DNA from: Phycisphaerales bacterium
GTDB taxonomy: Bacteria; Planctomycetota; Phycisphaerae; Phycisphaerales; UBA1924
Length of the DNA: 64,000 bases
NCBI GenBank assembly: GCA_016742075.1
Contig: JACVCL010000001.1
Span: 124,001-188,000 of the forward strand
Direction: 5' to 3'
Shown here: positions 1 to 64,000 of the stretch, in pieces
Layout: every line of letters begins with the position of its first letter
How positions within the stretch are numbered: position 1 is the stretch's first letter
Notes under the pieces: generated by a model
Databases searched by the model: none
Told to the model about the DNA's origin: nothing
What the model saw: the letters and a program-made list of their open reading frames with translations, nothing else
Position numbers and translations under genes: made by a program

Positions 1-35
1 CGATCAGGATGACCCGGCAGGCACGCACCGCGGCG

Positions 36-581
36 TCACCGCGGCTGGCCGGACGATGAGCCCCCCGAAACCGGCGTCGATGCACCCGAGGGCCGTCCGC
101 CCGTCCCGCTGCCGGACGATCCGCCGTCGGCCCCCTGATCGCCGGACCAGTTGGCGACGTCATCGGCGTTCCCGTCCTGTCCGTCGGGACCCACCGACCA
201 CAGGTCGTATTCGTTGCCGTGTTCGGACTGAGCCCGGTAGTTCCAAGGACGGCCCCATGGGTCGTTCGGCGAGGGCTGGGTGACGAACTTGCGCCACTTA
301 TCCGCGGCCTGGTCGTTGTCGACGCGCAGCTTGCTCTTGTCCCAGAGCACGGTGAGGCCCTCGTCGTCCGAGGGGTACCGGTCGAAGACGAGCTTGAACT
401 CGTCGAGGGCTTGGGACATACGGGCCAGGGCGATCTTGGCCGTCCCGGTGTCGGCCTCCTTCTTCCGGCCCATCACATTGACGGCGACGATCCCGACGAG
501 CACGACGACGATCGCGATGGCGATCATGACCTCGATCAGGGTGAAGCCCAAGCGGACGCGTTGGATCGATCGGGTCGGCAT
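36..581 (-). CDS. gspG: T2SS major pseudopilin GspG
   Basis: Major pseudopilin that builds the periplasmic pseudopilus of the type II secretion system. The 181-residue product has a 12-residue basic leader ending in Gly, then FTLIEV with Glu at +5, the prepilin peptidase site, followed by a hydrophobic helix. The C-terminal part carries NDPWGRPW and an acidic GPDGQDGNADD stretch, the Ca-binding region typical of GspG. A Ser/Gly-rich tail of about 35 residues follows. I chose the ATG at 581 because GGAGG lies about 9 bases upstream and gives a normal leader; a TTG at 662 that overlaps the gspF stop would give a 39-residue leader. It lies downstream of gspF on the same strand, apart from the other gsp genes. 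Confidence 0.93.
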   Translation of the reverse strand: MPTRSIQRVRLGFTLIEVMIAIAIVVVLVGIVAVNVMGRKKEADTGTAKIALARMSQALDEFKLVFDRYPSDDEGLTVLWDKSKLRVDNDQAADKWRKFVTQPSPNDPWGRPWNYRAQSEHGNEYDLWSVGPDGQDGNADDVANWSGDQGADGGSSGSGTGGRPSGASTPVSGGSSSGQPR

Positions 582-658
582 GACCTTGACCTCCGTGACT
601 GATCGAGGGGCGGAGCAGAACGTGCGACGGCCGGGAGCGCCGAACGCCCCTCGGGGAT

Positions 659-1900
659 TCAAGATACGCGGATTCCCCCGGTCAACTGGAGCATGGGCAG
701 AATCAGCGCCAGGGCCACCAGGGCGATGGACAGGCCCAGAATCAGCAGCATCGCCGGCTCGATGAGCCGGATGGTGTTGGTGAGCAGGCGATCGACCCGC
801 GCCTCCAGCGTGTCGGCGATCGTGGTGAGAACCCCCTCGAGGTTGTTGGCCGCCTCGGCCACCGACACCATCTCCAGAACATCGTCGGGAAAGAGGCCGG
901 TCTTGCCCAGCGGGACACTCAGGGGTTGGCCCGCTCGCACCGCCTCGGCGGCGTCGGCGATCCCGGCGGAGAGACGCTGGGAGCCCGCAGCGTCTTTGGC
1001 GATGGCCAGAGCCCCGAGCACCGGCACGCCGCTGGCGAGCAGCGTCCCCAGAATGCGGCAGAACCGGGCGATGGCCAGCGCTCGCAGAAGCGGCCCGGCC
1101 ACGGGGAGACCCAGAGCGAAGTCGCTGAGCCGATCCCGGACGGACTGTCGGCGGAGCAGCACAAACAACCCGGCCGCCGCCGCGCCGGCGGCGATCGCGG
1201 CGAGAAGCCCGTAGGCGGTGACGGCCGTGCTGAGGGCGAACACCACGCGCGTCAGAGCGTTGAGCTCGAGGTCGGCGAACATCGCCTGGAAGCGCGGCAC
1301 AAAGAACACCAGGACCGCGAGCAGCAGCACCACGCCGAAGACCATGATCGCGACGGGGTAGATCAGATTCCCGACGACCTTTTGGCGCAGCTCGACCTGA
1401 CCCTCGAGAAACCGCGAGAGGCGGTGCAGGGCCTGTTCGAGAAATCCGCCTTTCTCGCCGGCGCGCACCATCGCAATGTGGACCGGGCGGAAAGTCTCCG
1501 GGCGCCTGGCCATGGAGGCGGCCAGCTCATCGCCGGTCTCGACGGCGTCGGCGAGCTCCTTGAACACCGCGGCAAGCCCCGGGGCCGAGCGGCGGTTGGC
1601 GATCACCCGGAGCGACCTCAGGAGCGGGACCCCGGCCTTCAGCAGATCGCCAATCTGGCCGTAGGCGCTCGCAAGCCGGGCGATCGGGACGCGCACCGGT
1701 CTGCGGTCGGCGCCGGCGCTGGCCGACCCTATCACTCCCGCCGGTCCACTGCCAAGGGAGAGCCGCTGCTCGGAGAGCTCGACCGGGGTCAGCCGCTGCC
1801 GCTCGAGCTCGGCGAGGACCGACCGCTGGTCCGGGGCGTTCAACGTCCCGCTGACGCGTTGCCCCGAACCGTTGACGGCGATGTAGCGGAACGACGGCAC
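659..1900 (-). CDS. gspF: T2SS inner-membrane platform protein GspF
   Basis: Polytopic platform protein of the type II secretion system; in the family it couples the GspE ATPase to pseudopilus growth. The 413-residue length is normal. The N-terminal MPSFRYIAVNGSGQ and the two repeated T2SSF helical domains (about residues 80-200 and 280-400) are clear; each begins with a stretch such as 'QIGDLLKAGVPLLRSLR' or 'ILGTLLASGVPVLGALA'. Three hydrophobic segments fit the family topology, the last close to the C-terminus. gspG follows 77 bases downstream on the same strand. No gspE lies beside it in the window, although it is usually a neighbour. Confidence 0.93.
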   Translation of the reverse strand: MPSFRYIAVNGSGQRVSGTLNAPDQRSVLAELERQRLTPVELSEQRLSLGSGPAGVIGSASAGADRRPVRVPIARLASAYGQIGDLLKAGVPLLRSLRVIANRRSAPGLAAVFKELADAVETGDELAASMARRPETFRPVHIAMVRAGEKGGFLEQALHRLSRFLEGQVELRQKVVGNLIYPVAIMVFGVVLLLAVLVFFVPRFQAMFADLELNALTRVVFALSTAVTAYGLLAAIAAGAAAAGLFVLLRRQSVRDRLSDFALGLPVAGPLLRALAIARFCRILGTLLASGVPVLGALAIAKDAAGSQRLSAGIADAAEAVRAGQPLSVPLGKTGLFPDDVLEMVSVAEAANNLEGVLTTIADTLEARVDRLLTNTIRLIEPAMLLILGLSIALVALALILPMLQLTGGIRVS

Positions 1901-1949
1901 CGCCTAAGCGTATCGTCGCCCCGCCGGACGGCGAGCGGGCCGATCGCGG

Positions 1950-2612
1950 TCAGCCCGCCGGCTTGGACGCCGGAGCCTCGGCCTTCAGCAGCTCCTCGAT
2001 CTTCGCGACCATCTGCTTGTCGTCGGGGCGTACCCGTGAGTCGTAGCGGGCGACCACGTGGCCGGAGCGGTCGACGAGGAACTTGGTGAAGTTCCACTTC
2101 GGGTCGCCGCCGATCGGCGCGGCCTGGGACGCCAGTTGCTCGTAGAGGGGATGCTTGTCCTTCCCGGCGACGGAGATCTTCTCGAACATCGGGAAGCTCA
2201 CGCCGTAGCTCTTCGAGCAGAACTCGGCGATCTCCTTGTTGCTGCCGGGCTCCTGGGAGCCGAAGTTGTTGGCGGGGAAGCCGAGGACGACCAGGCCCTT
2301 GTCCTTGTGGTCGGCGTAGAGCTTCTCGAGCCCTGCGTACTGCGGGGTGTACCCGCACTTGCTGGCGGTGTTGACGATCAGGATGACCTTCCCCTTGAAG
2401 CCATCGAGCCGCTGCGGGGTGCCGTCGATGAGCTTCATCTCGTGGTCGAGCACATAGGCGGGGTCCTTGGCCGCGGGCTTGGCGGGCTGGGCGTCGGTCG
2501 AGCCCGGGCGCGACTCGCTCGGAGGCTCGGCAACCCCCGACACGACCGAGGCAGCGGCGAGCGCGAGGCCGATGCCGAGCGCGAGGCGGATGGGTTTCTG
2601 GGTCGTCGTCAT
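1950..2612 (-). CDS. gpx: Exported glutathione peroxidase family protein
   Basis: Thiol peroxidase of the GPx family, which reduces peroxides with thioredoxin or glutathione. The 220-residue product has an N-terminal hydrophobic signal-like segment (about residues 9-28) and a Pro/Lys-rich linker, so it probably acts outside the cytoplasm. The catalytic motif NTASKCGYT has Cys rather than selenocysteine. LGFPANNFGSQEPG and the WNFTKFLVD motif supply the conserved Gln, Trp and Asn. I chose the ATG at 2612 because GAAGGAA stands 7 bases upstream; the open frame continues much further upstream, but that part is antisense to the next gene. It is divergent from the pterin-synthase-like gene. Confidence 0.92.
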   Translation of the reverse strand: MTTTQKPIRLALGIGLALAAASVVSGVAEPPSESRPGSTDAQPAKPAAKDPAYVLDHEMKLIDGTPQRLDGFKGKVILIVNTASKCGYTPQYAGLEKLYADHKDKGLVVLGFPANNFGSQEPGSNKEIAEFCSKSYGVSFPMFEKISVAGKDKHPLYEQLASQAAPIGGDPKWNFTKFLVDRSGHVVARYDSRVRPDDKQMVAKIEELLKAEAPASKPAG

Positions 2613-2681
2613 CGCTGATTCCTTCTCGGTTTTCGGGGACCGGGGCCGGTCGACCCGCTGTTCCAGCCTAGGCTTCGATCG

Positions 2682-3506
2682 ATGCTGCGGCTCAGACGCA
2701 CGGTTCGGTTTGCGATCAACCCTCCCGGCACGGGCGTAACGTCGGGGAGCCCCAAGGGCCGGGGCTACAACGGCTATGCGGCGTCGCCGCCGATGGCCGG
2801 CCTTGGGCGGCATTACGAGATCGACGTCGAATGCCGCGGCGAGCCCGACGACGCCTCCTGCTACCTGCTGGACATCAAGGACATCGATCGCGCCGTCAGG
2901 GAAGCGGCCATACCGGTGATTGCCGCGGCCTGCGATCGCACCCCCGAGATCGAGCCCGGGCAGATTCTGCCGGACCTCGCCGGGCGTGTCGCCGGGCTGC
3001 TGGACGGCCGCGTCGAGCGCGTCCGGTGGCGGCTCAGCCCGTTCTATTCCGTGGAGTGCGCGATGAGCCAGAAAGACTTCGTGGTGCTGCGGCAGCGCTT
3101 TGACTTCGCGGCGTCTCACCGGCTGCACAACCCGGCGCTGTCGGACGCCGAGAACCGCCGCATGTTCGGCAAGTGCAACAACCCGACGGGGCACGGGCAC
3201 AACTACCAGGTCGAGCCTGCGGTGGCCGTGAAGATCTCGTCGGGGGGCCAAGCCTTCACTCTCCTCGACCTCGAGCGTCTCACCGACGCCGTGGTCATCG
3301 AGCGATTCGACCACCGGCATCTGAACTCGGATGTGCCGGAATTCACCCCGCCGCGGGGGCTGATCCCGAGTGTCGAGAACATCGCGAGGGTGTGCTTCGA
3401 CCTCCTGGCGCCGGAGGTCCGGGCGGCGTCCGGGGGGGCGGCCGAGCTGAGAGAGGTGACCGTCTGGGAGACCGACCGCACGTGCGCCACCTACCCGGCC
3501 CCGTAA
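2682..3506 (+). CDS. Tandem 6-pyruvoyl-tetrahydropterin synthase/QueD-like protein
   Basis: Two PTPS/QueD-type domains in one 274-residue chain. The C-terminal domain (about 130-274) is intact: FAASHRLHNP and GKCNNPTGHGHNY give the three Zn-binding His and the catalytic Cys, FDHRHLNSD the catalytic Asp-His, and VWETDR the substrate Glu. The N-terminal domain (1-128) keeps the fold pattern (GLGRHYEIDVEC, LLDIKDIDRAV, SPFYSVE) but lacks the Zn His residues and the Cys, so it is probably structural. The motif is closer to PTPS than to E. coli QueD, so queuosine and tetrahydropterin pathways are both possible. nadB starts 13 bases after the stop. The start has only a weak ribosome binding site. 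Confidence 0.85.
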   Translation: MLRLRRTVRFAINPPGTGVTSGSPKGRGYNGYAASPPMAGLGRHYEIDVECRGEPDDASCYLLDIKDIDRAVREAAIPVIAAACDRTPEIEPGQILPDLAGRVAGLLDGRVERVRWRLSPFYSVECAMSQKDFVVLRQRFDFAASHRLHNPALSDAENRRMFGKCNNPTGHGHNYQVEPAVAVKISSGGQAFTLLDLERLTDAVVIERFDHRHLNSDVPEFTPPRGLIPSVENIARVCFDLLAPEVRAASGGAAELREVTVWETDRTCATYPAP

Positions 3507-3519
3507 ACTAGGACCGCGC

Positions 3520-5199
3520 ATGCACCCGCTTTTCGACCAGCGACGCTACCTGATCCCGTTCAGGTCGATCCTTCTGCCGCAGATCTTCACCGACACGCTG
3601 GTGATCGGCGGCGGGGCGGCGGGGCTCTCGGCGGCGATCGCCGCGTCGGCCCACGGCGATGTGATCGTGCTGGCCAAGGGAAAACTCGGCCTGTCCAACA
3701 CCGCCTGGGCGCAGGGGGGCATCGCGGTGCCGCTCGATCACGCCAACGACTCGCCGGAGGCCCATGTGCGCGACACGCTCGTCGCCGGCGCCGGGCTGTG
3801 CGACGAGCCGGTGGTCCGCTTCACGGTGGAGCGGGCGGAGTCCGCGATTCGTCGCGTGATGGCCTGGGGGTTCCGGCCCGATCTGGACGCCCAGAAGCAC
3901 ATCGACCTCGGGCGCGAGGGCGGGCACTCCTTCCGGCGGATCATCCACTCCGACGGCGACGCCACGGGGCGTGCCCTCGCCGATGCGCTGCTCGAGCGCA
4001 CGAGGCAGTGCGACACCGTGCGCCTCTTCGAGAACTGCTTCGCGATCGATCTGCTCACGCCCTCCAACGCGCCGGGTTCGCCGGTCATGGGCGCGATCAC
4101 GCACCACCCCAAGCACGGCCTGCAGATGATCTGGGCCCGGGCCACGATCCTGGCCAGCGGCGGAGCCGGGGCGCTGTGGCGAGAATCAACCAATCCTCCC
4201 GTGGCAACTGCCGACGGGCTGGCGCTAGCCTATCGAGCGGGCGCCACCCTCGCCGATCTGGCCTTCATGCAGTTTCACCCGACCACCCTCTACGTGGCGG
4301 GAGCGGCCCGCACGCTGATTTCGGAGGCGGTGCGCGGCGAGGGCGCGTATTTGCTCGACGAGCATCTGCACCGCTTCATGCCCGAGCAGCACGAACTGGC
4401 CGAACTCGCTCCGCGCGACGTGGTGTCGCTGGCGATCGCCAGGAAGCTGGCCGAGCAGTCGCTGTCGCACGTGTGGCTCGACTGCCGGCATCTGCGCGAC
4501 TTCCCGGCCCGCTTCCCCGGCATCTCCGCCAACCTGCGCAGGTTCGATCTGGACCCCGCCCGGGATCTCATTCCTGTGAATCCGGCGGCCCACTACATGG
4601 TCGGCGGTGTCCGCACCGATTGGACCGGTCGCACCGATGTCCCCGGGCTGTACGCGGTCGGAGAGGCCGCGAGCACCGGCCTGCACGGGGCCAACCGGCT
4701 GGCCTCGAACTCGCTGCTGGAAGCGCTGGTCTTCGGCCATGCCGCGGGAGAGGCCTGCGTGGAGATGCGGTCGGAGTCCAACGCTTGGGGCACGCCGGCC
4801 CGCCAGGGTCCGGTGCAGGTGATCTCCGACATCCCGATCTCGCCCTCGGGCGAGCTTGACCTGGCCGACGTGCGTTCGTCCCTCCGTTCGGTGATGTGGC
4901 GGAACGTCGGGGTCGAACGATCGGGGCCGAAGCTCGACGATGTGCTGGAGATGTTCAACTTCTGGGCCCGGTATACCCTCGACAAGATCTTCGACGATCT
5001 GACGGGCTGGGAGGCTCAGAACATGCTGCTGGCCGGCGCTCTGGTCACGCGCTCGGCGGCCTGGCGGTCGGAGTCACGAGGGTGCCACACCCGGTCGGAT
5101 CATCCCGCGTCCCGTGACGATTTCGCGGTGCACGACCTCTGGCGTCGCAGCGCCGACACGCCGCGCACCCTGCCCCTTGCTCAGCCGGCGGTTGCATGA
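3520..5199 (+). CDS. nadB: L-aspartate oxidase
   Basis: Flavoprotein that oxidises L-aspartate to iminoaspartate, the first step of de novo NAD synthesis. The 559-residue length fits. The N-terminal FAD-binding loop GGGAAGLSAA, the NTAWAQGGIA segment, HYMVGGVRTD and the LHGANRLASNSLLEALVFG region are family hallmarks and place it with NadB rather than succinate dehydrogenase. The ATG at 3520 follows an AGGA. Its stop overlaps the start of the next gene, a pseudopilin gene, as ATGA, so it seems to be translated with the secretion genes. nadA and nadC are not in the window. Confidence 0.95.
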   Translation: MHPLFDQRRYLIPFRSILLPQIFTDTLVIGGGAAGLSAAIAASAHGDVIVLAKGKLGLSNTAWAQGGIAVPLDHANDSPEAHVRDTLVAGAGLCDEPVVRFTVERAESAIRRVMAWGFRPDLDAQKHIDLGREGGHSFRRIIHSDGDATGRALADALLERTRQCDTVRLFENCFAIDLLTPSNAPGSPVMGAITHHPKHGLQMIWARATILASGGAGALWRESTNPPVATADGLALAYRAGATLADLAFMQFHPTTLYVAGAARTLISEAVRGEGAYLLDEHLHRFMPEQHELAELAPRDVVSLAIARKLAEQSLSHVWLDCRHLRDFPARFPGISANLRRFDLDPARDLIPVNPAAHYMVGGVRTDWTGRTDVPGLYAVGEAASTGLHGANRLASNSLLEALVFGHAAGEACVEMRSESNAWGTPARQGPVQVISDIPISPSGELDLADVRSSLRSVMWRNVGVERSGPKLDDVLEMFNFWARYTLDKIFDDLTGWEAQNMLLAGALVTRSAAWRSESRGCHTRSDHPASRDDFAVHDLWRRSADTPRTLPLAQPAVA

Positions 5200-6917
5200 G
5201 ACGGCATATCCGAGCACGAGCGGCTCCCGGGCCGCCGCCCGGCCGTGGCAATTGGCCGCGCAGCGCGTTCACGCTCGTCGAGATTCTCGTGGCGATCGGC
5301 ATCGTCGCGGCGCTCGTGGTGCTGGCGACGCCCGCGCTCATCAGCTCGTCGGGCGAGCGGCGGCTGAGAGCGGCGGCGGACCAGGTGTCGGCTGCGCTCG
5401 CCGATGCACGAGCCCGGGCGATGAGGGACGACCGCGCGTACGCGGTCGTCGCCGCGCCTTCGGCCGACGGACGCCGCCTGGTGCTCAGAGCGTTGGACGC
5501 CCGCTCGGCAGAAGCCGACCACGCCGGCCGAGAACTGCTGGTCTTGGGAGATGAGTTTTCGCTCACGGCCGGTGCCGCGACCGACGAATCCGCCACCGGC
5601 GCCCCGGACGGCGCACGGCGATCGAGCGATAGCGCGGCCGTGCCGATCCTGACGTTCCTTCCCGACGGCACCGCCATCGGGCCGCCCTCGCTGGACCTGA
5701 CCGACTCGCGTTCTCGACGCGCCACACTTGCGCTGAACCGCCTGACCGGGCGTCTGACACCGGCGGGCTCACCGCCCCGCGAACAGAAGCCGCCGCCCGC
5801 GGCCGCGGCGACCAAACCCCCTCGGTCGCCCCGTCGGGCCCGACACCGGAGGGATCGGGGCCGGGGCGCCCTGCTGCTTGAGCTCCTGATCGCGATGGCG
5901 ATTTTCATCTCGGCGGGGCTCATCATCCTCGGTGTGCTGCGTCAGGCCTCGGCGTCGGTCGCCGCGGCGATCACGCAGCAGCGCGTGGCGGACCTCGCCC
6001 GTTCCGCGGCGGCACGCATCGAGGCCGGGCTTGATTCTCCGGGAACACTGAACGGGCCGGTGCGCGCGGGCGCGTTCCCGGCGGCCCCCGCCGGATACAC
6101 CCTCGACATCGGCACCGAGCGGTCGGGGTTTCCCGGGCTGACCCTGCTGACCGTGCGCGCGGCGCGGCCCGATCTGCAGGGGGCACCGAGCTACACCGTG
6201 CGCCAGATGGTGCGTCTGCCCTCAGACCGCCCGAGCGCCCGCGCCCCCCGCCGCCGGAGGAAAGGGCCGGGGCATCGCCGCGGATTCACGCTGATCGAAG
6301 TGCTGATCGCCCTGGGCCTTCTGCTGGTGCTCACGGCCGCCGTGTCGGTGTTCCTCCGCGACCTCGAGGATCGGCGCAGATTTCTGACTGAGCGATCGAC
6401 CGATGCCCAGACCGCGGCGCTGCTGTTCGATTCTCTGGACCGTGAACTCCTCGGCACTTTCGTGGCCGGCCGATCCGGCCCCGGGGTCGCGGGCGACACG
6501 TCGCGGCTTACGGTGCTGACCCGTGGTGTGATGCCGGCGGCGGCCGGCGCTTCCGACGTGCAACGCTCGGAGTACCGCTGGGACCCGGCTGCCGCCTCGC
6601 TTGCGGCCCGCCGGACCGACGCGGCCGGTCCGGCTGCGGGAGACATGGAACTCCTTTCGACGAGGGTCGCCAAGGCTCGATTCCGATACCACGACGGTGT
6701 GGCGTGGCTCGACGCCTTCGACAGCCGTTCAGCCGGACGACTGCCCGTAGCCATCGAAGTCTCTCTGTGGTTCGGCACGCCCGGAACGGCGGTGAGCGAG
6801 GACGCGCCGCCGGACCGGCAGCGAACCATCGCCGTCGCGGATCCGGCCGCCGATCCCGGGGCCGGCTCCGCGGGACGCTCGTCGCCGTCCGCAGGGGCCC
6901 GGGAGGCTCTGCCATGA
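5196..6917 (+). CDS. gspHIJ: Three pseudopilins (GspH-, GspI-, GspJ-like) in one reading frame
   Basis: One uninterrupted 573-codon frame holds three prepilin modules in the canonical H-I-J order. Module 1 has its processing site at A24/F25 (FTLVE, Glu29) and a GspH-type domain to about residue 200. Module 2 has G224/A225 (ALLLE, Glu229) and a GspI-type domain. Module 3 has G363/F364 (FTLIE, Glu368) and a GspJ-type domain containing FRYHDGVAWL. Modules are joined by Pro/Arg-rich linkers that look like prepilin leaders. No ATG, GTG or TTG lies in frame between V149 (5640) and module 2; module 3 could start separately at ATG 6207, giving a 26-residue leader. The start overlaps the nadB stop and the end overlaps gspK, both as ATGA. 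In the T2SS, H, I, J and K form the pseudopilus tip. Confidence 0.88.
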   Translation: MRRHIRARAAPGPPPGRGNWPRSAFTLVEILVAIGIVAALVVLATPALISSSGERRLRAAADQVSAALADARARAMRDDRAYAVVAAPSADGRRLVLRALDARSAEADHAGRELLVLGDEFSLTAGAATDESATGAPDGARRSSDSAAVPILTFLPDGTAIGPPSLDLTDSRSRRATLALNRLTGRLTPAGSPPREQKPPPAAAATKPPRSPRRARHRRDRGRGALLLELLIAMAIFISAGLIILGVLRQASASVAAAITQQRVADLARSAAARIEAGLDSPGTLNGPVRAGAFPAAPAGYTLDIGTERSGFPGLTLLTVRAARPDLQGAPSYTVRQMVRLPSDRPSARAPRRRRKGPGHRRGFTLIEVLIALGLLLVLTAAVSVFLRDLEDRRRFLTERSTDAQTAALLFDSLDRELLGTFVAGRSGPGVAGDTSRLTVLTRGVMPAAAGASDVQRSEYRWDPAAASLAARRTDAAGPAAGDMELLSTRVAKARFRYHDGVAWLDAFDSRSAGRLPVAIEVSLWFGTPGTAVSEDAPPDRQRTIAVADPAADPGAGSAGRSSPSAGAREALP

Positions 6918-8284
6918 CCCGGCGCTCGGGATTGGTGATCCTCGCGGTGCTGCTGCTGGTGATGATCGGCGCGCTGGTCGGCACCACCGCCCTGCATCTG
7001 GCTCGGGCCGAGTCGGCGGGGGTTGCCGCGTCGCTCGGCCGGGGCCAGGCCCGCGCGCTGGCGTGGTCGGGCGTTCAGATCGCGCTCGCGGAACTGGCGG
7101 ACCAGCGTCCGGCGCTGCTCCAGGGGCGCCAACCGCGGCTGACCGAGTCCGCCGTCGTGTTCGACGATGGCGGCCGACGCGGCATGGTTCGACTGGCGGG
7201 CGGTCCCGCTTCGGAGGCCGGGAAACTCCCGCTGAATCTGGCTTCGGCGTCCATGCTCGAGGCGCTGGGCGCCGAGCCGACGGTGGCTCAGGCCATCGTT
7301 TCGGCGCGGGCCGCGCGTGGCGGGCAGTTCGATTCCGCCGAGGATCTGCTCGGCGTCGAAGGCGTCACGCCGGAGCTTGCGGACACCTTGGCCAACGCCG
7401 TGTCGGTGTTCCACGCCGATCCGAACCAGCAGGCCGGCCTCGGCGGAGGCAGGCGCTTCGCCGGCGAGCCGAGGATCAACGTCAACACCAAGTGGTCTGA
7501 CGATCTCCGTGCCAGGCTGGAGCGCCGGCTGGGCGGCCAGGCGGCGGACGCCGTCAAGCAGCTCATGGCTTCGGGCCGGACGTTCCCGGCGATACGCGAC
7601 ATCGTCGACTCGATGGTGGCTCTCAAGCTGGATGTGGGCCGGCAATGGCCCGAGGCGCTCGACGCGCTGGCCACGACCGACGAACCCTTCCTGTACGGGC
7701 TGGTGGACCTTCTCACCGCTCCCGCCGAGGTGCTCGCCGCGCTCCCCGGGCTCGACCGCTCGGCGGCCGACCGTATCGTCGCGGCCCGCACGACCCTCGA
7801 CGATCGCACGCGCGCGACCGTGGCGTGGCCGGTCATGGAGGGCATCGTCGAACCGGGGCGTTTCGCTGAAGCCGTTGATCGGCTGACCACGCGGTCGCTT
7901 CAATGGCGGGTGCGGGTGGAAGCAGGCTTCGCCACCGGAGACTCTCTGGCATCGCGGCCGGACCTTCGCGATCGCGTGGTTCTGGAGGCGGTGCTCGACG
8001 TCTCGGGCCCCGTGCCGCGCGTCGCCTACCTGCGCGACCTGACCATGCTCGACACGCTGCGCGCCCTCACCCGCGCCGGGGTGCTCGCCGAGACCAGTCA
8101 GCCCGAGCCCCGCGAGCAACCGGCCGCCGAGGGCACGCCGCCGACCGGGGCGGCCTCGGCACCTGACCCCGGTTCAGGCGGGCCCGAGGCCGTGCCCCCT
8201 CCCCAACCCCTCGATCGCCGACTCGGACGGTGGAGAGCCCCGGTGTCGCTGCCGGCCCCGCCCGGGCCGTCGTCGGGTATCTAG
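6914..8284 (+). CDS. gspK: T2SS minor pseudopilin GspK
   Basis: Large minor pseudopilin that caps the pseudopilus tip together with GspI and GspJ. The 456-residue product begins with a short basic leader (MTRRSG) and a hydrophobic helix (LVILAVLLLVM) without the usual Glu at +5, as is normal for GspK. The central part has two helix-hairpin-helix-like stretches: PLNLASASMLEALG with its 'QFDSAEDLL' continuation, and LTAPAEVLAALPGL. INVNTKW is also typical. The C-terminus is Pro-rich. The ATG at 6914 overlaps the stop of the H-I-J frame as ATGA, and gspL starts 8 bases after its stop. Confidence 0.88.
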   Translation: MTRRSGLVILAVLLLVMIGALVGTTALHLARAESAGVAASLGRGQARALAWSGVQIALAELADQRPALLQGRQPRLTESAVVFDDGGRRGMVRLAGGPASEAGKLPLNLASASMLEALGAEPTVAQAIVSARAARGGQFDSAEDLLGVEGVTPELADTLANAVSVFHADPNQQAGLGGGRRFAGEPRINVNTKWSDDLRARLERRLGGQAADAVKQLMASGRTFPAIRDIVDSMVALKLDVGRQWPEALDALATTDEPFLYGLVDLLTAPAEVLAALPGLDRSAADRIVAARTTLDDRTRATVAWPVMEGIVEPGRFAEAVDRLTTRSLQWRVRVEAGFATGDSLASRPDLRDRVVLEAVLDVSGPVPRVAYLRDLTMLDTLRALTRAGVLAETSQPEPREQPAAEGTPPTGAASAPDPGSGGPEAVPPPQPLDRRLGRWRAPVSLPAPPGPSSGI

Positions 8285-8291
8285 GAAGGCC

Positions 8292-9977
8292 ATGCTCTCC
8301 CAGCCGATCCTGGTCATCGCCCTGGCTGAAGGCCGCGTCACGGCAGCGTCGGCCGTTGCCGACCGCACCGGTGTCCGCATCACCGCCTCGGTGCGGGACC
8401 TTGTGCCGCCGGAGGCTTCGGATCCCCGGAGCGCCGGGCGATGGCTGAAGAGTCTGCTCCGGGGGGCGGGCATTTCGGCACGGCGGGCGGTGTTCGTTCT
8501 GCCTCGTGGCGAGGCGGTCGTGAAGCGGATCGGGTTTCCCGCCGTCGCCGACCTGAAGGCGGACCTGCCGGGCATGGTCCGCCTTCAGATGCTCCGCCAA
8601 CTGCCCTTTAGCCCCGACGACGCCGCGATCGACTTCATGGTCTTCGAGCCCGAGGCGGCGGTGGCTGGCACCCCGGCGGCCCCCGCTCCAACGGCCGGTT
8701 CTTCCCCCACCCCCCCCTCTCTCCCCGCTCTCCCCACACTTCCGGCCGGCCTGTCGGCCACCGCCGACGGATCTCATGCCGATGGCTCCCAGGTCGAGGT
8801 GCTTGCCGCGGCGGTTCCCGGAGAGCGGATCCGCTACCTCCGCGATCTGTCGAAGGCGGCGGGGCTCAAGCTGGCCCGGGTGTGCCTGGCGTCGACGGGT
8901 ATCGCGACGCTTCTCCGGGCCGATGACGGGGCCGGGTCGCGTCCCGTGATGGGTCTGGCGGCGTCGCCCGCGGGGGTGGAGTTCGTGGTGCTCGATAGGG
9001 GCCAGCTGGTGTTCTCCCGCCGGGCCGATCTGGCCCTGCCGACCGACGGGCTCGAGCCCGACGCCGAGGACCTTGCGCGTCGCACCGCGACCGAGGCCAA
9101 ACGAACGTGGACCAGCTATCGGGTGATCGAGAACGCGCGGCCGGCGGAGGAGATTCTGGTGCTGGGCCGTGGCGAGCACGCCGAGCGTGTGGCCCGGCTC
9201 TGCGCCGACGCCGCCGAGGCCCCGGCCCGAGCATTGGGGGCGGCGGGAGCGGTTCGGTTTGACCGCGGAGCGGCCGACCCGGATGCGGTCGACGAGTTGC
9301 TCCCCCTGGCGGGCGTGATCCTTGAGGGCGAGCTCCGCTCCGGCGGCATCGACCTCGCGCATCCGCGGCGGGCTCCGGACCGACGGGCGCGGATTCGCCA
9401 GCTGGCGATGGGCGGGGCGCTGGCCCTGCTGCTGGTCGTCGGCACCCTCTTCACCCTAGGGCTCTCGGGGCTCCGGTCCCTTGATGACGAGGTGAAGCAA
9501 CTCCGCGAGGACCGAAACGAGGCCGCATCGCGTCGAAGCGAAGCGCTCCGGCGCGCGGCGCGTGTCGAACACCTCGTTCGGTGGGAGGACTCCTCGCCAG
9601 ACTGGATCGGCCACCTGGTGAATATTCACGGATTGCTCCCCAGCCCGGACCAGTTGCTCGTCGATCAGCTTGACGGGGCCGCGGACATGGCGGTCACGTA
9701 TCCGCGGCAAGCGACGTTCGATCCCGCGCGTTACGCGTCGGCGTCGTCCATCAAGCTGAATCTCACGGGTCGATCGGTGTCCCAGACCGTGTCCGACGCG
9801 ACGCGCGACCGATTTGTCCGCGACCGCTCGTACCGCGTGGCCCCGATCGGGCTCGATGGCGGTCTCGTCCGCGACGAGAAGTACCCCCATGCCTGGGGCA
9901 TGTCGCTGACGTCGTCGGAAGCGGAGCCGGCCGATGCCGCACCGGCGGCGGCACAGCCCGGAGGGCCCAAGAAGTGA
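8292..9977 (+). CDS. gspL: T2SS assembly protein GspL (PilM/PilN-like)
   Basis: Bitopic assembly-platform protein. The 561-residue product has a cytoplasmic actin-like part (about 1-360) resembling PilM/GspL, with RAVFVLPRGEAVVKRIGFP and 'LPFSPDDAAIDF' typical of the subdomain that handles the ATPase side. One membrane helix follows at about 374-396. The C-terminal periplasmic part begins with a short heptad-rich coiled coil (LDDEVKQLREDRNEA) and continues with a PilN-like ferredoxin-fold stretch. A Pro/Ala/Ser-rich insert lies near residues 120-155. It follows gspK by 7 bases, with AGGAAGG just before the ATG, and its stop overlaps the next GTG start. Confidence 0.82.
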   Translation: MLSQPILVIALAEGRVTAASAVADRTGVRITASVRDLVPPEASDPRSAGRWLKSLLRGAGISARRAVFVLPRGEAVVKRIGFPAVADLKADLPGMVRLQMLRQLPFSPDDAAIDFMVFEPEAAVAGTPAAPAPTAGSSPTPPSLPALPTLPAGLSATADGSHADGSQVEVLAAAVPGERIRYLRDLSKAAGLKLARVCLASTGIATLLRADDGAGSRPVMGLAASPAGVEFVVLDRGQLVFSRRADLALPTDGLEPDAEDLARRTATEAKRTWTSYRVIENARPAEEILVLGRGEHAERVARLCADAAEAPARALGAAGAVRFDRGAADPDAVDELLPLAGVILEGELRSGGIDLAHPRRAPDRRARIRQLAMGGALALLLVVGTLFTLGLSGLRSLDDEVKQLREDRNEAASRRSEALRRAARVEHLVRWEDSSPDWIGHLVNIHGLLPSPDQLLVDQLDGAADMAVTYPRQATFDPARYASASSIKLNLTGRSVSQTVSDATRDRFVRDRSYRVAPIGLDGGLVRDEKYPHAWGMSLTSSEAEPADAAPAAAQPGGPKK

Positions 9978-10942
9978 TCCCGCGGCGCCCAGGCCATCCC
10001 CGGGTCTGGTTGGCGGTGGGCGCATCGCTCGCGCTGGCGCTGCTGGTCTGGTGGACCTACGCCTCGAACATCAGCGGCCCGGCGGGCGAGCTCCGGGCCG
10101 AGCGGGAGCGGCTGATCGGGGAGATCACCTCCCTCCAGGGCGAGACGCGCAAGGCCCAGCCGGCTGTGCAGCGGCTGAAGACCGCGGCCGCCCGCACGCT
10201 GGGCAACTCGGCCGAAACGGTGGTGCACCGCGTCCGGCTCGCGCTCACGGCGGCCGGAACGGCGGCCAGGCTGTCGTCGGTGGCTTCCGATTCGCGGGCC
10301 CAGGCCGCGGTGCGCAACCCGGCGGAGTCGGTCCGCGTGTGGGGGCGCGACGCGCGGGCAGCGCCCGACTTCACCGTGGTCACCGGGTCGATGCGCGGCG
10401 AGGGCACCCTGGAACAGGCTCTGACAGCCCTGTGCCTCATCCAGTCGCAGCCCTGGATCAAGCGGATCAGTTCTGTTTCGCTTCGCCCGAGAGACGGTGG
10501 GCAGCGGGTCGAACTCCGTGTGTCGCTCTCGACCGTGTTCCTCGAAGACCTCTCGCCCAGCGAGGCGCCCGCCCCCTCGCCGGCAGAGCCGAAGCTCCTC
10601 GATCAGGTCCGCATGCTGGTCGCCCGCAACATGTTCGCGCCCCCCGCGGCCCCCCCGCCCCCTGCCCAGGTGCCCAAGCCGGAGCCGCCGAGCGGCCCGG
10701 CGTACGGCGACTGGGTGGTCACCGGCCTCGCCGAAGGGGCCGCGGGACCGGAACTTTGGGTGAGGAATGTGAAGGACAACCGGACCCAATCGCTGGCGCC
10801 CGGCGAAAAGCTCCTCGGGGCGGTGTTCGAGGGTCTTTCCCCCGATCGGGAGTCCGCGATCCTCCGGATCGATGCGGACCGATTTCTGATCTCGGTCGGC
10901 GATCCGGCCTCCCGGCGGGACAGAAAGCACGTCCCGAAGTAA
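9974..10942 (+). CDS. gspM: T2SS GspM/PilO-like protein with C-terminal GspC/PilP-like domain
   Basis: Inner-membrane protein of 322 residues that starts with GTG inside the gspL stop (GTGA). It has an N-terminal membrane helix (about 10-30), a coiled coil (about 38-70) and a PilO/GspM-like ferredoxin domain (about 75-185). A Pro-rich linker leads to a compact beta domain (about 235-315; GDWVVTGLAEG, LAPGEKLLGAVFEG, ILRIDADRFLISVGD) that resembles the homology region of GspC and PilP, which binds secretin N0. No separate gspC is present, so one chain may serve as both GspM and GspC. The domain assignment is by sequence pattern only. gspD begins 79 bases downstream. Confidence 0.75.
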   Translation: MIPRRPGHPRVWLAVGASLALALLVWWTYASNISGPAGELRAERERLIGEITSLQGETRKAQPAVQRLKTAAARTLGNSAETVVHRVRLALTAAGTAARLSSVASDSRAQAAVRNPAESVRVWGRDARAAPDFTVVTGSMRGEGTLEQALTALCLIQSQPWIKRISSVSLRPRDGGQRVELRVSLSTVFLEDLSPSEAPAPSPAEPKLLDQVRMLVARNMFAPPAAPPPPAQVPKPEPPSGPAYGDWVVTGLAEGAAGPELWVRNVKDNRTQSLAPGEKLLGAVFEGLSPDRESAILRIDADRFLISVGDPASRRDRKHVPK

Positions 10943-11021
10943 AGTGCCCGCGTCCGTGAGTGCGCGCCCGCCTCCTTCGAGGGGCGCCACGCCGTGCCCT
11001 CGCGGCGGAAGGAGCCGCTGG

Positions 11022-14000
11022 ATGCGCCATCACCTCGTGCGCCAACCGACCGCCGCCGCCCTGCTTCTGGCGGTGGGAGCCGCCTCGGGCCTGCGGGCCC
11101 AGGAGCCGTCCGGGCCCGCCCCGACGCCTCCGACGACCGCGGCCGCCCCTGCCCCACCTGCAGAGCCCGGCGCCGAGCCGGCTCGCCCGGCGCCGCCGCC
11201 GGCGACCGGCCCCGCACGGATCCGATTCGCGTTCAAGGACGCCCCGCTCGATCAGGTCGTGGACTTCTTCGGGCGCCAAGCCGGGCTTCCGGTGATCCGA
11301 CAGGCGGAGGCTCCGGCCGGGAGTGTGACGTTCATCTCGGCGTCGGAGTACGAACTTCCCGAGGCTCTGCGGATCCTCAACACGATCCTGCAGACCCGGG
11401 GCCTGATGCTCCGGCGCGACGAGCGGTTCCTGTATCTCCAGAAGCTGGAGAACATGAAGGCCGCGCCGGTGCCGACGTTCCCCAAAGGCCAGGTGCCGCC
11501 GGAGGTGACACCGGACCAGATCATCAGCGCGGTCCTCCCGCTGAACAACGCCCGGGCCAAGTCGGTGGCCGAGCAGCTCGGGCAGCTCGTGGCCCCGTAC
11601 GGGGCGATCGTCGCCCTGCCCGAGCAGAACGCGGTGATCGTGACGGAAACCGCGGCGCAGGTGCGCCGGCTGCAGACGATCATCGACTCGATCGACGCCC
11701 GGCCGCAGTTTGAAGAGGGCGTCAAGCTGTTCCCCCTCCGCCACATCCAGGCGGCCGACGCTCTCCGCTCGCTCCGCGTGCTGGTGGCGGAGAAGAAAAC
11801 CACCGTGGTCATCGACAAGGACGGCAACCGCCGCACTATCGCCGAGGACGACATGACCGGCGTGCGGATGGAGGCCGACCCCCGCACCAACTCGATTGTG
11901 GCGCTCGGCCCCGAGGGCCGGTTGCGGACGATCGAGTCGCTCGTGCGCCTGCTCGATGTGCCCGACGACGGCTCCGGTGACTCGGCCCCGGGCGGCCGGG
12001 ATATCGCGGCGTTCGGAGTGGGCGCCATCAGCGCCGAGGACGCGGCGAGCCAGCTGACGAGGTTGTTTGCCCAGACTCCTGCCGACCGGCGGCCGGCGAT
12101 CTCGCCGGTCGGTCCGCTGCAGCGTGTCGTCGTGGCCGGAACCGTGGCGCAGACCCGCGACGCGGAAACCCTTCTCAAACAGCTCGATCCCACGGCGGCT
12201 CGGATCACGCCGGGGGGCGTCGCCGGGGCACTTCCCGCCGTCGGCGTGCGGACGTACCGGCTCGCCCACGCGCGGCCGGAAGAGATCTCCCGCACGCTCA
12301 GGGCACTCGCGTCGGTTCCGGCCGGGGGGGTCTTCGCGGTTCCCGGTGTGGCCTCGAGGCTCACGGCCGAGCCCGGCCCGGGCGACACGCTGGTGCTCAC
12401 GGGCCCCATCGCGGCCCTTGAGCGCGCCGACGAGTTGGTCGCCCAGCTCGACAAGGCGGCGGAGAAACCCGATGTCCAGACGTCGTTCGTCACGCTCCGG
12501 CACACGCGGGCCGATCGGATCCAGCCCGTGCTTTCGCGGCTGCTCGCTCAGAGGGCCCGGGCGCTCGGTCCGGCGGCCGAGCAGGCCGTCGACGTGCAGT
12601 CGGAGCCGGTGACCGGCCGGCTCATCGTGACGGCGCCCGCCGCGATCACCGGGTCGGCCAAGGAGCTTGCCGCGCAACTCGACGAGGCCGCCGGCGAACT
12701 GGCGAAGGCTCGCGAAGTACGGGTGGTGACCCTACGACACGCCGACGCGGCCGAGGTGCAGGCAAGCCTGGAGGGGACGATCAACGACCCGGCGTCGCCC
12801 GAAACGCCGCTGGTGATTCGTCCCGATCGCGCCGGAAACAGCCTCATCCTCCGGGGCACTCCCGCCCAGGTGCAGCAGGCCGAGACGCTCGCCGGCAGCC
12901 TCGATGCCGCGGCGGCCGCCGCCGGACGCACCCTGCGCACGATCACGGTCGACACCGCGCGCACCGACGCCGCGGCCCTCGCCCAGACCCTCAAGCGCCT
13001 GCTGGAGCAGCGCGGATCGGGACCGATCGAGATCATCACGATCGACGAACTGCGCAAACGGCAGACCAAAGAGCTCCCGCCGGCTCCGGCCGCCGATCCG
13101 AAGCCCGGGGCGATGCGCCCCGCCGAGCCCGCCCCGCCGGAGGCTCGCCGCGGCGTGCTTCTGCCGGCTCGGATCCGGCTGATCATCGGCTTCGTTCAGA
13201 CGGTCGCGACGGTGGTCGAGCCGGCCGCGGCCAAACCGGCCGCCGATGCGGGCGTCACCATCGCTGTTGACCCGGACACCAACACCCTGACGATCGTCGG
13301 GTCGTCGCGCCAGGCCGACGCCGTGGCTCGGCTGGCCGAGACCATCCAGCGGGAGCTCGTCGCCGAGCCCGGCAAGCTGCGGGTTGTTCGGCTGGGAGGC
13401 GGTTCCGATCCGGGCCAGCTTGCGGGGATTCTCAACGCGGCGTTCGGCCAGATCGGCCGCCGGTCGGCCGAGAACCCCGGTGGGTTTTCCGGGCGCGTGG
13501 GCGCCGTGGCCGACCCGCAGGGCGGCGCACTTCTGGTCGCGGCGAACGACGCCGACTTCGCGACGATTTCCCAGCTCATCACCGCGCTCGTCGGGCCCGC
13601 CCAGCCGAGCAGCCTGACCGTCAAGATCTACCCGCTCTCTTCGATTTCGGCCGATCGTGCGGCCGCCGCGGTCCGCGACCTGGCGTCCGCGTCGCCCCGG
13701 GGAGAGCAGGCCCGGCGGTTCCGACCCGCGCCCGGCCAGCCCCTCACGGTCACGATCACCGCGCCCGGCCAGCCCGACCGCACGGTGACACTCGATCCGG
13801 CAAGCGTCCGAGCCACCCCCGGGCCGAGCGCTTCGACCCTGATCGTCTCGGCCCCGGCCGAGGCCCTGCCACTCATCGACGGCTTCCTGGCCGTGCTCGA
13901 TCAGTCGCCCGCCGCGGCCGGCGTGGCCATCCGAACCTATCCGTTGGCCTCGGCCCAGGCGTCGGCGCTCGCCCCAACCCTGCAGCAAGCGTTCGACGCC

Positions 14001-17000
14001 GCCCGCGAGCGCGCCGGGGCCGACGGCCGCACACGTCCGCGGATTCTTGCCGACGACCGGACCAATGCGCTGCTCGTCACCGCGGGCGATGCCGACCAGG
14101 CCGAGCTTGCGCGGCTGCTGAAGCAGCTCGACTCGGCGGATCCGGGGCAGGCCCGCGCTCTGGCGATCCTGCCGGTGCAGGGGGGAGCAGCCGCCTCGGC
14201 GGTCTCGAGGATCGTTGAGCAGGCCGTGATCGGCAACGATCCGGGTCGCCGGTCGAAGGTGTCGGTGGCGGCGGACGACGCGATGAATCTTCTGATCGTC
14301 CGTGCGCCCGAGGCCGAGCTCGCGCAGGTGAAAGAGGTGCTGAAGGAGGTCGACCGGCCCGGCGCGGCCGAGTTGCCGGTGCGGACCGTCAAGCTTGAAC
14401 GGGCCGACGCGTCGCAGGTGGCCGGCGCGCTGCAGCGGTTCTTTGACGACCGCGCGCGGGCGGGCAGCCGGCCGGGACAGCGCGCCCAGCAGCGACGCGT
14501 GGCGGTGGTGGGCGACCGGCGCTCGGGCTCGGTGCTCATCGCCGCGGGCGACGCGGATTTCGACCTGGTGAAGGGCCTCATCGAGACGTTCGACCAGCCC
14601 CGGCCCGGCGCCGCGGCGACGCTGCAGTTCCGTGTCATACCGCTGGCCAACGCCCGCGTCGCGGAGGTTGCCGACGCCGTGACCTCGCTGGCCGGCGAGC
14701 TGCAGTGGATCAACGCCGGCGGCATGGGCCGCGACCCTGGCGATGGCATCGCCGACCGCATCACCGTGCGGAGCGACGCTCGCTCGAACAGCTTCGTGGT
14801 CATGGGCCAGGGCGAGTCGTTCACGACCATCGAGTCGATCATCCGCGCCCTTGACGTTCCCCGTCCTGACCAGTCGAAGCCCGCCGTCCGGGCCTTCAAG
14901 GTTGAGCGGGCCGACCTCGCCGTGGTCCGGCGCGCAGTCGAAGCGGCCCTCGGCGACCCTGCCAAGGCCCAGCGGTTCTGGGAGCAGCCCGATCCGACCT
15001 TGCTGCGGTTCGAGTCCGACCCTCGCACGCGATCGCTTATCGCCATCGGCCCCGAGCAGCAGATGGGCGCGGTGGCGGACCTCATCAAGACGCTCGAGGG
15101 CCAGGCGGCGGGCGGAGAGATTGTGGTCGAGACGCTGCCGCTGTCGTTCGCAGAAGCAGCGCGGGCCGCCGAGAGCCTGTCGCGTTTCTTCGCCGACCGC
15201 GCTCGCCTCGCCGGGCTGGACCGGCCCGCGGTGTCGGTGATCGGGTCGCGCGACGGCAACGCGCTGATCCTCACCGGGCCGAAGGACGAGACGCTGCTGG
15301 CCAAGGACATCCTTGCCCGGCTCGACGCCCCGGAGGCATCGAAGGATCGTGCCGTCGAGGTGCTGGCCCTCAAGCACGCCGATGCCCAGGACGCCTCGCG
15401 CGCCCTGACACTGCTCTTTGCCCCCTCCGGCGCCCAGGGGGATCGCCGGGTGACGATCACGCCGGACGTCCGGACCAACGCGGTGATCGTGAGCGCCCCC
15501 AAGGCCGCCATCGCGCAGGTGCAGGCGCTTCTGGCTCAGATCGACGCGCCGCCCGCGGGCGTCGCGGTCAGGCTCCGCTCATTCGGGCTGAAGGCCGGGC
15601 GCGCCGACGACGTCGCGCGCACGCTGCGGGAAGCGCTGGAGCTCACCGACACCGCGACAGGACGGGCCCGTGCGATGCAGGGCAACGTCCGCAAGTTCAT
15701 CGCCGGCGACGGCGGCCAGCCGGTGCAGGTGCGGGCCCAGGTGACGGCCGACCGCCGGAGCAACACGCTGCTGGTCTCGGCCGATGAGCCCTCGATGAAA
15801 CTCGTCGAACAGCTCATCGCCACGCTCGACGAGCAGCCGACGGTATCGGAGACCGAGTATCGCGTGCTCGGGCTCCGGCACGCCGTGGCGTCCGACATCT
15901 CCTTCACGCTTCGGTCGCTGCTGGAGCGTCGCGCCCGGTCCGGACAGGCGAACGTCCCGCCGGCGTCGGTCTCGGCGTCCTCTCGCGACAATACCCTGCT
16001 GGTGGCCGGCACGGCCGAGCAGATCGCCGAGGTCGAGGCCATTCTGCGCCAGATCGACGTCCCGACGAAGTCCAATCGCTCCACCGAGTTCATCGCCCTC
16101 CGCTTCGCCGACGCCGCGGCGGTACAGGAAGCGTTGTCGATGTTCTACGGGAGGTTCGCGTTTGAGGCCGAGACGCCCGGGGCGCGGTCGGTGTCGATCG
16201 TGGCCGACAAGGCCACCAACTCCCTGGTGGTCTCCGCCGGCGAAGACGAGTGGCGGGGCATCCGCGAGCTTCTGGCCAAACTCGACAGCGAGCAGTACGA
16301 CGCCTCACGCCAGCTCACGGTGATCGCCCTCCAGCACGCCGACGCCGCCAGTGTGGCCCGAGCGCTGCAGTCGGCGTTCGAGGCCCCGCTCCGCGCGGAG
16401 GTCGACCGACGCCGCGAGGACGCACGGCAGCGCGGCGGACGGGATGGTGAGCCGTCGCTGCCCGCGGTGCTCGTGCAGGGTCAGGACGTGGTTTCGGTGT
16501 CCGCCGAGCCGATCACCAACTCGCTGATCATCTCCGCGTCCAAGCGTGAGACCGAGCGCATCTCGGCCGTTGCCCGCTCTCTCGACAAGCCTGATTTCGC
16601 CGACCTTCCGCCGCCGCGGCTCATCGCGCTCCGGGCCGGGAAAGCGTCGGACCTCGCCCGCTCGGTGCGGGCCATGTACGAGGCCGACGCCCGCACCGCT
16701 CCCGGGCGGGGGGCGGGCGTACGGGGTGTGGTGATCACCGGCGACGACACGACCTCCACGCTCATCGTGCGAGCCCCCGACGAGCAGTTCGCCCAGATCA
16801 AGGCCCTGGCCGACGCCCTCCAGCAGCAGGGCGACATGGCCCGGGTGTCCGTGCGCATCATCACGCTCCGGCGGCAGCCGGCGGCTCGCGTGGCGGCCAC
16901 GGTCCAGCGGGCGTTCGCCGAGGCCGCCAAGCAGAACGGCGAGCCGCTCGCGGTTGAGGCCGACCGCCGATCGAACGCGCTCGTCGTGGCGTCGTCGCAG

Positions 17001-20000
17001 CGGTTGTTCGAGCAGATCGAGAGGGTCGTCAGGGAGCTGGAAGGCACCGGGGACGCAGATGGGCCGCAGGGGGCCCTTCCGCAGGGGCTGCCCAACCAGG
17101 GCCTGTTCATCATCGACCTGAAGAACACCTCGCCCGAGGACGCCCGGCGCGTGCTCGAATCGCTCGGGATCACGCGCGAGCAGCCGGCCGACCGGCCCGG
17201 GCTGGTCTCCGAGCCGGTCACGGTTGCGGCGCTCACGAGCCGCCGGGCGCTGGCGGTGCTGGCCGCTCCCGCCGACGGACGGGTGATCGAAGACCTGGTT
17301 CGGTCGATCGACGCCGAGCCGGTCCTTGCCGAGCAGGAAGTGGCGGTGCTGCCGCTGAAGACCGCCGAGGCCTCGCGGGTGGCCGCGGCGATGAAGGCGA
17401 TGCTCTCCCCGGCTCAGGCGCAGGGTCAGTCCAAGCTCGCCGCTTCGCTCATCGAGCAGGTCCGCAGGCTGAGGGTGCGGGGCGATGGCACCGGCCCCGC
17501 CGACAAGGACCCCCTGGTCGATCTCTCGGTGCCCGTCCGCGTCGACGCCGAGCCGCAGACCAACTCGGTGGTGGTGACGACCTCCGCGGCCAACATGCCG
17601 GCCATGCGCGAGCTGGTCTCGCTGCTCGATCGCCTGCCCGTCGGCGATGCCGTGGTGCTCCGGATCTTCCACCTCACGAACGGCTCCGCGACGAGAACGG
17701 CGGGGGTCCTCCGCCAGCTCTTCGCCCAGGGCGAGGCCATCCGGCGCTCGCCGAGCAGCCGGGCGGTCACCGAGCCCACCACCGAAACGGGCCGTGCCCT
17801 CGGCGGCGAGGTCGCGGTGGCCGTCGACGATCGCACGAACGCGATCATCGTCACGGGGCGCGAGGAGTCGGTGGCGCTCGCCGAGGTGCTGGTCCGACAG
17901 CTGGACTCCGACGAGGTCGCCAACTGGATCGAACCGCGTGTGCTGCCGCTCCGGCACGCCGATGCCGTCAAACTGGCCGCGACGCTGAACCAGGTGCTCG
18001 TGCAGGGCTTGGGCAACACTCCCGAGGCCGCGGCCCTGCAGGCGCAGGTCGGCCGCATCAGGGTGATGAAGTCCGGCGGCGAGGGCCAGAAGGACCGGGC
18101 GATCGAGGCCAATCTGTTCGCCCCGATGACCCGGCTGCAGATCATCGCCGAGCGGCAGCTCAACGCCCTGATCATCCTCGGCAGCCCGGCCAACGCCGCG
18201 GTCGTGGAAGAACTGGTCCGCATGCTCGACGTGGAGGCCGCGAACCGGGCCGACGCGGTGCGTGTGTACCCGCTCAAGTTCGCGGCGGCCGACCGCGTCG
18301 CGGTGCTGCTGGAGTCGCTCTTCCGCGAACAGGCCCGGCGCGAGACCCTCCGACCGGAGGACGAAGTGATCGTCCGCCCCGACCCCCGGACGAACACCCT
18401 GGTCATCGCGACCAGCGCACGGAGCTTCGCGGTGGTCGAGGGCCTGCTGAAGAATCTCGACCGCGAGGGCATGGTGCCGACCGTCGGCCTGCACCTGGTC
18501 CCGGTCGGGAACAACGATGCCCGCCAACTCGCCCCCAAGATCGAGCGGCTGATGCGGGACCGGATCGCGGCCACGGCCGGATCGGCGCTCGCGTCGCGCG
18601 ACATCGTTTCGGTGCAGGCCGATGAGGCAACGAACTCGCTCATCGTCGCCGCGTCGGACGAGAACCTGGCGTTGGTCAAGGATCTCGTGGACACACTGTC
18701 CCGGGGCGACAGGGCGGCCGGGCAGCAGATGGAGGTGTTCTCGCTCCGCTCCGCCAAAGCCGTGGACCTCATCCCGATCCTCTCCGAGCTGTACGTGAAC
18801 GAGGTGAACCGGACGCGCGGCCAGGGCACCCTGCGGGTCCGCGCCGACGAGCGCCTGAACGCGGTGGTGGCGACCGGGACCGAGCCGGACCTCGCCCGCA
18901 TCCGCGAGCTGATCGAGCGGCTCGACGGCGGCGCCGTGGCGTCAGTGGGCGAGATCAGGATCGTCCCGCTCAAGAGTTCCAACGCGCTCGAGATGGTGAA
19001 CCTGCTCGACAACGTTCTCTCCGGGCGGCCGCTCGGCGGGCGCGGGCCCGCGTCGCGGCAGTCGGCGATGCTCCGGTTCGTCCGTTCGCAGGCCGCCGAC
19101 AGGCTCGGCCGCGAGAAGGGCGGCGAGGCCACCGAGACCGAGGTCTCCGCCGCGATCCGCGAGCAGGTGACGCTGACGCCCGACCTGCGCACCAATTCGG
19201 TCATTGTGAGCGCTCCCCCGGCGATGATGGTGCTCATCGACTCGCTGATCGCCGATCTCGAGGCCTCCGCCGCGGGTAACCGGCAGATCGCCGTGTTCAA
19301 TCTCGAGAACGCCGACGCCCAGAACATGGCCGAGATTCTCAAGGAGCTCTTCAATCTCCGCCAGCAGGGAAATCTGTTCGTGCTCGTGCCCAGCGGCGGC
19401 GCCCGCAGGCAGGAACCCGGCGCCGCGCCCGCGGCGGAGGGCGCTGCCCCCCCGCCGCCCGCGCCCGCCTCGGCCGGTGCGCCCACGGCGTTCGGTGACA
19501 TGTCGCTCTCCGTGGTGCCCGACGAGCGGCAGCAGCTGTCGATCACCGTCGACGCCCGCACCAACTCGCTGCTGGTCTCCGGCACACCCCAGTATCTCAA
19601 GCTGGTCGAGGACGTGGTGAAGAAACTCGACTCGCAGCGGGGCACCGAGCGCCAGCAGCTCACGTACGAGCTCAAAAACGCGCGGGTCGATGAGGTGGCG
19701 AGCGCCCTCAAGACCTTCATCCAGCAGGAGCAGGATCAGATTGCGCGAACGCTCGGACCCGATCGGGCGGGTGCCCTGCAGCGGCGTCTCGAGCAGGAGA
19801 TCTCGGTCGTCGGCGTGCCGGGCAGCCGGCGTCTGATCCTCAGCACCTCGCCCCGGTATATGGAGAAGGTGCTCGGGCTTGTGAAGGAACTCGATCGCGC
19901 CCCGGCCCAGGTGCTCATCCAGGTGATGCTCGCCGAGGTGACGCTCGACACCGAGGGCACGTGGGGCGTGGACTTCAGAGCGGGCCCGGCCGGGTCGCGC

Positions 20001-20939
20001 CGCGTGCAGGGCGGTTACACGGCTCAGGGAACGGGCGTGCTGACCAGCGTGGGCGTGCCGAACTTCTCGGTGAGCAGCCTCGACTTCTCGCTGCTCGTAC
20101 GGGCGCTCGAGGTGCAGGGCCGGCTCGAGGTGCTCAGCCGCCCGCAGGTGCTGGTGAACGACAACCAGAAGGCCCAGATCCAGGTCGGCGAGGAGATCCG
20201 CGTCGTCACCAACGTCGAACGGTTCGGCGGGCAGGGCAACACTCGGTCCGACGTCCAGCCGCGCCAGGTCGGTGTGATCCTCAATGTCACGCCGGCGATC
20301 AACGCCGACGGCTACGTCCGCATGGACATCGCCCCGGAGATCTCATCGGTCACGGCGCGCACCACCCAGGTGAGCTCCGACTTCGAGGCCCCGATCATCA
20401 GCCAGCGCAAGGCCGAGACCACGGTCACGGTGAAGGACGGCGAGACCATCGTGATCGGTGGCCTGATCCAGAACCAGGCCCAGACGCGAAAGTCCAAAGT
20501 TCCGATCCTCGGCGACATCCCGATCCTCGGCCTGCCCTTCAAGACCGAGAAGACCACCACAGCCAAGACCGAACTGCTCATCATTCTCACGCCGCGCGTG
20601 ATCCAGTCCGACCGCGATCTGCGAGACCTCAGCGAGGAAGAGATCGAGCGACTCACCGTGCCGCGCGACGTGAAAGACGCCCTCAAGAACAACGAATTCA
20701 TCGACTTCAGCAAGAGTCCGGGTGCTCCCGGCACGCCACGGCCCGATGAGCGTCCGCCCCGCCGCACCCCGAAGTGGCGCGACGTGACGCCCGCGTCCCC
20801 GACCGCCGCTCCGCCGGTCGAATCGCCCGACGCACCCGAGGAGCCCGACGGCCGGCGTTCCACGACCGATCCCTCCCCAACCCCGCCGCCCCCCCCTGGC
20901 GAGCCGCCGCGCACCATGCGCAACGGGGGCCGCCCGTGA
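11022..20939 (+). CDS. gspD: Giant type II secretin GspD with about 32 N-domain repeats
   Basis: Outer-membrane secretin, the exit channel of the T2SS, but about 3,305 residues long against 600-750 for usual GspD. A signal peptide ends near AQ at residue 27. A Pro/Ala-rich linker leads to N0 (about 66-150; RIRFAFKDAPLDQVVDFF). About 32 tandem secretin N1/N3-type repeats follow (about 163-2963). The secretin barrel domain is at about 2964-3195 (VLIQVMLAEVTL, LSRPQVLVNDNQKAQI, VKDGETIVIGGLI, KSKVPILGDIPILGLPF, TELLIILTPRVI). A Pro-rich tail of about 105 residues closes it. The ATG at 11022 has GGAAGGAG 7 bases upstream; an earlier in-frame start (10944) lacks this. There are no stops or frameshifts across 9.9 kb. 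Its stop overlaps the start of a lipoprotein gene. Confidence 0.95.
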   Translation: MRHHLVRQPTAAALLLAVGAASGLRAQEPSGPAPTPPTTAAAPAPPAEPGAEPARPAPPPATGPARIRFAFKDAPLDQVVDFFGRQAGLPVIRQAEAPAGSVTFISASEYELPEALRILNTILQTRGLMLRRDERFLYLQKLENMKAAPVPTFPKGQVPPEVTPDQIISAVLPLNNARAKSVAEQLGQLVAPYGAIVALPEQNAVIVTETAAQVRRLQTIIDSIDARPQFEEGVKLFPLRHIQAADALRSLRVLVAEKKTTVVIDKDGNRRTIAEDDMTGVRMEADPRTNSIVALGPEGRLRTIESLVRLLDVPDDGSGDSAPGGRDIAAFGVGAISAEDAASQLTRLFAQTPADRRPAISPVGPLQRVVVAGTVAQTRDAETLLKQLDPTAARITPGGVAGALPAVGVRTYRLAHARPEEISRTLRALASVPAGGVFAVPGVASRLTAEPGPGDTLVLTGPIAALERADELVAQLDKAAEKPDVQTSFVTLRHTRADRIQPVLSRLLAQRARALGPAAEQAVDVQSEPVTGRLIVTAPAAITGSAKELAAQLDEAAGELAKAREVRVVTLRHADAAEVQASLEGTINDPASPETPLVIRPDRAGNSLILRGTPAQVQQAETLAGSLDAAAAAAGRTLRTITVDTARTDAAALAQTLKRLLEQRGSGPIEIITIDELRKRQTKELPPAPAADPKPGAMRPAEPAPPEARRGVLLPARIRLIIGFVQTVATVVEPAAAKPAADAGVTIAVDPDTNTLTIVGSSRQADAVARLAETIQRELVAEPGKLRVVRLGGGSDPGQLAGILNAAFGQIGRRSAENPGGFSGRVGAVADPQGGALLVAANDADFATISQLITALVGPAQPSSLTVKIYPLSSISADRAAAAVRDLASASPRGEQARRFRPAPGQPLTVTITAPGQPDRTVTLDPASVRATPGPSASTLIVSAPAEALPLIDGFLAVLDQSPAAAGVAIRTYPLASAQASALAPTLQQAFDAARERAGADGRTRPRILADDRTNALLVTAGDADQAELARLLKQLDSADPGQARALAILPVQGGAAASAVSRIVEQAVIGNDPGRRSKVSVAADDAMNLLIVRAPEAELAQVKEVLKEVDRPGAAELPVRTVKLERADASQVAGALQRFFDDRARAGSRPGQRAQQRRVAVVGDRRSGSVLIAAGDADFDLVKGLIETFDQPRPGAAATLQFRVIPLANARVAEVADAVTSLAGELQWINAGGMGRDPGDGIADRITVRSDARSNSFVVMGQGESFTTIESIIRALDVPRPDQSKPAVRAFKVERADLAVVRRAVEAALGDPAKAQRFWEQPDPTLLRFESDPRTRSLIAIGPEQQMGAVADLIKTLEGQAAGGEIVVETLPLSFAEAARAAESLSRFFADRARLAGLDRPAVSVIGSRDGNALILTGPKDETLLAKDILARLDAPEASKDRAVEVLALKHADAQDASRALTLLFAPSGAQGDRRVTITPDVRTNAVIVSAPKAAIAQVQALLAQIDAPPAGVAVRLRSFGLKAGRADDVARTLREALELTDTATGRARAMQGNVRKFIAGDGGQPVQVRAQVTADRRSNTLLVSADEPSMKLVEQLIATLDEQPTVSETEYRVLGLRHAVASDISFTLRSLLERRARSGQANVPPASVSASSRDNTLLVAGTAEQIAEVEAILRQIDVPTKSNRSTEFIALRFADAAAVQEALSMFYGRFAFEAETPGARSVSIVADKATNSLVVSAGEDEWRGIRELLAKLDSEQYDASRQLTVIALQHADAASVARALQSAFEAPLRAEVDRRREDARQRGGRDGEPSLPAVLVQGQDVVSVSAEPITNSLIISASKRETERISAVARSLDKPDFADLPPPRLIALRAGKASDLARSVRAMYEADARTAPGRGAGVRGVVITGDDTTSTLIVRAPDEQFAQIKALADALQQQGDMARVSVRIITLRRQPAARVAATVQRAFAEAAKQNGEPLAVEADRRSNALVVASSQRLFEQIERVVRELEGTGDADGPQGALPQGLPNQGLFIIDLKNTSPEDARRVLESLGITREQPADRPGLVSEPVTVAALTSRRALAVLAAPADGRVIEDLVRSIDAEPVLAEQEVAVLPLKTAEASRVAAAMKAMLSPAQAQGQSKLAASLIEQVRRLRVRGDGTGPADKDPLVDLSVPVRVDAEPQTNSVVVTTSAANMPAMRELVSLLDRLPVGDAVVLRIFHLTNGSATRTAGVLRQLFAQGEAIRRSPSSRAVTEPTTETGRALGGEVAVAVDDRTNAIIVTGREESVALAEVLVRQLDSDEVANWIEPRVLPLRHADAVKLAATLNQVLVQGLGNTPEAAALQAQVGRIRVMKSGGEGQKDRAIEANLFAPMTRLQIIAERQLNALIILGSPANAAVVEELVRMLDVEAANRADAVRVYPLKFAAADRVAVLLESLFREQARRETLRPEDEVIVRPDPRTNTLVIATSARSFAVVEGLLKNLDREGMVPTVGLHLVPVGNNDARQLAPKIERLMRDRIAATAGSALASRDIVSVQADEATNSLIVAASDENLALVKDLVDTLSRGDRAAGQQMEVFSLRSAKAVDLIPILSELYVNEVNRTRGQGTLRVRADERLNAVVATGTEPDLARIRELIERLDGGAVASVGEIRIVPLKSSNALEMVNLLDNVLSGRPLGGRGPASRQSAMLRFVRSQAADRLGREKGGEATETEVSAAIREQVTLTPDLRTNSVIVSAPPAMMVLIDSLIADLEASAAGNRQIAVFNLENADAQNMAEILKELFNLRQQGNLFVLVPSGGARRQEPGAAPAAEGAAPPPPAPASAGAPTAFGDMSLSVVPDERQQLSITVDARTNSLLVSGTPQYLKLVEDVVKKLDSQRGTERQQLTYELKNARVDEVASALKTFIQQEQDQIARTLGPDRAGALQRRLEQEISVVGVPGSRRLILSTSPRYMEKVLGLVKELDRAPAQVLIQVMLAEVTLDTEGTWGVDFRAGPAGSRRVQGGYTAQGTGVLTSVGVPNFSVSSLDFSLLVRALEVQGRLEVLSRPQVLVNDNQKAQIQVGEEIRVVTNVERFGGQGNTRSDVQPRQVGVILNVTPAINADGYVRMDIAPEISSVTARTTQVSSDFEAPIISQRKAETTVTVKDGETIVIGGLIQNQAQTRKSKVPILGDIPILGLPFKTEKTTTAKTELLIILTPRVIQSDRDLRDLSEEEIERLTVPRDVKDALKNNEFIDFSKSPGAPGTPRPDERPPRRTPKWRDVTPASPTAAPPVESPDAPEEPDGRRSTTDPSPTPPPPPGEPPRTMRNGGRP
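11508..19910 (+). repeat. Array of about 32 secretin N-domain repeats inside gspD
   Basis: Protein-level tandem repeat with a mean period of about 88 residues. Each unit begins with a strand and helix such as 'VRTYPLASAQASALAPTLQQ' and ends with a strand of the type D-x-R-T-N-S-L-x-V-x-(A/G), then a helix ending in 'LLxxLD'. I counted 32 of these second-strand motifs by eye, for example DPRTNSIVALG, DDRTNALLVTAG, DARSNSFVVMG, DKATNSLVVSAG, DPRTNTLVIAT and DARTNSLLVSG. Several units carry long loop insertions, notably those near 13,030-13,250, 17,400-17,530, 19,030-19,160 and 19,380-19,500. The units differ clearly from each other, so this is an old, diverged expansion rather than a recent DNA duplication. 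Confidence 0.88.
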
Positions 20940-21484
20940 AACCCCGGCCGCGCTGGGCGCCTCGCGTGGCCGCGTGGCCGGCCGTCACAGCTCTGCTCGT
21001 GATAACCGGGTGCGTGGCCGACGGCCCGCAGCCATCCGATCGGCCCGAGCCCCGCCGCCCGCCCCCTCAGCCCGAGGGCGTCGCGGTCCGCAAGCTGGTC
21101 ATGTCGGCCGATCCGTTCCCGATCGACTCCGACGGCAACGGCTTCGCCGACACCTTCAACGTCTCGGTGTACCTCTTCGCCGAAGAACGCGAGTACCCGC
21201 TCCCGCTGTACAAGGACGGCGCCTTCGAGTTCGTGCTCACCGACGAGCGCGGCCAGGTGATCGCCGAGTGGACCATCGACAAGGACCGGGCCGATCGCTC
21301 GCGTGTCCAGACGTTGCCCGGCCCGGGCTACGTATTCACCCTCAATCTGCTCGATGTCGCCGACGACAAGCTGTCGACGCGGCGCGGGTCGCTCTCGTGC
21401 GAGTTCGTGCCCTTCCCGTCCGGTCCGACGGTCCGTTCACGCGGACAAACCACCCTCATGCTGGGCCGCACGGGCGGGCGATGA
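20936..21484 (+). CDS. Lipoprotein of the T2SS operon, candidate secretin pilotin
   Basis: Predicted lipoprotein of 182 residues. A basic N-terminus and hydrophobic stretch end in the lipobox ITGC (Cys about residue 26). A Pro-rich linker is followed by a compact domain starting KLVMSADPFPIDSDGNGFAD, in which DSDGNGFAD matches a Ca-binding loop, and the rest looks beta-rich (VSVYLFAEE, FEFVLTDERG). The GTG start lies inside the gspD stop (GTGA), so it is translationally coupled to the secretin. Outer-membrane pilotins of secretins are lipoproteins, so that role is possible, but the sequence does not resemble a pilotin family I know. It ends the operon. Confidence 0.8.
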   Translation: MKPRPRWAPRVAAWPAVTALLVITGCVADGPQPSDRPEPRRPPPQPEGVAVRKLVMSADPFPIDSDGNGFADTFNVSVYLFAEEREYPLPLYKDGAFEFVLTDERGQVIAEWTIDKDRADRSRVQTLPGPGYVFTLNLLDVADDKLSTRRGSLSCEFVPFPSGPTVRSRGQTTLMLGRTGGR

Positions 21485-21608
21485 TGCCCCGCCGACGACC
21501 CGGACGATCACACAGCGTGGCGCCGCGTCGATCCGGCGGCGTGTTCTCTGATCGGCCGGTGCGGACGTGGGCAGGCCGTCCGCCTGCTCTGATGAAAGGG
21601 CCGTGGGC

Positions 21609-22805
21609 ATGGGTGCAAGTCCCGATGTGATCGTTGTGGGACTGGGAGCCGTCGGCTCGTCCGCGCTTCTGGCACTGGCCCGACGCGGCGCCCGATGCAT
21701 CGGCTTCGATCGGTACGCGCCGCCGCACGAGCTCGGATCATCCCACGGCCGCTCGCGGCTCATCCGACTCTGCTACTTCGAACACCCCGACTATGTCCCG
21801 CTGCTCCGCTCATCGTACGCCCTGTGGGACCGGCTCCAGGCCGAGTGGCCCGAGCCCATCATCCGCATCACCGGCGGCGTCTACCTCGGCGCACGCGACG
21901 ACCCGTTCATCGCCGGCTCTCTGGCCACGGCCAACACCCATGGCCTAGCGCACGAGCTGCTTTCCCACGATGGCCTCGCCGATCGGTTCCCGCAGTTCCG
22001 CACCGAGCCGGGCGAGGTGGGCTTCTTCGAGCCCACCGCGGGTGTGCTGTTTCCCGAATCGGCGGTTCGCGCTTCGCTTGCGCAAGCCGAGTCGCTCGGC
22101 GCCCAAGTGCTGATCAACGAGCCCGTCCGGTCGTGGGTGGCTTCTCGCGATGGCGTCACCGTGCACACCGACACGCGGACTGTTCACGCCTCGGCCATGA
22201 TCCTGTGCACCGGGCCGTGGATCCGATCGCTGGCGCCGATGCTCGCTCCAGCCCTCACCGTCACGCGGCAGGTGCTCGCGTGGTTCAGGCCGGCCGACGA
22301 TCGACACCTGCACGCACCGCAGATGCCCGCCTGGGCGGTTGGCATCGCCGACGGCTCGGTCTTCTACGGGTTTCCGATGTTCTCAACCCCCGCAGGCCAT
22401 CCCCCGCTCGGGGGTCCCGGCTTCAAGATCGCGCTGCACAAGCCCGGCGCGACGACTGACCCCGATCACGTTGACCGCCGGGTGCACGCGCATGAGCTCG
22501 CTTCGCTCGCCGCCTTCCTCCGGCGACGGATCCCCGACGCCTGCCGGCCCGATGGCGAGTCGGTGGCCGCAACCGTCTGCCTGTACACCAGCACCCCGGA
22601 CCATCACTTTCTGATCGACACCCACCCCGACCATCGAAATGTCGTCCTGATCTCAGCCTGTTCCGGGCACGGCTTCAAGCTCTCTTCGGCCACCGGGCAG
22701 GCCGCGGCCGATCTGGCGACCGACGGGACCACCGGCCTGCCGATCGGTTTTCTTCGCCGGCGCTGGGGCGTGCCAGAGGTGCGGAAACCCGGAGCCGAAC
22801 GTTGA
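21609..22805 (+). CDS. FAD-dependent N-methyl amino-acid oxidase (sarcosine/N-methyltryptophan oxidase family)
   Basis: Monomeric sarcosine oxidase-like flavoenzyme of 398 residues. The N-terminal GLGAVGSS dinucleotide loop and the SHGRSRLIRLCYFEHPDYVPLL segment match the MSOX/SolA/PIPOX family. The late VCLYTSTPDHHFLID stretch holds the Cys to which FAD is covalently bound in this family, and SGHGFKLSS follows. It probably oxidises an N-methylated or cyclic amino acid with oxygen; the substrate cannot be told from sequence. I chose the ATG at 21609, with AAAGGG about 8 bases upstream. It is monocistronic-looking, with the dehydrogenase gene 57 bases downstream on the same strand. Confidence 0.85.
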   Translation: MGASPDVIVVGLGAVGSSALLALARRGARCIGFDRYAPPHELGSSHGRSRLIRLCYFEHPDYVPLLRSSYALWDRLQAEWPEPIIRITGGVYLGARDDPFIAGSLATANTHGLAHELLSHDGLADRFPQFRTEPGEVGFFEPTAGVLFPESAVRASLAQAESLGAQVLINEPVRSWVASRDGVTVHTDTRTVHASAMILCTGPWIRSLAPMLAPALTVTRQVLAWFRPADDRHLHAPQMPAWAVGIADGSVFYGFPMFSTPAGHPPLGGPGFKIALHKPGATTDPDHVDRRVHAHELASLAAFLRRRIPDACRPDGESVAATVCLYTSTPDHHFLIDTHPDHRNVVLISACSGHGFKLSSATGQAAADLATDGTTGLPIGFLRRRWGVPEVRKPGAER

Positions 22806-22862
22806 CCGGCGTTTGCCCGTCCGCGTAGCCTGCCGCCCGGGCTGGGGGCCAGGAGCCGCCCC

Positions 22863-23909
22863 GTGCCCACTCGAGCCTTTGCCGCGCAGTCCGCCTCTTC
22901 ACCACTGGCGCCGATGTCCATCGACCGCCGATCGCCTCTGGCATCGGACGTCGAGATCGACATCCTGTTCTGCGGGGTGTGCCACAGCGATCTGCACTTC
23001 GCCCGCAACGAGTGGGGTTTCACGCAGTTCCCCGTCGTGCCGGGGCATGAAATACTCGGCCGGGTCACGCGCGTCGGCTCGGGGGTCACGAGGTTCAAAC
23101 CCGGCGATCTCGCGGCGGTCGGGTGCCTGGTCGACTCCTGCCGGACGTGCGCGTCGTGCAAGGCCGGTATGGAGCAGTTCTGCACCGGCGGCCCCGTCTT
23201 CTCGTACAACGGCCCCGACAAGCACTCGGGGGGCATGACGTACGGCGGTTACTCCGAGAAGATCGTCTGCGACGAGGCGTTCACGCTCAGGGTGCCGTCG
23301 AACCTCGATCCGGCCAGGGCGGCACCGCTCCTGTGCGCGGGCATCACCACCTACTCGCCGCTCCGGCACTGGGGCGTGGGCCCCGGCAAGAAGGTGGGCA
23401 TCGTCGGTCTCGGCGGGCTCGGCCACATGGGCGTGAAGTTCGCCCGGGCGCTCGGCGCCCACACGGTTCTGTTCACCACCTCGGAGAGCAAAGCGGCCGA
23501 CGGACGCCGGCTCGGGGCCGACGAGGTGGTGATCTCGAAGGATGCGGCCGCGCTCGCCCGGCACGCCGGCAGCTTCGACATGCTGCTCGACACGGTCTCG
23601 GCCGATCATGACGTGAACGCCTACCTCTCGCTCGTGAAACTCGACGGGACCATGGTGATGGTGGGCGTGCCTCCGAAGCCGCAGCCGGTGGCCGTGTTCA
23701 GCCTGCTCATGCCGCGGAAAAATCTCGCCGGGTCGCTCATCGGAGGGATCGCGGAAACCCAGGAGATGCTCGACTTCTGCGGCCGTCACGGCGTGATGTG
23801 CGACATCGAGCTCATCCGCATGCAGCAGATCAACGAGGCCTACGAGCGGATGCTGCGGAGCGACGTGAAGTACCGGTTCGTGATCGACATGGCGTCGCTC
23901 AAGGGCTGA
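22863..23909 (+). CDS. Zinc-dependent alcohol dehydrogenase, cinnamyl-alcohol dehydrogenase type
   Basis: Medium-chain NADP-linked alcohol/aldehyde dehydrogenase of the CAD/YahK group, 348 residues. Catalytic zinc ligands are in CGVCHSDLH and PGHE. The structural zinc site is in CRTCASCKAGMEQFC. The nucleotide-binding loop is GLGGLGHMGVK. GGMTYGGYSEKI and the C-terminal DVKYRFVIDM are characteristic of the group, which reduces a broad range of aldehydes. The start is a GTG with AGGAG about 9 bases upstream. Its 3' end converges on mlaE. Confidence 0.92.
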   Translation: MPTRAFAAQSASSPLAPMSIDRRSPLASDVEIDILFCGVCHSDLHFARNEWGFTQFPVVPGHEILGRVTRVGSGVTRFKPGDLAAVGCLVDSCRTCASCKAGMEQFCTGGPVFSYNGPDKHSGGMTYGGYSEKIVCDEAFTLRVPSNLDPARAAPLLCAGITTYSPLRHWGVGPGKKVGIVGLGGLGHMGVKFARALGAHTVLFTTSESKAADGRRLGADEVVISKDAAALARHAGSFDMLLDTVSADHDVNAYLSLVKLDGTMVMVGVPPKPQPVAVFSLLMPRKNLAGSLIGGIAETQEMLDFCGRHGVMCDIELIRMQQINEAYERMLRSDVKYRFVIDMASLKG

Positions 23910-23955
23910 TCAGCCCCCCAGCACCATTCCTACCACCGCCGCCGCACGCCGCCGC

Positions 23956-24786
23956 TCAGAAGAACCTCACGGCGTAGAAGACGCCGGTGAAGATCAGGTC
24001 GGCGATCACGACCGCGACCACGCACTGCACCACCGTGTCGGTGGTCGCCTTGCCCACTCCGGCCGCCCCGCCGGTCACCTTCAAGCCGTTCCCGCATGCC
24101 ACGAGGCCGATGAGCGCACCGAAGACGGCCGCCTTCGCCAGGCCGCTGAGGAAGTCGGCGTTGCCCACCTGGTTCATGGTGTTGTTGTAGTACGTCGTCC
24201 AGCTGATCCCCAGCACGAGCTTGCTCATCAGCGCCGCCGAGAAAACCGCCACGAGGTTTGAGACCACCGCCAAGCACACCATGCTGATCACGGTGGCGAT
24301 CACCCTCGGCACCACGAGGAACCGGACCGGGTTCAGCGCGTGGGCCTCCAGCGCTTCGATCTCCTCCCCCACCACCATCGTGCCGATTTCCGCCGCGATC
24401 GACGCGCCGGCGAACCCGATGAGCACGATCGCCGCGACGAGCGGCCCAAGCTCTCGCAGCACCGCCACGCCGACGATGTTCGGCACGAGCTCGACCTGCC
24501 CCAGCCGGTCCAGCGGCGGGGCCATCTGGAACCCCAGAATGAACCCGATGGCCCCCGACACCAGCGAAACGATGAACACCGACTGAACCCCGATCCGCAC
24601 GATCTGGGCCACGATCGCCGGCCGGCCGAGCCTGACCTTCCGGCGTGTAAACCTCCGCGACACCCACGTCAGCATCTGGACCAGCAGATGCCACAGCGAC
24701 CCGATGTGGTCCAGCACGCCGATCATGCGCCCGCCCAGCCCGATCAGGGGCGCCAGCAGACCGGATGGCGGGGTGGGGTCGGACAT
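23956..24786 (-). CDS. mlaE: MlaE-family ABC transporter permease
   Basis: Inner-membrane permease of the MlaE/TtgY family, which moves phospholipids or other lipids between membranes together with an MlaF-type ATPase and an MCE protein. The 276-residue product has the family's membrane segments and signature stretches: VSGAIGFILGFQ, VLRELGPLVAAIVLIGFAGASIAAEIG and EALEAHALNPVRFLVVPRV. No mlaF, mlaD or MCE gene is adjacent; the next gene downstream is convergent. It is the last gene of a minus-strand cluster with a STAS protein, an RsbW-like kinase and a lipoprotein. In Mla systems the STAS protein MlaB binds the ATPase, so the STAS gene could serve that role. Confidence 0.9.
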   Translation of the reverse strand: MSDPTPPSGLLAPLIGLGGRMIGVLDHIGSLWHLLVQMLTWVSRRFTRRKVRLGRPAIVAQIVRIGVQSVFIVSLVSGAIGFILGFQMAPPLDRLGQVELVPNIVGVAVLRELGPLVAAIVLIGFAGASIAAEIGTMVVGEEIEALEAHALNPVRFLVVPRVIATVISMVCLAVVSNLVAVFSAALMSKLVLGISWTTYYNNTMNQVGNADFLSGLAKAAVFGALIGLVACGNGLKVTGGAAGVGKATTDTVVQCVVAVVIADLIFTGVFYAVRFF

Positions 24787-24880
24787 CGATTCGCATCATA
24801 CCGGCGGCCGACCAGCGGCCACCTCGGGCCGCCGACCCTCGCACGCCGGCCACGCTGACCGCGACCAACGGACGGTTCAG

Positions 24881-25210
24881 TCAGATGGCCTGGGCCTGAT
24901 TCAGATCCGCGGCGAGGGTAAACACCCGGTCGAGCCGGGCGATCTCGAAGATCGAGCGGACCTTGGGCTGAAGGCCGGAAAGCACCAGCTTGGTCGACTG
25001 GCGGCGGGCAATCTGCATGGCCTCCACGAGCGTGGCCACACCCGAGCTGTCCATGTAGGGAACGTTGGCCAAATCGACGATCAGCCGAGGTGGGCGAGAC
25101 TCCAGCGACTTTTTGAGCCACTGCTGGAAGTCCCGGGAGCACGAGAGGTCGATGTCGCCGGTCGGGCTCACCACCACCGCGTTGTCCAGCTTTTCGACCT
25201 TCAACTCCAT
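24881..25210 (-). CDS. STAS-domain anti-sigma factor antagonist
   Basis: Single STAS domain of 109 residues, of the SpoIIAA/RsbV type. The conserved phosphorylation loop is YMDSSGVATL, with the target Ser present, after LIVDLANVP. It begins 5 bases after the stop of the RsbW-like kinase gene, so the two are almost certainly a partner-switching pair. I chose the ATG at 25210 with AAAGG upstream; a TTG at 25219 would overlap the kinase stop. mlaE follows 94 bases downstream. An MlaB-like role with the permease is an alternative, but the adjacent kinase and the intact Ser favour partner switching. Confidence 0.88.
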   Translation of the reverse strand: MELKVEKLDNAVVVSPTGDIDLSCSRDFQQWLKKSLESRPPRLIVDLANVPYMDSSGVATLVEAMQIARRQSTKLVLSGLQPKVRSIFEIARLDRVFTLAADLNQAQAI

Positions 25211-25215
25211 GCGGT

Positions 25216-25875
25216 TCAACCTTTGCGGTCAGGGGACGCGTTCGGCGCGTGCGGTGGGGCGTGCGGACCCTCCGATCCCGGGCGGGATGGATCGGACGCC
25301 GCGGCCGCGTTGTTGAGCAGTTTCGCCATCACCAGGCGCATCCCCCCTTCGGCACGCTTCTCGAACCGGGCGTGGTCCATCACCTGCCGGATAATAAAGA
25401 CTCCGAGGCCGCCCGGCCGGATGTCCTCGAGAGCCCGGCCCTTGATCGACTCGGGATCAACCTGCCTCGCCTGATCGTCGATCACGATGCGCACCCCCGC
25501 CGGCTCCTCATCGGGCCTGAGCGAGAGTCCGACGCCCCCGGGACCCGACCCGCCTCGGAGGGCCGCCGCCTCGGCCGCGGCCACCGGCCAGATACTCACC
25601 CAGATGCGCCCGTCGGCTCGCTTGTCATACCCATGGCGGATCACGTTGCACAGTGCCTCATCCACCGCCAGGGCGATCTGGCCGCACGCGCCGTCGTCGA
25701 AGCCGAACCGCTTGCATACCGCCGACACCAGCTCCCGCGCACCGCTCAGGTACCGGGCCTGGCTGAGCATCTCGATCCGCAGGTGGGGCGGAGTGGCGGG
25801 GATCGCGGCGAGGGCGCCGCCCGTCTGGGGCCCCGCGGCGGTGTTCGGCATGGACGCGACCGGAGGTTGACTCAT
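25216..25875 (-). CDS. RsbW-like serine kinase/anti-sigma factor
   Basis: GHKL ATPase of the HATPase_c_2 type, 219 residues. The N box is ALAVDEALCNVIRHGY, the G1-like box is VIDDQARQVDPESI, and the Gly-rich lid is RPGGLGVFIIRQVMD, ending with GGMRLVMAK. Such proteins bind a sigma factor or output protein and phosphorylate a STAS partner, here the next gene. A low-complexity tail rich in Ala and Pro closes the protein, and about 15 extra residues (AAALRGGSGPGGV) interrupt the middle. The ATG at 25875 overlaps the stop of the upstream lipoprotein gene. No sigma factor gene lies nearby. Confidence 0.85.
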   Translation of the reverse strand: MSQPPVASMPNTAAGPQTGGALAAIPATPPHLRIEMLSQARYLSGARELVSAVCKRFGFDDGACGQIALAVDEALCNVIRHGYDKRADGRIWVSIWPVAAAEAAALRGGSGPGGVGLSLRPDEEPAGVRIVIDDQARQVDPESIKGRALEDIRPGGLGVFIIRQVMDHARFEKRAEGGMRLVMAKLLNNAAAASDPSRPGSEGPHAPPHAPNASPDRKG

Positions 25876-26384
25876 CCGCGGAGGGCTCGGGAAGGACTTG
25901 GATCGGCCTCGGGCATGGGATTAACCGTCTGCGGTTTCTTCGGCGATCCGACACCGGAACCGGCAGAACCCCGGAAGGTCCCCGGCTCTGACCGACCGGA
26001 GGGCCGGCCCTCAGCGCTCCCGTCCCCTTTGTCGGGTCCGGAACCCGACCGTTCGCGGGCCCAACGGCGCCACCGCTCGATGGCCAGGGCTCTTTCGTCA
26101 TCGGGGGCTGCAAAGTCGTAGCCGTGGGTCTGGCCGGTGCGCTCGGTGAGGGTCCCGATGGCCAGCATCCGGATGGCCGGGTCGGAACTCCCGAGCAGCG
26201 AGATCAGGTGATCGATGTCGCCGGGATCCCGCGACTGCAGGGCCCGCGCCATGAACATCGTCCGCTCGGTGGGATCGATGGAGCGGGCGTCGGCGCGTCG
26301 CTCCGGCGCCGAACAGCCCGGCGCTGCAAAGAGCCCCGCCGCGAGGGCGGCCAACGCCACAGTCTCGGCCCTTGAACCCATCAT
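25872..26384 (-). CDS. Lipoprotein with a HEAT-like repeat, first gene of the RsbW-STAS cluster
   Basis: Predicted lipoprotein of 170 residues: a hydrophobic signal ends in the lipobox APGC near residue 24. The middle has one HEAT/armadillo-like helical pair ([20 protein letters not shown]). The C-terminal 60 residues are Gly/Ser/Pro-rich and probably disordered. The stop overlaps the kinase start as ATGA. Its function is unknown; its place upstream of a partner-switching pair may mean an envelope sensor, but nothing in the sequence proves it. It is divergent from guaA. Confidence 0.7.
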
Positions 26385-26487
26385 CCGAAAGTGTAGCGGC
26401 CGTTTCGGCCGGTGCGACTATGATCCCGGTCCCGTCCTCGCCACCGGGGCGGAGGCCCAGATCTCCGAGCGAAGGAGCCCGTGCCGA

Positions 26488-28098
26488 ATGACCGCCGCCG
26501 CGTCCGAGCACCGCCAGCCGCCCCCGGCCGCCGCACCCGCCGGGGAGGAACTGGTGCTCGTGATGGATTTCGGTTCACAGACAGCCCAGCTCATCGCCCG
26601 CCGAATCAGGGACGCGGGCGTCAAGAGTCTGATGATCAGCCCGTCGGCCCCCGCGGCCGAGATCGCCGCGATGCGCCCCGCCGGGTTGGTGCTCAGCGGT
26701 GGACCCGCGAGCGTTTACGAAGCCGGAGCCCCCCGCTGCGACCCGGCGATCTTCGATCTTCCCGTGCCCATTCTGGGCGTGTGTTACGGCATGCAACTGG
26801 CCTGCCACCTGATGGGGTCGAAGGTGACGCGCGGCGCCGCCCGCGAGTTCGGCAGGGCCGAGATCACCCTCAACCCGGGCGCTGCGGCCAAGGGGCAGCT
26901 CTTCACGTCGATCCCCGCCCACACCCATGTCTGGATGAGCCACGGCGACCAGGTGTCGGGGCTGGAGTCCTCCTTCGACACCCTCGCATCGACGCCGACC
27001 TGCCCGCACGCCGCCGTGAAACATCGGACCAGACCGTTTTACGGGGTGCAGTTCCATCCCGAGGTCACCCACTCGCCGCACGGGGCCGACCTCATCCGAA
27101 ACTTCCTCTACGAGATCTGCCATTGCCGCGGCACGTGGAGAATGGCGGACTTTCTCGATCGGCAGGTCGAGCAGGTCCGCGGCGTGGTCGGCCGCGAGCG
27201 TGTGCTCTGCGGGCTCTCGGGCGGTGTCGATTCGTCGGTCGTGGCGGCCCTGCTCCACCGCGCGATCGGCGACCGGCTGACCTGTGTCTTCGTCGACAAC
27301 GGCCTTCTCAGAAAGAATGAGCGGAATCTCGTCGAGTCCACCTTCCGCGATCACTTCAGGCTCGACCTGCGGATCGCCGACGCCTCCCGGGGCTTCCTCT
27401 CCGATCTCGCCGGTATCGAGGACCCGCAGGAAAAGCGACGCCGTATCGGCCGACGGTTCATCGAGGTCTTCAAGCAGGCGGCCCTGGCCGTCCGCGGCGC
27501 CAAGTTCCTCGCCCAGGGCACGCTCTACCCGGACGTCATCGAGTCGGGACACGGGCACGCGGGGCAGTCGGCGAACATCAAGCTCCACCACAACGTGGGG
27601 GGCCTTCCCCCGCGGCACGAGCTCGGCTTCGAGCTCATCGAGCCTCTCCGCGACCTTTTCAAGGACGAAGTGCGGAAGCTCGGCGAGGTGCTCGGCCTGC
27701 CCGAGCAACTGGTCTGGCGGCATCCTTTCCCTGGCCCCGGGCTGGCCGTGCGGGTGCTCGGCGAGGTGACCGAGCCCCGCCTGTGCGTGCTGCGTGATTG
27801 CGACGAGATCCTCCTCGAAGAAGTGACCTCGGCCGGCTACTACCGAAAAACGAGTCAGGTGTTCGCCGTCCTGCTCCCGGTGCGCAGCGTGGGGGTGATG
27901 GGTGACGGGCGCACCTATGACAGCGTCGTCGCGATTCGCGCCGTCGAGAGTGAGGACTTCATGAGCGCCGATTGGGCCCGGCTTCCCCACGACCTTCTCG
28001 CCCGCGTGTCGAGCCGGATCGTGAATGAGGTGGGCGGCGTCAGCCGCGTGGTCTACGACATCTCCAGCAAGCCGCCCGCAACCATCGAGTGGGAGTGA
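26488..28098 (+). CDS. guaA: GMP synthase (glutamine-hydrolysing)
   Basis: Converts XMP to GMP with glutamine and ATP. The 536-residue product has an N-terminal class I glutamine amidotransferase domain, with Cys in GVCYGMQ and His/Glu in [11 protein letters not shown]. The ATP-pyrophosphatase domain follows with LSGGVDSSV, and then the dimerisation domain with [24 protein letters not shown] and the C-terminal [10 protein letters not shown] chose the ATG at 26488 because GAAGGAG stands 10 bases upstream. aroB follows closely, with candidate starts inside or just after the guaA stop, so the two are co-transcribed. Confidence 0.96.
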
Positions 28099-28109
28099 GC
28101 GCCCGAGCG

Positions 28110-29288
28110 ATGCCCCACCCCCTCCCCGACACCGTCGTCCGGGTCCACGCCGGCTCACGTGAGTACGACGTCGTTGTGGGACCCGGCCTGCTGGCGTCGG
28201 TCGGCGAACGTGCCCGCGGCAGAATCGGCGGCAACCGGTGTCTTCTGGCGTTCGATTCGGGGCTTCCGACTCCGACCGTGGCCCTGGCGGAAGGATCCTT
28301 GTCCAAAGCGGGGTACCGCGTGGCCCGCATCGCTGTTCGCGCCGAGGAGTCGCAGAAGAGCCTTGCCACACTCGGCGACACGCTCGCTGTGCTGGCCGAG
28401 CAGATGCACGAACGCACCGACCCGGTCGTCGCCCTCGGCGGCGGGATTGTGGGGGATCTCGCCGGCTTCGCCGCCGCGGTCTGGCGCCGTGGCGTGCCTG
28501 TGGTCCAGTGCCCGACCACGCTGCTCTCGATGGTGGATGCCTCGGTGGGCGGGAAAACGGGCGTCAACCTGCACGCCGGTGGCGGGCTTCGGAAGAACAT
28601 GGTCGGGGCCTTCTGGCAGCCGAGGCTCGTTCTGGCCGACACCGACACGCTCGCTTCGCTTCCGGATCGGCACCTGCGGTCCGGGCTCGCCGAGTGCCTC
28701 AAGCACGGGCTGATCGCCGCCGACCTGCCGAACCACCGAGATCCGGGCCTGTTCGAGTGGACCACCTCGGCGCTGCCGGGCCTCCTCCGACGCGATGCCG
28801 GCCTGCTCGCGGAGTTGATCGCGCGCAACGTGCGCGTGAAGGCCGGAGTGGTGGAGGGAGACGAACGCGAAGAAGCCCCGCCCGAGCGCGGCGGCCGGGC
28901 ATTGCTGAACCTCGGCCACACCTTCGGGCACGCTCTGGAGACGCAGCCCAACATCTCGCCCGACCAGGATCCGTCGCACGCCCCGCTGCACCACGGCGAG
29001 GCCGTCGCGCTGGGCTTGGTCGCGGCCGCACACACGTCGGCACTGCTCGGCTGGCTGACCGTTGAACAGGCCGGCGCTGTCCGGGCGGCGGTGCGGGCCG
29101 CGGGCCTTCCGGATCGGGTGGCCCGCCTGCCGGCCGACGCGGAGATCGTCGCTGCGATGGCCCACGACAAGAAGGCCGCCGGGGGCCGGCTGAGGCTGGT
29201 GCTGCTCCGGTCGCTGGGTCAGGCGGCGGTGGCCTCCGACCCACCGGCCGAGGCCGTGCTGGCCGGGCTCGCGGCGATCCGCGCCTGA
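28110..29288 (+). CDS. aroB: 3-dehydroquinate synthase
   Basis: Second enzyme of the shikimate pathway, closing DAHP to 3-dehydroquinate with NAD and a metal ion. About 392 residues. Clear family motifs are GGGIVGDLAGFAAAVW, PTTLLSMVDASVGGKTGVN, the metal ligands in LNLGHTFGHALE and HHGEAVALGL, and the DKK near the C-terminus. The ATG at 28110 is chosen; GTG codons at 28089 and 28095 are in frame, and the latter would overlap the guaA stop as GTGA. There is an insertion with extra Pro/Glu (DEREEAPPERGG) before the LGHTFGH motif. Confidence 0.94.
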   Translation: MPHPLPDTVVRVHAGSREYDVVVGPGLLASVGERARGRIGGNRCLLAFDSGLPTPTVALAEGSLSKAGYRVARIAVRAEESQKSLATLGDTLAVLAEQMHERTDPVVALGGGIVGDLAGFAAAVWRRGVPVVQCPTTLLSMVDASVGGKTGVNLHAGGGLRKNMVGAFWQPRLVLADTDTLASLPDRHLRSGLAECLKHGLIAADLPNHRDPGLFEWTTSALPGLLRRDAGLLAELIARNVRVKAGVVEGDEREEAPPERGGRALLNLGHTFGHALETQPNISPDQDPSHAPLHHGEAVALGLVAAAHTSALLGWLTVEQAGAVRAAVRAAGLPDRVARLPADAEIVAAMAHDKKAAGGRLRLVLLRSLGQAAVASDPPAEAVLAGLAAIRA

Positions 29289-29468
29289 CCGGCCGAGGTA
29301 TCGCGCCCGACCGCTCCGGCGAACACCCCCCGGCAAGTTCAAAGAGTTTCTCGCCAACCGCCCGATGATCCCGACCGGATCGGCGGCGGAGCCCGCCTGT
29401 TCCATCCCTTCGCTTCGACGACGCGGAGCGTCGCCCGGCGGAGATGCGGAGCATGTCGGAGGCACCGG

Positions 29469-31034
29469 GTGCGTACGATCGCGATCATCAATCAGAAGGG
29501 CGGCAGCGGCAAGACCACGACGGCCATCAACCTCGCGGCGGTGCTCGCCAAGCGCGGCTTACGAACTCTGCTGGTGGACCTCGACCCTCAGTCCCACTGC
29601 GCCATCGGGCTCTCGGTCCCCGAGAACCAGATCGAAACCACGATCGCCGATGCGCTCCTCTCGTCCGACGCGCGGAGCCCCGAAGCCGAGAAACTGATCT
29701 GGCAGGTCAACAAGACCCTGCACCTGATCCCGAGCGGAACACGGCTGGCTGGGCTCGAGGCGCCCCGGGGCGGGTTGGCCGAGCGGGAGGACCGCGACGT
29801 CCGTCTGGCGATCGTCCTCTCACGCTTCGCCGGATCGTACGACTGGTGCCTGATCGACTGCTCGCCCTCGATCGGCCTGCTCACCTACAACGCCCTCCGG
29901 GCCGCCGATGAGGTGCTGGTCCCCGTGCAAACCGGCTACTTCGCCATGCGCGGCGCCGAGAAGCAGATCGCGGCCCTCGAGGCCCTCGGGCGGCGTTTCG
30001 GCCGGGCGCCCGCCCACCGGGTGCTGCCCACAATGCACGAGCCCGACAGCCCTCTCTCGAGCGATATTCTCGCCGAGATCGAGACTCGCTTCGGCCGCTG
30101 CCTGGTGCCCGTCACGATCAGGCATGACGAGCGGCTCAGAGAAGCCGCCTCGATGGGTGTGCCCGTGAACGAGTACGCCCCTCGCTCGCGCGGCAGCGCC
30201 GATTACGCCGCGCTGGCCAGCTGCCTCACCGAGAACTTCTCCTCCGAAGGCCACCTCGACCGGCTGCAGGACGAACTGCCCCGGGCCGGCACCGCCGCCG
30301 CCGGGCCCGACGGCCCCATCGAGCTCCTGCCCTTCACCTCGGGCGACCGGCCGACGGTCGCTGGTAAGTCCTCACCCGCTCCGGCCGAGACCCCGGCGTC
30401 CGACTTCGACACCGATCACAAGCCCGGCTTCGGGAGCCGCGCCGCCGAGCTCGCCGCCAGGGCCAAGATGCTGCTGCTCCGCGGCGGCGATATCCAGCGC
30501 CGTCTCGCGGCTGATCCGCGGGTGGCCAAGGTCATGCACGCCCTGGGGGTCGATCAGCCCGACAGCCGCGATCAGGCGCCGGCCGTCGCCGCCGCCGACA
30601 CCTCCTCTGCCGATCTCAGGGTATCGGCTCCGGCCGCGACGACGCCTTTGAAGCCCGCGGAGCCCGGGCTAACGTTCACTCCCCTCGGCGTGCGATTCGC
30701 CGTTCGGGCGGCCGTCACGAGCCGGGTGTGCATCGCCGGAACCCATAACGGCTGGCAGCCTGACGTCACGCCTCTGGTCTTCAACCATGCCACGGGCCTC
30801 CACGAGACGGTAGTGCCTATGCCGACCGGGCGCACCCTCTACCGGCTCGTGATCGACGGCCAGTGGTGCGCCGACCCGGCCAACCCCTTCTCCGAGCCCA
30901 ATCCGTTCGGCGAACTGAACAGTGTGCTCGACGTTCCCGTGGCCGACCCGCGGCGGATCGCCCCGGCCACCAGCCGACCGGTCGTCACCGTGATCTCAAA
31001 GGTTCACGACGGCTCGGTCCGAGCCGCGGGCTGA
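29469..31034 (+). CDS. ParA-family ATPase fused to a C-terminal CBM48/AMPK-type glycogen-binding-like domain
   Basis: The N-terminal part (about 1-255) is a complete ParA/Soj ATPase: deviant Walker A KGGSGKTTT, LLVDLDPQSHCAIGL, DWCLIDCSPSIGLLTYNAL and VLVPVQTGYFAMRGAEK. A linker of about 140 residues follows, containing a helical stretch (AAELAARAKMLLLRGGDI). The C-terminal part (about 398-490) has the E-set pattern of CBM48: VRFAVRAAVTSRVCIAGTHNGWQ, then a GLHETVVPMPTGRTLYRLVIDG strand pair and FGELNSVLDV. The intact ATPase suggests a positioning or switch protein; the added domain suggests that it recognises a polysaccharide or acts as a protein-binding module. The GTG start has GGAGG 6 bases upstream. 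A degenerate relative follows. Confidence 0.85.
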   Translation: MRTIAIINQKGGSGKTTTAINLAAVLAKRGLRTLLVDLDPQSHCAIGLSVPENQIETTIADALLSSDARSPEAEKLIWQVNKTLHLIPSGTRLAGLEAPRGGLAEREDRDVRLAIVLSRFAGSYDWCLIDCSPSIGLLTYNALRAADEVLVPVQTGYFAMRGAEKQIAALEALGRRFGRAPAHRVLPTMHEPDSPLSSDILAEIETRFGRCLVPVTIRHDERLREAASMGVPVNEYAPRSRGSADYAALASCLTENFSSEGHLDRLQDELPRAGTAAAGPDGPIELLPFTSGDRPTVAGKSSPAPAETPASDFDTDHKPGFGSRAAELAARAKMLLLRGGDIQRRLAADPRVAKVMHALGVDQPDSRDQAPAVAAADTSSADLRVSAPAATTPLKPAEPGLTFTPLGVRFAVRAAVTSRVCIAGTHNGWQPDVTPLVFNHATGLHETVVPMPTGRTLYRLVIDGQWCADPANPFSEPNPFGELNSVLDVPVADPRRIAPATSRPVVTVISKVHDGSVRAAG

Positions 31035-31089
31035 CTCCCGGATCGAACAACGGATCGGACCGCCACCGCCCGCCGTGAGGGTTCTCAAC

Positions 31090-32517
31090 ATGCCCCCCAT
31101 CGCCGGAACCACCGAGTCGGCCCTGAAGCTCCGCCCGGCCGAGCCGCGGCCGGACCAGAGCGGCAGCGACTTCGACGCCCTCGCCGAGCTGTTTCTCGGC
31201 GGCGCCGAGCCGTCACCTCCGGCCATCGCTCCGAAGCCTCCGGCCTCGGGCTTTCGCCTGGGCTTGGCCGGCGCCGCAGGTGCCGGAGGCCACGCCGAGG
31301 CCGACGGACCAGACGCTCCGTTGACTTCACCCGCGGCGCCGGCGATCGACGCGGTGATCATGGGTCACCTGCCGGTGCGGTCGGCCCCTTGGGCGTCGCA
31401 GTACGCGCGAGAGATCGCCGAGCGCCAGGGCCGCCCCGTCGCTCTGGCCCGGCTCACGGGCGACACCCTCTCGATCGATCTCTTCGGGATCAGCCTGACC
31501 GACCGTGACAACCACGACCAGCCCTCGATCGACGAGGCGATCCGTCACGCGGCGGCCCGCGCCGGTTCCTGGATCGTGAGCGTCTCCGACGTCGATGAGC
31601 CGGCGCTCGCCGGCGAGGCGTCGGTCTCGTCGCTCACGCTGCTGGCCGCCGGCAACGAGGCCGCGATGGTCGCGGCCTACCAGACCATCAAGACCATCTC
31701 CGGGGGCCGGACCCGAGCCTCGCACAAGCCTCCGATCCGGCTCGCCCTCATGGGCGTGGACGAATCGCAGGCCGACGTCGTGGCCGCGAAGCTGCGTGAG
31801 GCCGCCACCGTGTTCCTCCGCGAACGCGTCGAACTGGCCGCGGTCGTCGGCCGCATCCGGCCGACGGGTGGGGCGTCGGTCTACCGCGGCACCGCCGAGC
31901 TCACCCTCGCCGACCTGATCGCGGCGATCGTCCGCGCCTCGTCCGTCCGCCCAGCGGGCACGCCCCCCCCGGCCAAGCCCGCGGGCCCGGCAGCCGGTAC
32001 CGGCGATGGGTCGGCGCCTGCCGCCGCGACAAGCTCGATCAATCTCCTCGACCCTGAGCCCGCCCTCCCCAGCCGCCCCCCCGTTCCGCCCGTATCCGTC
32101 ACGCCGGCGCCCAAGGCGACGGCATCCAGACCAACGGTGGCCGCGCCCGAGCACGGGTCGCTGGTGCCTCACACCCCCGGCCTGCACCGGCTTCCCCTGC
32201 GGTGCGTGGTCGATGCCTCGGTCGAGATCGCGGCCGACCACCACGGGCGTCTGCACCTGCTCCGCAGGGATGAGGACGGTCTGGGCCTGATGCGGCTCAC
32301 TGCCGCGCTGGCGTGGGCGCAGAATCACGCGGAGCTGCTGGCCCTGGCCGCCCGAACGCCGTGGCCGCTCGATCCGTCGGCTCGGCCGGTCGTGCATCTG
32401 TTCACAGCGGCTCCCAAGGCCGTGCGGCCCCTGCTCGACGCCGACGTGCGCGTGCACTTGCTGGCCGCCGTGGAAGTCGACGGCAAAACCGGTTGGTACT
32501 GCACCGAGCTGAACTAG
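31090..32517 (+). CDS. Degenerate ParA/MinD-like protein, function unknown
   Basis: A 475-residue protein with no intact Walker A. A middle region (about 90-280) follows the SIMIBI ATPase layout: YAREIAERQGRPVALARL, a DAAxxAGSWIVSVSD-like strand, and NEAAMVAAYQTIKTISGG, which resembles the helix after the switch region of MinD/FlhG, then IRLALMGVDESQADVVAAKL. The nucleotide loop is missing, so it probably does not hydrolyse ATP. A Pro/Ala-rich linker (285-350) leads to a C-terminal domain (about 355-475) that I do not recognise. It follows the ParA-CBM48 gene by 55 bases, so a regulatory or scaffold partner is plausible. The ATG at 31090 with AGGG upstream is preferred to GTG 31075. Confidence 0.6.
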   Translation: MPPIAGTTESALKLRPAEPRPDQSGSDFDALAELFLGGAEPSPPAIAPKPPASGFRLGLAGAAGAGGHAEADGPDAPLTSPAAPAIDAVIMGHLPVRSAPWASQYAREIAERQGRPVALARLTGDTLSIDLFGISLTDRDNHDQPSIDEAIRHAAARAGSWIVSVSDVDEPALAGEASVSSLTLLAAGNEAAMVAAYQTIKTISGGRTRASHKPPIRLALMGVDESQADVVAAKLREAATVFLRERVELAAVVGRIRPTGGASVYRGTAELTLADLIAAIVRASSVRPAGTPPPAKPAGPAAGTGDGSAPAAATSSINLLDPEPALPSRPPVPPVSVTPAPKATASRPTVAAPEHGSLVPHTPGLHRLPLRCVVDASVEIAADHHGRLHLLRRDEDGLGLMRLTAALAWAQNHAELLALAARTPWPLDPSARPVVHLFTAAPKAVRPLLDADVRVHLLAAVEVDGKTGWYCTELN

Positions 32518-32535
32518 CCCGACGACCGCCGGTGA

Positions 32536-33852
32536 TCAGGCGGACGCCTTGCGGGGCACTCGCAGATCGGCCAGGCGCTTGCCGCGGGTGACGTCGCCCT
32601 CGTCGATGACGAATTCGGCGCCCTCGCCCGCGCACTCGGGGAGTTCGTAGAGGAGGTCCATCATGATCTCCTCCATCACCGCGCGGAGGCCGCGGGCCCC
32701 GACCTTCCGCTCGAGGGCCTTGCGGGCCACCGACTCGAGCGCCGCACGGGTGAAGCTCAGCTTGGCGCCCTCGAGGCTGAAGAGGTATTCGTACTGGCGC
32801 ACCAGGGCGTTCTTCGGCTGGGTCAGCACGTTGACGAGCGTCGGCACATCGAGCGGCGCGAGCGGGGCGAGCACCGGGAGGCGGCCCATGAGTTCGGGGA
32901 TCATGCCGAACTCGATGAGGTCCTCAGGCTGCACCTGCTGGAGGATCCTGGCGTCCTCGCGCGTGCGATCGGCGTCGGGCACGTCGGCCGAGAAGCCGAT
33001 GCGCTTCTTGCCCAGCCGCCGGCGGATGGTCTCGTCGAGCCCGACGAACGTGCCGCCGCAGATGAACAGGATGTGCGTCGTGTCCATCTGGATGTACTGC
33101 TGCTCGGGGTGCTTGCGGCCGCCCTGCGGGGGCACGTTGGCGATCGTCCCCTCGAGCATCTTCAGCAGCGACTGCTGCACACCCTCGCCCGACACGTCGC
33201 GGGTGATCGACACGTTGTGCGACGTCTTGCCGATCTTGTCGATCTCGTCGATGTAGATGATGCCCCGCTGGGCAGACTCCAGATCGAAGTCGGCCGCCTG
33301 GAGAAGCTTGAGCAGCAGGTTCTCGACGTCCTCGCCCACATAACCCGCCTCGGTGAGCGTCGTCGCGTCGCCGATCGCGAAGGGCACATTCAGGAACCTC
33401 GCCAGCGTGCGGGCCAGCAGCGTCTTCCCGCTGCCGGTCGGGCCGATGAGCAGAACGTTCGACTTGTCGAGCTCGACCGGGGCGTTCTCGTTATCGATCT
33501 GCGAGAGCCGCTTGTAGTGCGCGTGCACCGCCACCGAAAGCGCCTTCTTGGCGTGGTCCTGGCCGATCACGTACTGGTCGAGAAACTCCGAGATCTGCCG
33601 CGGCGAGGGGATGTTCCCGAGCTGCGTCCGCCCGCTCGAGACCCGGCGCTTCTCCTGCTTGAAGATGTTCTGGCACAGATCAACGCAGTTGCAGCAGATG
33701 TAGACGTCGCTCGGGCCCTCCACCATGGGGCCCACCTCGCGGCTGGTCTTGCCGCAGAACGAGCACGTCGTCACCTTCCGTCCGCGGAAGCCGCCCTCAC
33801 CGCCGGAGGCGTTCTCCCCACCGGAATTCCCGTCGTTGCGGTTCTTGGCCAT
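32536..33852 (-). CDS. clpX: ATP-dependent Clp protease unfoldase ClpX
   Basis: AAA+ unfoldase that recognises substrates and feeds them to ClpP. The 438-residue product has the zinc-binding domain (CSFCGK and CCNCVDLC, about residues 30-60), Walker A GPTGSGKT, Walker [12 protein letters not shown], the pore loop GYVGED and the sensor region '[15 protein letters not shown]'. The ClpP-binding IGF-type loop is represented by KKRIGF. It is transcribed alone on this side; tig lies about 650 bases upstream on the same strand with a small SHOCT gene between, the usual tig-clpX neighbourhood. clpP is not in the window. Confidence 0.96.
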
Positions 33853-34054
33853 CGTCTCGGGGGCCTCGCGTCAGGTCCGTACGAACACCCGCGGCCGACG
33901 TCCCGGCCGCAGACCTCCAGTGTATCGACAGGCGCCCGAGCGGTCTCGACGTTCCCGAGCGTTCGGTCGACATTTGGACTTATGGGCGACTGCCGCACCC
34001 ACGATCGTGAATGAATAAGCGGGTCGGACGTTGATCGCCGAGCCGGCCGTGACC

Positions 34055-34468
34055 TCACCCGGGCGCGGAGCCCGGCCCGGGCTCGGCCGGCGGCCTCGGC
34101 AGCGGCTCGCCGGTCAGGTCAACCCCTCGCGGCGCCCGCAACGCCCCCCCGCGGAGCACAGAAGCATCCGAACGCGGGACGCCGGCCGAAGCGCCGCCGA
34201 TCACGGCGTCTCGCGCCCGGCCGAATTCCTCTTCGGTGATGCGGCCCGCGTCCCGCAGCTTCCGGAGCTCGCCCAAAGTCAGGCCGCCCGCGCCGGGACC
34301 GGCATCCTTGCCGAGCAGCCTCGTCCGCAGGTAGAGCACCGCCAGCCCCGCGGCCAGGACCAGACCCAGCAGCACCGCCAGCCACAGCAGCACCGGACCG
34401 ACATCCGGCCGCCGCGCCGACGCGGCCTGCTGGGCCACCAAGCCGAGCAGCACGGCGGATTCGGGCAT
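34055..34468 (-). CDS. Small membrane protein with SHOCT domain
   Basis: A 137-residue protein with one membrane helix (about 24-47; LLWLAVLLGLVLAAGLAVLYL) followed by a short cytoplasmic SHOCT-type motif (GLTLGELRKLRDAGRITEEEFGRARDAV, given here as two overlapping helices at about 62-90). The remaining C-terminal part is Pro/Gly-rich. SHOCT motifs are short oligomerisation or interaction modules, so the function is unknown. ATG at 34468 with GGAG about 9 bases upstream. It lies between tig and clpX, starting 30 bases after the tig stop. Confidence 0.75.
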   Translation of the reverse strand: MPESAVLLGLVAQQAASARRPDVGPVLLWLAVLLGLVLAAGLAVLYLRTRLLGKDAGPGAGGLTLGELRKLRDAGRITEEEFGRARDAVIGGASAGVPRSDASVLRGGALRAPRGVDLTGEPLPRPPAEPGPGSAPG

Positions 34469-34498
34469 CGCGTCTCGCTCCGGGAGCCGACGGGCCGA

Positions 34499-35902
34499 TC
34501 AGCCCTTCTTCTTGCCCTTGCCCGAGCCGGCCGTAGCCTGCTCGTCGACGAGCTTGTTGTACTCCTCGACCGGGATCTCTTTCACCACGGCCTTGCCGAG
34601 CAGCGCGTCGAGCGTCTTCTGCTCGCGGATCTGCTGGGCCACCATCTGCACCTGGTTCGTGCGGACGAGCTCGTCGCGCATCTGCTCGAAGCGCACGCCG
34701 CGCGACGCGGCCATCTGGGCGATCCGCCCGCCGACTTCCTCCTCGGTGAGGCCGATCTTCAGGTCCTGCGAGATGCGGGCGAGGATGAACAGCAGCTTCA
34801 GCTCGCGGGCGGCCACCTCCTTCGAGGAGCCGCGCAGCTCGGCGATCCGCTGCTCGACCTGCTGGGCGTCCATGCCGCGGTACATCATGTCGAGCCGCGC
34901 CCGCTGCAGGTTACGCTCGGCCTGCTTCCCGGTCAGACCCTCGGGAAGCTCCATCTCGACGTGATCGTTGAGGTACTTGGCGATCTGCGAGTGCATCGCC
35001 GCCTGCTGCTCGAGCATCACGCGCCGGTTGAGCTGCAGCGAGATCGACTCGCGGAGCTGCGCCTCGTCGGCGAGCCGGTACTTCGACACCAGTTCGCCCA
35101 CGGCGGCCGGGACGATCCGCTCCACCCGGTCGACCCTGAAGTCGATGCGCAGCTTCTTGCCGCGAACCTCGGCCCGCTCATGACTCTCCGGGCCCACGGC
35201 GTGAACATGAAGGCTGTCGCCGGCCTTCGGCAGCCCCACCTGCTTGGCGAAGTCGTCGACGATGATCCCGAGAATCGCACCCTTCGGCCCCTTGTCGGCG
35301 GGGGGAATCTGGATGACGGCGCCGTCGAGGTCCAGCACCTCGACGCCGTCCTCGGTCTTCATCGTGCCGCGCCCGATGCAATAGTCGCCGGGCCCCGCCT
35401 TGTCCTGCGGGTCCAGCCGGCCCTCGTTCAGGCAGAGCTTGTCCACCTGATCGTTGATCATCTTGTCGTCCACCGAGATCTGCGGCTTGTTGACCTCGAT
35501 GCCGTCGAGCTTGGGCACCTTGAACTCGGGCACCACCTCGACCTCGAGCGAGAAGGTCACGGGCTTGCCGGCGACCAGTTCGAGCTTCGAGAGGTCGTCT
35601 CCGCCGTCCGGGTCGCCGAGCACCTCCAGCTTGTGCTCCTGCACCGCCTCGGAGAACGCCGACGCCAGCAGCTGGTTGCGGGCCTCGGTCTTCATGGCCC
35701 CGCCGAACTTCTTCTCAATCAGCCGGCGCGGCGCCCGGCCGCGCCGGAAGCCCGGCAACTCGGCCTCCGACAGCAGCGTCGACATCGTCGTCTCGAGCTG
35801 ACCGGTCACCGCCTCCGCAGGGATCGTGATCGTGACCCGTTTGCGGCTGGGGCCGATGTTCTCCACTTTCACCTGATTCTTGGCCGGAGCGCTGCTCGAC
35901 AT
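34499..35902 (-). CDS. tig: Trigger factor
   Basis: Ribosome-associated chaperone with peptidyl-prolyl isomerase activity. The 467-residue product has the N-terminal ribosome-binding domain with the signature LPGFRRGRAPRRLIEKKFG (GFRxGRxP), a central FKBP-like PPIase region (about 165-260) and a helical C-terminal arm. A Lys-rich tail closes it. I chose the ATG at 35902, with GAAAGG about 8 bases upstream; the frame continues to 36085 without support. The start lies about 240 bases before a divergent tRNA-Leu gene. Confidence 0.93.
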   Translation of the reverse strand: MSSSAPAKNQVKVENIGPSRKRVTITIPAEAVTGQLETTMSTLLSEAELPGFRRGRAPRRLIEKKFGGAMKTEARNQLLASAFSEAVQEHKLEVLGDPDGGDDLSKLELVAGKPVTFSLEVEVVPEFKVPKLDGIEVNKPQISVDDKMINDQVDKLCLNEGRLDPQDKAGPGDYCIGRGTMKTEDGVEVLDLDGAVIQIPPADKGPKGAILGIIVDDFAKQVGLPKAGDSLHVHAVGPESHERAEVRGKKLRIDFRVDRVERIVPAAVGELVSKYRLADEAQLRESISLQLNRRVMLEQQAAMHSQIAKYLNDHVEMELPEGLTGKQAERNLQRARLDMMYRGMDAQQVEQRIAELRGSSKEVAARELKLLFILARISQDLKIGLTEEEVGGRIAQMAASRGVRFEQMRDELVRTNQVQMVAQQIREQKTLDALLGKAVVKEIPVEEYNKLVDEQATAGSGKGKKKG

Positions 35903-36100
35903 GACGACGCCTTTCGTACCGCCCGCGAGGTCCAGGCCGTCGTCCGCCACGCGCGAACGCCCGACCCCCGCCCGCGAGCGAGGGGACAACCATATCGGCC
36001 GGCCCCCGCCCGGCCAACCGCAAGCCACCGCCCCGCGCCGGGCGTTCGGGCCCTGGCGGGGCTGAAACGCCCGAGCGGCCCCCAACCCGGCGGCGGCCGC

Positions 36101-36106
36101 TATACT
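36101..36106 (+). promoter_or_regulatory. Possible -10 element for the tRNA-Leu gene
   Basis: TATACT stands about 37 bases before the tRNA in a GC-rich stretch and is the only good -10 match there. The -35 position shows no consensus, so this is a weak call. Confidence 0.35.
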
Positions 36107-36142
36107 GCTCTTCCCGCCGGAAAGCCCGCGCGGAACCAGCCC

Positions 36143-36226
36143 GCCGGAGTGGCGGAATCGGCAGACGCGCTGGATTCAAAATCCTGTGCCCGCAAGGGCG
36201 TGAGGGTTCGACCCCCTCCTCCGGCA
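36143..36226 (+). tRNA. tRNA-Leu, anticodon CAA
   Basis: Class II tRNA of 84 bases. The acceptor arms GCCGGAG and CTCCGGC pair fully, with discriminator A. The D-arm region contains GTGGCGGAATCGGCAGACGC. The anticodon loop is TTCAAAA with CAA at 34-36. The long variable arm forms GCCC-GCAA-GGGC, as in leucine tRNAs. The T arm is GAGGG-TTCGACC-CCCTC. The CCA end is not encoded. One position of the anticodon stem (28-42) is a T-T mismatch. Confidence 0.95.
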
Positions 36227-36333
36227 CTTTCCCCCCGCCTCCGCCTCGCCACCCCACTTCTCCACACCCCAATCGCCCACATCCCCGGCGTCCCTCCCCC
36301 CCGCTCACCCCATCCCTCATCAGGAACACGACC

Positions 36334-36642
36334 ATGGCCGAGCCCCAGCAGCAGCAGATCCAGATCCGCGTCGACGAGTCGAAGATGCACACCACCTACG
36401 CCAACACCATCCGCACGTCCACCACGATGGACGAGGTGGTCCTCGACTTCGGCCTGAACATCCCTCAGCAGATGTCGCCCAACGAGCCCCCGATCATGGC
36501 CTTCGGTGTCGGCGCCCGGGTCGTGATGAACTGGGCCGGGGCCAAGCGTCTGGCCATGTCGCTGGGCCAGGCCGTACAGCAGTACGAGCAGAACGTCGGC
36601 GAGATCGACCTCAACCCGCCGAACCGCGCCAAGCCCCGCTGA
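36334..36642 (+). CDS. DUF3467 protein
   Basis: Small 102-residue protein of the DUF3467 family: IQIRVDESKMHTTYAN, a TTMDEVVLDFGLN strand and a C-terminal helix with WAGAKRLAMSLGQAVQQYEQ. The fold is probably a small beta-alpha domain. The molecular function of the family is not known. A well-placed AGGAA stands before the ATG. It lies alone between the tRNA and convergent pheA. Confidence 0.85.
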   Translation: MAEPQQQQIQIRVDESKMHTTYANTIRTSTTMDEVVLDFGLNIPQQMSPNEPPIMAFGVGARVVMNWAGAKRLAMSLGQAVQQYEQNVGEIDLNPPNRAKPR

Positions 36643-36733
36643 TCCACGGCCTTCGGCCGCCAGATCCGAGCCAGTCCCACCACAACGCCCTCGGCCCGGC
36701 CCGGGGGCGATTTCGTTGGTGGCGCCCCGGGCG

Positions 36734-38008
36734 TCAGAGAATGCGCTTGGCGCGGGGGTAGCTGCCGAGCACCACCAGTTCGTGGCAGTGCGTGCGGGCG
36801 TCGTCGATCGCCTCGGCGACACGCGCGTCGGTGCGGTGCCCGGCCGCGTCGACGAAGAACGTGTACGTCCAGTTCGTACGCCCGCTCGGCCGCTTGTCGA
36901 TGTGCGTCAGGTTCACGCCGGCCTGCTCGAACGACCGGAGCACGCTCACCAGCGCACCGGGCTTGTCGGCGGTGCTGAACATGATGCTGGTCTTGTCGTC
37001 GCCGCTCGGCTGGGCTTCCTGCTTGGCCACCACGAAGAACCGGGTGATGTTGTTCGGGTTGTCCTCGATCCGCTCGAACAGCGGCATCAGCCCGTAGATC
37101 TGGCCCGCCAGCACCGAGGCAATCGCCGCCGAACCGCGCCCGGGCTCCAGCATGTGCTCGCTCAGGGCCGTCTGCACCGCCCGGCTCGTGCTCGCGGCCG
37201 GCACCAGTTCGGCGGTCGGGAACTGGGTGCTCAGCCACTGGCGGCACTGGCTGAACGCCTCGGGCTTGCTATGGATCCGACGGACTTCCCGCGGTTCGCA
37301 CGCCGCGAGCAGCGCGTGGTGCACTTCCAGGAGCACCTCCGCGTACACCTTGATCTCCGCCCCGCTGTCGCGGAATGCGTCCAGCGTCTCCGCCACCCCG
37401 CCGTGCGTGGAATTCTCGATCGGCACGAGGCCGTAGTGGCAGTGCCCGCGCCGCACCTCGGTGAACACGCCCGAGATCTCGTGCAGATCCTCGAAGCTCA
37501 CCGACTGACCGAACTGCCGCACCGCCGCCTGGTGGCTGAAGCTCCCCGGCGGACCGAGATAGCCGATCCGCAGCGGCTGCTCGAGCGCGAAACTCCCGCT
37601 CATGATCTCCCGGTACACCGCCTCAACCGTGCGGTCCGGCAGCGGGCCCTGGTTGGCGTCACGCACGCGCTGCAGCACAGCCTGCTCGCGGTGCGGCGTG
37701 TAGATCGGGATACCGCTGCCGCGCTTGACCTTCCCCACTTCCACGATGAGCTTCGCCCGCTCGTTCAGCAGTTCGACGAGCTGGCGGTCCACCCGGTCGA
37801 TCCCGGTGCGGAGCTTGTTCAGCGCCGCCTCGCCCGACTTCCGCTCGGACGGTGTCGCGTCATCGCGCACACCCCCACGCCCGAGGCCGGGCAGGCGCCC
37901 GCCCTTCGCCGGAGCCCCCTCGCCGCCGTCGCCGAGGCGACGCCCGGCTCCTTTTCCCCCTTTCCGGTCATCCGGCCGGCCCTTTCGTGTCCCGCGTCGC
38001 TTGGCCAT
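36734..38008 (-). CDS. pheA: Chorismate mutase/prephenate dehydratase (P-protein)
   Basis: Bifunctional enzyme leading from chorismate to phenylpyruvate, the phenylalanine branch. The 424-residue product has a chorismate mutase domain (about 57-140; LRTGIDRVDRQLVELLNERAK), a prephenate dehydratase domain (about 145-325; GYLGPPGSFSHQAA, VPIENSTHGGV and the catalytic NNITRFFV), and a C-terminal ACT domain (about 338-415) for allosteric control by Phe. In the ACT domain HIDKRP replaces the usual KIESRP. The first 55 residues are Lys/Arg/Gly-rich and disordered. I chose the ATG at 38008 with GAGAGGGA about 6 bases upstream. Confidence 0.94.
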   Translation of the reverse strand: MAKRRGTRKGRPDDRKGGKGAGRRLGDGGEGAPAKGGRLPGLGRGGVRDDATPSERKSGEAALNKLRTGIDRVDRQLVELLNERAKLIVEVGKVKRGSGIPIYTPHREQAVLQRVRDANQGPLPDRTVEAVYREIMSGSFALEQPLRIGYLGPPGSFSHQAAVRQFGQSVSFEDLHEISGVFTEVRRGHCHYGLVPIENSTHGGVAETLDAFRDSGAEIKVYAEVLLEVHHALLAACEPREVRRIHSKPEAFSQCRQWLSTQFPTAELVPAASTSRAVQTALSEHMLEPGRGSAAIASVLAGQIYGLMPLFERIEDNPNNITRFFVVAKQEAQPSGDDKTSIMFSTADKPGALVSVLRSFEQAGVNLTHIDKRPSGRTNWTYTFFVDAAGHRTDARVAEAIDDARTHCHELVVLGSYPRAKRIL

Positions 38009-38087
38009 GAAATCCCTCTCGCCCGGATTCGAACCACCTGTATAGTCGGACCGATCCCGGACCTTCAATCGTCCGATTCCCATAACC

Positions 38088-39056
38088 GTGGACCAACCGA
38101 GCCCCCTCATCTCCCCCGCCGCAGTCATCGCGGATCCGGCCGCGGGGCTCGCGTTCGTCATCGGGGCGCTCGTGCTGGGCGTTGTTCTGTGGTTGTTCGG
38201 TCGCCGATCACTCAGGTTCGCCTTCGCGGGCCTGGGGGTGGCCGCGGGCGGAGCGCTCGCCTCCTCCATCCCGAGCGGGCTCGGCCCGGCGGTCCCTTGG
38301 TGGGCCGTTCTCGCGGCCGGGTGCCTCCTCGGCCTCTTCCTCGGCCTGGCCCTCTTCCGCGTCACGGTGGCGGCCGTGCTGGGCGTTACGCTCGCCGCGG
38401 TAGCCCTCCCGCTCGCCTACATCAGCGTGGCCCTGCTCCCTCCCCCCGACGAAGCCTCGAACGCGGCGGCCGCGGCCAAGCTGACGTCCGTGCACGCGGC
38501 GGGAACCCGCACGGCGGAAGCCCTCGAGCGGTTCCGCACACTTCGCGGCGTGCTCGATGCGACGCGGCCGGCCCCGACGACCGAGGCACGGATCGCCATC
38601 GACTGGCCCGAGGACGCCCCTGCCGAAACCCCGGTCGCCGGCGACGGACGGAGTCCGACGGTGGCCCAGTCGCTCGCCAACGCCGTGCAGGCGACCGGCA
38701 CGCGGCTGGTCGGTTCCGCGGCCCCGCTCTGGGATCAGCTCCCTCCCCGAGACCGTCTCCTTGTGCTGGCGGCCACGGCCCTCGGGTTTCTGAGCGGCGT
38801 GCTCACCGGCATGTGCGCCCCGCGCGGCTCGGCGACCCTCGTGACCGCCAGCCTCGGCGCCGCGGTGTGGCTGCCCGCCGCGGCGTACCTGTACACCCGT
38901 GCGCCGGCCCGTCCCTTCGACCTTCCCGCGGAACCGGGCGTTTGGATCGGCGGGTGGCTGGCCCTCACGGCGATCGGCGCCGCCTTCCAGTCGGCGCGGC
39001 CGCGGGAACAGCGCCCGCCGGCGGTGCCGGCCGGCCCTGAGCCCGCAGCGGCCTGA
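38088..39056 (+). CDS. Multi-pass membrane protein of unknown function
   Basis: A 322-residue integral membrane protein. About four hydrophobic segments lie in the N-terminal 125 residues (for example GLAFVIGALVLGVVLWLF and WWAVLAAGCLLGLFLGLAL). A soluble part follows (about 125-225), and then three more segments near the C-terminus (about 230-305). The soluble part has no motif that I recognise. The start is a GTG at 38088 with no clear ribosome binding site. It is divergent from pheA and converges on the amylase gene. Confidence 0.65.
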   Translation: MDQPSPLISPAAVIADPAAGLAFVIGALVLGVVLWLFGRRSLRFAFAGLGVAAGGALASSIPSGLGPAVPWWAVLAAGCLLGLFLGLALFRVTVAAVLGVTLAAVALPLAYISVALLPPPDEASNAAAAAKLTSVHAAGTRTAEALERFRTLRGVLDATRPAPTTEARIAIDWPEDAPAETPVAGDGRSPTVAQSLANAVQATGTRLVGSAAPLWDQLPPRDRLLVLAATALGFLSGVLTGMCAPRGSATLVTASLGAAVWLPAAAYLYTRAPARPFDLPAEPGVWIGGWLALTAIGAAFQSARPREQRPPAVPAGPEPAAA

Positions 39057-39067
39057 CCGGGGACGGC

Positions 39068-42000
39068 TTACCTCGGCAGCTCGACGCCGGCCCGCGGCGC
39101 GCCCTCGGGGACGATGCTGAACTCCCGCGCGGAAACCGGCTCGACGACGGTGTTCGGCGTGCCCGCGGGCAGCAGCTTCGCCGCGTCGAAGCTCTTGGAG
39201 CCGCGATTGACCACTCCGATCACGCGGACGCCGTTCAGCGAGCGCTGGAACGCGAACACATCCGGGTCTCCCGCGTCGAGGTGCTTCAGGTCGCCGAAGC
39301 GCAGCACGGGGCCGAGCACCGGATCATGCCGGAGTTTGAACCAGCGCTGGTACTGCTCGAGCATCCCGGGCACCGGGTTGTCGTCGGGGTTGTCATTGGG
39401 GCCGAGGTCGGGCCACGGGTAGGGCTTGCGATCGGTCGGATCGTCGGCCCCCCACATTCCGATCTCGTCGCCGTAGTAGATCATCGGGGCGCCCGTGTAC
39501 AGGGCCTGCACAGCCACGCCAAGCAGCGACATGCGGTACGCCTCCGGCGATGGCTTGGTGTCCTTGTAGTCCTTGCCGTCCTCGTCCTGCTTGCGATTGC
39601 GCTGGTCGTACCCGCGGCCGGGGTTGAAGAGCATCGACACGTACCGGTCGGTGTCGTGCGAACCCATCAGGTTCTGGTGGATCAGGTTGGTCTGGGGCGG
39701 GTCGTTGAACGCCGACGCCAGCTGCTGCTCAAGCTCGCGCGTGCCGGTTCCCGGCTTCACGCCCAGCCAGTCGACCAGCGGCTTGACGAACGGATAGTGC
39801 ATCTGCGTGTCGAACGCGTCGCCGGTCAAATACGGCGAAGCGTCGTCCCAGATCTCGGCGATGATGATCGCGTCGGGGTTGATGCTCTTGACCAGCGCCC
39901 GCCAGTCTTTCCAGAACGGCAGACCGACGTCCAGCGCCACGTCCAGGCGCCAGCCGTCGATGCCGTCCGACGGATCGCCGTCGCCGTTGGGGTCCATCCA
40001 CCGCCGGGTGATGTTGAAGATGTGCTCCTTGACCGGAGCCACCAGATCGCCGGTCGCCGTCTGCCGGAACTTGGGCAGGGCGCCGGTGTTGAACCAGCTC
40101 TCCCAGCTCTTGAGCTTGCCCTGCTCGTCGAAGGTCACGAAGAACCAGTCTTTGTACGGGCTCTTGTCCCCGTTCTTCTGGATGTCGCGGAAGGCGAAGA
40201 ACGGCATGCCGGTGTGGTTGAACACACCGTCGAGCACCACCCGGATCCCGGCCTTCTTCATCGCCGGCAGGAACTCTTTGATGAAGTACTCGTCCTGCGG
40301 CAGCCACGTCCAGGTCTTGGGGTCGGCCGGCTCGCCGTCGAACTCGTACCGCTCGGGCACACGGCCCGCCGAGGCCGGCGAGCTCAGATTCACGTCGATG
40401 TGCCGGTAGTCGGTCGCGTCGTACTTATGCATCGACTCGGCCTGAAAGATCGGGTTGAGGTACAGCGCCGTGATGCCCAGATCCTTCAGGTAGGGGATCT
40501 TCTCGACGATGCCCTGAAGGTCACCCCCGTAGCGCCGGTCCCACACGACGTTGAAGATCGGGCCGCCCCGGTGCGGCGGGAGCGGGTCCTCCGGCTTGAG
40601 CCCGGCCCGCTTCTTCCACGCCAGCTCCTCCTCCTTGCTGACCGAGTACCAGTTGTGCGTCCACGGCATGAGCGTGACGCCCGGCCCGTGCGGGTCGTTG
40701 AGCCTGTTCCCGTTGCGGAACCGCTCCGGGAAGATCTGGTACCACACCGCGCCCATCGCCCACGCCGGGTGGTTCAGCCGCGCGTTCGGCTGCACCACCG
40801 CGGTGAACGCCTTGGTCGCAAAGCGTGCCGAGCCGTCGAAGAGCTCGAAGCGGTACTCGGCCGTCGGCGACCCGAACATCACACGCCCCGACCACCGGTC
40901 AAACCCCGAGAGGTCGGGCTCGCGGGCCAGCGGCACACGCACCTCGACGCTCTGGCCGTTCGACAGCGACTCCTTGATCACCGCATCGGCCCGCTCGGCA
41001 TCGCCCGGAAGAGCCAGCACACTCAGGTCGGCCAGGCCCAACTGGTCCTCGATGGGCTCGAAGTCGCTCCGCAGGGTCGGATGGTGCCGCACCGCCTCGC
41101 CCACGATCGCGTTGGGCTTCGGCAGCCCGAACTCGGCCGGCGTCGGACCCGCCACCACCACGCTGTACGGCAACTCGTGCCACGTCACGGTCTTCGGGCT
41201 GGTCGGATCGACCACGCGCGTGCCGCCGTCGACCAGGAACTGGTAGCGGTGCGCTCCCTCCGGGACGTCGACCACCGTCTCGAAGGCGCCGTCGGCGGCC
41301 GAGGCCATCGGGATCGCCCCCGGCTGAGAGCCGGAAATGAAGTTGTTGAACTCGCCGATCAGCTCCACCGTCATCGGGGCGCCGCCGGGCTTGTAGGTGA
41401 ACCGCCGCCAGTGGCCCGGCAGAAGCACCGGTGCGCTCTCGCCCTCACCGCTCCGCGCGAGCTTCCCGTCGCGGATCTCCACGACGTACGTGCCCCTCTT
41501 CACAGGCACATCGGCCTCGCGGTGGATCTGCTCCGTTCCGCGGGAGACGCTGAGCGAGCTGATCGTCGTGTCGGCCTCGATGTTCACCAGCGCCCGGCTC
41601 ACGCCGCCCCCGATCGGCGCGATCGATTGCACGCGGAAACGGCCCGGCGGATCGGTCGCCAGGGTCACCCCGAGCGAGTACCGCTCCTGCACGTCCAGCT
41701 TCACCGACGCCGACCCCTTGGCCTGCCCGTCCCGCAGCGCCACCTCGAGCGTCAGCGGGCCGGTCTTCTCGGGCGTCACCCTCGCCTGGAGCCGCTGCCC
41801 CTCAACCGGGGCGAGCGTGGGCTTCTGGTCGGGCGACGTGATCTCGAACGTCGCCGCCGCGGGGTTGTTCAGCAGCGAGGTGCCGAGGTCCAGCACGAAA
41901 CTCTGCCCCACCACAGGCTGCCCGAGCACCCGCGCCGTCACAACCGGCTGATCGATCCGCGAAACCGCCACCGACCACGTCCGCGTACGGGTGTCGAGCG

Positions 42001-42361
42001 TGATCCGGTACACAGCCCGGGCCGAGACGTGCAGGCTGATGTTGTCCCCGGGCTGGTCGAGGCCCCCCGCAACCGCCGACGCCATCGCCGCCCCGAGGTG
42101 CCCGGCGCCCCAGTCGCCGTTCTTCACGAACTTGAAGGTGTATTTTCCCTGCTCGATCAGCCGCTCGACGACGAAGACGCCCGGCGCGTTGTCCTTCGGC
42201 GCCATCACCCACCCGCCGTCGCGGGTGTTCCAGTTGTTGAATGACCCCGCCAGCCGCCACACCTCCTCGGCGTGCGACCGCGCCGCCGCCGCGGTGACCG
42301 CCAGAGCGCCGAGCACCCCCATCAGACGCGACCCGTACCGCCGGAAGATTCCTGTCTTCAT
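39068..42361 (-). CDS. Secreted GH13 alpha-amylase/neopullulanase-type enzyme with N-terminal CBM48-like domains
   Basis: Exported 1,097-residue glycoside hydrolase acting on alpha-glucans. A signal peptide covers about 1-31 (ends SHA-EE). Two AMPK/CBM48-like domains contain WRLAGSFNNWNT (about 34-80) and VELIGEFNNF (about 330-400), with beta-sandwich material between them. The GH13 barrel starts near 530 (AVWYQIFPERFRNG) and has all four regions: DGVFNHTG, GWRLDVALD (nucleophile Asp), IAEIWD (acid Glu) and SHDTDR. Neopullulanase or cyclomaltodextrinase is the closest subgroup. The ATG at 42361 has GGAA about 10 bases upstream. It follows a LacI-family regulator on the same strand by 150 bases. 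Confidence 0.9.
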   Translation of the reverse strand: MKTGIFRRYGSRLMGVLGALAVTAAAARSHAEEVWRLAGSFNNWNTRDGGWVMAPKDNAPGVFVVERLIEQGKYTFKFVKNGDWGAGHLGAAMASAVAGGLDQPGDNISLHVSARAVYRITLDTRTRTWSVAVSRIDQPVVTARVLGQPVVGQSFVLDLGTSLLNNPAAATFEITSPDQKPTLAPVEGQRLQARVTPEKTGPLTLEVALRDGQAKGSASVKLDVQERYSLGVTLATDPPGRFRVQSIAPIGGGVSRALVNIEADTTISSLSVSRGTEQIHREADVPVKRGTYVVEIRDGKLARSGEGESAPVLLPGHWRRFTYKPGGAPMTVELIGEFNNFISGSQPGAIPMASAADGAFETVVDVPEGAHRYQFLVDGGTRVVDPTSPKTVTWHELPYSVVVAGPTPAEFGLPKPNAIVGEAVRHHPTLRSDFEPIEDQLGLADLSVLALPGDAERADAVIKESLSNGQSVEVRVPLAREPDLSGFDRWSGRVMFGSPTAEYRFELFDGSARFATKAFTAVVQPNARLNHPAWAMGAVWYQIFPERFRNGNRLNDPHGPGVTLMPWTHNWYSVSKEEELAWKKRAGLKPEDPLPPHRGGPIFNVVWDRRYGGDLQGIVEKIPYLKDLGITALYLNPIFQAESMHKYDATDYRHIDVNLSSPASAGRVPERYEFDGEPADPKTWTWLPQDEYFIKEFLPAMKKAGIRVVLDGVFNHTGMPFFAFRDIQKNGDKSPYKDWFFVTFDEQGKLKSWESWFNTGALPKFRQTATGDLVAPVKEHIFNITRRWMDPNGDGDPSDGIDGWRLDVALDVGLPFWKDWRALVKSINPDAIIIAEIWDDASPYLTGDAFDTQMHYPFVKPLVDWLGVKPGTGTRELEQQLASAFNDPPQTNLIHQNLMGSHDTDRYVSMLFNPGRGYDQRNRKQDEDGKDYKDTKPSPEAYRMSLLGVAVQALYTGAPMIYYGDEIGMWGADDPTDRKPYPWPDLGPNDNPDDNPVPGMLEQYQRWFKLRHDPVLGPVLRFGDLKHLDAGDPDVFAFQRSLNGVRVIGVVNRGSKSFDAAKLLPAGTPNTVVEPVSAREFSIVPEGAPRAGVELPR

Positions 42362-42413
42362 GGAGCCCGTTCCTTGTTCCGAGAACCTCGGCCCCGATTC
42401 CCGGGGCAGACAC

Positions 42414-42432
42414 CCCGGCGCCTTGCGCCGGG
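42414..42432. other. Strong stem-loop between lacI-type gene and amylase gene
   Basis: An 8-bp perfect hairpin (CCCGGCGC-CTT-GCGCCGGG) in the 150-base gap between the regulator stop and the amylase start. No T-run follows on either strand, so it is not a classical terminator; it may attenuate or stabilise the message. Confidence 0.35.
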
Positions 42433-42511
42433 CTCGATTTCCCACAGTCGCCAACATCCGGCCGGACCGCCCCGGCCTGCTTCACCCGCCGCACGCCGGC
42501 CCGGAACCGGC

Positions 42512-43558
42512 CTACCGCCGAGCGCCCTCCACCGAGTGGCACGAGCCGCGCTCGACCAGCGTCACCGGGATCCGCTGGTTCATCTTCTCCGGCGACTCCT
42601 TGCCCTCGATCACGTCGAGCAGACGGCGGCACGACGCCGCACCCACCTCGACGAAATTCATGCGGATCGTCGACAGCGGCGGATCGGCCAGCGCCGCCGT
42701 GGGGATGTCGTCGCAGCCCAAGACCGACACGTCGGCCCCCGGCGCCTTCGACACACCGCGCAGCGACTGGTATGCGCCGAGTGCCATCTTGTCATTGGCG
42801 GCGAAGATCGCCGTCAGCTTCGGATTCCGCGCCAGCAGCTCGTCGCAGGCGATCTTTCCGGTCTCCACCAGGAACTGGCCGTCGACGATCTGCCGCTCGC
42901 TGAGCCGGATGCCCCGCTCGCCCAGCCGCTCGATGAACGCGTCGGTCAGCTCCTCGCTGGTCCGCACCATGCCCCGCGGTCCGCAGATATGCCCGATGTG
43001 CGTGTGCCCGAGGTCGGCCAGGTAGTCCGCCGCCAGACGGCCCGCGGCCGGGTAGTCGCACACCACGCTGTGCAGGTTCCATTGCGAAAAATGGTTGTTG
43101 ACGATCAGCAGCGGCTTGTCGGTGCCGTCGAACTCGCTCAGCCAGCGGTGCTCCTCGGTCGCCCCCAGGAACAGGATCCCGTCCACCGAGCAGTCCTCGA
43201 GCAGCGTCATGTACTCCTTGCGGCGGATGTACTCGCGACGGGCCACCTCAAGAATGATCCGGTAGCCCCGATCCACCGCCGCCTCGTAGATGCCGCTGAT
43301 GAGCTCGCCGAAGTACACGTCGGCGAAGGCGTGCTGCAACTGCGGCACCAGCACCGCCAGCGTGTTGGCCCGGCGGTTGGGAAGCCCGCGGGCGAGCCGG
43401 CTGGGCGTGTAGGCCAGCTTTTCCATCGCCTCCAGCACCCGCTGCCGCGTCGCGTCGCTGATCCGCGCGTCGTTCTTGTTCAGCACCAGCGACACGGTCG
43501 TCAGGCTCACGCCAGACTCCCTGGCCACGTCACGGATGCTGGTTCGGGTTTTGCCCAT
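42512..43558 (-). CDS. LacI-family transcriptional regulator
   Basis: Sugar-responsive repressor or activator of 348 residues. The N-terminal helix-turn-helix is SIRDVARESGVSLTTVSLVLN and the hinge helix is PSRLARGLPNRR, followed by the periplasmic-binding-protein-like domain (about 60-340; VDGILFLGATEE, IFAANDKMALGAY, VSVLGCDDIPTAALADPPLSTI). The ATG at 43558 has GAGGA about 9 bases upstream. LacI-type palindromes lie 94 bases upstream of it and at the promoter of the divergent prepilin-like gene. The amylase gene follows on the same strand, so alpha-glucan use is the likely regulated process. Confidence 0.93.
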   Translation of the reverse strand: MGKTRTSIRDVARESGVSLTTVSLVLNKNDARISDATRQRVLEAMEKLAYTPSRLARGLPNRRANTLAVLVPQLQHAFADVYFGELISGIYEAAVDRGYRIILEVARREYIRRKEYMTLLEDCSVDGILFLGATEEHRWLSEFDGTDKPLLIVNNHFSQWNLHSVVCDYPAAGRLAADYLADLGHTHIGHICGPRGMVRTSEELTDAFIERLGERGIRLSERQIVDGQFLVETGKIACDELLARNPKLTAIFAANDKMALGAYQSLRGVSKAPGADVSVLGCDDIPTAALADPPLSTIRMNFVEVGAASCRRLLDVIEGKESPEKMNQRIPVTLVERGSCHSVEGARR

Positions 43559-43651
43559 GGAGAAAAGTCCTCGGCGGGCTCGCGCCCCGCCCGCCCCCGG
43601 GGAGACCCATACGGGGCCCGGGCGGACCGGCGTCGCGAACCACCCCCAAGA

Positions 43652-43665
43652 GTAAAACATTTTAC
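43652..43665. promoter_or_regulatory. Putative LacI-type operator 1
   Basis: GTAAAACATTTTAC, a palindrome with a CA centre, upstream of the lacI-type gene. It overlaps a TAAAAT that could be the regulator's own -10, which would give autoregulation. It shares 13 of 14 bases with the second site. Confidence 0.65.
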
Positions 43666-43782
43666 CGGGGCTGGCCAGCCCAAACCGCGCAGGATTGTGT
43701 TCAGGGACACGTCCCATAGACCGACGGGAAAGGGGCAAAAACCGACATGTCCTCGATTCTTCGCCAACCGCCACAGTTTCGC

Positions 43783-43810
43783 TTGCGTACAGACCCGTGT
43801 AGGGTACAGT
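43783..43810 (+). promoter_or_regulatory. Putative sigma-70 promoter of the prepilin-like gene
   Basis: TTGCGT and TACAGT with a 16-base spacer, about 105 bases before the prepilin-like start. Operator 2 begins 7 bases after the -10, where a bound repressor would block initiation. Confidence 0.55.
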
Positions 43811-43817
43811 AATTCTG

Positions 43818-43831
43818 GTAAAGCATTTTAC
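43818..43831. promoter_or_regulatory. Putative LacI-type operator 2
   Basis: GTAAAGCATTTTAC, near-identical to operator 1 and located at the expected transcription start of the prepilin-like gene. The adjacent LacI-family protein is the natural candidate to bind it. The 358-base space between the two divergent genes holds these sites and nothing else that I can identify. Confidence 0.65.
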
Positions 43832-43915
43832 CCCGCCGCCGGCATCGGGCCGACGACGTTTCCGGACCGGGCACGGTTCCCAACCCCGAGCCCGCCGAAC
43901 AAAGTGAGGTGATTG

Positions 43916-44866
43916 ATGCTCTCCCGCCTCCCCAAACCCCGCAGCAGCCAGGGCTTCACGCTCATCGAGCTGCTCGTCGTCGTCGCCATCATCGCGCTGC
44001 TGATCGGCCTGCTGCTGCCGGCCGTGGGCCGAGCGCGTGAGGCCGGCCGCCGCGTCACCTGCGCCAGCAACCTGCGCCAGGTCGTCGCCATCATGAACAT
44101 GTACACCCAGGGCAACCGCGAGACCTATCCGGTGATGGGCGTGAACGGCGGCACCAACTCGTCGCCCCCGGCCAGCGTCCTCTTCGGCGGCGCCGGCGGC
44201 GGCCAGTCGGGTTATGGCGGCTTCGCCGGGCTCTTCAGCCTCAACCAGGGCGAGCGCCTCACCCGCCTCGGGCAGACCGTTCCCGGCACCGCCGGGCAGA
44301 CCTACTACAACGGCAAGACCTACTGGCGCTGGGACGACACCGCCGGCCGCTGGACCCGCCCCGTCGGCTCCACCAGCACGCCCCTGCTCGGCAACTACAT
44401 CGAGACCTCCAACGAGTTCAACATCCTTCAGTGCCCCTCCGACACGCTCGACGGCGGCGAGGGCTTCGCCAACTACCCCGGCGTGACGCCCTACCGCATG
44501 ATCGACGCCAGCGACGTGATGTGGTTCAACATCTCGTACCTGTACATCACCGGCCTGAAGACCACCGAGCCCCGCGTGCTGGGCCTCATGGGCGACGAGA
44601 CCAACTACGACGACACCGGCGGCCTTTCCCGCAACCCCTTGTCGACCCTCCGCCTCAAGGCCCCGAACTTCTTCGACCGCGGCTATCAGGCGCAGGACAA
44701 CCACAAGACCGAGGGCGGCAACTGGGCCTACACCGACGGGCACGTCGAGTGGAAGAAGCAGTACGCCGCGACCAACGGCACCTCCGTCGAGCCGCACGAC
44801 ACGATCTTTGGTGAGATCGACAAGTTCCACCGCGGCGGCTCCACCACCGTCCAGACGATCGACTGA
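43916..44866 (+). CDS. Prepilin-like protein, planctomycete H-x9-DG/DUF1559-like type
   Basis: A 316-residue protein with a prepilin leader (about 14 residues ending in Gly), FTLIELLVV with Glu at +5, and a hydrophobic helix ending [23 protein letters not shown] follows. The C-terminal [13 protein letters not shown] is the mark of a family greatly expanded in planctomycetes. Such proteins resemble major pseudopilins, but their function is not settled. I chose the ATG at 43916, with GAGGTG close upstream. It is preceded by a LacI-type operator and followed by a strong terminator, so it is a regulated single-gene unit. Confidence 0.88.
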
Positions 44867-44893
44867 TCGCCATCCCCCGGCATCAATCACCCG

Positions 44894-44925
44894 CGGCGGG
44901 CCGGTCTCTCGGCCCGCCGTTTTTC
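44894..44925 (+). terminator. Rho-independent terminator of the prepilin-like gene
   Basis: A 10-bp GC-rich stem (CGGCGGGCCG with CGGCCCGCCG, loop of 6 bases) directly followed by TTTTTCTT, 28 bases after the stop codon. Confidence 0.9.
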
Positions 44926-45089
44926 TTCGGCTTCCACCGGCGCTCGGGATCTTCCCGAATTGTGACCCTCGAGACATGCCTGACCCGCCGGCGAGGTGGA
45001 CTTCGGCGCCCCTGGCCCGCAGAATCAGGCATCTGTTGAACCCAGCCCCCATCGCCGCCGCAGGCCGCCAACCACGGAGGGTCCCACCC

Positions 45090-45302
45090 ATGGCCGGTCC
45101 GAAGAACAAGTCCTCGCCCGCCCCCGCCACAAAGGCCCCTTCCGCACCGGCTTCTCCCCCGGCCCCCCCGGCTCCCCCGATCACGGTCCGGCACGAAGAC
45201 GTCGCGAACGCCGCGTACTTCCTGTGGCTCAAGCGCGGTGGGGACGCCCACGCCAACTGGTGTGAAGCGGAGCGGCTGCTCAGGAACGGCCAGAAGCCCT
45301 GA
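45090..45302 (+). CDS. Small DUF2934 protein
   Basis: A 70-residue protein: a Pro/Ala/Lys-rich N-terminus of about 30 residues, then one DUF2934-type helix-turn-helix unit (VANAAYFLWLKRGGDAHANW, then CEAERLL). The family's function is unknown; the Trp/Ala-Glu pattern is its hallmark. GGAGG stands 9 bases before the ATG at 45090. It converges with the S8 protease gene. Confidence 0.75.
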   Translation: MAGPKNKSSPAPATKAPSAPASPPAPPAPPITVRHEDVANAAYFLWLKRGGDAHANWCEAERLLRNGQKP

Positions 45303-45320
45303 ACGCCCGTCGGCGGCCGG

Positions 45321-48300
45321 TCACCAGCAGCGGAGGCCGAAGTTCAGCAGAAGCGTCGTGAGATCGTTGGCGCCGACGGTGCCGTTGCCGTCCAGATCCG
45401 CCGGCCCGCCACCGGGCTTGCCGAAACCGGTCAGCAGCAGCGTCAGGTCGTTGGCGCCGACGGCGCCATTGCCGTCCACGTCGCCCGGGCATGCCGGCGG
45501 CTGCACACACCGGAACGCCGTGAGCTTGAAGTCGTCGAGCGCTGCCTCCACGATCGAGCCCGGCGGGGCGTCCTCGGCGATGAACCGGAACCGCAGTCGG
45601 TTGGTCAGCGGAACGAACGATTCCACAGGGAAACTCTTGGTGTACCAGCCGCCGTTGGTCTCCGGTCCGGCGGGCCCGACATTCTCGAGCGGCACCCAGT
45701 TCGATCCGCCATCGGCCGAGACCTGAACGCGGAACACGTCCTGATTGGGGCTGCTGCCCGCCGAGTTGCTATACCAGCGGGTGTACGTCACCGTGGCGGT
45801 CGCAGCCCCTGAAACGTCGAAAATCGGCGAGTACAGGGTGGTCCGCCCGTCGTCGACGTCGTTGTCGCCCAGCGAAGTCCCGGCCCGGCCGTCGGTCACC
45901 CAGCACAGGGTTCCGGGGCCGGTGGTCCCGCCGTCGGGTTGCGCGGCGGTGCCCTCGGAAACCATCCGCTGCCAGATGCCCCGGGTCGCGTCGTCGAGGC
46001 CGTCGACGTTCACCCGCCACCCCGTATCGGTCTGGAAATTGTCGTCGGCGAGCGTCGACACCCCCCCCACCGTCGCCGTCCGCGGCGCCGATGCGCCCGC
46101 CGGCGGATCCGACACCGTTCCGCTGGCCACTCCGTCGGCGGTGACGTACCACTGCGCCGGACCCGGGCACCGCGGGGCGGGAATCCACCCCGTGTACAGG
46201 CCGCCGCCGCCGTCGGCGAGGGGAATCCGCCGCCAGACGCCCCCAGCGACGTCGCGGAACACCAGCGCCACCCCGCCGGGACCGATCTGATCGTCGCCCG
46301 GATCCACGCGCACCTGCACCGGTGAGAACGCCCCCGGGGCGATCGTCTGCGGCGCGGCCGAGACTGTCGACATCACCAGCGGACGGCTGACCGGCGTCAC
46401 GTCGCCCGAGATCACCGTTGAAAATCCCTGAGGACCCACGTTCACCGCCGCCGCCAACACCCGCAGCGTCCACACGCCCGGCGCCGGCGAGGCGACCACC
46501 ACCTGCTCGACGTTATTCAGGGCGTCCTTGGCACCGCTGGGCGGCGTCACACCGTTCACGAACGAGTTGCCGCGGAAGATCTGCCCGTCGGGGGAGGTGA
46601 GCTCCAGGTCCAGATCGTTGATCGGGGCGAACCCCGCCCCGGCGGCGGCCGGCGGCTCGGTCCACACCAGCGTGGCTTTGAGCGGCGGAGCCCCCGGCGC
46701 GATGCTGAAGGTCTGCCGCGCCGCACCACCGGTCGCGAGCCCCTGCACCCGGCGGACGTCGCGCACGATCAGCTTCCGCGGCGAACCGGGCAGCATCAGC
46801 GTGTTCCACACCGTCACCCGCCCGAACCCCTCCTGGAAGTTCGGGGCCGGGCCGGCCGCCGAGGTCATGTCGGCCGCCGACGTGACCATGACCGCCTTCA
46901 CAAGGGCCGAGGTCGGCACGAAGCCCGCCGCGGGGGTGCGGACGCCGCTGGGGTAGTAGCCATCGGTGAAGTACTGCCTGACCAGCGTCGCGGCCCCGGC
47001 GACCCCCGGCGTGGCCATCGAGGTACCACTGAGCTGGAAGGTCAGACATCCCGTGCCCACCGCGGCCGACTCGATCGAGCAGCCGGGCGCGAAGACCTCG
47101 GGCTTCCGCCGCCCGTCGACGGTCGGGCCCGAGCCACCAAAGCAGATCATCGCCTGGTTCGGGGCCATGTCGGCCGCACCGACCGCCAGGGCGTTCTTGG
47201 CATTCTCGGGGTTCTTCAGGGTGTCGGTGTTCGAGACCGCGAAGACAACCAGACTGTCTTCGTTGGCCCACGAGAACGCGTCGATCGCTCGGCAGGTGCC
47301 GTCGTAGGCGGTGGTCGCGTCGTTGCCGTAGCTGTTGCTGTGGATCCTGGCCCCCTGCGCGTGGTGCAGCGAGAGACGGTCGAAGACCGACGACTCCGCC
47401 AGGGGGCTGGGGATGGTGTTGAACACCATCCGTGCGCCCCACGCCACGCCACGCGTGGCGGTCCAGTCTCCCGCGTCGCCCACCAGCGTGGCCGCGACGT
47501 GCGTGCCGTGCGGCGAACCGCCGGGCGCGGCGTTGTTCGCCAGAACCTTGCGGTGCAGCGGGCCGATCGGATTCACCGGATCGGCGAACGAGCAGTGGGC
47601 AAAGTCGACCGGGCCGTCGATCACCGCGACGATCTGCCCCGCGCCGTTCAACCCCAGGCCGTACAGAGGCGTCGATCCCGGCGTGTTGGTCTGAACGATC
47701 CATCGAGTGGCCACATTGCGCGGCGCGAACTCCGGCGCGTCCTCGACGAACAGCACATCCGGGTTAGTAGCCAGCAGCGGTACCGCCGCGGCCGGCACGG
47801 CGAGCGTGAACTCCTGCGACTGGCCGACCACGCCCGCGCGGTGAATCCGCACGCCGGGGATAGCCGAGAAGTCCGCGGCGGCCCGGGCCGCATCGGCCCC
47901 CCAGAACAGCGTCACGTTCACCGCCAGAAGTCCGGCCTCGGCGAGCGCCCGGCGCTCCGGCGAAGCCGTGGCCAGTCGGCCGAGCTCGGGCGCCAGCTTC
48001 CACGACTGCTGAAACTCGCCCGCCCACCGCACGAAAACCAGCGATGCGGCACGCACGGGGTCCACTCGAGTCAGGTCGGCCACGAAGGCGTGCACGGGCA
48101 GGTACTCGCCCAAGACCACACCGGCCGCGGCCAGCGCGTCGGCGTGCGCGGCGGTCAGCGGCCCGTCGAGCTGGAGGACCACGCGCTGCGGGCGATCACC
48201 ACGGGCGACCGCCTCACGGTGCTGAAGGATCAGGGCCTGCAGCGTCGATCGGCTGGCGTCGGTGCTCACTGCCCCGTCCCGGAGCTGAAGCCCTGCCGTC

Positions 48301-48419
48301 GGCCCCCCCGGAGCAAGCGGGGCCACGCCTTGCGCACCCGCACCTCCGGTCAGTGCCAACGCGTAGACCGCGCCAGCGGTCGAGAGCCACCACGGATAAT
48401 TCCGCCGCGATGCCGACAT
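45321..48419 (-). CDS. Secreted subtilisin-like (S8) serine protease with dockerin-type C-terminus
   Basis: Exported protease of 1,032 residues. A signal peptide ends near residue 30 (GGAGAQG). The S8 domain has Asp in VAVIDGPVD (about 265), His in SPHGTHVAA (about 305) and Ser in LSGTSMATPGVAG (about 463), so it should be active. Beta-sandwich domains of the pre-protein-convertase type follow (about 560-660), then a jelly-roll-like region with DDFKLTAF (to about 970). The last 52 residues hold two dockerin-type Ca-binding loops (GDVDGNGAVGANDLTLLL and DLDGNGTVGANDLTTLLL). Such tails are common on planctomycete secreted proteins. The start region is preceded by a 290-base gap. Confidence 0.9.
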   Translation of the reverse strand: MSASRRNYPWWLSTAGAVYALALTGGAGAQGVAPLAPGGPTAGLQLRDGAVSTDASRSTLQALILQHREAVARGDRPQRVVLQLDGPLTAAHADALAAAGVVLGEYLPVHAFVADLTRVDPVRAASLVFVRWAGEFQQSWKLAPELGRLATASPERRALAEAGLLAVNVTLFWGADAARAAADFSAIPGVRIHRAGVVGQSQEFTLAVPAAAVPLLATNPDVLFVEDAPEFAPRNVATRWIVQTNTPGSTPLYGLGLNGAGQIVAVIDGPVDFAHCSFADPVNPIGPLHRKVLANNAAPGGSPHGTHVAATLVGDAGDWTATRGVAWGARMVFNTIPSPLAESSVFDRLSLHHAQGARIHSNSYGNDATTAYDGTCRAIDAFSWANEDSLVVFAVSNTDTLKNPENAKNALAVGAADMAPNQAMICFGGSGPTVDGRRKPEVFAPGCSIESAAVGTGCLTFQLSGTSMATPGVAGAATLVRQYFTDGYYPSGVRTPAAGFVPTSALVKAVMVTSAADMTSAAGPAPNFQEGFGRVTVWNTLMLPGSPRKLIVRDVRRVQGLATGGAARQTFSIAPGAPPLKATLVWTEPPAAAGAGFAPINDLDLELTSPDGQIFRGNSFVNGVTPPSGAKDALNNVEQVVVASPAPGVWTLRVLAAAVNVGPQGFSTVISGDVTPVSRPLVMSTVSAAPQTIAPGAFSPVQVRVDPGDDQIGPGGVALVFRDVAGGVWRRIPLADGGGGLYTGWIPAPRCPGPAQWYVTADGVASGTVSDPPAGASAPRTATVGGVSTLADDNFQTDTGWRVNVDGLDDATRGIWQRMVSEGTAAQPDGGTTGPGTLCWVTDGRAGTSLGDNDVDDGRTTLYSPIFDVSGAATATVTYTRWYSNSAGSSPNQDVFRVQVSADGGSNWVPLENVGPAGPETNGGWYTKSFPVESFVPLTNRLRFRFIAEDAPPGSIVEAALDDFKLTAFRCVQPPACPGDVDGNGAVGANDLTLLLTGFGKPGGGPADLDGNGTVGANDLTTLLLNFGLRCW

Positions 48420-48643
48420 TTCAGACTTGGCCTCCGGCCATGAGCGGGGGTCAGATCCCGCGCAAGTTTCGCGTCCCTGTATTGAAAGTACACGCGCCGC
48501 GGGCTTTCTCCAGCCAAACCCCGGGAAATCCGCAGGCTCCGGGTTCGGCGCCGCGGATCGTCATCCGTACCGATGACCCGACGGGCCGCCTTCTCATCGA
48601 AAGCGATGATACCTCGGGGCCGGCCGACGATTTGGAGAGAAAG

Positions 48644-48679
48644 AGCGCCTCGAGTGCAACGAGGCTCCCGAGGCGCTCG
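48644..48679 (-). terminator. Terminator of the EF-hand protein gene
   Basis: A 10-bp perfect inverted repeat (GAGCGCCTCG and CGAGGCGCTC) 33 bases downstream of the stop of the minus-strand gene. On that strand it is followed by TTTCTCTCC. The wide loop has a smaller internal CTCG/CGAG pairing. Confidence 0.65.
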
Positions 48680-48711
48680 GCATAGGGACCACAATCGGGG
48701 TGGATCAGGCC

Positions 48712-49254
48712 TCAGCGGCCCGGCGGCGGCAGACTGCCGCCCAACTCGAGAAGACGAGAAAGGTCATTGGCGCCGATCGCCCCGTCGCCATCGAGGTCGT
48801 AGCGCGGGTCGAACTTGCCCTCACCGGCCCGGGAGCCGAACGCCGAGAGCAGCCGGTCAACGTCCGACTGTTCGCTCCGGCCGGATGAGTCGCCGGGGCG
48901 GGAAGACGTGGGGCCTTCAGGCGGAACAGGGGGCACGGGCTGGGGCTCCGGGTTGTTCAGCACCGCCGAGATAGACGCGTTCCGGGCCGGGGTGCGATCG
49001 ACGGTAGGCGACGACGTCAGCCCTTCCCGCACCGCTGCGCCGGCGGCCGAAGCACCGGGACGAAGGCTGGCGAGGGCTTCCTCCCGCGAGAGGATCCGGG
49101 GGACCCCGTTGGCGGACAAACCGGGATGGGCCCGGCGGTGGATGTGCTGGCCCGTGTTCCGGGGGCCAGCTTTTCGAGTCGTGCGAGCCGCGGGCTCCGC
49201 CGCGGAGGTGTCGAGGGGGCGGGTGAGGCCCCGGAGAGCGGTATCGATCTGCAT
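48712..49254 (-). CDS. Hypothetical protein with one dockerin/EF-hand-type Ca-binding repeat
   Basis: A 180-residue protein without signal peptide or membrane segment. It is mostly low complexity (Arg, Pro, Ser, Gly) and ends with a single Ca-binding unit, YDLDGDGAIGANDLSRLLELGG, almost the same as in the S8 protease 300 bases downstream. Its N-terminus (MQIDTALRGLTRPLD) is amphipathic. The ATG at 49254 has GGAGG 8 bases upstream. The function is unknown. It is followed by a hairpin terminator. Confidence 0.7.
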   Translation of the reverse strand: MQIDTALRGLTRPLDTSAAEPAARTTRKAGPRNTGQHIHRRAHPGLSANGVPRILSREEALASLRPGASAAGAAVREGLTSSPTVDRTPARNASISAVLNNPEPQPVPPVPPEGPTSSRPGDSSGRSEQSDVDRLLSAFGSRAGEGKFDPRYDLDGDGAIGANDLSRLLELGGSLPPPGR

Positions 49255-49356
49255 GGCAAGCCTCCTGCGGGCCGTCGCGGCCCGGAGCGCGTGCGGAGCC
49301 CGGCCCAACACGGGCCAGCCTCCGGTGTGCCGCACGGGGCATGCCAATCTCCGGCG

Positions 49357-49893
49357 TCAGTCTGTGGCGATCGAACGCCAGGAGTTCACGAAGGGCGCAA
49401 GCTCGGCGGGCAGCTCGCGCAAGCCCCGCCGACGGGCCTTTCCGATCGCGTAGTGCAGCGAGTCGTGCATGCGCTTGCGGACCCGCTCGGTGATATTCAG
49501 GCCGCGGAGTTCCATCTGGGCGATAGCCCAAGCCCACGCGTGGAATTCTTCCAGGCACCGGGGCTTGTAGGTGTGAAACCCGATGGCGTGATGCCCGACC
49601 TCGTGCAGGAAGATCGCGGCCGACATGGGCCCCTTGGGCCGGGGTGCCTCGATCAGGCGGGCGGTACGGCCGTCGGCGTAGTAGACCTCCCAGGCGATGC
49701 CGCTCATGGTCGACCGCCACTTGCGCACCCGGAGGCCGTACTGGGCGAGCAATTCGGCGACCATCGCGTCATAGGCCCGCTGGGCCGGCCCGGGAGGCTT
49801 GGGCTCCGGCCGTGCCGGCCGACGGCGGGGGGCCTTGGGCCGGGCCTTACGCACGAACGCGGGGAGAAGGTCCCACAGCGTGAGATTGATCAC
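49357..49893 (-). CDS. Zincin-like metallopeptidase-type protein (HEVGHH)
   Basis: A 178-residue protein with a clear metal-binding motif, FLHEVGHHAIGFH (HExxH plus a third His), and a later acidic residue in CLEEFHAWAWA that could be the third ligand. This layout resembles ImmA/IrrE-type peptidases, but the family is not certain. The N-terminal 60 residues are Arg/Pro-rich. It has no signal peptide, so it acts in the cytoplasm. The GTG start lies inside the fmt stop (GTGA), so it is coupled to fmt and def. A role at nascent proteins is only a guess from this neighbourhood. Confidence 0.75.
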   Translation of the reverse strand: MINLTLWDLLPAFVRKARPKAPRRRPARPEPKPPGPAQRAYDAMVAELLAQYGLRVRKWRSTMSGIAWEVYYADGRTARLIEAPRPKGPMSAAIFLHEVGHHAIGFHTYKPRCLEEFHAWAWAIAQMELRGLNITERVRKRMHDSLHYAIGKARRRGLRELPAELAPFVNSWRSIATD

Positions 49894-50828
49894 GGGCGGC
49901 CGCCTGTCAGGCGTTCGCCCGGTCGGGTCTGCGCACCGTTGTGGAACTCGGCCCAGGTCATCGACCGCTTGTTGTTCGGCTGAACCTCGAGCAGTTTCAG
50001 CGCCGTCCCGCGTCCGCACGCGACGACTCCGCCCGGGGCGTCGACCAGCGTACCCGGCTGGGCGTCGCCGGCTTGGCCAGGAACCGGCCGGACCCGGAGA
50101 AGCCGCAGGGGATGGTTGCGGAAGGCCACGGCGACTCCGGGCCACGGGTTGAGGCCGTGGATGCGGCAGCGCACGCGGTCGGCCTCTTCGGCGAAGTCGG
50201 TCCAGGCGTCGGCCTTGGAGAACTTGCCGGCGCGGGTGACCAGCGCGGTGTCCTGGGCACGCGGGCGAAGGGTTCCGGCCTGATGCCGTTCGAGTACGTC
50301 CAGGAGCAGCGCCGGGCCATCGGCCGAAAGCTGATCGTGCAGCTCGCCGGCGGTCACGAGCGGGTCGATGGTCCGGTGAGACTGGGCGAGCACGAGCCCG
50401 GCGTCCATGCGGTCGGCGATGGTGATGACGCTGTTGCCCGTTTCAGCATCGCCCGCGAGGATGGCGTGGTTGATGGGCGCTGCGCCGCGCCACCGCGGCA
50501 GCAGCGAAGCGTGCAGGTTGATCGCGAAGCGGTCGGCCACCAGGGCCGGCGAAAGTTTCTGGCCGAAGGCGATGACGACCCACGCGTCGGCGGGGATCAG
50601 CCGAAGCCTCGCCACGAGCTGCGGTTCGTTGACGTCTGGCGGTGCGAACAGCGGCAGATCGGGCCGGTGCGTGCGGACCCAGGCGGCGACGGGGGTGGGG
50701 GTGATGGCCTGGCCCCGGCCGGCGGGGCGGTCGGGCTGGGTGACGACCGCCAGAACTTCGTGCCGCGAGGCGAGCGCATCGAGCGAGGGGACCCCGAAGG
50801 CTCCCGAGCCGAGAAAGAGCAGCTTCAC
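49890..50828 (-). CDS. fmt: Methionyl-tRNA formyltransferase
   Basis: Formylates initiator Met-tRNA. The 312-residue product has the formyltransferase core: FLGSGAFGVPSL, the catalytic INLHASLLPRWRGAAPI with Asn and His, and ITIADRMDAGLVL with the catalytic Asp. The C-terminal OB-like part has NPWPGVAV and LRLLRVRPV. The GTG at 50828 overlaps the def stop as GTGA, and its own stop overlaps the next gene in the same way, so def, fmt and the metalloprotein form a tight operon. Confidence 0.95.
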   Translation of the reverse strand: MKLLFLGSGAFGVPSLDALASRHEVLAVVTQPDRPAGRGQAITPTPVAAWVRTHRPDLPLFAPPDVNEPQLVARLRLIPADAWVVIAFGQKLSPALVADRFAINLHASLLPRWRGAAPINHAILAGDAETGNSVITIADRMDAGLVLAQSHRTIDPLVTAGELHDQLSADGPALLLDVLERHQAGTLRPRAQDTALVTRAGKFSKADAWTDFAEEADRVRCRIHGLNPWPGVAVAFRNHPLRLLRVRPVPGQAGDAQPGTLVDAPGGVVACGRGTALKLLEVQPNNKRSMTWAEFHNGAQTRPGERLTGGRP

Positions 50829-51385
50829 AGCAGTCGGGCCCTCTCCTCGAGCGACTTCACGGCCGACTGGTTCTTCATGCGCGAGAGTTGGGTCATGCGG
50901 TCGATGATCAGGACGCCCTCCAAGTGGTCGTGCTCGTGCTGCCAGCATCGTGCCAGCAGGCCGCCGGCGCGGAGGGAGAAGGGCTCGCCGTCGAGCCCGA
51001 TGGCCGTGACGGTGATCTGAGAGGGTCGGCGGACGTCGCCTCGGATCTCGGGGAGGCTCAGGCACCCCTCCTCGAAAGGGACCAGATCGCGGGAGGGTTC
51101 GGAGAACCGGGGGTTGATGCACACCATGGGGCGCGTCGTGGCCTCGGGCGGATCGGAGGAGGCCGAGCGGTCCTCGTTCTCGGGGACGTCGCACACGAAC
51201 ATGCGCCAGGCCAGCCCCACCTGCGGGGCGGCGAGGCCGATGCCCTCGACCTCGTTCATGAGGTCGATCATCCGCGCGGCGACGGCGCGGACCTCTTCGG
51301 TGACGCGCTCGACGGGCCGGGCCTTCTCGCGCAGCACCTTGGAGGGGTAATGAAGGATCCTCAGCGAGGCGATATCGACGCTCAT
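50825..51385 (-). CDS. def: Peptide deformylase
   Basis: Metalloenzyme that removes the N-formyl group from new proteins. The 186-residue product has the three motifs: GIGLAAPQVG, EEGCLSLPE and QHEHDHLEG, giving the Cys and two His metal ligands and the catalytic Glu. The ATG at 51385 is chosen by homology; no strong ribosome binding site is visible. A short acidic insertion (ENEDRSASSDPPEATT) lies after the second strand. First gene of the def-fmt operon, divergent from the TPR gene. Confidence 0.95.
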   Translation of the reverse strand: MSVDIASLRILHYPSKVLREKARPVERVTEEVRAVAARMIDLMNEVEGIGLAAPQVGLAWRMFVCDVPENEDRSASSDPPEATTRPMVCINPRFSEPSRDLVPFEEGCLSLPEIRGDVRRPSQITVTAIGLDGEPFSLRAGGLLARCWQHEHDHLEGVLIIDRMTQLSRMKNQSAVKSLEERARLL

Positions 51386-51547
51386 CGGGAAGAGTCTAGG
51401 GGGTTCCGCGGCGGGCGCGCGCCGGGATCGGCCGGGCGGTCGGTGCCGCCGGAGCGGGTGACCGGCGGCCGGGTTTGACGTAGCATGGTCTGAACGGTCC
51501 CGCCGGAGCGGTGCGGGCCGCTGCACACCCGGCCGAGGAGCGCGACG

Positions 51548-53053
51548 TTGGTGGATTTCTGGCCGTTCGGGAAGAAGAAGGCCGACGAGGCCCAGGGCGA
51601 AGCGGCGGGTGCGGGCGGCGCCGGCGGCGAGGCCGTGACGCCCGATCCGAACGCGGCCCGCAACTTCTTCGATCGTGCCCAGGGGGTGCAGGACTCGGGC
51701 AACTACGGGTATGCGATGACGCTGTGGCTCCAGGGGATCCGCAAGGATCCGACGTCGGTGCCCGCGCTCGAAAAGTTCATGTCGGCGGCGGCGTCATTCG
51801 GCGCGCAGAACCCCAAGGGCCCGACCAAGGACCAACTGGCGCTGTTCCCCGGAAAGGGGACGCTCGAGCAGTTCCTGCTGCACCTGCTCCAATGGGGTTC
51901 GCAGCCGAAGGAGTGGTCGACCGGACTCAAGGCCGCTCAGGCCGCGCAGAAACTGAAGCTCGTCGAGCCGGCGTACTGGGTAGGCGAGCGCGTGTTGGCG
52001 CTGTCGCTCCAGGATAAGAAGACCAAAAAGGACACGTTCATCACCCTCATGCGGCTGTTCGCCGACATCGGCGGGTATGACCGCGCGGTGCAGGCCGGCG
52101 AGGCGGCGTGCCGGCTGGACGCCACCGACGGCAAGCTCATTAACGAGACGCGCAACCTGGCAGCCCAGGCCGCGATGAACAAGGGCGGGTACGAGAAGGC
52201 CGGCACCCAGGGCGGCTTCAGGGCGATGATCAAGGACGCCGAGAAGCAGCGCCAACTCGAGGAGCAGGAGCGCGGCGTCCGGACCGAGGACGTCCAGGAG
52301 CGGGTGATCCAGGCCGCCAAGGCGGACTACGACACCCGCCCCGCGGACCCCGCGGCGGTCACCAAGTACGCGAAGGCTTTGGTCGATCGCGGCACCCCCG
52401 CCGATGAGAAGCTGGCCTTCGAGGTGCTCATGCGGGCCTTCGAGGCCACCAAGACCTACCGCTTCAAACAGGCGGCCGGCGACCTGAAGCTCAAGGCCGG
52501 CCGCCGGAAGCTTCGTGAGATGCGCGAGGCGGCGGAAGCCGACGCGGGCAACGAGGCCAAGCGCGAGGCCGTGGCCAAGGCCGCCCGCCAGCTGCTGGAG
52601 GCCGAGATCGGCGAGTTCGCCGAACGCGTCGCCAACTACCCCACCGACCTCAACCTCAAGTTCGAGCTCGGCAAGCGGTACGCCGAGGCCGGCGAGTACG
52701 AGAAAGCCATCGAGCAGTTCCAGCTCGCCCAGGCGGCGCCGGGCATCGGCGTTCAGGTGCTGCACCAGCTCGGCCAGTCGTTCCAGCGGATCGGCTGGAC
52801 CGACGAGTCGGAGGGGACCTTCCGCCGGGCCCTGGAGGTGCACCCGACACCGAACGACGACCTGGGGCTGGAGATCCGCTACGGCCTGCTGGTCACGCTG
52901 CAGAAGAAGGCCGAGGAGCACCGCGACGCCCCGGCCGCCGAGGAGGCGCTCAAACTGGCCTCGGGTATCGCCGTGCAGCAGATTAACTACAAGGACGTGC
53001 GGTCGCGGCGAGAGGCGATCCAGGGGTTGATCAAGTCGCTGCGTGGCGGCTGA
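51548..53053 (+). CDS. Tetratricopeptide-repeat protein
   Basis: A 501-residue helical protein without signal peptide. The N-terminus has a short FWPFGKKK and a Gly/Ala linker. TPR-like helix pairs follow: AARNFFDRAQGVQDSGNYGYAM (about 35-60), and clear units near 380-440, such as LKFELGKRYAEAGEYEKAIEQF and HQLGQSFQRIGWTDESEGTF. A charged coiled-coil stretch (about 225-345) links them. It probably serves as an interaction scaffold; the partner is unknown. It starts with TTG 51548 or GTG 51551, with GAGGAG about 8 bases before the TTG. kdsB follows 9 bases downstream. Confidence 0.8.
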   Translation: MVDFWPFGKKKADEAQGEAAGAGGAGGEAVTPDPNAARNFFDRAQGVQDSGNYGYAMTLWLQGIRKDPTSVPALEKFMSAAASFGAQNPKGPTKDQLALFPGKGTLEQFLLHLLQWGSQPKEWSTGLKAAQAAQKLKLVEPAYWVGERVLALSLQDKKTKKDTFITLMRLFADIGGYDRAVQAGEAACRLDATDGKLINETRNLAAQAAMNKGGYEKAGTQGGFRAMIKDAEKQRQLEEQERGVRTEDVQERVIQAAKADYDTRPADPAAVTKYAKALVDRGTPADEKLAFEVLMRAFEATKTYRFKQAAGDLKLKAGRRKLREMREAAEADAGNEAKREAVAKAARQLLEAEIGEFAERVANYPTDLNLKFELGKRYAEAGEYEKAIEQFQLAQAAPGIGVQVLHQLGQSFQRIGWTDESEGTFRRALEVHPTPNDDLGLEIRYGLLVTLQKKAEEHRDAPAAEEALKLASGIAVQQINYKDVRSRREAIQGLIKSLRGG

Positions 53054-53062
53054 AGGGCGGGC

Positions 53063-53800
53063 ATGGGCGCGACGGCGATCATCCCGGCCCGGCTTGGCTC
53101 GACGCGGTTCCCCGAGAAGGTTCTGGCGGACGCCACGGGCTGGCCGCTGGTCCGCCACGTGCACGAGCGGGCCCGGCTGGCCGCTTCGGTGTCGCGCGTG
53201 GTGGTGGCGACCGATCACCCGCGGGTGATGGACGCCGTTCGGGCCTTCGGCGGTGAGTGCGTGATGACCTCGGCGGAGCATCCCAACGGGTCGTCGCGTC
53301 TGGCCGAGGCCGCGGGGCTGCTGGGGCTGGGGCCCGACGACGTGATCGTGAACGTGCAGGGGGACGAGCCCGAGCTGGACCCCGGCCTGATCGACGCGGC
53401 CGTCGGGGCGCTGCGCGCCACCCCCGGGGCCGACGCGGCGACCATCGCCTCACCGATCGACCGCGCGGCCGACGCGGCCGACGCGAACGTGGTGAAGGTC
53501 GTGCTTCGGGCCGATCACTCGGCGTTGTACTTCTCGCGGGCGCCGATCCCCCACTATCGCGACGGCGACGGCACGGGGTGGCTGCGGCACGTGGGGCTCT
53601 ACGCGTACCGGACGGCGTATCTCCGCCGGTACGTGCGGATGCCCGAGACCCCGCTGGAGCGTGCCGAGAAGCTCGAGCAACTCCGCATCCTCGAGAACGG
53701 CGGCGTCATCGCTGTGGCCGTGCGGCCGTCGTCACATGCCGGCGTCGACACGCCCGAGCAATACGCGGCCTTCGTCGCCCGTTGGAAGCGCCGGGCGTAG
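53063..53800 (+). CDS. kdsB: CMP-Kdo synthetase (3-deoxy-manno-octulosonate cytidylyltransferase)
   Basis: Activates Kdo with CTP for lipopolysaccharide inner-core synthesis. The 245-residue length is typical. Family motifs are AIIPARLGSTRFPEKVL at the N-terminus, NVQGDEPELDPGLI with the metal-binding Asp, and YRTAYLRRYVRMPETPLERAEKLEQLRILENG near the end (given here as separate parts of one conserved region). It implies an outer membrane with a Kdo-containing lipopolysaccharide. The ATG at 53063 follows AAGGG. It converges with the ABC gene 3 bases away. Confidence 0.94.
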   Translation: MGATAIIPARLGSTRFPEKVLADATGWPLVRHVHERARLAASVSRVVVATDHPRVMDAVRAFGGECVMTSAEHPNGSSRLAEAAGLLGLGPDDVIVNVQGDEPELDPGLIDAAVGALRATPGADAATIASPIDRAADAADANVVKVVLRADHSALYFSRAPIPHYRDGDGTGWLRHVGLYAYRTAYLRRYVRMPETPLERAEKLEQLRILENGGVIAVAVRPSSHAGVDTPEQYAAFVARWKRRA

Positions 53801-53803
53801 CGG

Positions 53804-54781
53804 CTACTGCACCAGCCCCTGAGTCAGCCGCATGAAGGCCGTCTCGAGGTCGACACGGTCTTCGGAAAACTTCAGCAGGCGGAAGCCGTTGTTGATCAGG
53901 CGGTTAGGGATATCCGACACGGCGTGCATCGCGGTGTCGTCGAAGCCCATGACGATCACCGGCCGCCGCTGCACCGCTCCGGCGCCGCTGACCGGAGAGT
54001 CCTCCTCTTCGACGCTCAGACGCTTGACGCCGGGCACGGCGCGGAGGAGGTTCGCCGCATCCTCGGCCCGGTCGGCAACGACCACCTGGATGGAGTGCTC
54101 GATCCGGGCCTTGCGCATGATCTCGCGCACCGACCCGCTGAACAGCAGCTGCCCGCGCTCGATGACGCCCACGACGTTGCACAGCTCGGCCAACTCATGC
54201 AGGATGTGGCTGGAGATGATGATGGTCTTGCCCATGCGCTTGAGCTCCTTGAGAAGCTCGCGCATCTCGATCCTTGCCCGCGGGTCGAGGCCCGAGGCGG
54301 GCTCGTCCATCAGCAAGACCTTGGGGTCGTGCAGCAGCACGCGGGCCACCGACAGCCGCTGCTGCATGCCGCGGGAGAGACTGTTGACCTCGGCCTGTGC
54401 CTTGTAGCCCAGATCGGTGAGCTCGAGCACGTCCGTCACCACCTTCCGACGCTGCGAGCCGTGGATGTTGTAGGCCGCGGCGAAGAACTCGAGATACTCG
54501 GTGACGACCATGTCCTCGTAGGCGCCCATGAAGTCGGGCACATAGCCGATGACGGGACGGATCTTGCGGTTCTCGAAGCCGATGGTCTTGCCGTCGATCA
54601 TCGCCTGGCCGCGGGTGGGCTTGAGCAGCGTGGCGAGGATCTTGATCGTCGTGGTCTTGCCCGCCCCGTTGGGGCCGATGAAGCCGAAGCAGTCGCCCTC
54701 CTGGATGGTGAGATTGAGATTGTTGAGCGCGACGAGCTCGCCGTACTCCTTGCAGAGGTTGATGGTTTCGATCATCGCCAT
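53804..54781 (-). CDS. ABC transporter ATP-binding protein
   Basis: ATPase of the ABC-2/CcmA type, 325 residues. Walker A GPNGAGKTTT, a YVPDFMGAYEDM region after the Q-loop position, signature SLSRGMQQRLS, Walker B VLLMDEPASGLDP and switch His in ISSHILHEL. The C-terminal 90 residues are an extra regulatory domain ending TAFMRLTQGLVQ, as in GldA-like proteins. The ATG at 54781 has GAGGAA about 9 bases upstream. The preceding gene on this strand encodes a large membrane protein; no separate ABC-2 permease is next to it. Confidence 0.92.
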   Translation of the reverse strand: MAMIETINLCKEYGELVALNNLNLTIQEGDCFGFIGPNGAGKTTTIKILATLLKPTRGQAMIDGKTIGFENRKIRPVIGYVPDFMGAYEDMVVTEYLEFFAAAYNIHGSQRRKVVTDVLELTDLGYKAQAEVNSLSRGMQQRLSVARVLLHDPKVLLMDEPASGLDPRARIEMRELLKELKRMGKTIIISSHILHELAELCNVVGVIERGQLLFSGSVREIMRKARIEHSIQVVVADRAEDAANLLRAVPGVKRLSVEEEDSPVSGAGAVQRRPVIVMGFDDTAMHAVSDIPNRLINNGFRLLKFSEDRVDLETAFMRLTQGLVQ

Positions 54782-54807
54782 CGGCGAAGGTTCCTCGGGA
54801 GGGTCGG

Positions 54808-57363
54808 TCAGGGACGGGGTTTGCGGAACGGGGCCGCCGGGGCCGCCCCCGGAGTGGGCGGGGCCTTCGACGGGGGCTCGGCCGAACGCTCGGCCCGGCC
54901 GTCGGCCGGCGCGGCGACCGGCTGGAATACCGGTGTCTGCCCGCCTTCGAGCGGGTACACCCACCGCACGATGGTTCGGCCGCTGGTGGGCAGAGGCTCG
55001 CCCCGGGTGGGTGTCGTCATCCGGAACAGCGGCGTCGGGGCGGGGCCGGGGATCGAGCCGATGATGATCAGGCACGGCTGGGTGAACCACCGGGCGAGGT
55101 CGAGCCCGTGGGTGGCCCGGCGCTGCACGCGGACACGCTCCGAGCCGGCGGGGCCCCGGTAGTCGGGCGGTTCGAGCATGCCGTAGAGGGCGATCAACTC
55201 GTGTGCCACGCGGCCGCTCACGTCGGGCACCTCTCCCAGCCCGAAGCGCGGGGCGCTGGGCACGAGGTTCGCCAGAAACCGGCCGGCCGCTGCGGGCGGC
55301 AGCCGGAAGGCCTCCCGGTCGCCGAGATTGATCGCGCTGGTCTCGCCGGGGGCCCACGGGTTCGGCAGCGACCACGCGTAGGCGCGAGCCCGCAGCGCCC
55401 CGGACGGCGCCCCGGCCGAGGGGGCCGTCTGACCGGCGACGAGGATGATCGTCACGTCTTCCAGCGGGGCCGGGAGACGGTGGAACACCGCGCCGGCGAG
55501 CTCGCCGCCCACCAGCCGGGGCGGGGACGCCGGGTCCATGGGCTGGATGAGGGTCCAGCGGGGGCCGCCGGCCCAGTCAAACTGGAAGGTTTTGACCGTG
55601 GCCCGGGCGGGTACCACGGACTGCCAAGGCTCGGCGCGGTCGATGGCGTAGGGCCGCGCGTCGGTGAACATGAGCGCCGAGGCCTCGCGGGCGGGGTCGC
55701 TCCATGGCGATAGCGTCTGGCGGAAGGCGGCGTCGGCACCGGGCTCGCCGACGCGGATGAACTCCGAGCCGTACTGCGGCAGAAGCACGCTGGCCCACGT
55801 TCGGGCGCGCTGGTTCGGCTGGCCGTAAACGTGATCGAGAACCGTCAGATGCCGCACCTGGATCGTCTGCGGCTTGAGGGCCGAGGCCCCGATCCATCCG
55901 ATCAGGGCGAACACCAGCGAAGAACCGACGAAGAAGAGCCAGCTGTGCCGCGTCCAGCCGCGCGACCGGAGCAGCCCGAAGCCGACCGGGCCGGCGATGA
56001 GCCAGTAGACGATGAACACGACGAGCGCCAGCAGCACCCCGACGCCCGCGGCGGCGCCCATGTTGATCTCGCCGCCGATCAGGCGGTCGGCCCACAGGCT
56101 TCCACGGGGCGACGAGAAGTTCTGGTTGCCAGCGCCGGCATTCGCGGCGGGCGGGCGCGAGTCGAATCGCTTGCCCAGGATCCGGTGCCAGAACGACTCG
56201 GCCCGCAGGATGCCGCCTTCGGTCAGCGACTTGTCCGACAGATCGAGACCCACCACCGTCACCATGCCCGTTCCCACGAGCCGCCGGACCGCCACCACGC
56301 CGTCGGGGCCGGCGATGATCGGGCTCGCGTCGGTGGGCGACGTGCCCTCGGCGATCCTGAACCGATGCACCACCGCCTTCTCGGGCAGCGGCCGCGCGTC
56401 GTAGGCCGGCGTCGTCAGCCACTGTCGGTAGGGCTCGAGCGATGCGCCCTCCAGCCGCTCGGGCTCGGCGCGGGGCATGAGCGCATCGCGCAGCGGGTTG
56501 GAGCCGGCGAAGAAGGTGCTCCCGACAGGCGGCAGCACCACGATCAGATGCCCGCCACGCGCCACCCACTCCACGAGCGCGCGGCGGACGTTCTCATCGT
56601 CGAAGTTCGACGGATCGACCGACGTATCGCCCCCGCCGCCGATGTTCCCCGACCACAAGATCGCTTCGAAGCCCGCAAGGCCCTCCCAGCTATCGGGCAT
56701 CGAGCGTGCTGTCAGACCGGTGACCAGCTCGGCGGCCTCGTGGCTGGTCAGGTAGTCCTCCCCGGCGCCGGGCCCGCGAAGGGCGTACTGCGACAGGCCG
56801 AGCGTGGCCGAGCCGATGACGCCGATCATGCTGCGTTCGGCGGCCGCGACCGCCGCGGGCGACACCCGACGCAGACCCAGCAGCCGGCCCACGGCGCCGG
56901 GGGTGAGCGGGTCGGCGTCCTCGTTCAGTTCATTCGCGGCGATCGAAAAAATGCTGGACCGTTCCAGGTTCCACGGCATGCGAACAAAGAGCCACGTCGC
57001 CTGGGCGCGGCCGGGGTTCACCGTGATCCGACGCTGGTAGCTGGGCTGGTCGCCGTCGTCATCCTTGGTGATCACCCGGACGATCACCGCGCGGGGCTTG
57101 GCGCCCAGATCTCGGAGCGCGACCCGGATGGCCGCCCACTCCCCGGGCCGTACGACGTCTCCTGCGCCGAACCGCTCGAGCTCGATCTCCACCCCGCCCG
57201 GGATGCCCGTCGCGGCCTCGGGCTTGGTCTCGCCCGAAAGGGGCGGCGGCGGGGCGGGTTCCTGGGCGGCGAGGCTTCTCGCGATCCCCAGCAACGCGGC
57301 CGCGGCGACGAACGCCGCCGCGAGCCACGGGGCGAGTCCCCGGATGGACGGTGGTAGGGCCAC
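54808..57363 (-). CDS. Large membrane protein with glutamine-amidotransferase-like region, partner of the ABC ATPase
   Basis: An 851-residue protein. An N-terminal signal-like helix (about 8-30) is followed by a Pro-rich linker and an extracytoplasmic part. A region with FEAILWSGNIGGG and a GGHLIVVLPP strand (about 225-310) looks like the DUF4350/GATase1-like fold of GldG-type proteins. Two strong membrane helices lie at about 445-470 and 480-505 (LLALVVFIVYWLIAGPVGF and FFVGSSLVFALIGWIG). A long beta-rich C-terminal part ends in a Pro-rich tail. The start is GTG 57363; there is no obvious ribosome binding site. The ABC ATPase begins 26 bases after its stop. Confidence 0.65.
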   Translation of the reverse strand: MALPPSIRGLAPWLAAAFVAAAALLGIARSLAAQEPAPPPPLSGETKPEAATGIPGGVEIELERFGAGDVVRPGEWAAIRVALRDLGAKPRAVIVRVITKDDDGDQPSYQRRITVNPGRAQATWLFVRMPWNLERSSIFSIAANELNEDADPLTPGAVGRLLGLRRVSPAAVAAAERSMIGVIGSATLGLSQYALRGPGAGEDYLTSHEAAELVTGLTARSMPDSWEGLAGFEAILWSGNIGGGGDTSVDPSNFDDENVRRALVEWVARGGHLIVVLPPVGSTFFAGSNPLRDALMPRAEPERLEGASLEPYRQWLTTPAYDARPLPEKAVVHRFRIAEGTSPTDASPIIAGPDGVVAVRRLVGTGMVTVVGLDLSDKSLTEGGILRAESFWHRILGKRFDSRPPAANAGAGNQNFSSPRGSLWADRLIGGEINMGAAAGVGVLLALVVFIVYWLIAGPVGFGLLRSRGWTRHSWLFFVGSSLVFALIGWIGASALKPQTIQVRHLTVLDHVYGQPNQRARTWASVLLPQYGSEFIRVGEPGADAAFRQTLSPWSDPAREASALMFTDARPYAIDRAEPWQSVVPARATVKTFQFDWAGGPRWTLIQPMDPASPPRLVGGELAGAVFHRLPAPLEDVTIILVAGQTAPSAGAPSGALRARAYAWSLPNPWAPGETSAINLGDREAFRLPPAAAGRFLANLVPSAPRFGLGEVPDVSGRVAHELIALYGMLEPPDYRGPAGSERVRVQRRATHGLDLARWFTQPCLIIIGSIPGPAPTPLFRMTTPTRGEPLPTSGRTIVRWVYPLEGGQTPVFQPVAAPADGRAERSAEPPSKAPPTPGAAPAAPFRKPRP

Positions 57364-57435
57364 GGCGAGAGTATACGGGTGGCCTGATGCGCAGTTCGTG
57401 TGAAGTTCGGTCCCCGGCCGACCGATGCTGGCCGC

Positions 57436-57705
57436 ATGGGCGGCGAGATCAACGGCGCGGTGGTGGGCCTGGTGCTCACGGCGGGGCTCGCCGCGGCGGC
57501 GGTGCTGGCGGTCATGTACGTGCTGGCCCGGCACGTGGGGTGGGACAGCGAACTCGTTCGGCTGAAGATCGAGACCGCCCGCCTGCGCGACGAGTACGCC
57601 CGCCGACTGGCCGCGCTGCGCGCGGGCGTTGAACTTCCGCTCGCGCCCGTCGAGATCATGCCCGAGGGAACGCTCGCCGACGACGAGTCGAAGGCCGCGG
57701 CGTAG
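57436..57705 (+). CDS. Small single-pass membrane protein
   Basis: An 89-residue protein. One membrane helix (about 8-32; VVGLVLTAGLAAAAVLAVMYVLA) is followed by a short charged coiled coil (SELVRLKIETARLRDEYARRL) and an acidic tail. The function is unknown. The ATG at 57436 was chosen; an in-frame GTG at 57400 would add 12 residues. No clear ribosome binding site is seen for either start. It is divergent from the membrane protein gene. Confidence 0.55.
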   Translation: MGGEINGAVVGLVLTAGLAAAAVLAVMYVLARHVGWDSELVRLKIETARLRDEYARRLAALRAGVELPLAPVEIMPEGTLADDESKAAA

Positions 57706-57723
57706 CCGCCGCGCGGCCGCCCG

Positions 57724-59148
57724 TCACATCTTGAGTTTGGCCATTTCGTCGAGCAGCCGCGCGTGCGTGGCGATGCCGAGGTGGAAGCACGGGATCTCGA
57801 ACTTCTCGTTGGGCGAGTGCACGCGGTCGTCGTCAAGCCCGAAGCCGACCATGATGCTGTCGAGCCCGAGCATGCCCTTGAGCATCCCCACCACGGGGAT
57901 CGACCCGCCACTCTTAATGAGACTGGGCGACACGCCGGCGGCCTGCTGAACCGCCCGCGCGGCAGCCTGCAGGAACGGCGACTCGGTGGCGACCGTGCCG
58001 GGGAAGCCCCCGGAGTGATCGTGCACCTCCCACCGGCAACCGGGCGGCGTGCGCTGATCGAGCCACGCCCGGAAAGCCCGGGCGACCTCGCCGGGGTCCT
58101 GATCGGCGACCAGCCGGAAACTCACTTTCGCTCCGGCCTTGGCGGGGATGACCGTTTTGGCCCCGGTCTGCGTGTAGCCGCCGTAGATGCCGTTGATCTC
58201 CGCGGTCGGCCGGGCCCACTCGCGCTCGACCGCGGAGTACCCCTTCTCGCCGACGTCCGCCGCCGGGCTCAGCCCGATCTTGGCGAGCGCTTCGGTCTGG
58301 TTGTACGCAAGCCGCGACCACGCCTGACGCTCGCCCGGCGAGAGCTCGCGGACCCGGTCGTAGAAGCCGGGAAGCGTCACGCGCCGGTCGGCGTCCCACA
58401 ACTGGGCGAGCACCTTGACGATCTCGTTGGCGGGGTTCGGGCAGCGGCCGCCCCAGAGGCCCGAGTGCAGGTCCTGATTCGGCCCGTGCAGCACGGCCTC
58501 CATGTAGCACAGGCCGCGCACGCCGTAGGTGATCGCCGGCCGCCCGCGGCCGAGCATGCCGGTGTCGGAGATCACGCACACGTGCGCCTGCTTGAGCTCC
58601 GCCGAGTGTTCCCGCAGGTACTGCTCGAGGTTCGCAGATCCCGACTCCTCCTCGCCCTCCAGCAGCACGCTGACGCGCACCGGAACCCCGCCCGCGGCGT
58701 CCTTCCACGCCCGCAGAGCCTCGAGAAACGTGGCCACCTGCCCTTTGTCGTCAACCGCCCCGCGGGCAACCACCCGCTGCTGCGGCACATCCCCCGGACC
58801 TTCGGCCGCCCGCACCACCGGCTCGAACGGCGGGCTCTCCCACAGTTCGAGCGGGTCCGGCGGCTGCACGTCGTAGTGCCCGTAGAACAGGATGTGCGGC
58901 CCCCCGGCGGGCCCGCCCGTCGCCCAGACGATGGGGTGTCCCGGCTTGGCCTTGCTGCCGGTCTCCCGCAGTTCGGCGCGGAATCCCGCCTCGCGAAGCT
59001 GACCCGCCGCCCACTCCGCGGCGCGCCGGCAGTCCGGGGCGTGGCGCGGATCGGTGCTGATGCTCGGGATCCGCAGCCACTCGATCAGCCGATCGAGCGC
59101 GGGCTTGTGACGGGCCGGAAGACTGGCGACAACGCGGTCGATCGACAT
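57724..59148 (-). CDS. M20-family dipeptidase
   Basis: Zinc-dependent peptidase of the M20 (CNDP/PepV-like) group, 474 residues. Metal ligands and catalytic residues are in YGHYDVQPP, ARGAVDDKGQV and EGEEESGSANL, with HSPNEKFEI near the C-terminus. DLHSGLWGG lies in the dimerisation domain. The length and motifs match cytosolic dipeptidases that cleave short peptides. GGAGAGG lies upstream of the ATG at 59148. No transporter gene is close. Confidence 0.92.
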   Translation of the reverse strand: MSIDRVVASLPARHKPALDRLIEWLRIPSISTDPRHAPDCRRAAEWAAGQLREAGFRAELRETGSKAKPGHPIVWATGGPAGGPHILFYGHYDVQPPDPLELWESPPFEPVVRAAEGPGDVPQQRVVARGAVDDKGQVATFLEALRAWKDAAGGVPVRVSVLLEGEEESGSANLEQYLREHSAELKQAHVCVISDTGMLGRGRPAITYGVRGLCYMEAVLHGPNQDLHSGLWGGRCPNPANEIVKVLAQLWDADRRVTLPGFYDRVRELSPGERQAWSRLAYNQTEALAKIGLSPAADVGEKGYSAVEREWARPTAEINGIYGGYTQTGAKTVIPAKAGAKVSFRLVADQDPGEVARAFRAWLDQRTPPGCRWEVHDHSGGFPGTVATESPFLQAAARAVQQAAGVSPSLIKSGGSIPVVGMLKGMLGLDSIMVGFGLDDDRVHSPNEKFEIPCFHLGIATHARLLDEMAKLKM

Positions 59149-59229
59149 CGGACCTCTCCTGCTGAGGGCGAAAATCGATTATCGCATCCCCGGGCTGATC
59201 GCGCCGCGGCCGGCATGCGGCCGGCAAGG

Positions 59230-59589
59230 TCAGTTCGTCGTGGCGATCACCGCCGTACCGACCAGCGCTGCAAGCCCCAGGGCCAGGAAGAACACCGCCG
59301 CGCCCCGGATGACCGCCGTCGCTCGGCGGCGCCGTTGCTCGAACGCGCGGAGCCGGGTGGCGTCGAGCCGACGCGTCGCGACCGCCGGCGGAAGATCGAC
59401 CGACACCGGACCGAGACCCTCGAGCTCGGCGTACGACCTTGGGGGGCGGGCGTACCAATCCTCACCGCAGCGGGGGCAGAGAAACGTGGAGAGTTCCGCC
59501 CCGGCCCGGAGCTCACGCCCCTGATACCCGCAACCGAGGCACATCCGTGCCGTCAGCGAAGGCTGTCGCGTCGTGCCGACACGGGCCAT
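59230..59589 (-). CDS. Membrane protein with zinc ribbon
   Basis: A 119-residue protein with an N-terminal zinc ribbon (CLGCG and CPRCG, about residues 17-42), a basic linker and one C-terminal membrane helix (about 95-115). It may anchor a nucleic-acid- or protein-binding ribbon to the inner membrane, but no function can be assigned. It lies just upstream of the M20 gene on the same strand. Confidence 0.7.
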   Translation of the reverse strand: MARVGTTRQPSLTARMCLGCGYQGRELRAGAELSTFLCPRCGEDWYARPPRSYAELEGLGPVSVDLPPAVATRRLDATRLRAFEQRRRRATAVIRGAAVFFLALGLAALVGTAVIATTN

Positions 59590-59663
59590 ATCGTCGAATA
59601 TACCCCCGTCCGGCGCGAGTTGAAGCGGAACCCGCGCCTTTCACCGCGGAAAGACACACTGAA

Positions 59664-60356
59664 ATGCCCGAGTCGAAACTGGGAATCTGGGCAAACATGT
59701 TCCGCCGGAGTGCCGGCCCGTCGGGGGTCACGCCAGCCGATCCGGACGGGTTCTCCGACGAGTTCGGCCATCGCCGGGAGGTCGACCGGCCGTTCCTGAT
59801 CTGGCGACGCTTCGGGCGGAGCCGCCCGGCGCCCCCGGCCGCGATCGCGGACGGCGGGGAGATCTCCCCGGACGCCCGCCTGTGGCATGCCGCCACCACG
59901 GGGGCCGACGTCCACGGCCTGATCGCACCCTCTGACATCCCCCGGCCGTTGTTCCCGCACCGCGCCGTGGTCGCCGCGCGCCCCGACGACCCGGACGTTT
60001 TCGCGGGCAACCCGCCCGCAATCGAGGTGTGGACGGAGATGGAGTTATGCGCCCTGCACGCCCTGTGGTGGATCGGGCGGCGGCGACAAGACGCCCGCCT
60101 CATCGCCCGGGCCGACATGGCCGCAACGTGGCACCTGGAGAACCTCCAGCCCGACAACGCGACCAACCACCCTTGGGCGGTCCATGCCTTTGCCGAGTTC
60201 GGCGAGCGGCGCGGGTCTCCGGAGGCCGACCTGCACGCGCAGACACTCCTGCACAATTGCCGCGTGGCCCTCGGGCGACCGGACGCGCTCAGCGCGCAGA
60301 TTCTCGGCGACGCCGCGGACGCGATCGACTCTCTACTTCTCCCCGGTCCCGGGTGA
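59664..60356 (+). CDS. Conserved-looking hypothetical protein
   Basis: A 230-residue soluble protein with no signal peptide. The N-terminal 90 residues are Arg/Pro-rich, then a largely helical part (about 120-225; EMELCALHALWWIGRRRQDA, ADMAATWHLENLQPDNATNHPWAVHAFAE) rich in His, Trp and Asn. It may be an alpha-helical toroid or TPR-like domain. I do not recognise the family. A GGAAAG about 11 bases upstream supports the ATG at 59664. Its stop abuts that of tatA. Confidence 0.6.
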   Translation: MPESKLGIWANMFRRSAGPSGVTPADPDGFSDEFGHRREVDRPFLIWRRFGRSRPAPPAAIADGGEISPDARLWHAATTGADVHGLIAPSDIPRPLFPHRAVVAARPDDPDVFAGNPPAIEVWTEMELCALHALWWIGRRRQDARLIARADMAATWHLENLQPDNATNHPWAVHAFAEFGERRGSPEADLHAQTLLHNCRVALGRPDALSAQILGDAADAIDSLLLPGPG

Positions 60357-60650
60357 TCAGAGGGCCGAGCCGTCTCCGTGGGAAGCGGGCTGGGCGGCCT
60401 GACGCGGTGCGGGCGCTGGGGCGGGACGCTGCTCCGGCGGCAACTCGCGCCGGTAATACGGCTGGCCGCTCTCCAGAACCTGGCGGTCTTCGCCCTGACG
60501 AACGACATCGTCGGTGGCGTCGCGGATTCCCTTCTTGAACTCGACGATGCTGCGGCCGACATTGCGGCCGATCTCCGGCAGCCGGCGACCGAACAGCAGC
60601 ACGCCGACGACCGCCAGAATGATGATGTGCCACCAGGAAAATCCGCCCAT
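60357..60650 (-). CDS. tatA: Sec-independent translocase TatA/TatB-type subunit
   Basis: Twin-arginine translocation pore subunit of 97 residues. An N-terminal helix (WWHIIILAVVGVLLFG) with the conserved FG hinge is followed by an amphipathic helix (RRLPEIGRNVGRSIVEFKKG). The C-terminal tail is Pro/Gln-rich. The ATG at 60650 has GAGG about 6 bases upstream; a longer in-frame reading is unsupported. tatC is not in the window. It lies downstream of folD on the same strand. Confidence 0.93.
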   Translation of the reverse strand: MGGFSWWHIIILAVVGVLLFGRRLPEIGRNVGRSIVEFKKGIRDATDDVVRQGEDRQVLESGQPYYRRELPPEQRPAPAPAPRQAAQPASHGDGSAL

Positions 60651-60785
60651 GCGTGCCTCGGTATCCCCCCGGGATGTTCGTCCGTGACCTGTTCGGAGTA
60701 TTGAAGGGTCCCCGGCTTCGCCAGTCAAACGCCGAGGCGACGGTGGCATTGCCCGCTTCGGGGGCCCGCTCAACCTATCAGACGG

Positions 60786-63940
<3,155 letters not shown>

Positions 63941-64000
63941 CCCCGGCGACCGCGCCGGGACCCACGGCCCCGCTACCCTTGCACCACGATGCAGAATGTC

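Follow-up and report, generated by a model that had tools for sequence, protein, structure and literature searches.

How many ring domains can a secretin carry, and what would a very long one build in the cell envelope? The question is raised by the window analysed here, a stretch of 64,000 nucleotides from a Phycisphaerales bacterium, in which an earlier note had described a gene for a GspD-type secretin with one N0 domain, about 32 further N-domains and one barrel. The N-domains of secretins form stacked rings (PMC5745081), and secretins of type II secretion systems (T2SS) are described with four N domains altogether (PMC5646249).

Domain Organisation of the Giant Secretin

The gene occupies positions 11022–20939 of the plus strand and encodes 3305 aa. 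No internal stop was found in its translation, which bears out the claim of a complete 9.9-kb frame. The ATG start codon at 11022 is immediately preceded by GGAAGGAG, and the stop codon ends at 20939; the longest possible frame opens earlier, at a GTG at 10944. The GC fraction at codon positions 1, 2 and 3 is 0.741, 0.503 and 0.895.

The protein begins with a signal-peptide-like stretch (residues 1–27, 11022–11102), judged by eye from the translation. The following N0 domain (about residues 69–146, 11226–11459) is a weak but consistent assignment at the level of sequence: PF21305 matches residues 71–129 with an E-value of 0.0036 and 17.6 bits, below the 27-bit cut-off, and phmmer aligned residues 69–314 with solved XcpQ N0-N1-N2 pieces and residues 69–254 with GspD 3ezj, with E-values of 4e-7 to 1e-5. 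Profile searches then place 32 Secretin_N (PF03958, N1/N3-type) domains at residues 170–2963 (11529–19910), with 951.5 bits in total and 27 stretches passing singly. The barrel, PF00263, lies at residues 3028–3195 (20103–20606; 168.1 bits, cut-off 27.5) and was also recovered by the fold search. A low-complexity, proline-rich C-terminal tail, together with the stop codon, takes up 20682–20939. A custom HMM likewise found 32 N-domains, a count that is not independent since this model was seeded from the 32 PF03958 places; a broader model with a lenient threshold gave 34. Thus, the domain composition claimed earlier is supported by profile search, with an N0 that scores weakly. Adjacent N-domains are joined by linkers of 4–18 residues, bar two (96 and 55), and domain 7 (12960–13346 by the custom HMM coordinates) contains a long internal insert. 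The draft genome holds 39 Secretin_N matches, 32 of them inside the giant frame.

Assignment to the Type II Secretion System

With residues 2201–3305 as the only query, the NCBIfam GspD model TIGR02517 gave 481.6 bits (cut-off 351.35), and the PilQ model TIGR02515 gave 218.2 bits on the window protein, under its cut-off of 284.35. AlphaFold2 modelling of residues 2210–3220 as a monomer (26 sequences) yielded a pLDDT of 70.7 and a pTM of 0.33; single domains of this model are usable, and the arrangement between them is not. All 48 Foldseek matches of the model at E ≤0.001 are secretins or N-domain pieces, with T2SS secretins ranked first (best E 9.9e-28). VIA-align gave Z of 12–14 to secretins and about 10 to lone GspD/XcpQ N-domains. 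A search with the C-terminal part matched 950 of 72,556 plasmid records, all with less than 60% identity, and the five among the matches listed are ordinary secretins. There is strong support for the giant being a T2SS-type secretin.

The gene neighbourhood, with gspK, GspL/M-like genes, gspF and gspG, also fits the earlier claim of GspD identity. Upstream of the giant, on the same strand, lie a GspH/I/J-like frame (5196–6917), gspK (6914–8284, its frame opening at 6704), a gene for a GspL/PilM-like protein (8292–9977) and one for a GspM/PilO-like protein (9974–10942). The GspK protein was recognised by PF03934 (33.4 bits, cut-off 24.2), whereas NF037980 gave only 23.4 bits against 130. The GspL/PilM-like protein is a conserved neighbour that scores 26.7 bits with the pilM model TIGR01175, far under the cut-off of 133. 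The major pseudopilin GspG (36–662; TIGR01710, 106.2 bits, cut-off 88.85) and GspF (659–1900; PF00482, 173.8 bits, cut-off 25.2; TIGR02120, 301.2 bits, under the cut-off of 424) are encoded on the minus strand. In relatives the layout is gspF-G-HIJ-K-L-M-giant gspD, all on one strand, and 29 of 32 locus sets around relatives' giants show at least one of these T2SS neighbours. The opposite orientation of gspF and gspG in the window thus indicates a local rearrangement. Within 36–5199 these two genes are cut off from the remaining operon by three genes, peroxidase-like, NadB-like and 6-pyruvoyl-tetrahydropterin-synthase-like, the last named by eye. The 5196–6917 region is a single open frame of 573 aa in which profile searches found three prepilin-type N-termini. 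The matching frames of relatives are mostly shorter (147–431 aa), so GspH, GspI and GspJ are probably encoded by separate genes there.

No gspE was found in the operon, and like the GspF score under TIGR02120 this counts against the T2SS reading. The genome, a draft of 3.07 Mb, contains 14 matches to the T2SSE-family ATPases (PF00437); the five that were scored are all under both the GspE and PilB cut-offs and near both. This number of ATPases suggests several type IV-filament-like systems.

A Putative Inner-Membrane Anchor

The GspM-like protein encoded directly upstream was modelled with AlphaFold2 from a 22-sequence alignment (mean pLDDT 87.5, pTM 0.56). The predicted fold opens with a long helix at the N-terminus, followed by a core like that of PilO/GspM and a C-terminal domain resembling the HR domain. 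Using Foldseek, the core was matched to PilO 2rjz_A (TMt 0.58), and the C-terminal domain to the GspC HR domain 3oss_C (TMt 0.75, rmsd 2.3, E 0.023), the PulC HR domain 6hcg_e (TMt 0.68, E 0.063) and PilP 2y4y (TMt 0.50–0.62, E 0.12–0.19). A PDB profile sequence search with this protein found no GspC or PilP match up to E 10. Pfam T2SSB was detected in five of 22 family members (best E 0.0033), and Pfam gave nothing relevant on the window protein itself. The HR domain is therefore a putative one, proposed from the fold search, in which the E-values are weak (0.02 to 0.19).

HR domains are binding partners of N0 in the cognate secretin (PMC9239104). With an HR-like domain encoded next door, the giant would thus be anchored through N0 at the inner membrane, and its barrel would sit in the outer membrane. 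With the same weak E-values in view, the arrangement that the models make most likely has the 32 domains between the two membranes.

Distribution of Giant Secretins among Relatives

Secretin_N matches were counted in an order-level sample of 61 genomes, comprising the own genome, its family and its order. At least 30 matches were found in 35 genomes, the own one included, and the remaining 26 have 1–11. The 29 full giants of the order are single frames of 3103–4999 aa with 30–50 domains; in G027, G028, G051 and G058 the array is distributed over more than one frame. One genome (G060; contigs C34 and C113) has two giant frames, of 4234 aa and 3710 aa, the second ending at the contig end. Elsewhere in the class, G101 encodes a protein of 6165 aa with 62 domains, or 65 by a lenient count. 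The giant form is thus found widely, with up to 62 domains, and some lineages encode it as two or three genes; this goes beyond the earlier note.

Among 198 genomes sampled across the class, some of them shared with the order-level set and with 28 first-look candidates scored per large genome, 72 had at least 24 Secretin_N matches. Several ordinary secretins can reach this proxy jointly, so it may overcount giants; G222 has 24 matches, yet the frames listed there are all of 447–1153 aa. Across 294 genomes sampled from the phylum, 22 of them members of the class and with 19 candidates scored, none of the frames listed outside the class exceeds 2701 aa.

An alignment search with the C-terminal part found 464 relatives, of which 80 were kept as loci; the named ones are mostly Phycisphaerales and Phycisphaeraceae MAGs. 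The first of them (L097) shows 65% identity over the best segment and encodes 3306 aa with 32 domains. Frames of at least 3000 aa run past the locus edge in 49 loci, 11 frames are closed (3297–3809 aa), 15 are shorter (537–2904 aa) and cut at the edge, and five loci are fragmented. The public records behind four loci (L126, L135, L164 and L174) bear the names Vicinamibacteraceae, Leptolyngbya, Cyanobacteria and Chitinophaga pinensis and carry Phycisphaerae-type giants; these MAGs are probably mislabelled.

GspK is matched strongly (at least 236 bits) in 32 of the 35 long-array genomes, versus one of the 26 others. Of the long-array genomes, G021, G028 and G016 lack this match, the last holding just a piece at the end of a contig; the genome with a strong gspK and no long array is G005, where this gene lies near a contig end. 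On contig C15 of G046, the strong gspK match is located about 19 kb from the giant gene and does not adjoin it.

An assembly or frame artefact has to be weighed, as the own genome is a draft of 250 contigs and the frames are broken in the records G051, G218, L107 and L163. At the DNA level the giant gene contains a single tandem array (18-nt unit, 2.8 copies), and its short direct-repeat families have copies that share 63% to 85% identity with the reference copy. Repeat DNA so diverged makes assembly collapse or false expansion unlikely. Single-frame giants also occur in one-contig assemblies (G036, G062 and G090), the frames of 60 of the 80 loci reach 2900 aa or more, and the domain order and repeat positions are conserved between species. 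Together with the 35 long-array genomes, this makes an artefact very unlikely, with a probability close to nil.

The earlier note had named relatives with normal-length gspD at the same locus as speaking against its reading, and the outcome here is mixed. Such genes, encoding GspD of 708–859 aa beside gspK-like and GspM-like genes, do occur in two further families of the order, in six genomes (G044, G045, G048, G053, G056 and G057). Their barrels form a separate group in the barrel tree (86/85 support), so they look like another subtype, and with long arrays in 35 of the 61 genomes the finding stands.

Evolution of the N-Domain Array

Within the order, N-domains are recognisable by their position: the median score of the best match is 37 bits within the same protein versus 90 bits when the match is sought in another genome. 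Among 812 ordered pairs, the offset is retained in 87–100% for the last five domains, in 40–63% for offsets −6 to −28 (chance 2.4%) and in about 80% for the first two domains, counted from N0. The 1211 linkers of the 29 giants have a median of 7 aa, and 87% are of 12 aa or less. Domains 7–32 of the window protein match the final 26 of G011 and G016 in order, and G004 likewise with one exception, and domains 3–6 show register shifts between genomes. This indicates that within this order length has changed mainly near the N0 end.

The barrel tree placed giants and split forms in three clades, of 33 rows (100/100), 10 rows (90/89) and 10 rows (100/99), without a clear branching order between them; the last clade includes one long-branch ordinary secretin, and three ordinary secretins of the own genome also sit on long branches. 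Among the labels of this tree, "normal" is wrong for G060c (a contig-edge piece) and G218 (part of a frame-broken giant), and the rows called "mid" include one piece of G051 as well as barrel genes from split forms. With three genomes as queries, most N-domains were found to match in register within clades, whereas between clades the matches in register hardly go beyond one or two domains at the barrel end and a pair around −9/−10. The three clades therefore appear to have been lengthened separately from a shorter shared array; the alternative is a heavy turnover of domains.

The Proposed Stacked Tube, Its Length and the Periplasm

We consider it likely that the protein is a T2SS GspD whose N0 and 32 stacked rings form one long envelope-spanning tube. 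Alongside the observed domain content and order, operon, conservation and spread, we infer its oligomer, stacking, length and cargo. The periplasmic module of GspD would have been expanded from N0 with two or three ring domains to N0 with 32. Subunits would stand side by side (15, by analogy), each N-domain closing one ring, and the rings would stack in chain order into a single tube. Its N0 would be gripped at the inner membrane by the HR domain of the adjoining GspM-like protein, with the barrel in the outer membrane. Domain number would set the length of the tube and would change mainly near the N0 end.

Secretin barrels are about 10 nm high. At about 2.0–2.7 nm each, 32 rings would measure about 64–86 nm, or about 75–100 nm with N0 and barrel, and the 62 rings of G101, taken by themselves, would reach 124–167 nm. 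In known structures the N0-N1-N2 rings of XcpQ measure 80 Å, a 20 Å cone included (PMC5646246), and PulD with the PulC HR domain extends about 20 nm into the periplasm (PMC6882859). Ring stacking and a length of 80–100 nm are plausible by analogy, on the ring heights of other secretins, and the channel may be several times longer than any described so far. With their 30 to 62 conserved ring domains, such arrays probe the limits of ring stacking.

It is also conceivable that the barrel and the last few N-domains make up a normal secretin, the rest hanging loosely or folding back on itself as a chain, or forming a cage, within a periplasm that is no wider than usual. The three ordinary secretins of the same genome would suit such a chain, as would the AlphaFold2 model, which at a pTM of 0.33 gives no reliable domain arrangement. 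The linkers are short, though, each position is conserved across genomes, unlike drifting interchangeable beads, and the predicted HR–N0 contact would hold the opposite end at the inner membrane, so that a chain without stacking seems unlikely, though it keeps some weight.

Inside the stacked tube, which remains the preferred structure, a GspG pseudopilus would act to move folded cargo from the periplasm outward; giant secretins raise the question of how a pseudopilus could work over such a distance. The same tube might instead serve the uptake of macromolecules or the extrusion of fibres, for example of planctomycete surface structures. Planctomycetes of another class bear fibre-carrying crateriform structures and import macromolecules (PMC5394234), the GspL is weakly PilM-like, and the ATPases of the own genome score near both GspE and PilB. 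In the same source, however, the crateriform structures keep the two membranes close (PMC5394234), and the word "secretin" is absent from its text; no link between these structures and secretins was found. Since, moreover, GspD and GspG exceed T2SS cut-offs, the PilQ model falls short and gspK is present, this role is improbable.

In Planctomycetes such as Planctopirus the periplasm can be greatly enlarged (PMC5394234), and the earlier note had linked the giant to a generally wide planctomycete periplasm. This link is doubtful. The own genome also encodes three ordinary secretins, with frames of 742, 1134 and 1191 aa and 1–4 Secretin_N stretches each, one of them with a gspK-like gene nearby, which makes a uniformly 75–100 nm wide periplasm unlikely. 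Perhaps the tube works in zones where the periplasm widens locally, or the ordinary secretins may be bridged in another way. No measurement of periplasm width for Phycisphaerae was found in the literature searched. The length of TamB (PF04357) was meant as an independent ruler of envelope width; a match was found in none of the 61 genomes of the order versus six of 14 control genomes, so this ruler yields nothing either way. Whether secretin length follows envelope width in planctomycetes is a question that the giants pose.

Split Giants and Possible Joints

In six genomes (G058, G089, G120, G135, G200 and G230) the same content is encoded by two or three consecutive genes. Seven junctions were taken in; the first G230 junction contains an assembly gap and was left out. 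At all seven, the downstream gene opens with a signal-like stretch, behind which the later part of the 72-position N-domain model is matched (from position 15–47 to 61–71; 4.6 to 24.7 bits). The upstream gene ends in a match to the early part (from positions 1–9 to 25–31) at six junctions, with 4.9–12.7 bits in four and merely 0.1 bit in two, and no early-part match was found at the upstream gene end of the first G089 junction. Ends away from junctions, that is, first-gene starts and last-gene ends, gave at most 2.5 bits, a control that is soft because the first genes open with long N-terminal extensions. Five of the seven junctions sit in one clade and may share an origin, which leaves perhaps three independent split events. 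When the junction ends were joined (last 150 and first 150 residues), the HMM gave two part-matches instead of one domain, as signal-like and low-complexity stretches intervene.

The simplest reading of these sequences is that two chains would complete one N-domain jointly, allowing the stack to run on. The insert in domain 7 of the window protein resembles the site where G058 splits into two genes, a correspondence obtained by domain matching to G037, of the same clade as G058. A relict signal peptide in this insert was sought with a 17-residue hydropathy scan, and no stretch above the threshold was found.

That other genomes encode the array as two or three genes could also mean that the giant is a precursor cleaved into pieces, each acting as its own ring stack. 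A strong hydrophobic signal-like stretch is lacking at the internal insert, and the 29 giants of the order are single frames; cleavage appears highly improbable. Returning to the jointly completed stack, it can be proposed tentatively, at rather less than even confidence, that Phycisphaerae secretin tubes are modular, with 30 to more than 60 rings and lengths of about 75–170 nm. Three or more lineages would have lengthened them separately, chiefly close to N0 in the case of the order studied, and the split forms would join two or three chains through trans-completed N-domains, the upstream chain supplying β1-α1 and the downstream one β2-β3-α2. Genes split inside a domain would be natural joints open to testing.

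Outside the class, the barrel-less N-domain proteins of G285 and G383 end in a first-part N-domain match. The barrel-less proteins read for a joint in trans were those of G285, G383, G432, G494 and G509; the barrel protein of G383, however, opens with a complete domain, and no such joint is proposed.

Comparison with Known Secretins

The earlier note knew of no described secretin of this size, and in the literature searched, with preprints and most subscription journals outside it, we likewise found no secretin with more than six N-rings and no paper joining Phycisphaerae and gspD. The five genomes of other classes of the phylum just named encode GspD of 1247–1342 aa with 7–9 N-domain matches, and in G285, G432 and G509 gspK-like and GspM-like genes lie near it, as with the giant. 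Unlike the giant, these GspD are much shorter, and the five genomes also have a separate barrel-less N-domain protein with a G/R-rich tail, which in G383 has 2690 aa and is encoded at a chromosomal site distant from the barrel gene. Barrel-less N-domain proteins with G/R-rich tails were seen at the loci L184 (1–20000, G383), L242, L243, L245 and L248, some of them near T2SS genes. The normal-length GspD of the six genomes of the order have 2–3 N-domain matches versus 32.

The secretin PilQ of Thermus thermophilus, which serves type IV pili and DNA uptake, shares additional stacked N-rings with the giant. It has 757 aa and six rings, measuring 350 Å with the barrel; this number of rings is called unusual, and the extra ones are taken as an adaptation to a wide periplasm (PMC5745081). 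It differs in having only six rings and in belonging to a pilus system, and the giant scores under the PilQ model cut-off. With GspD, PulD and XcpQ the giant shares a weakly scoring N0, Secretin_N, the PF00263 barrel and a C-terminal third that passes TIGR02517, and their systems share the neighbours gspF, gspG, gspK and GspL/M-like genes. Compared with T2SS that have a separate GspC, the HR-like domain is here fused to the GspM-like protein, and where GspD, PulD and XcpQ have three N-domains after N0, the giant has 32.
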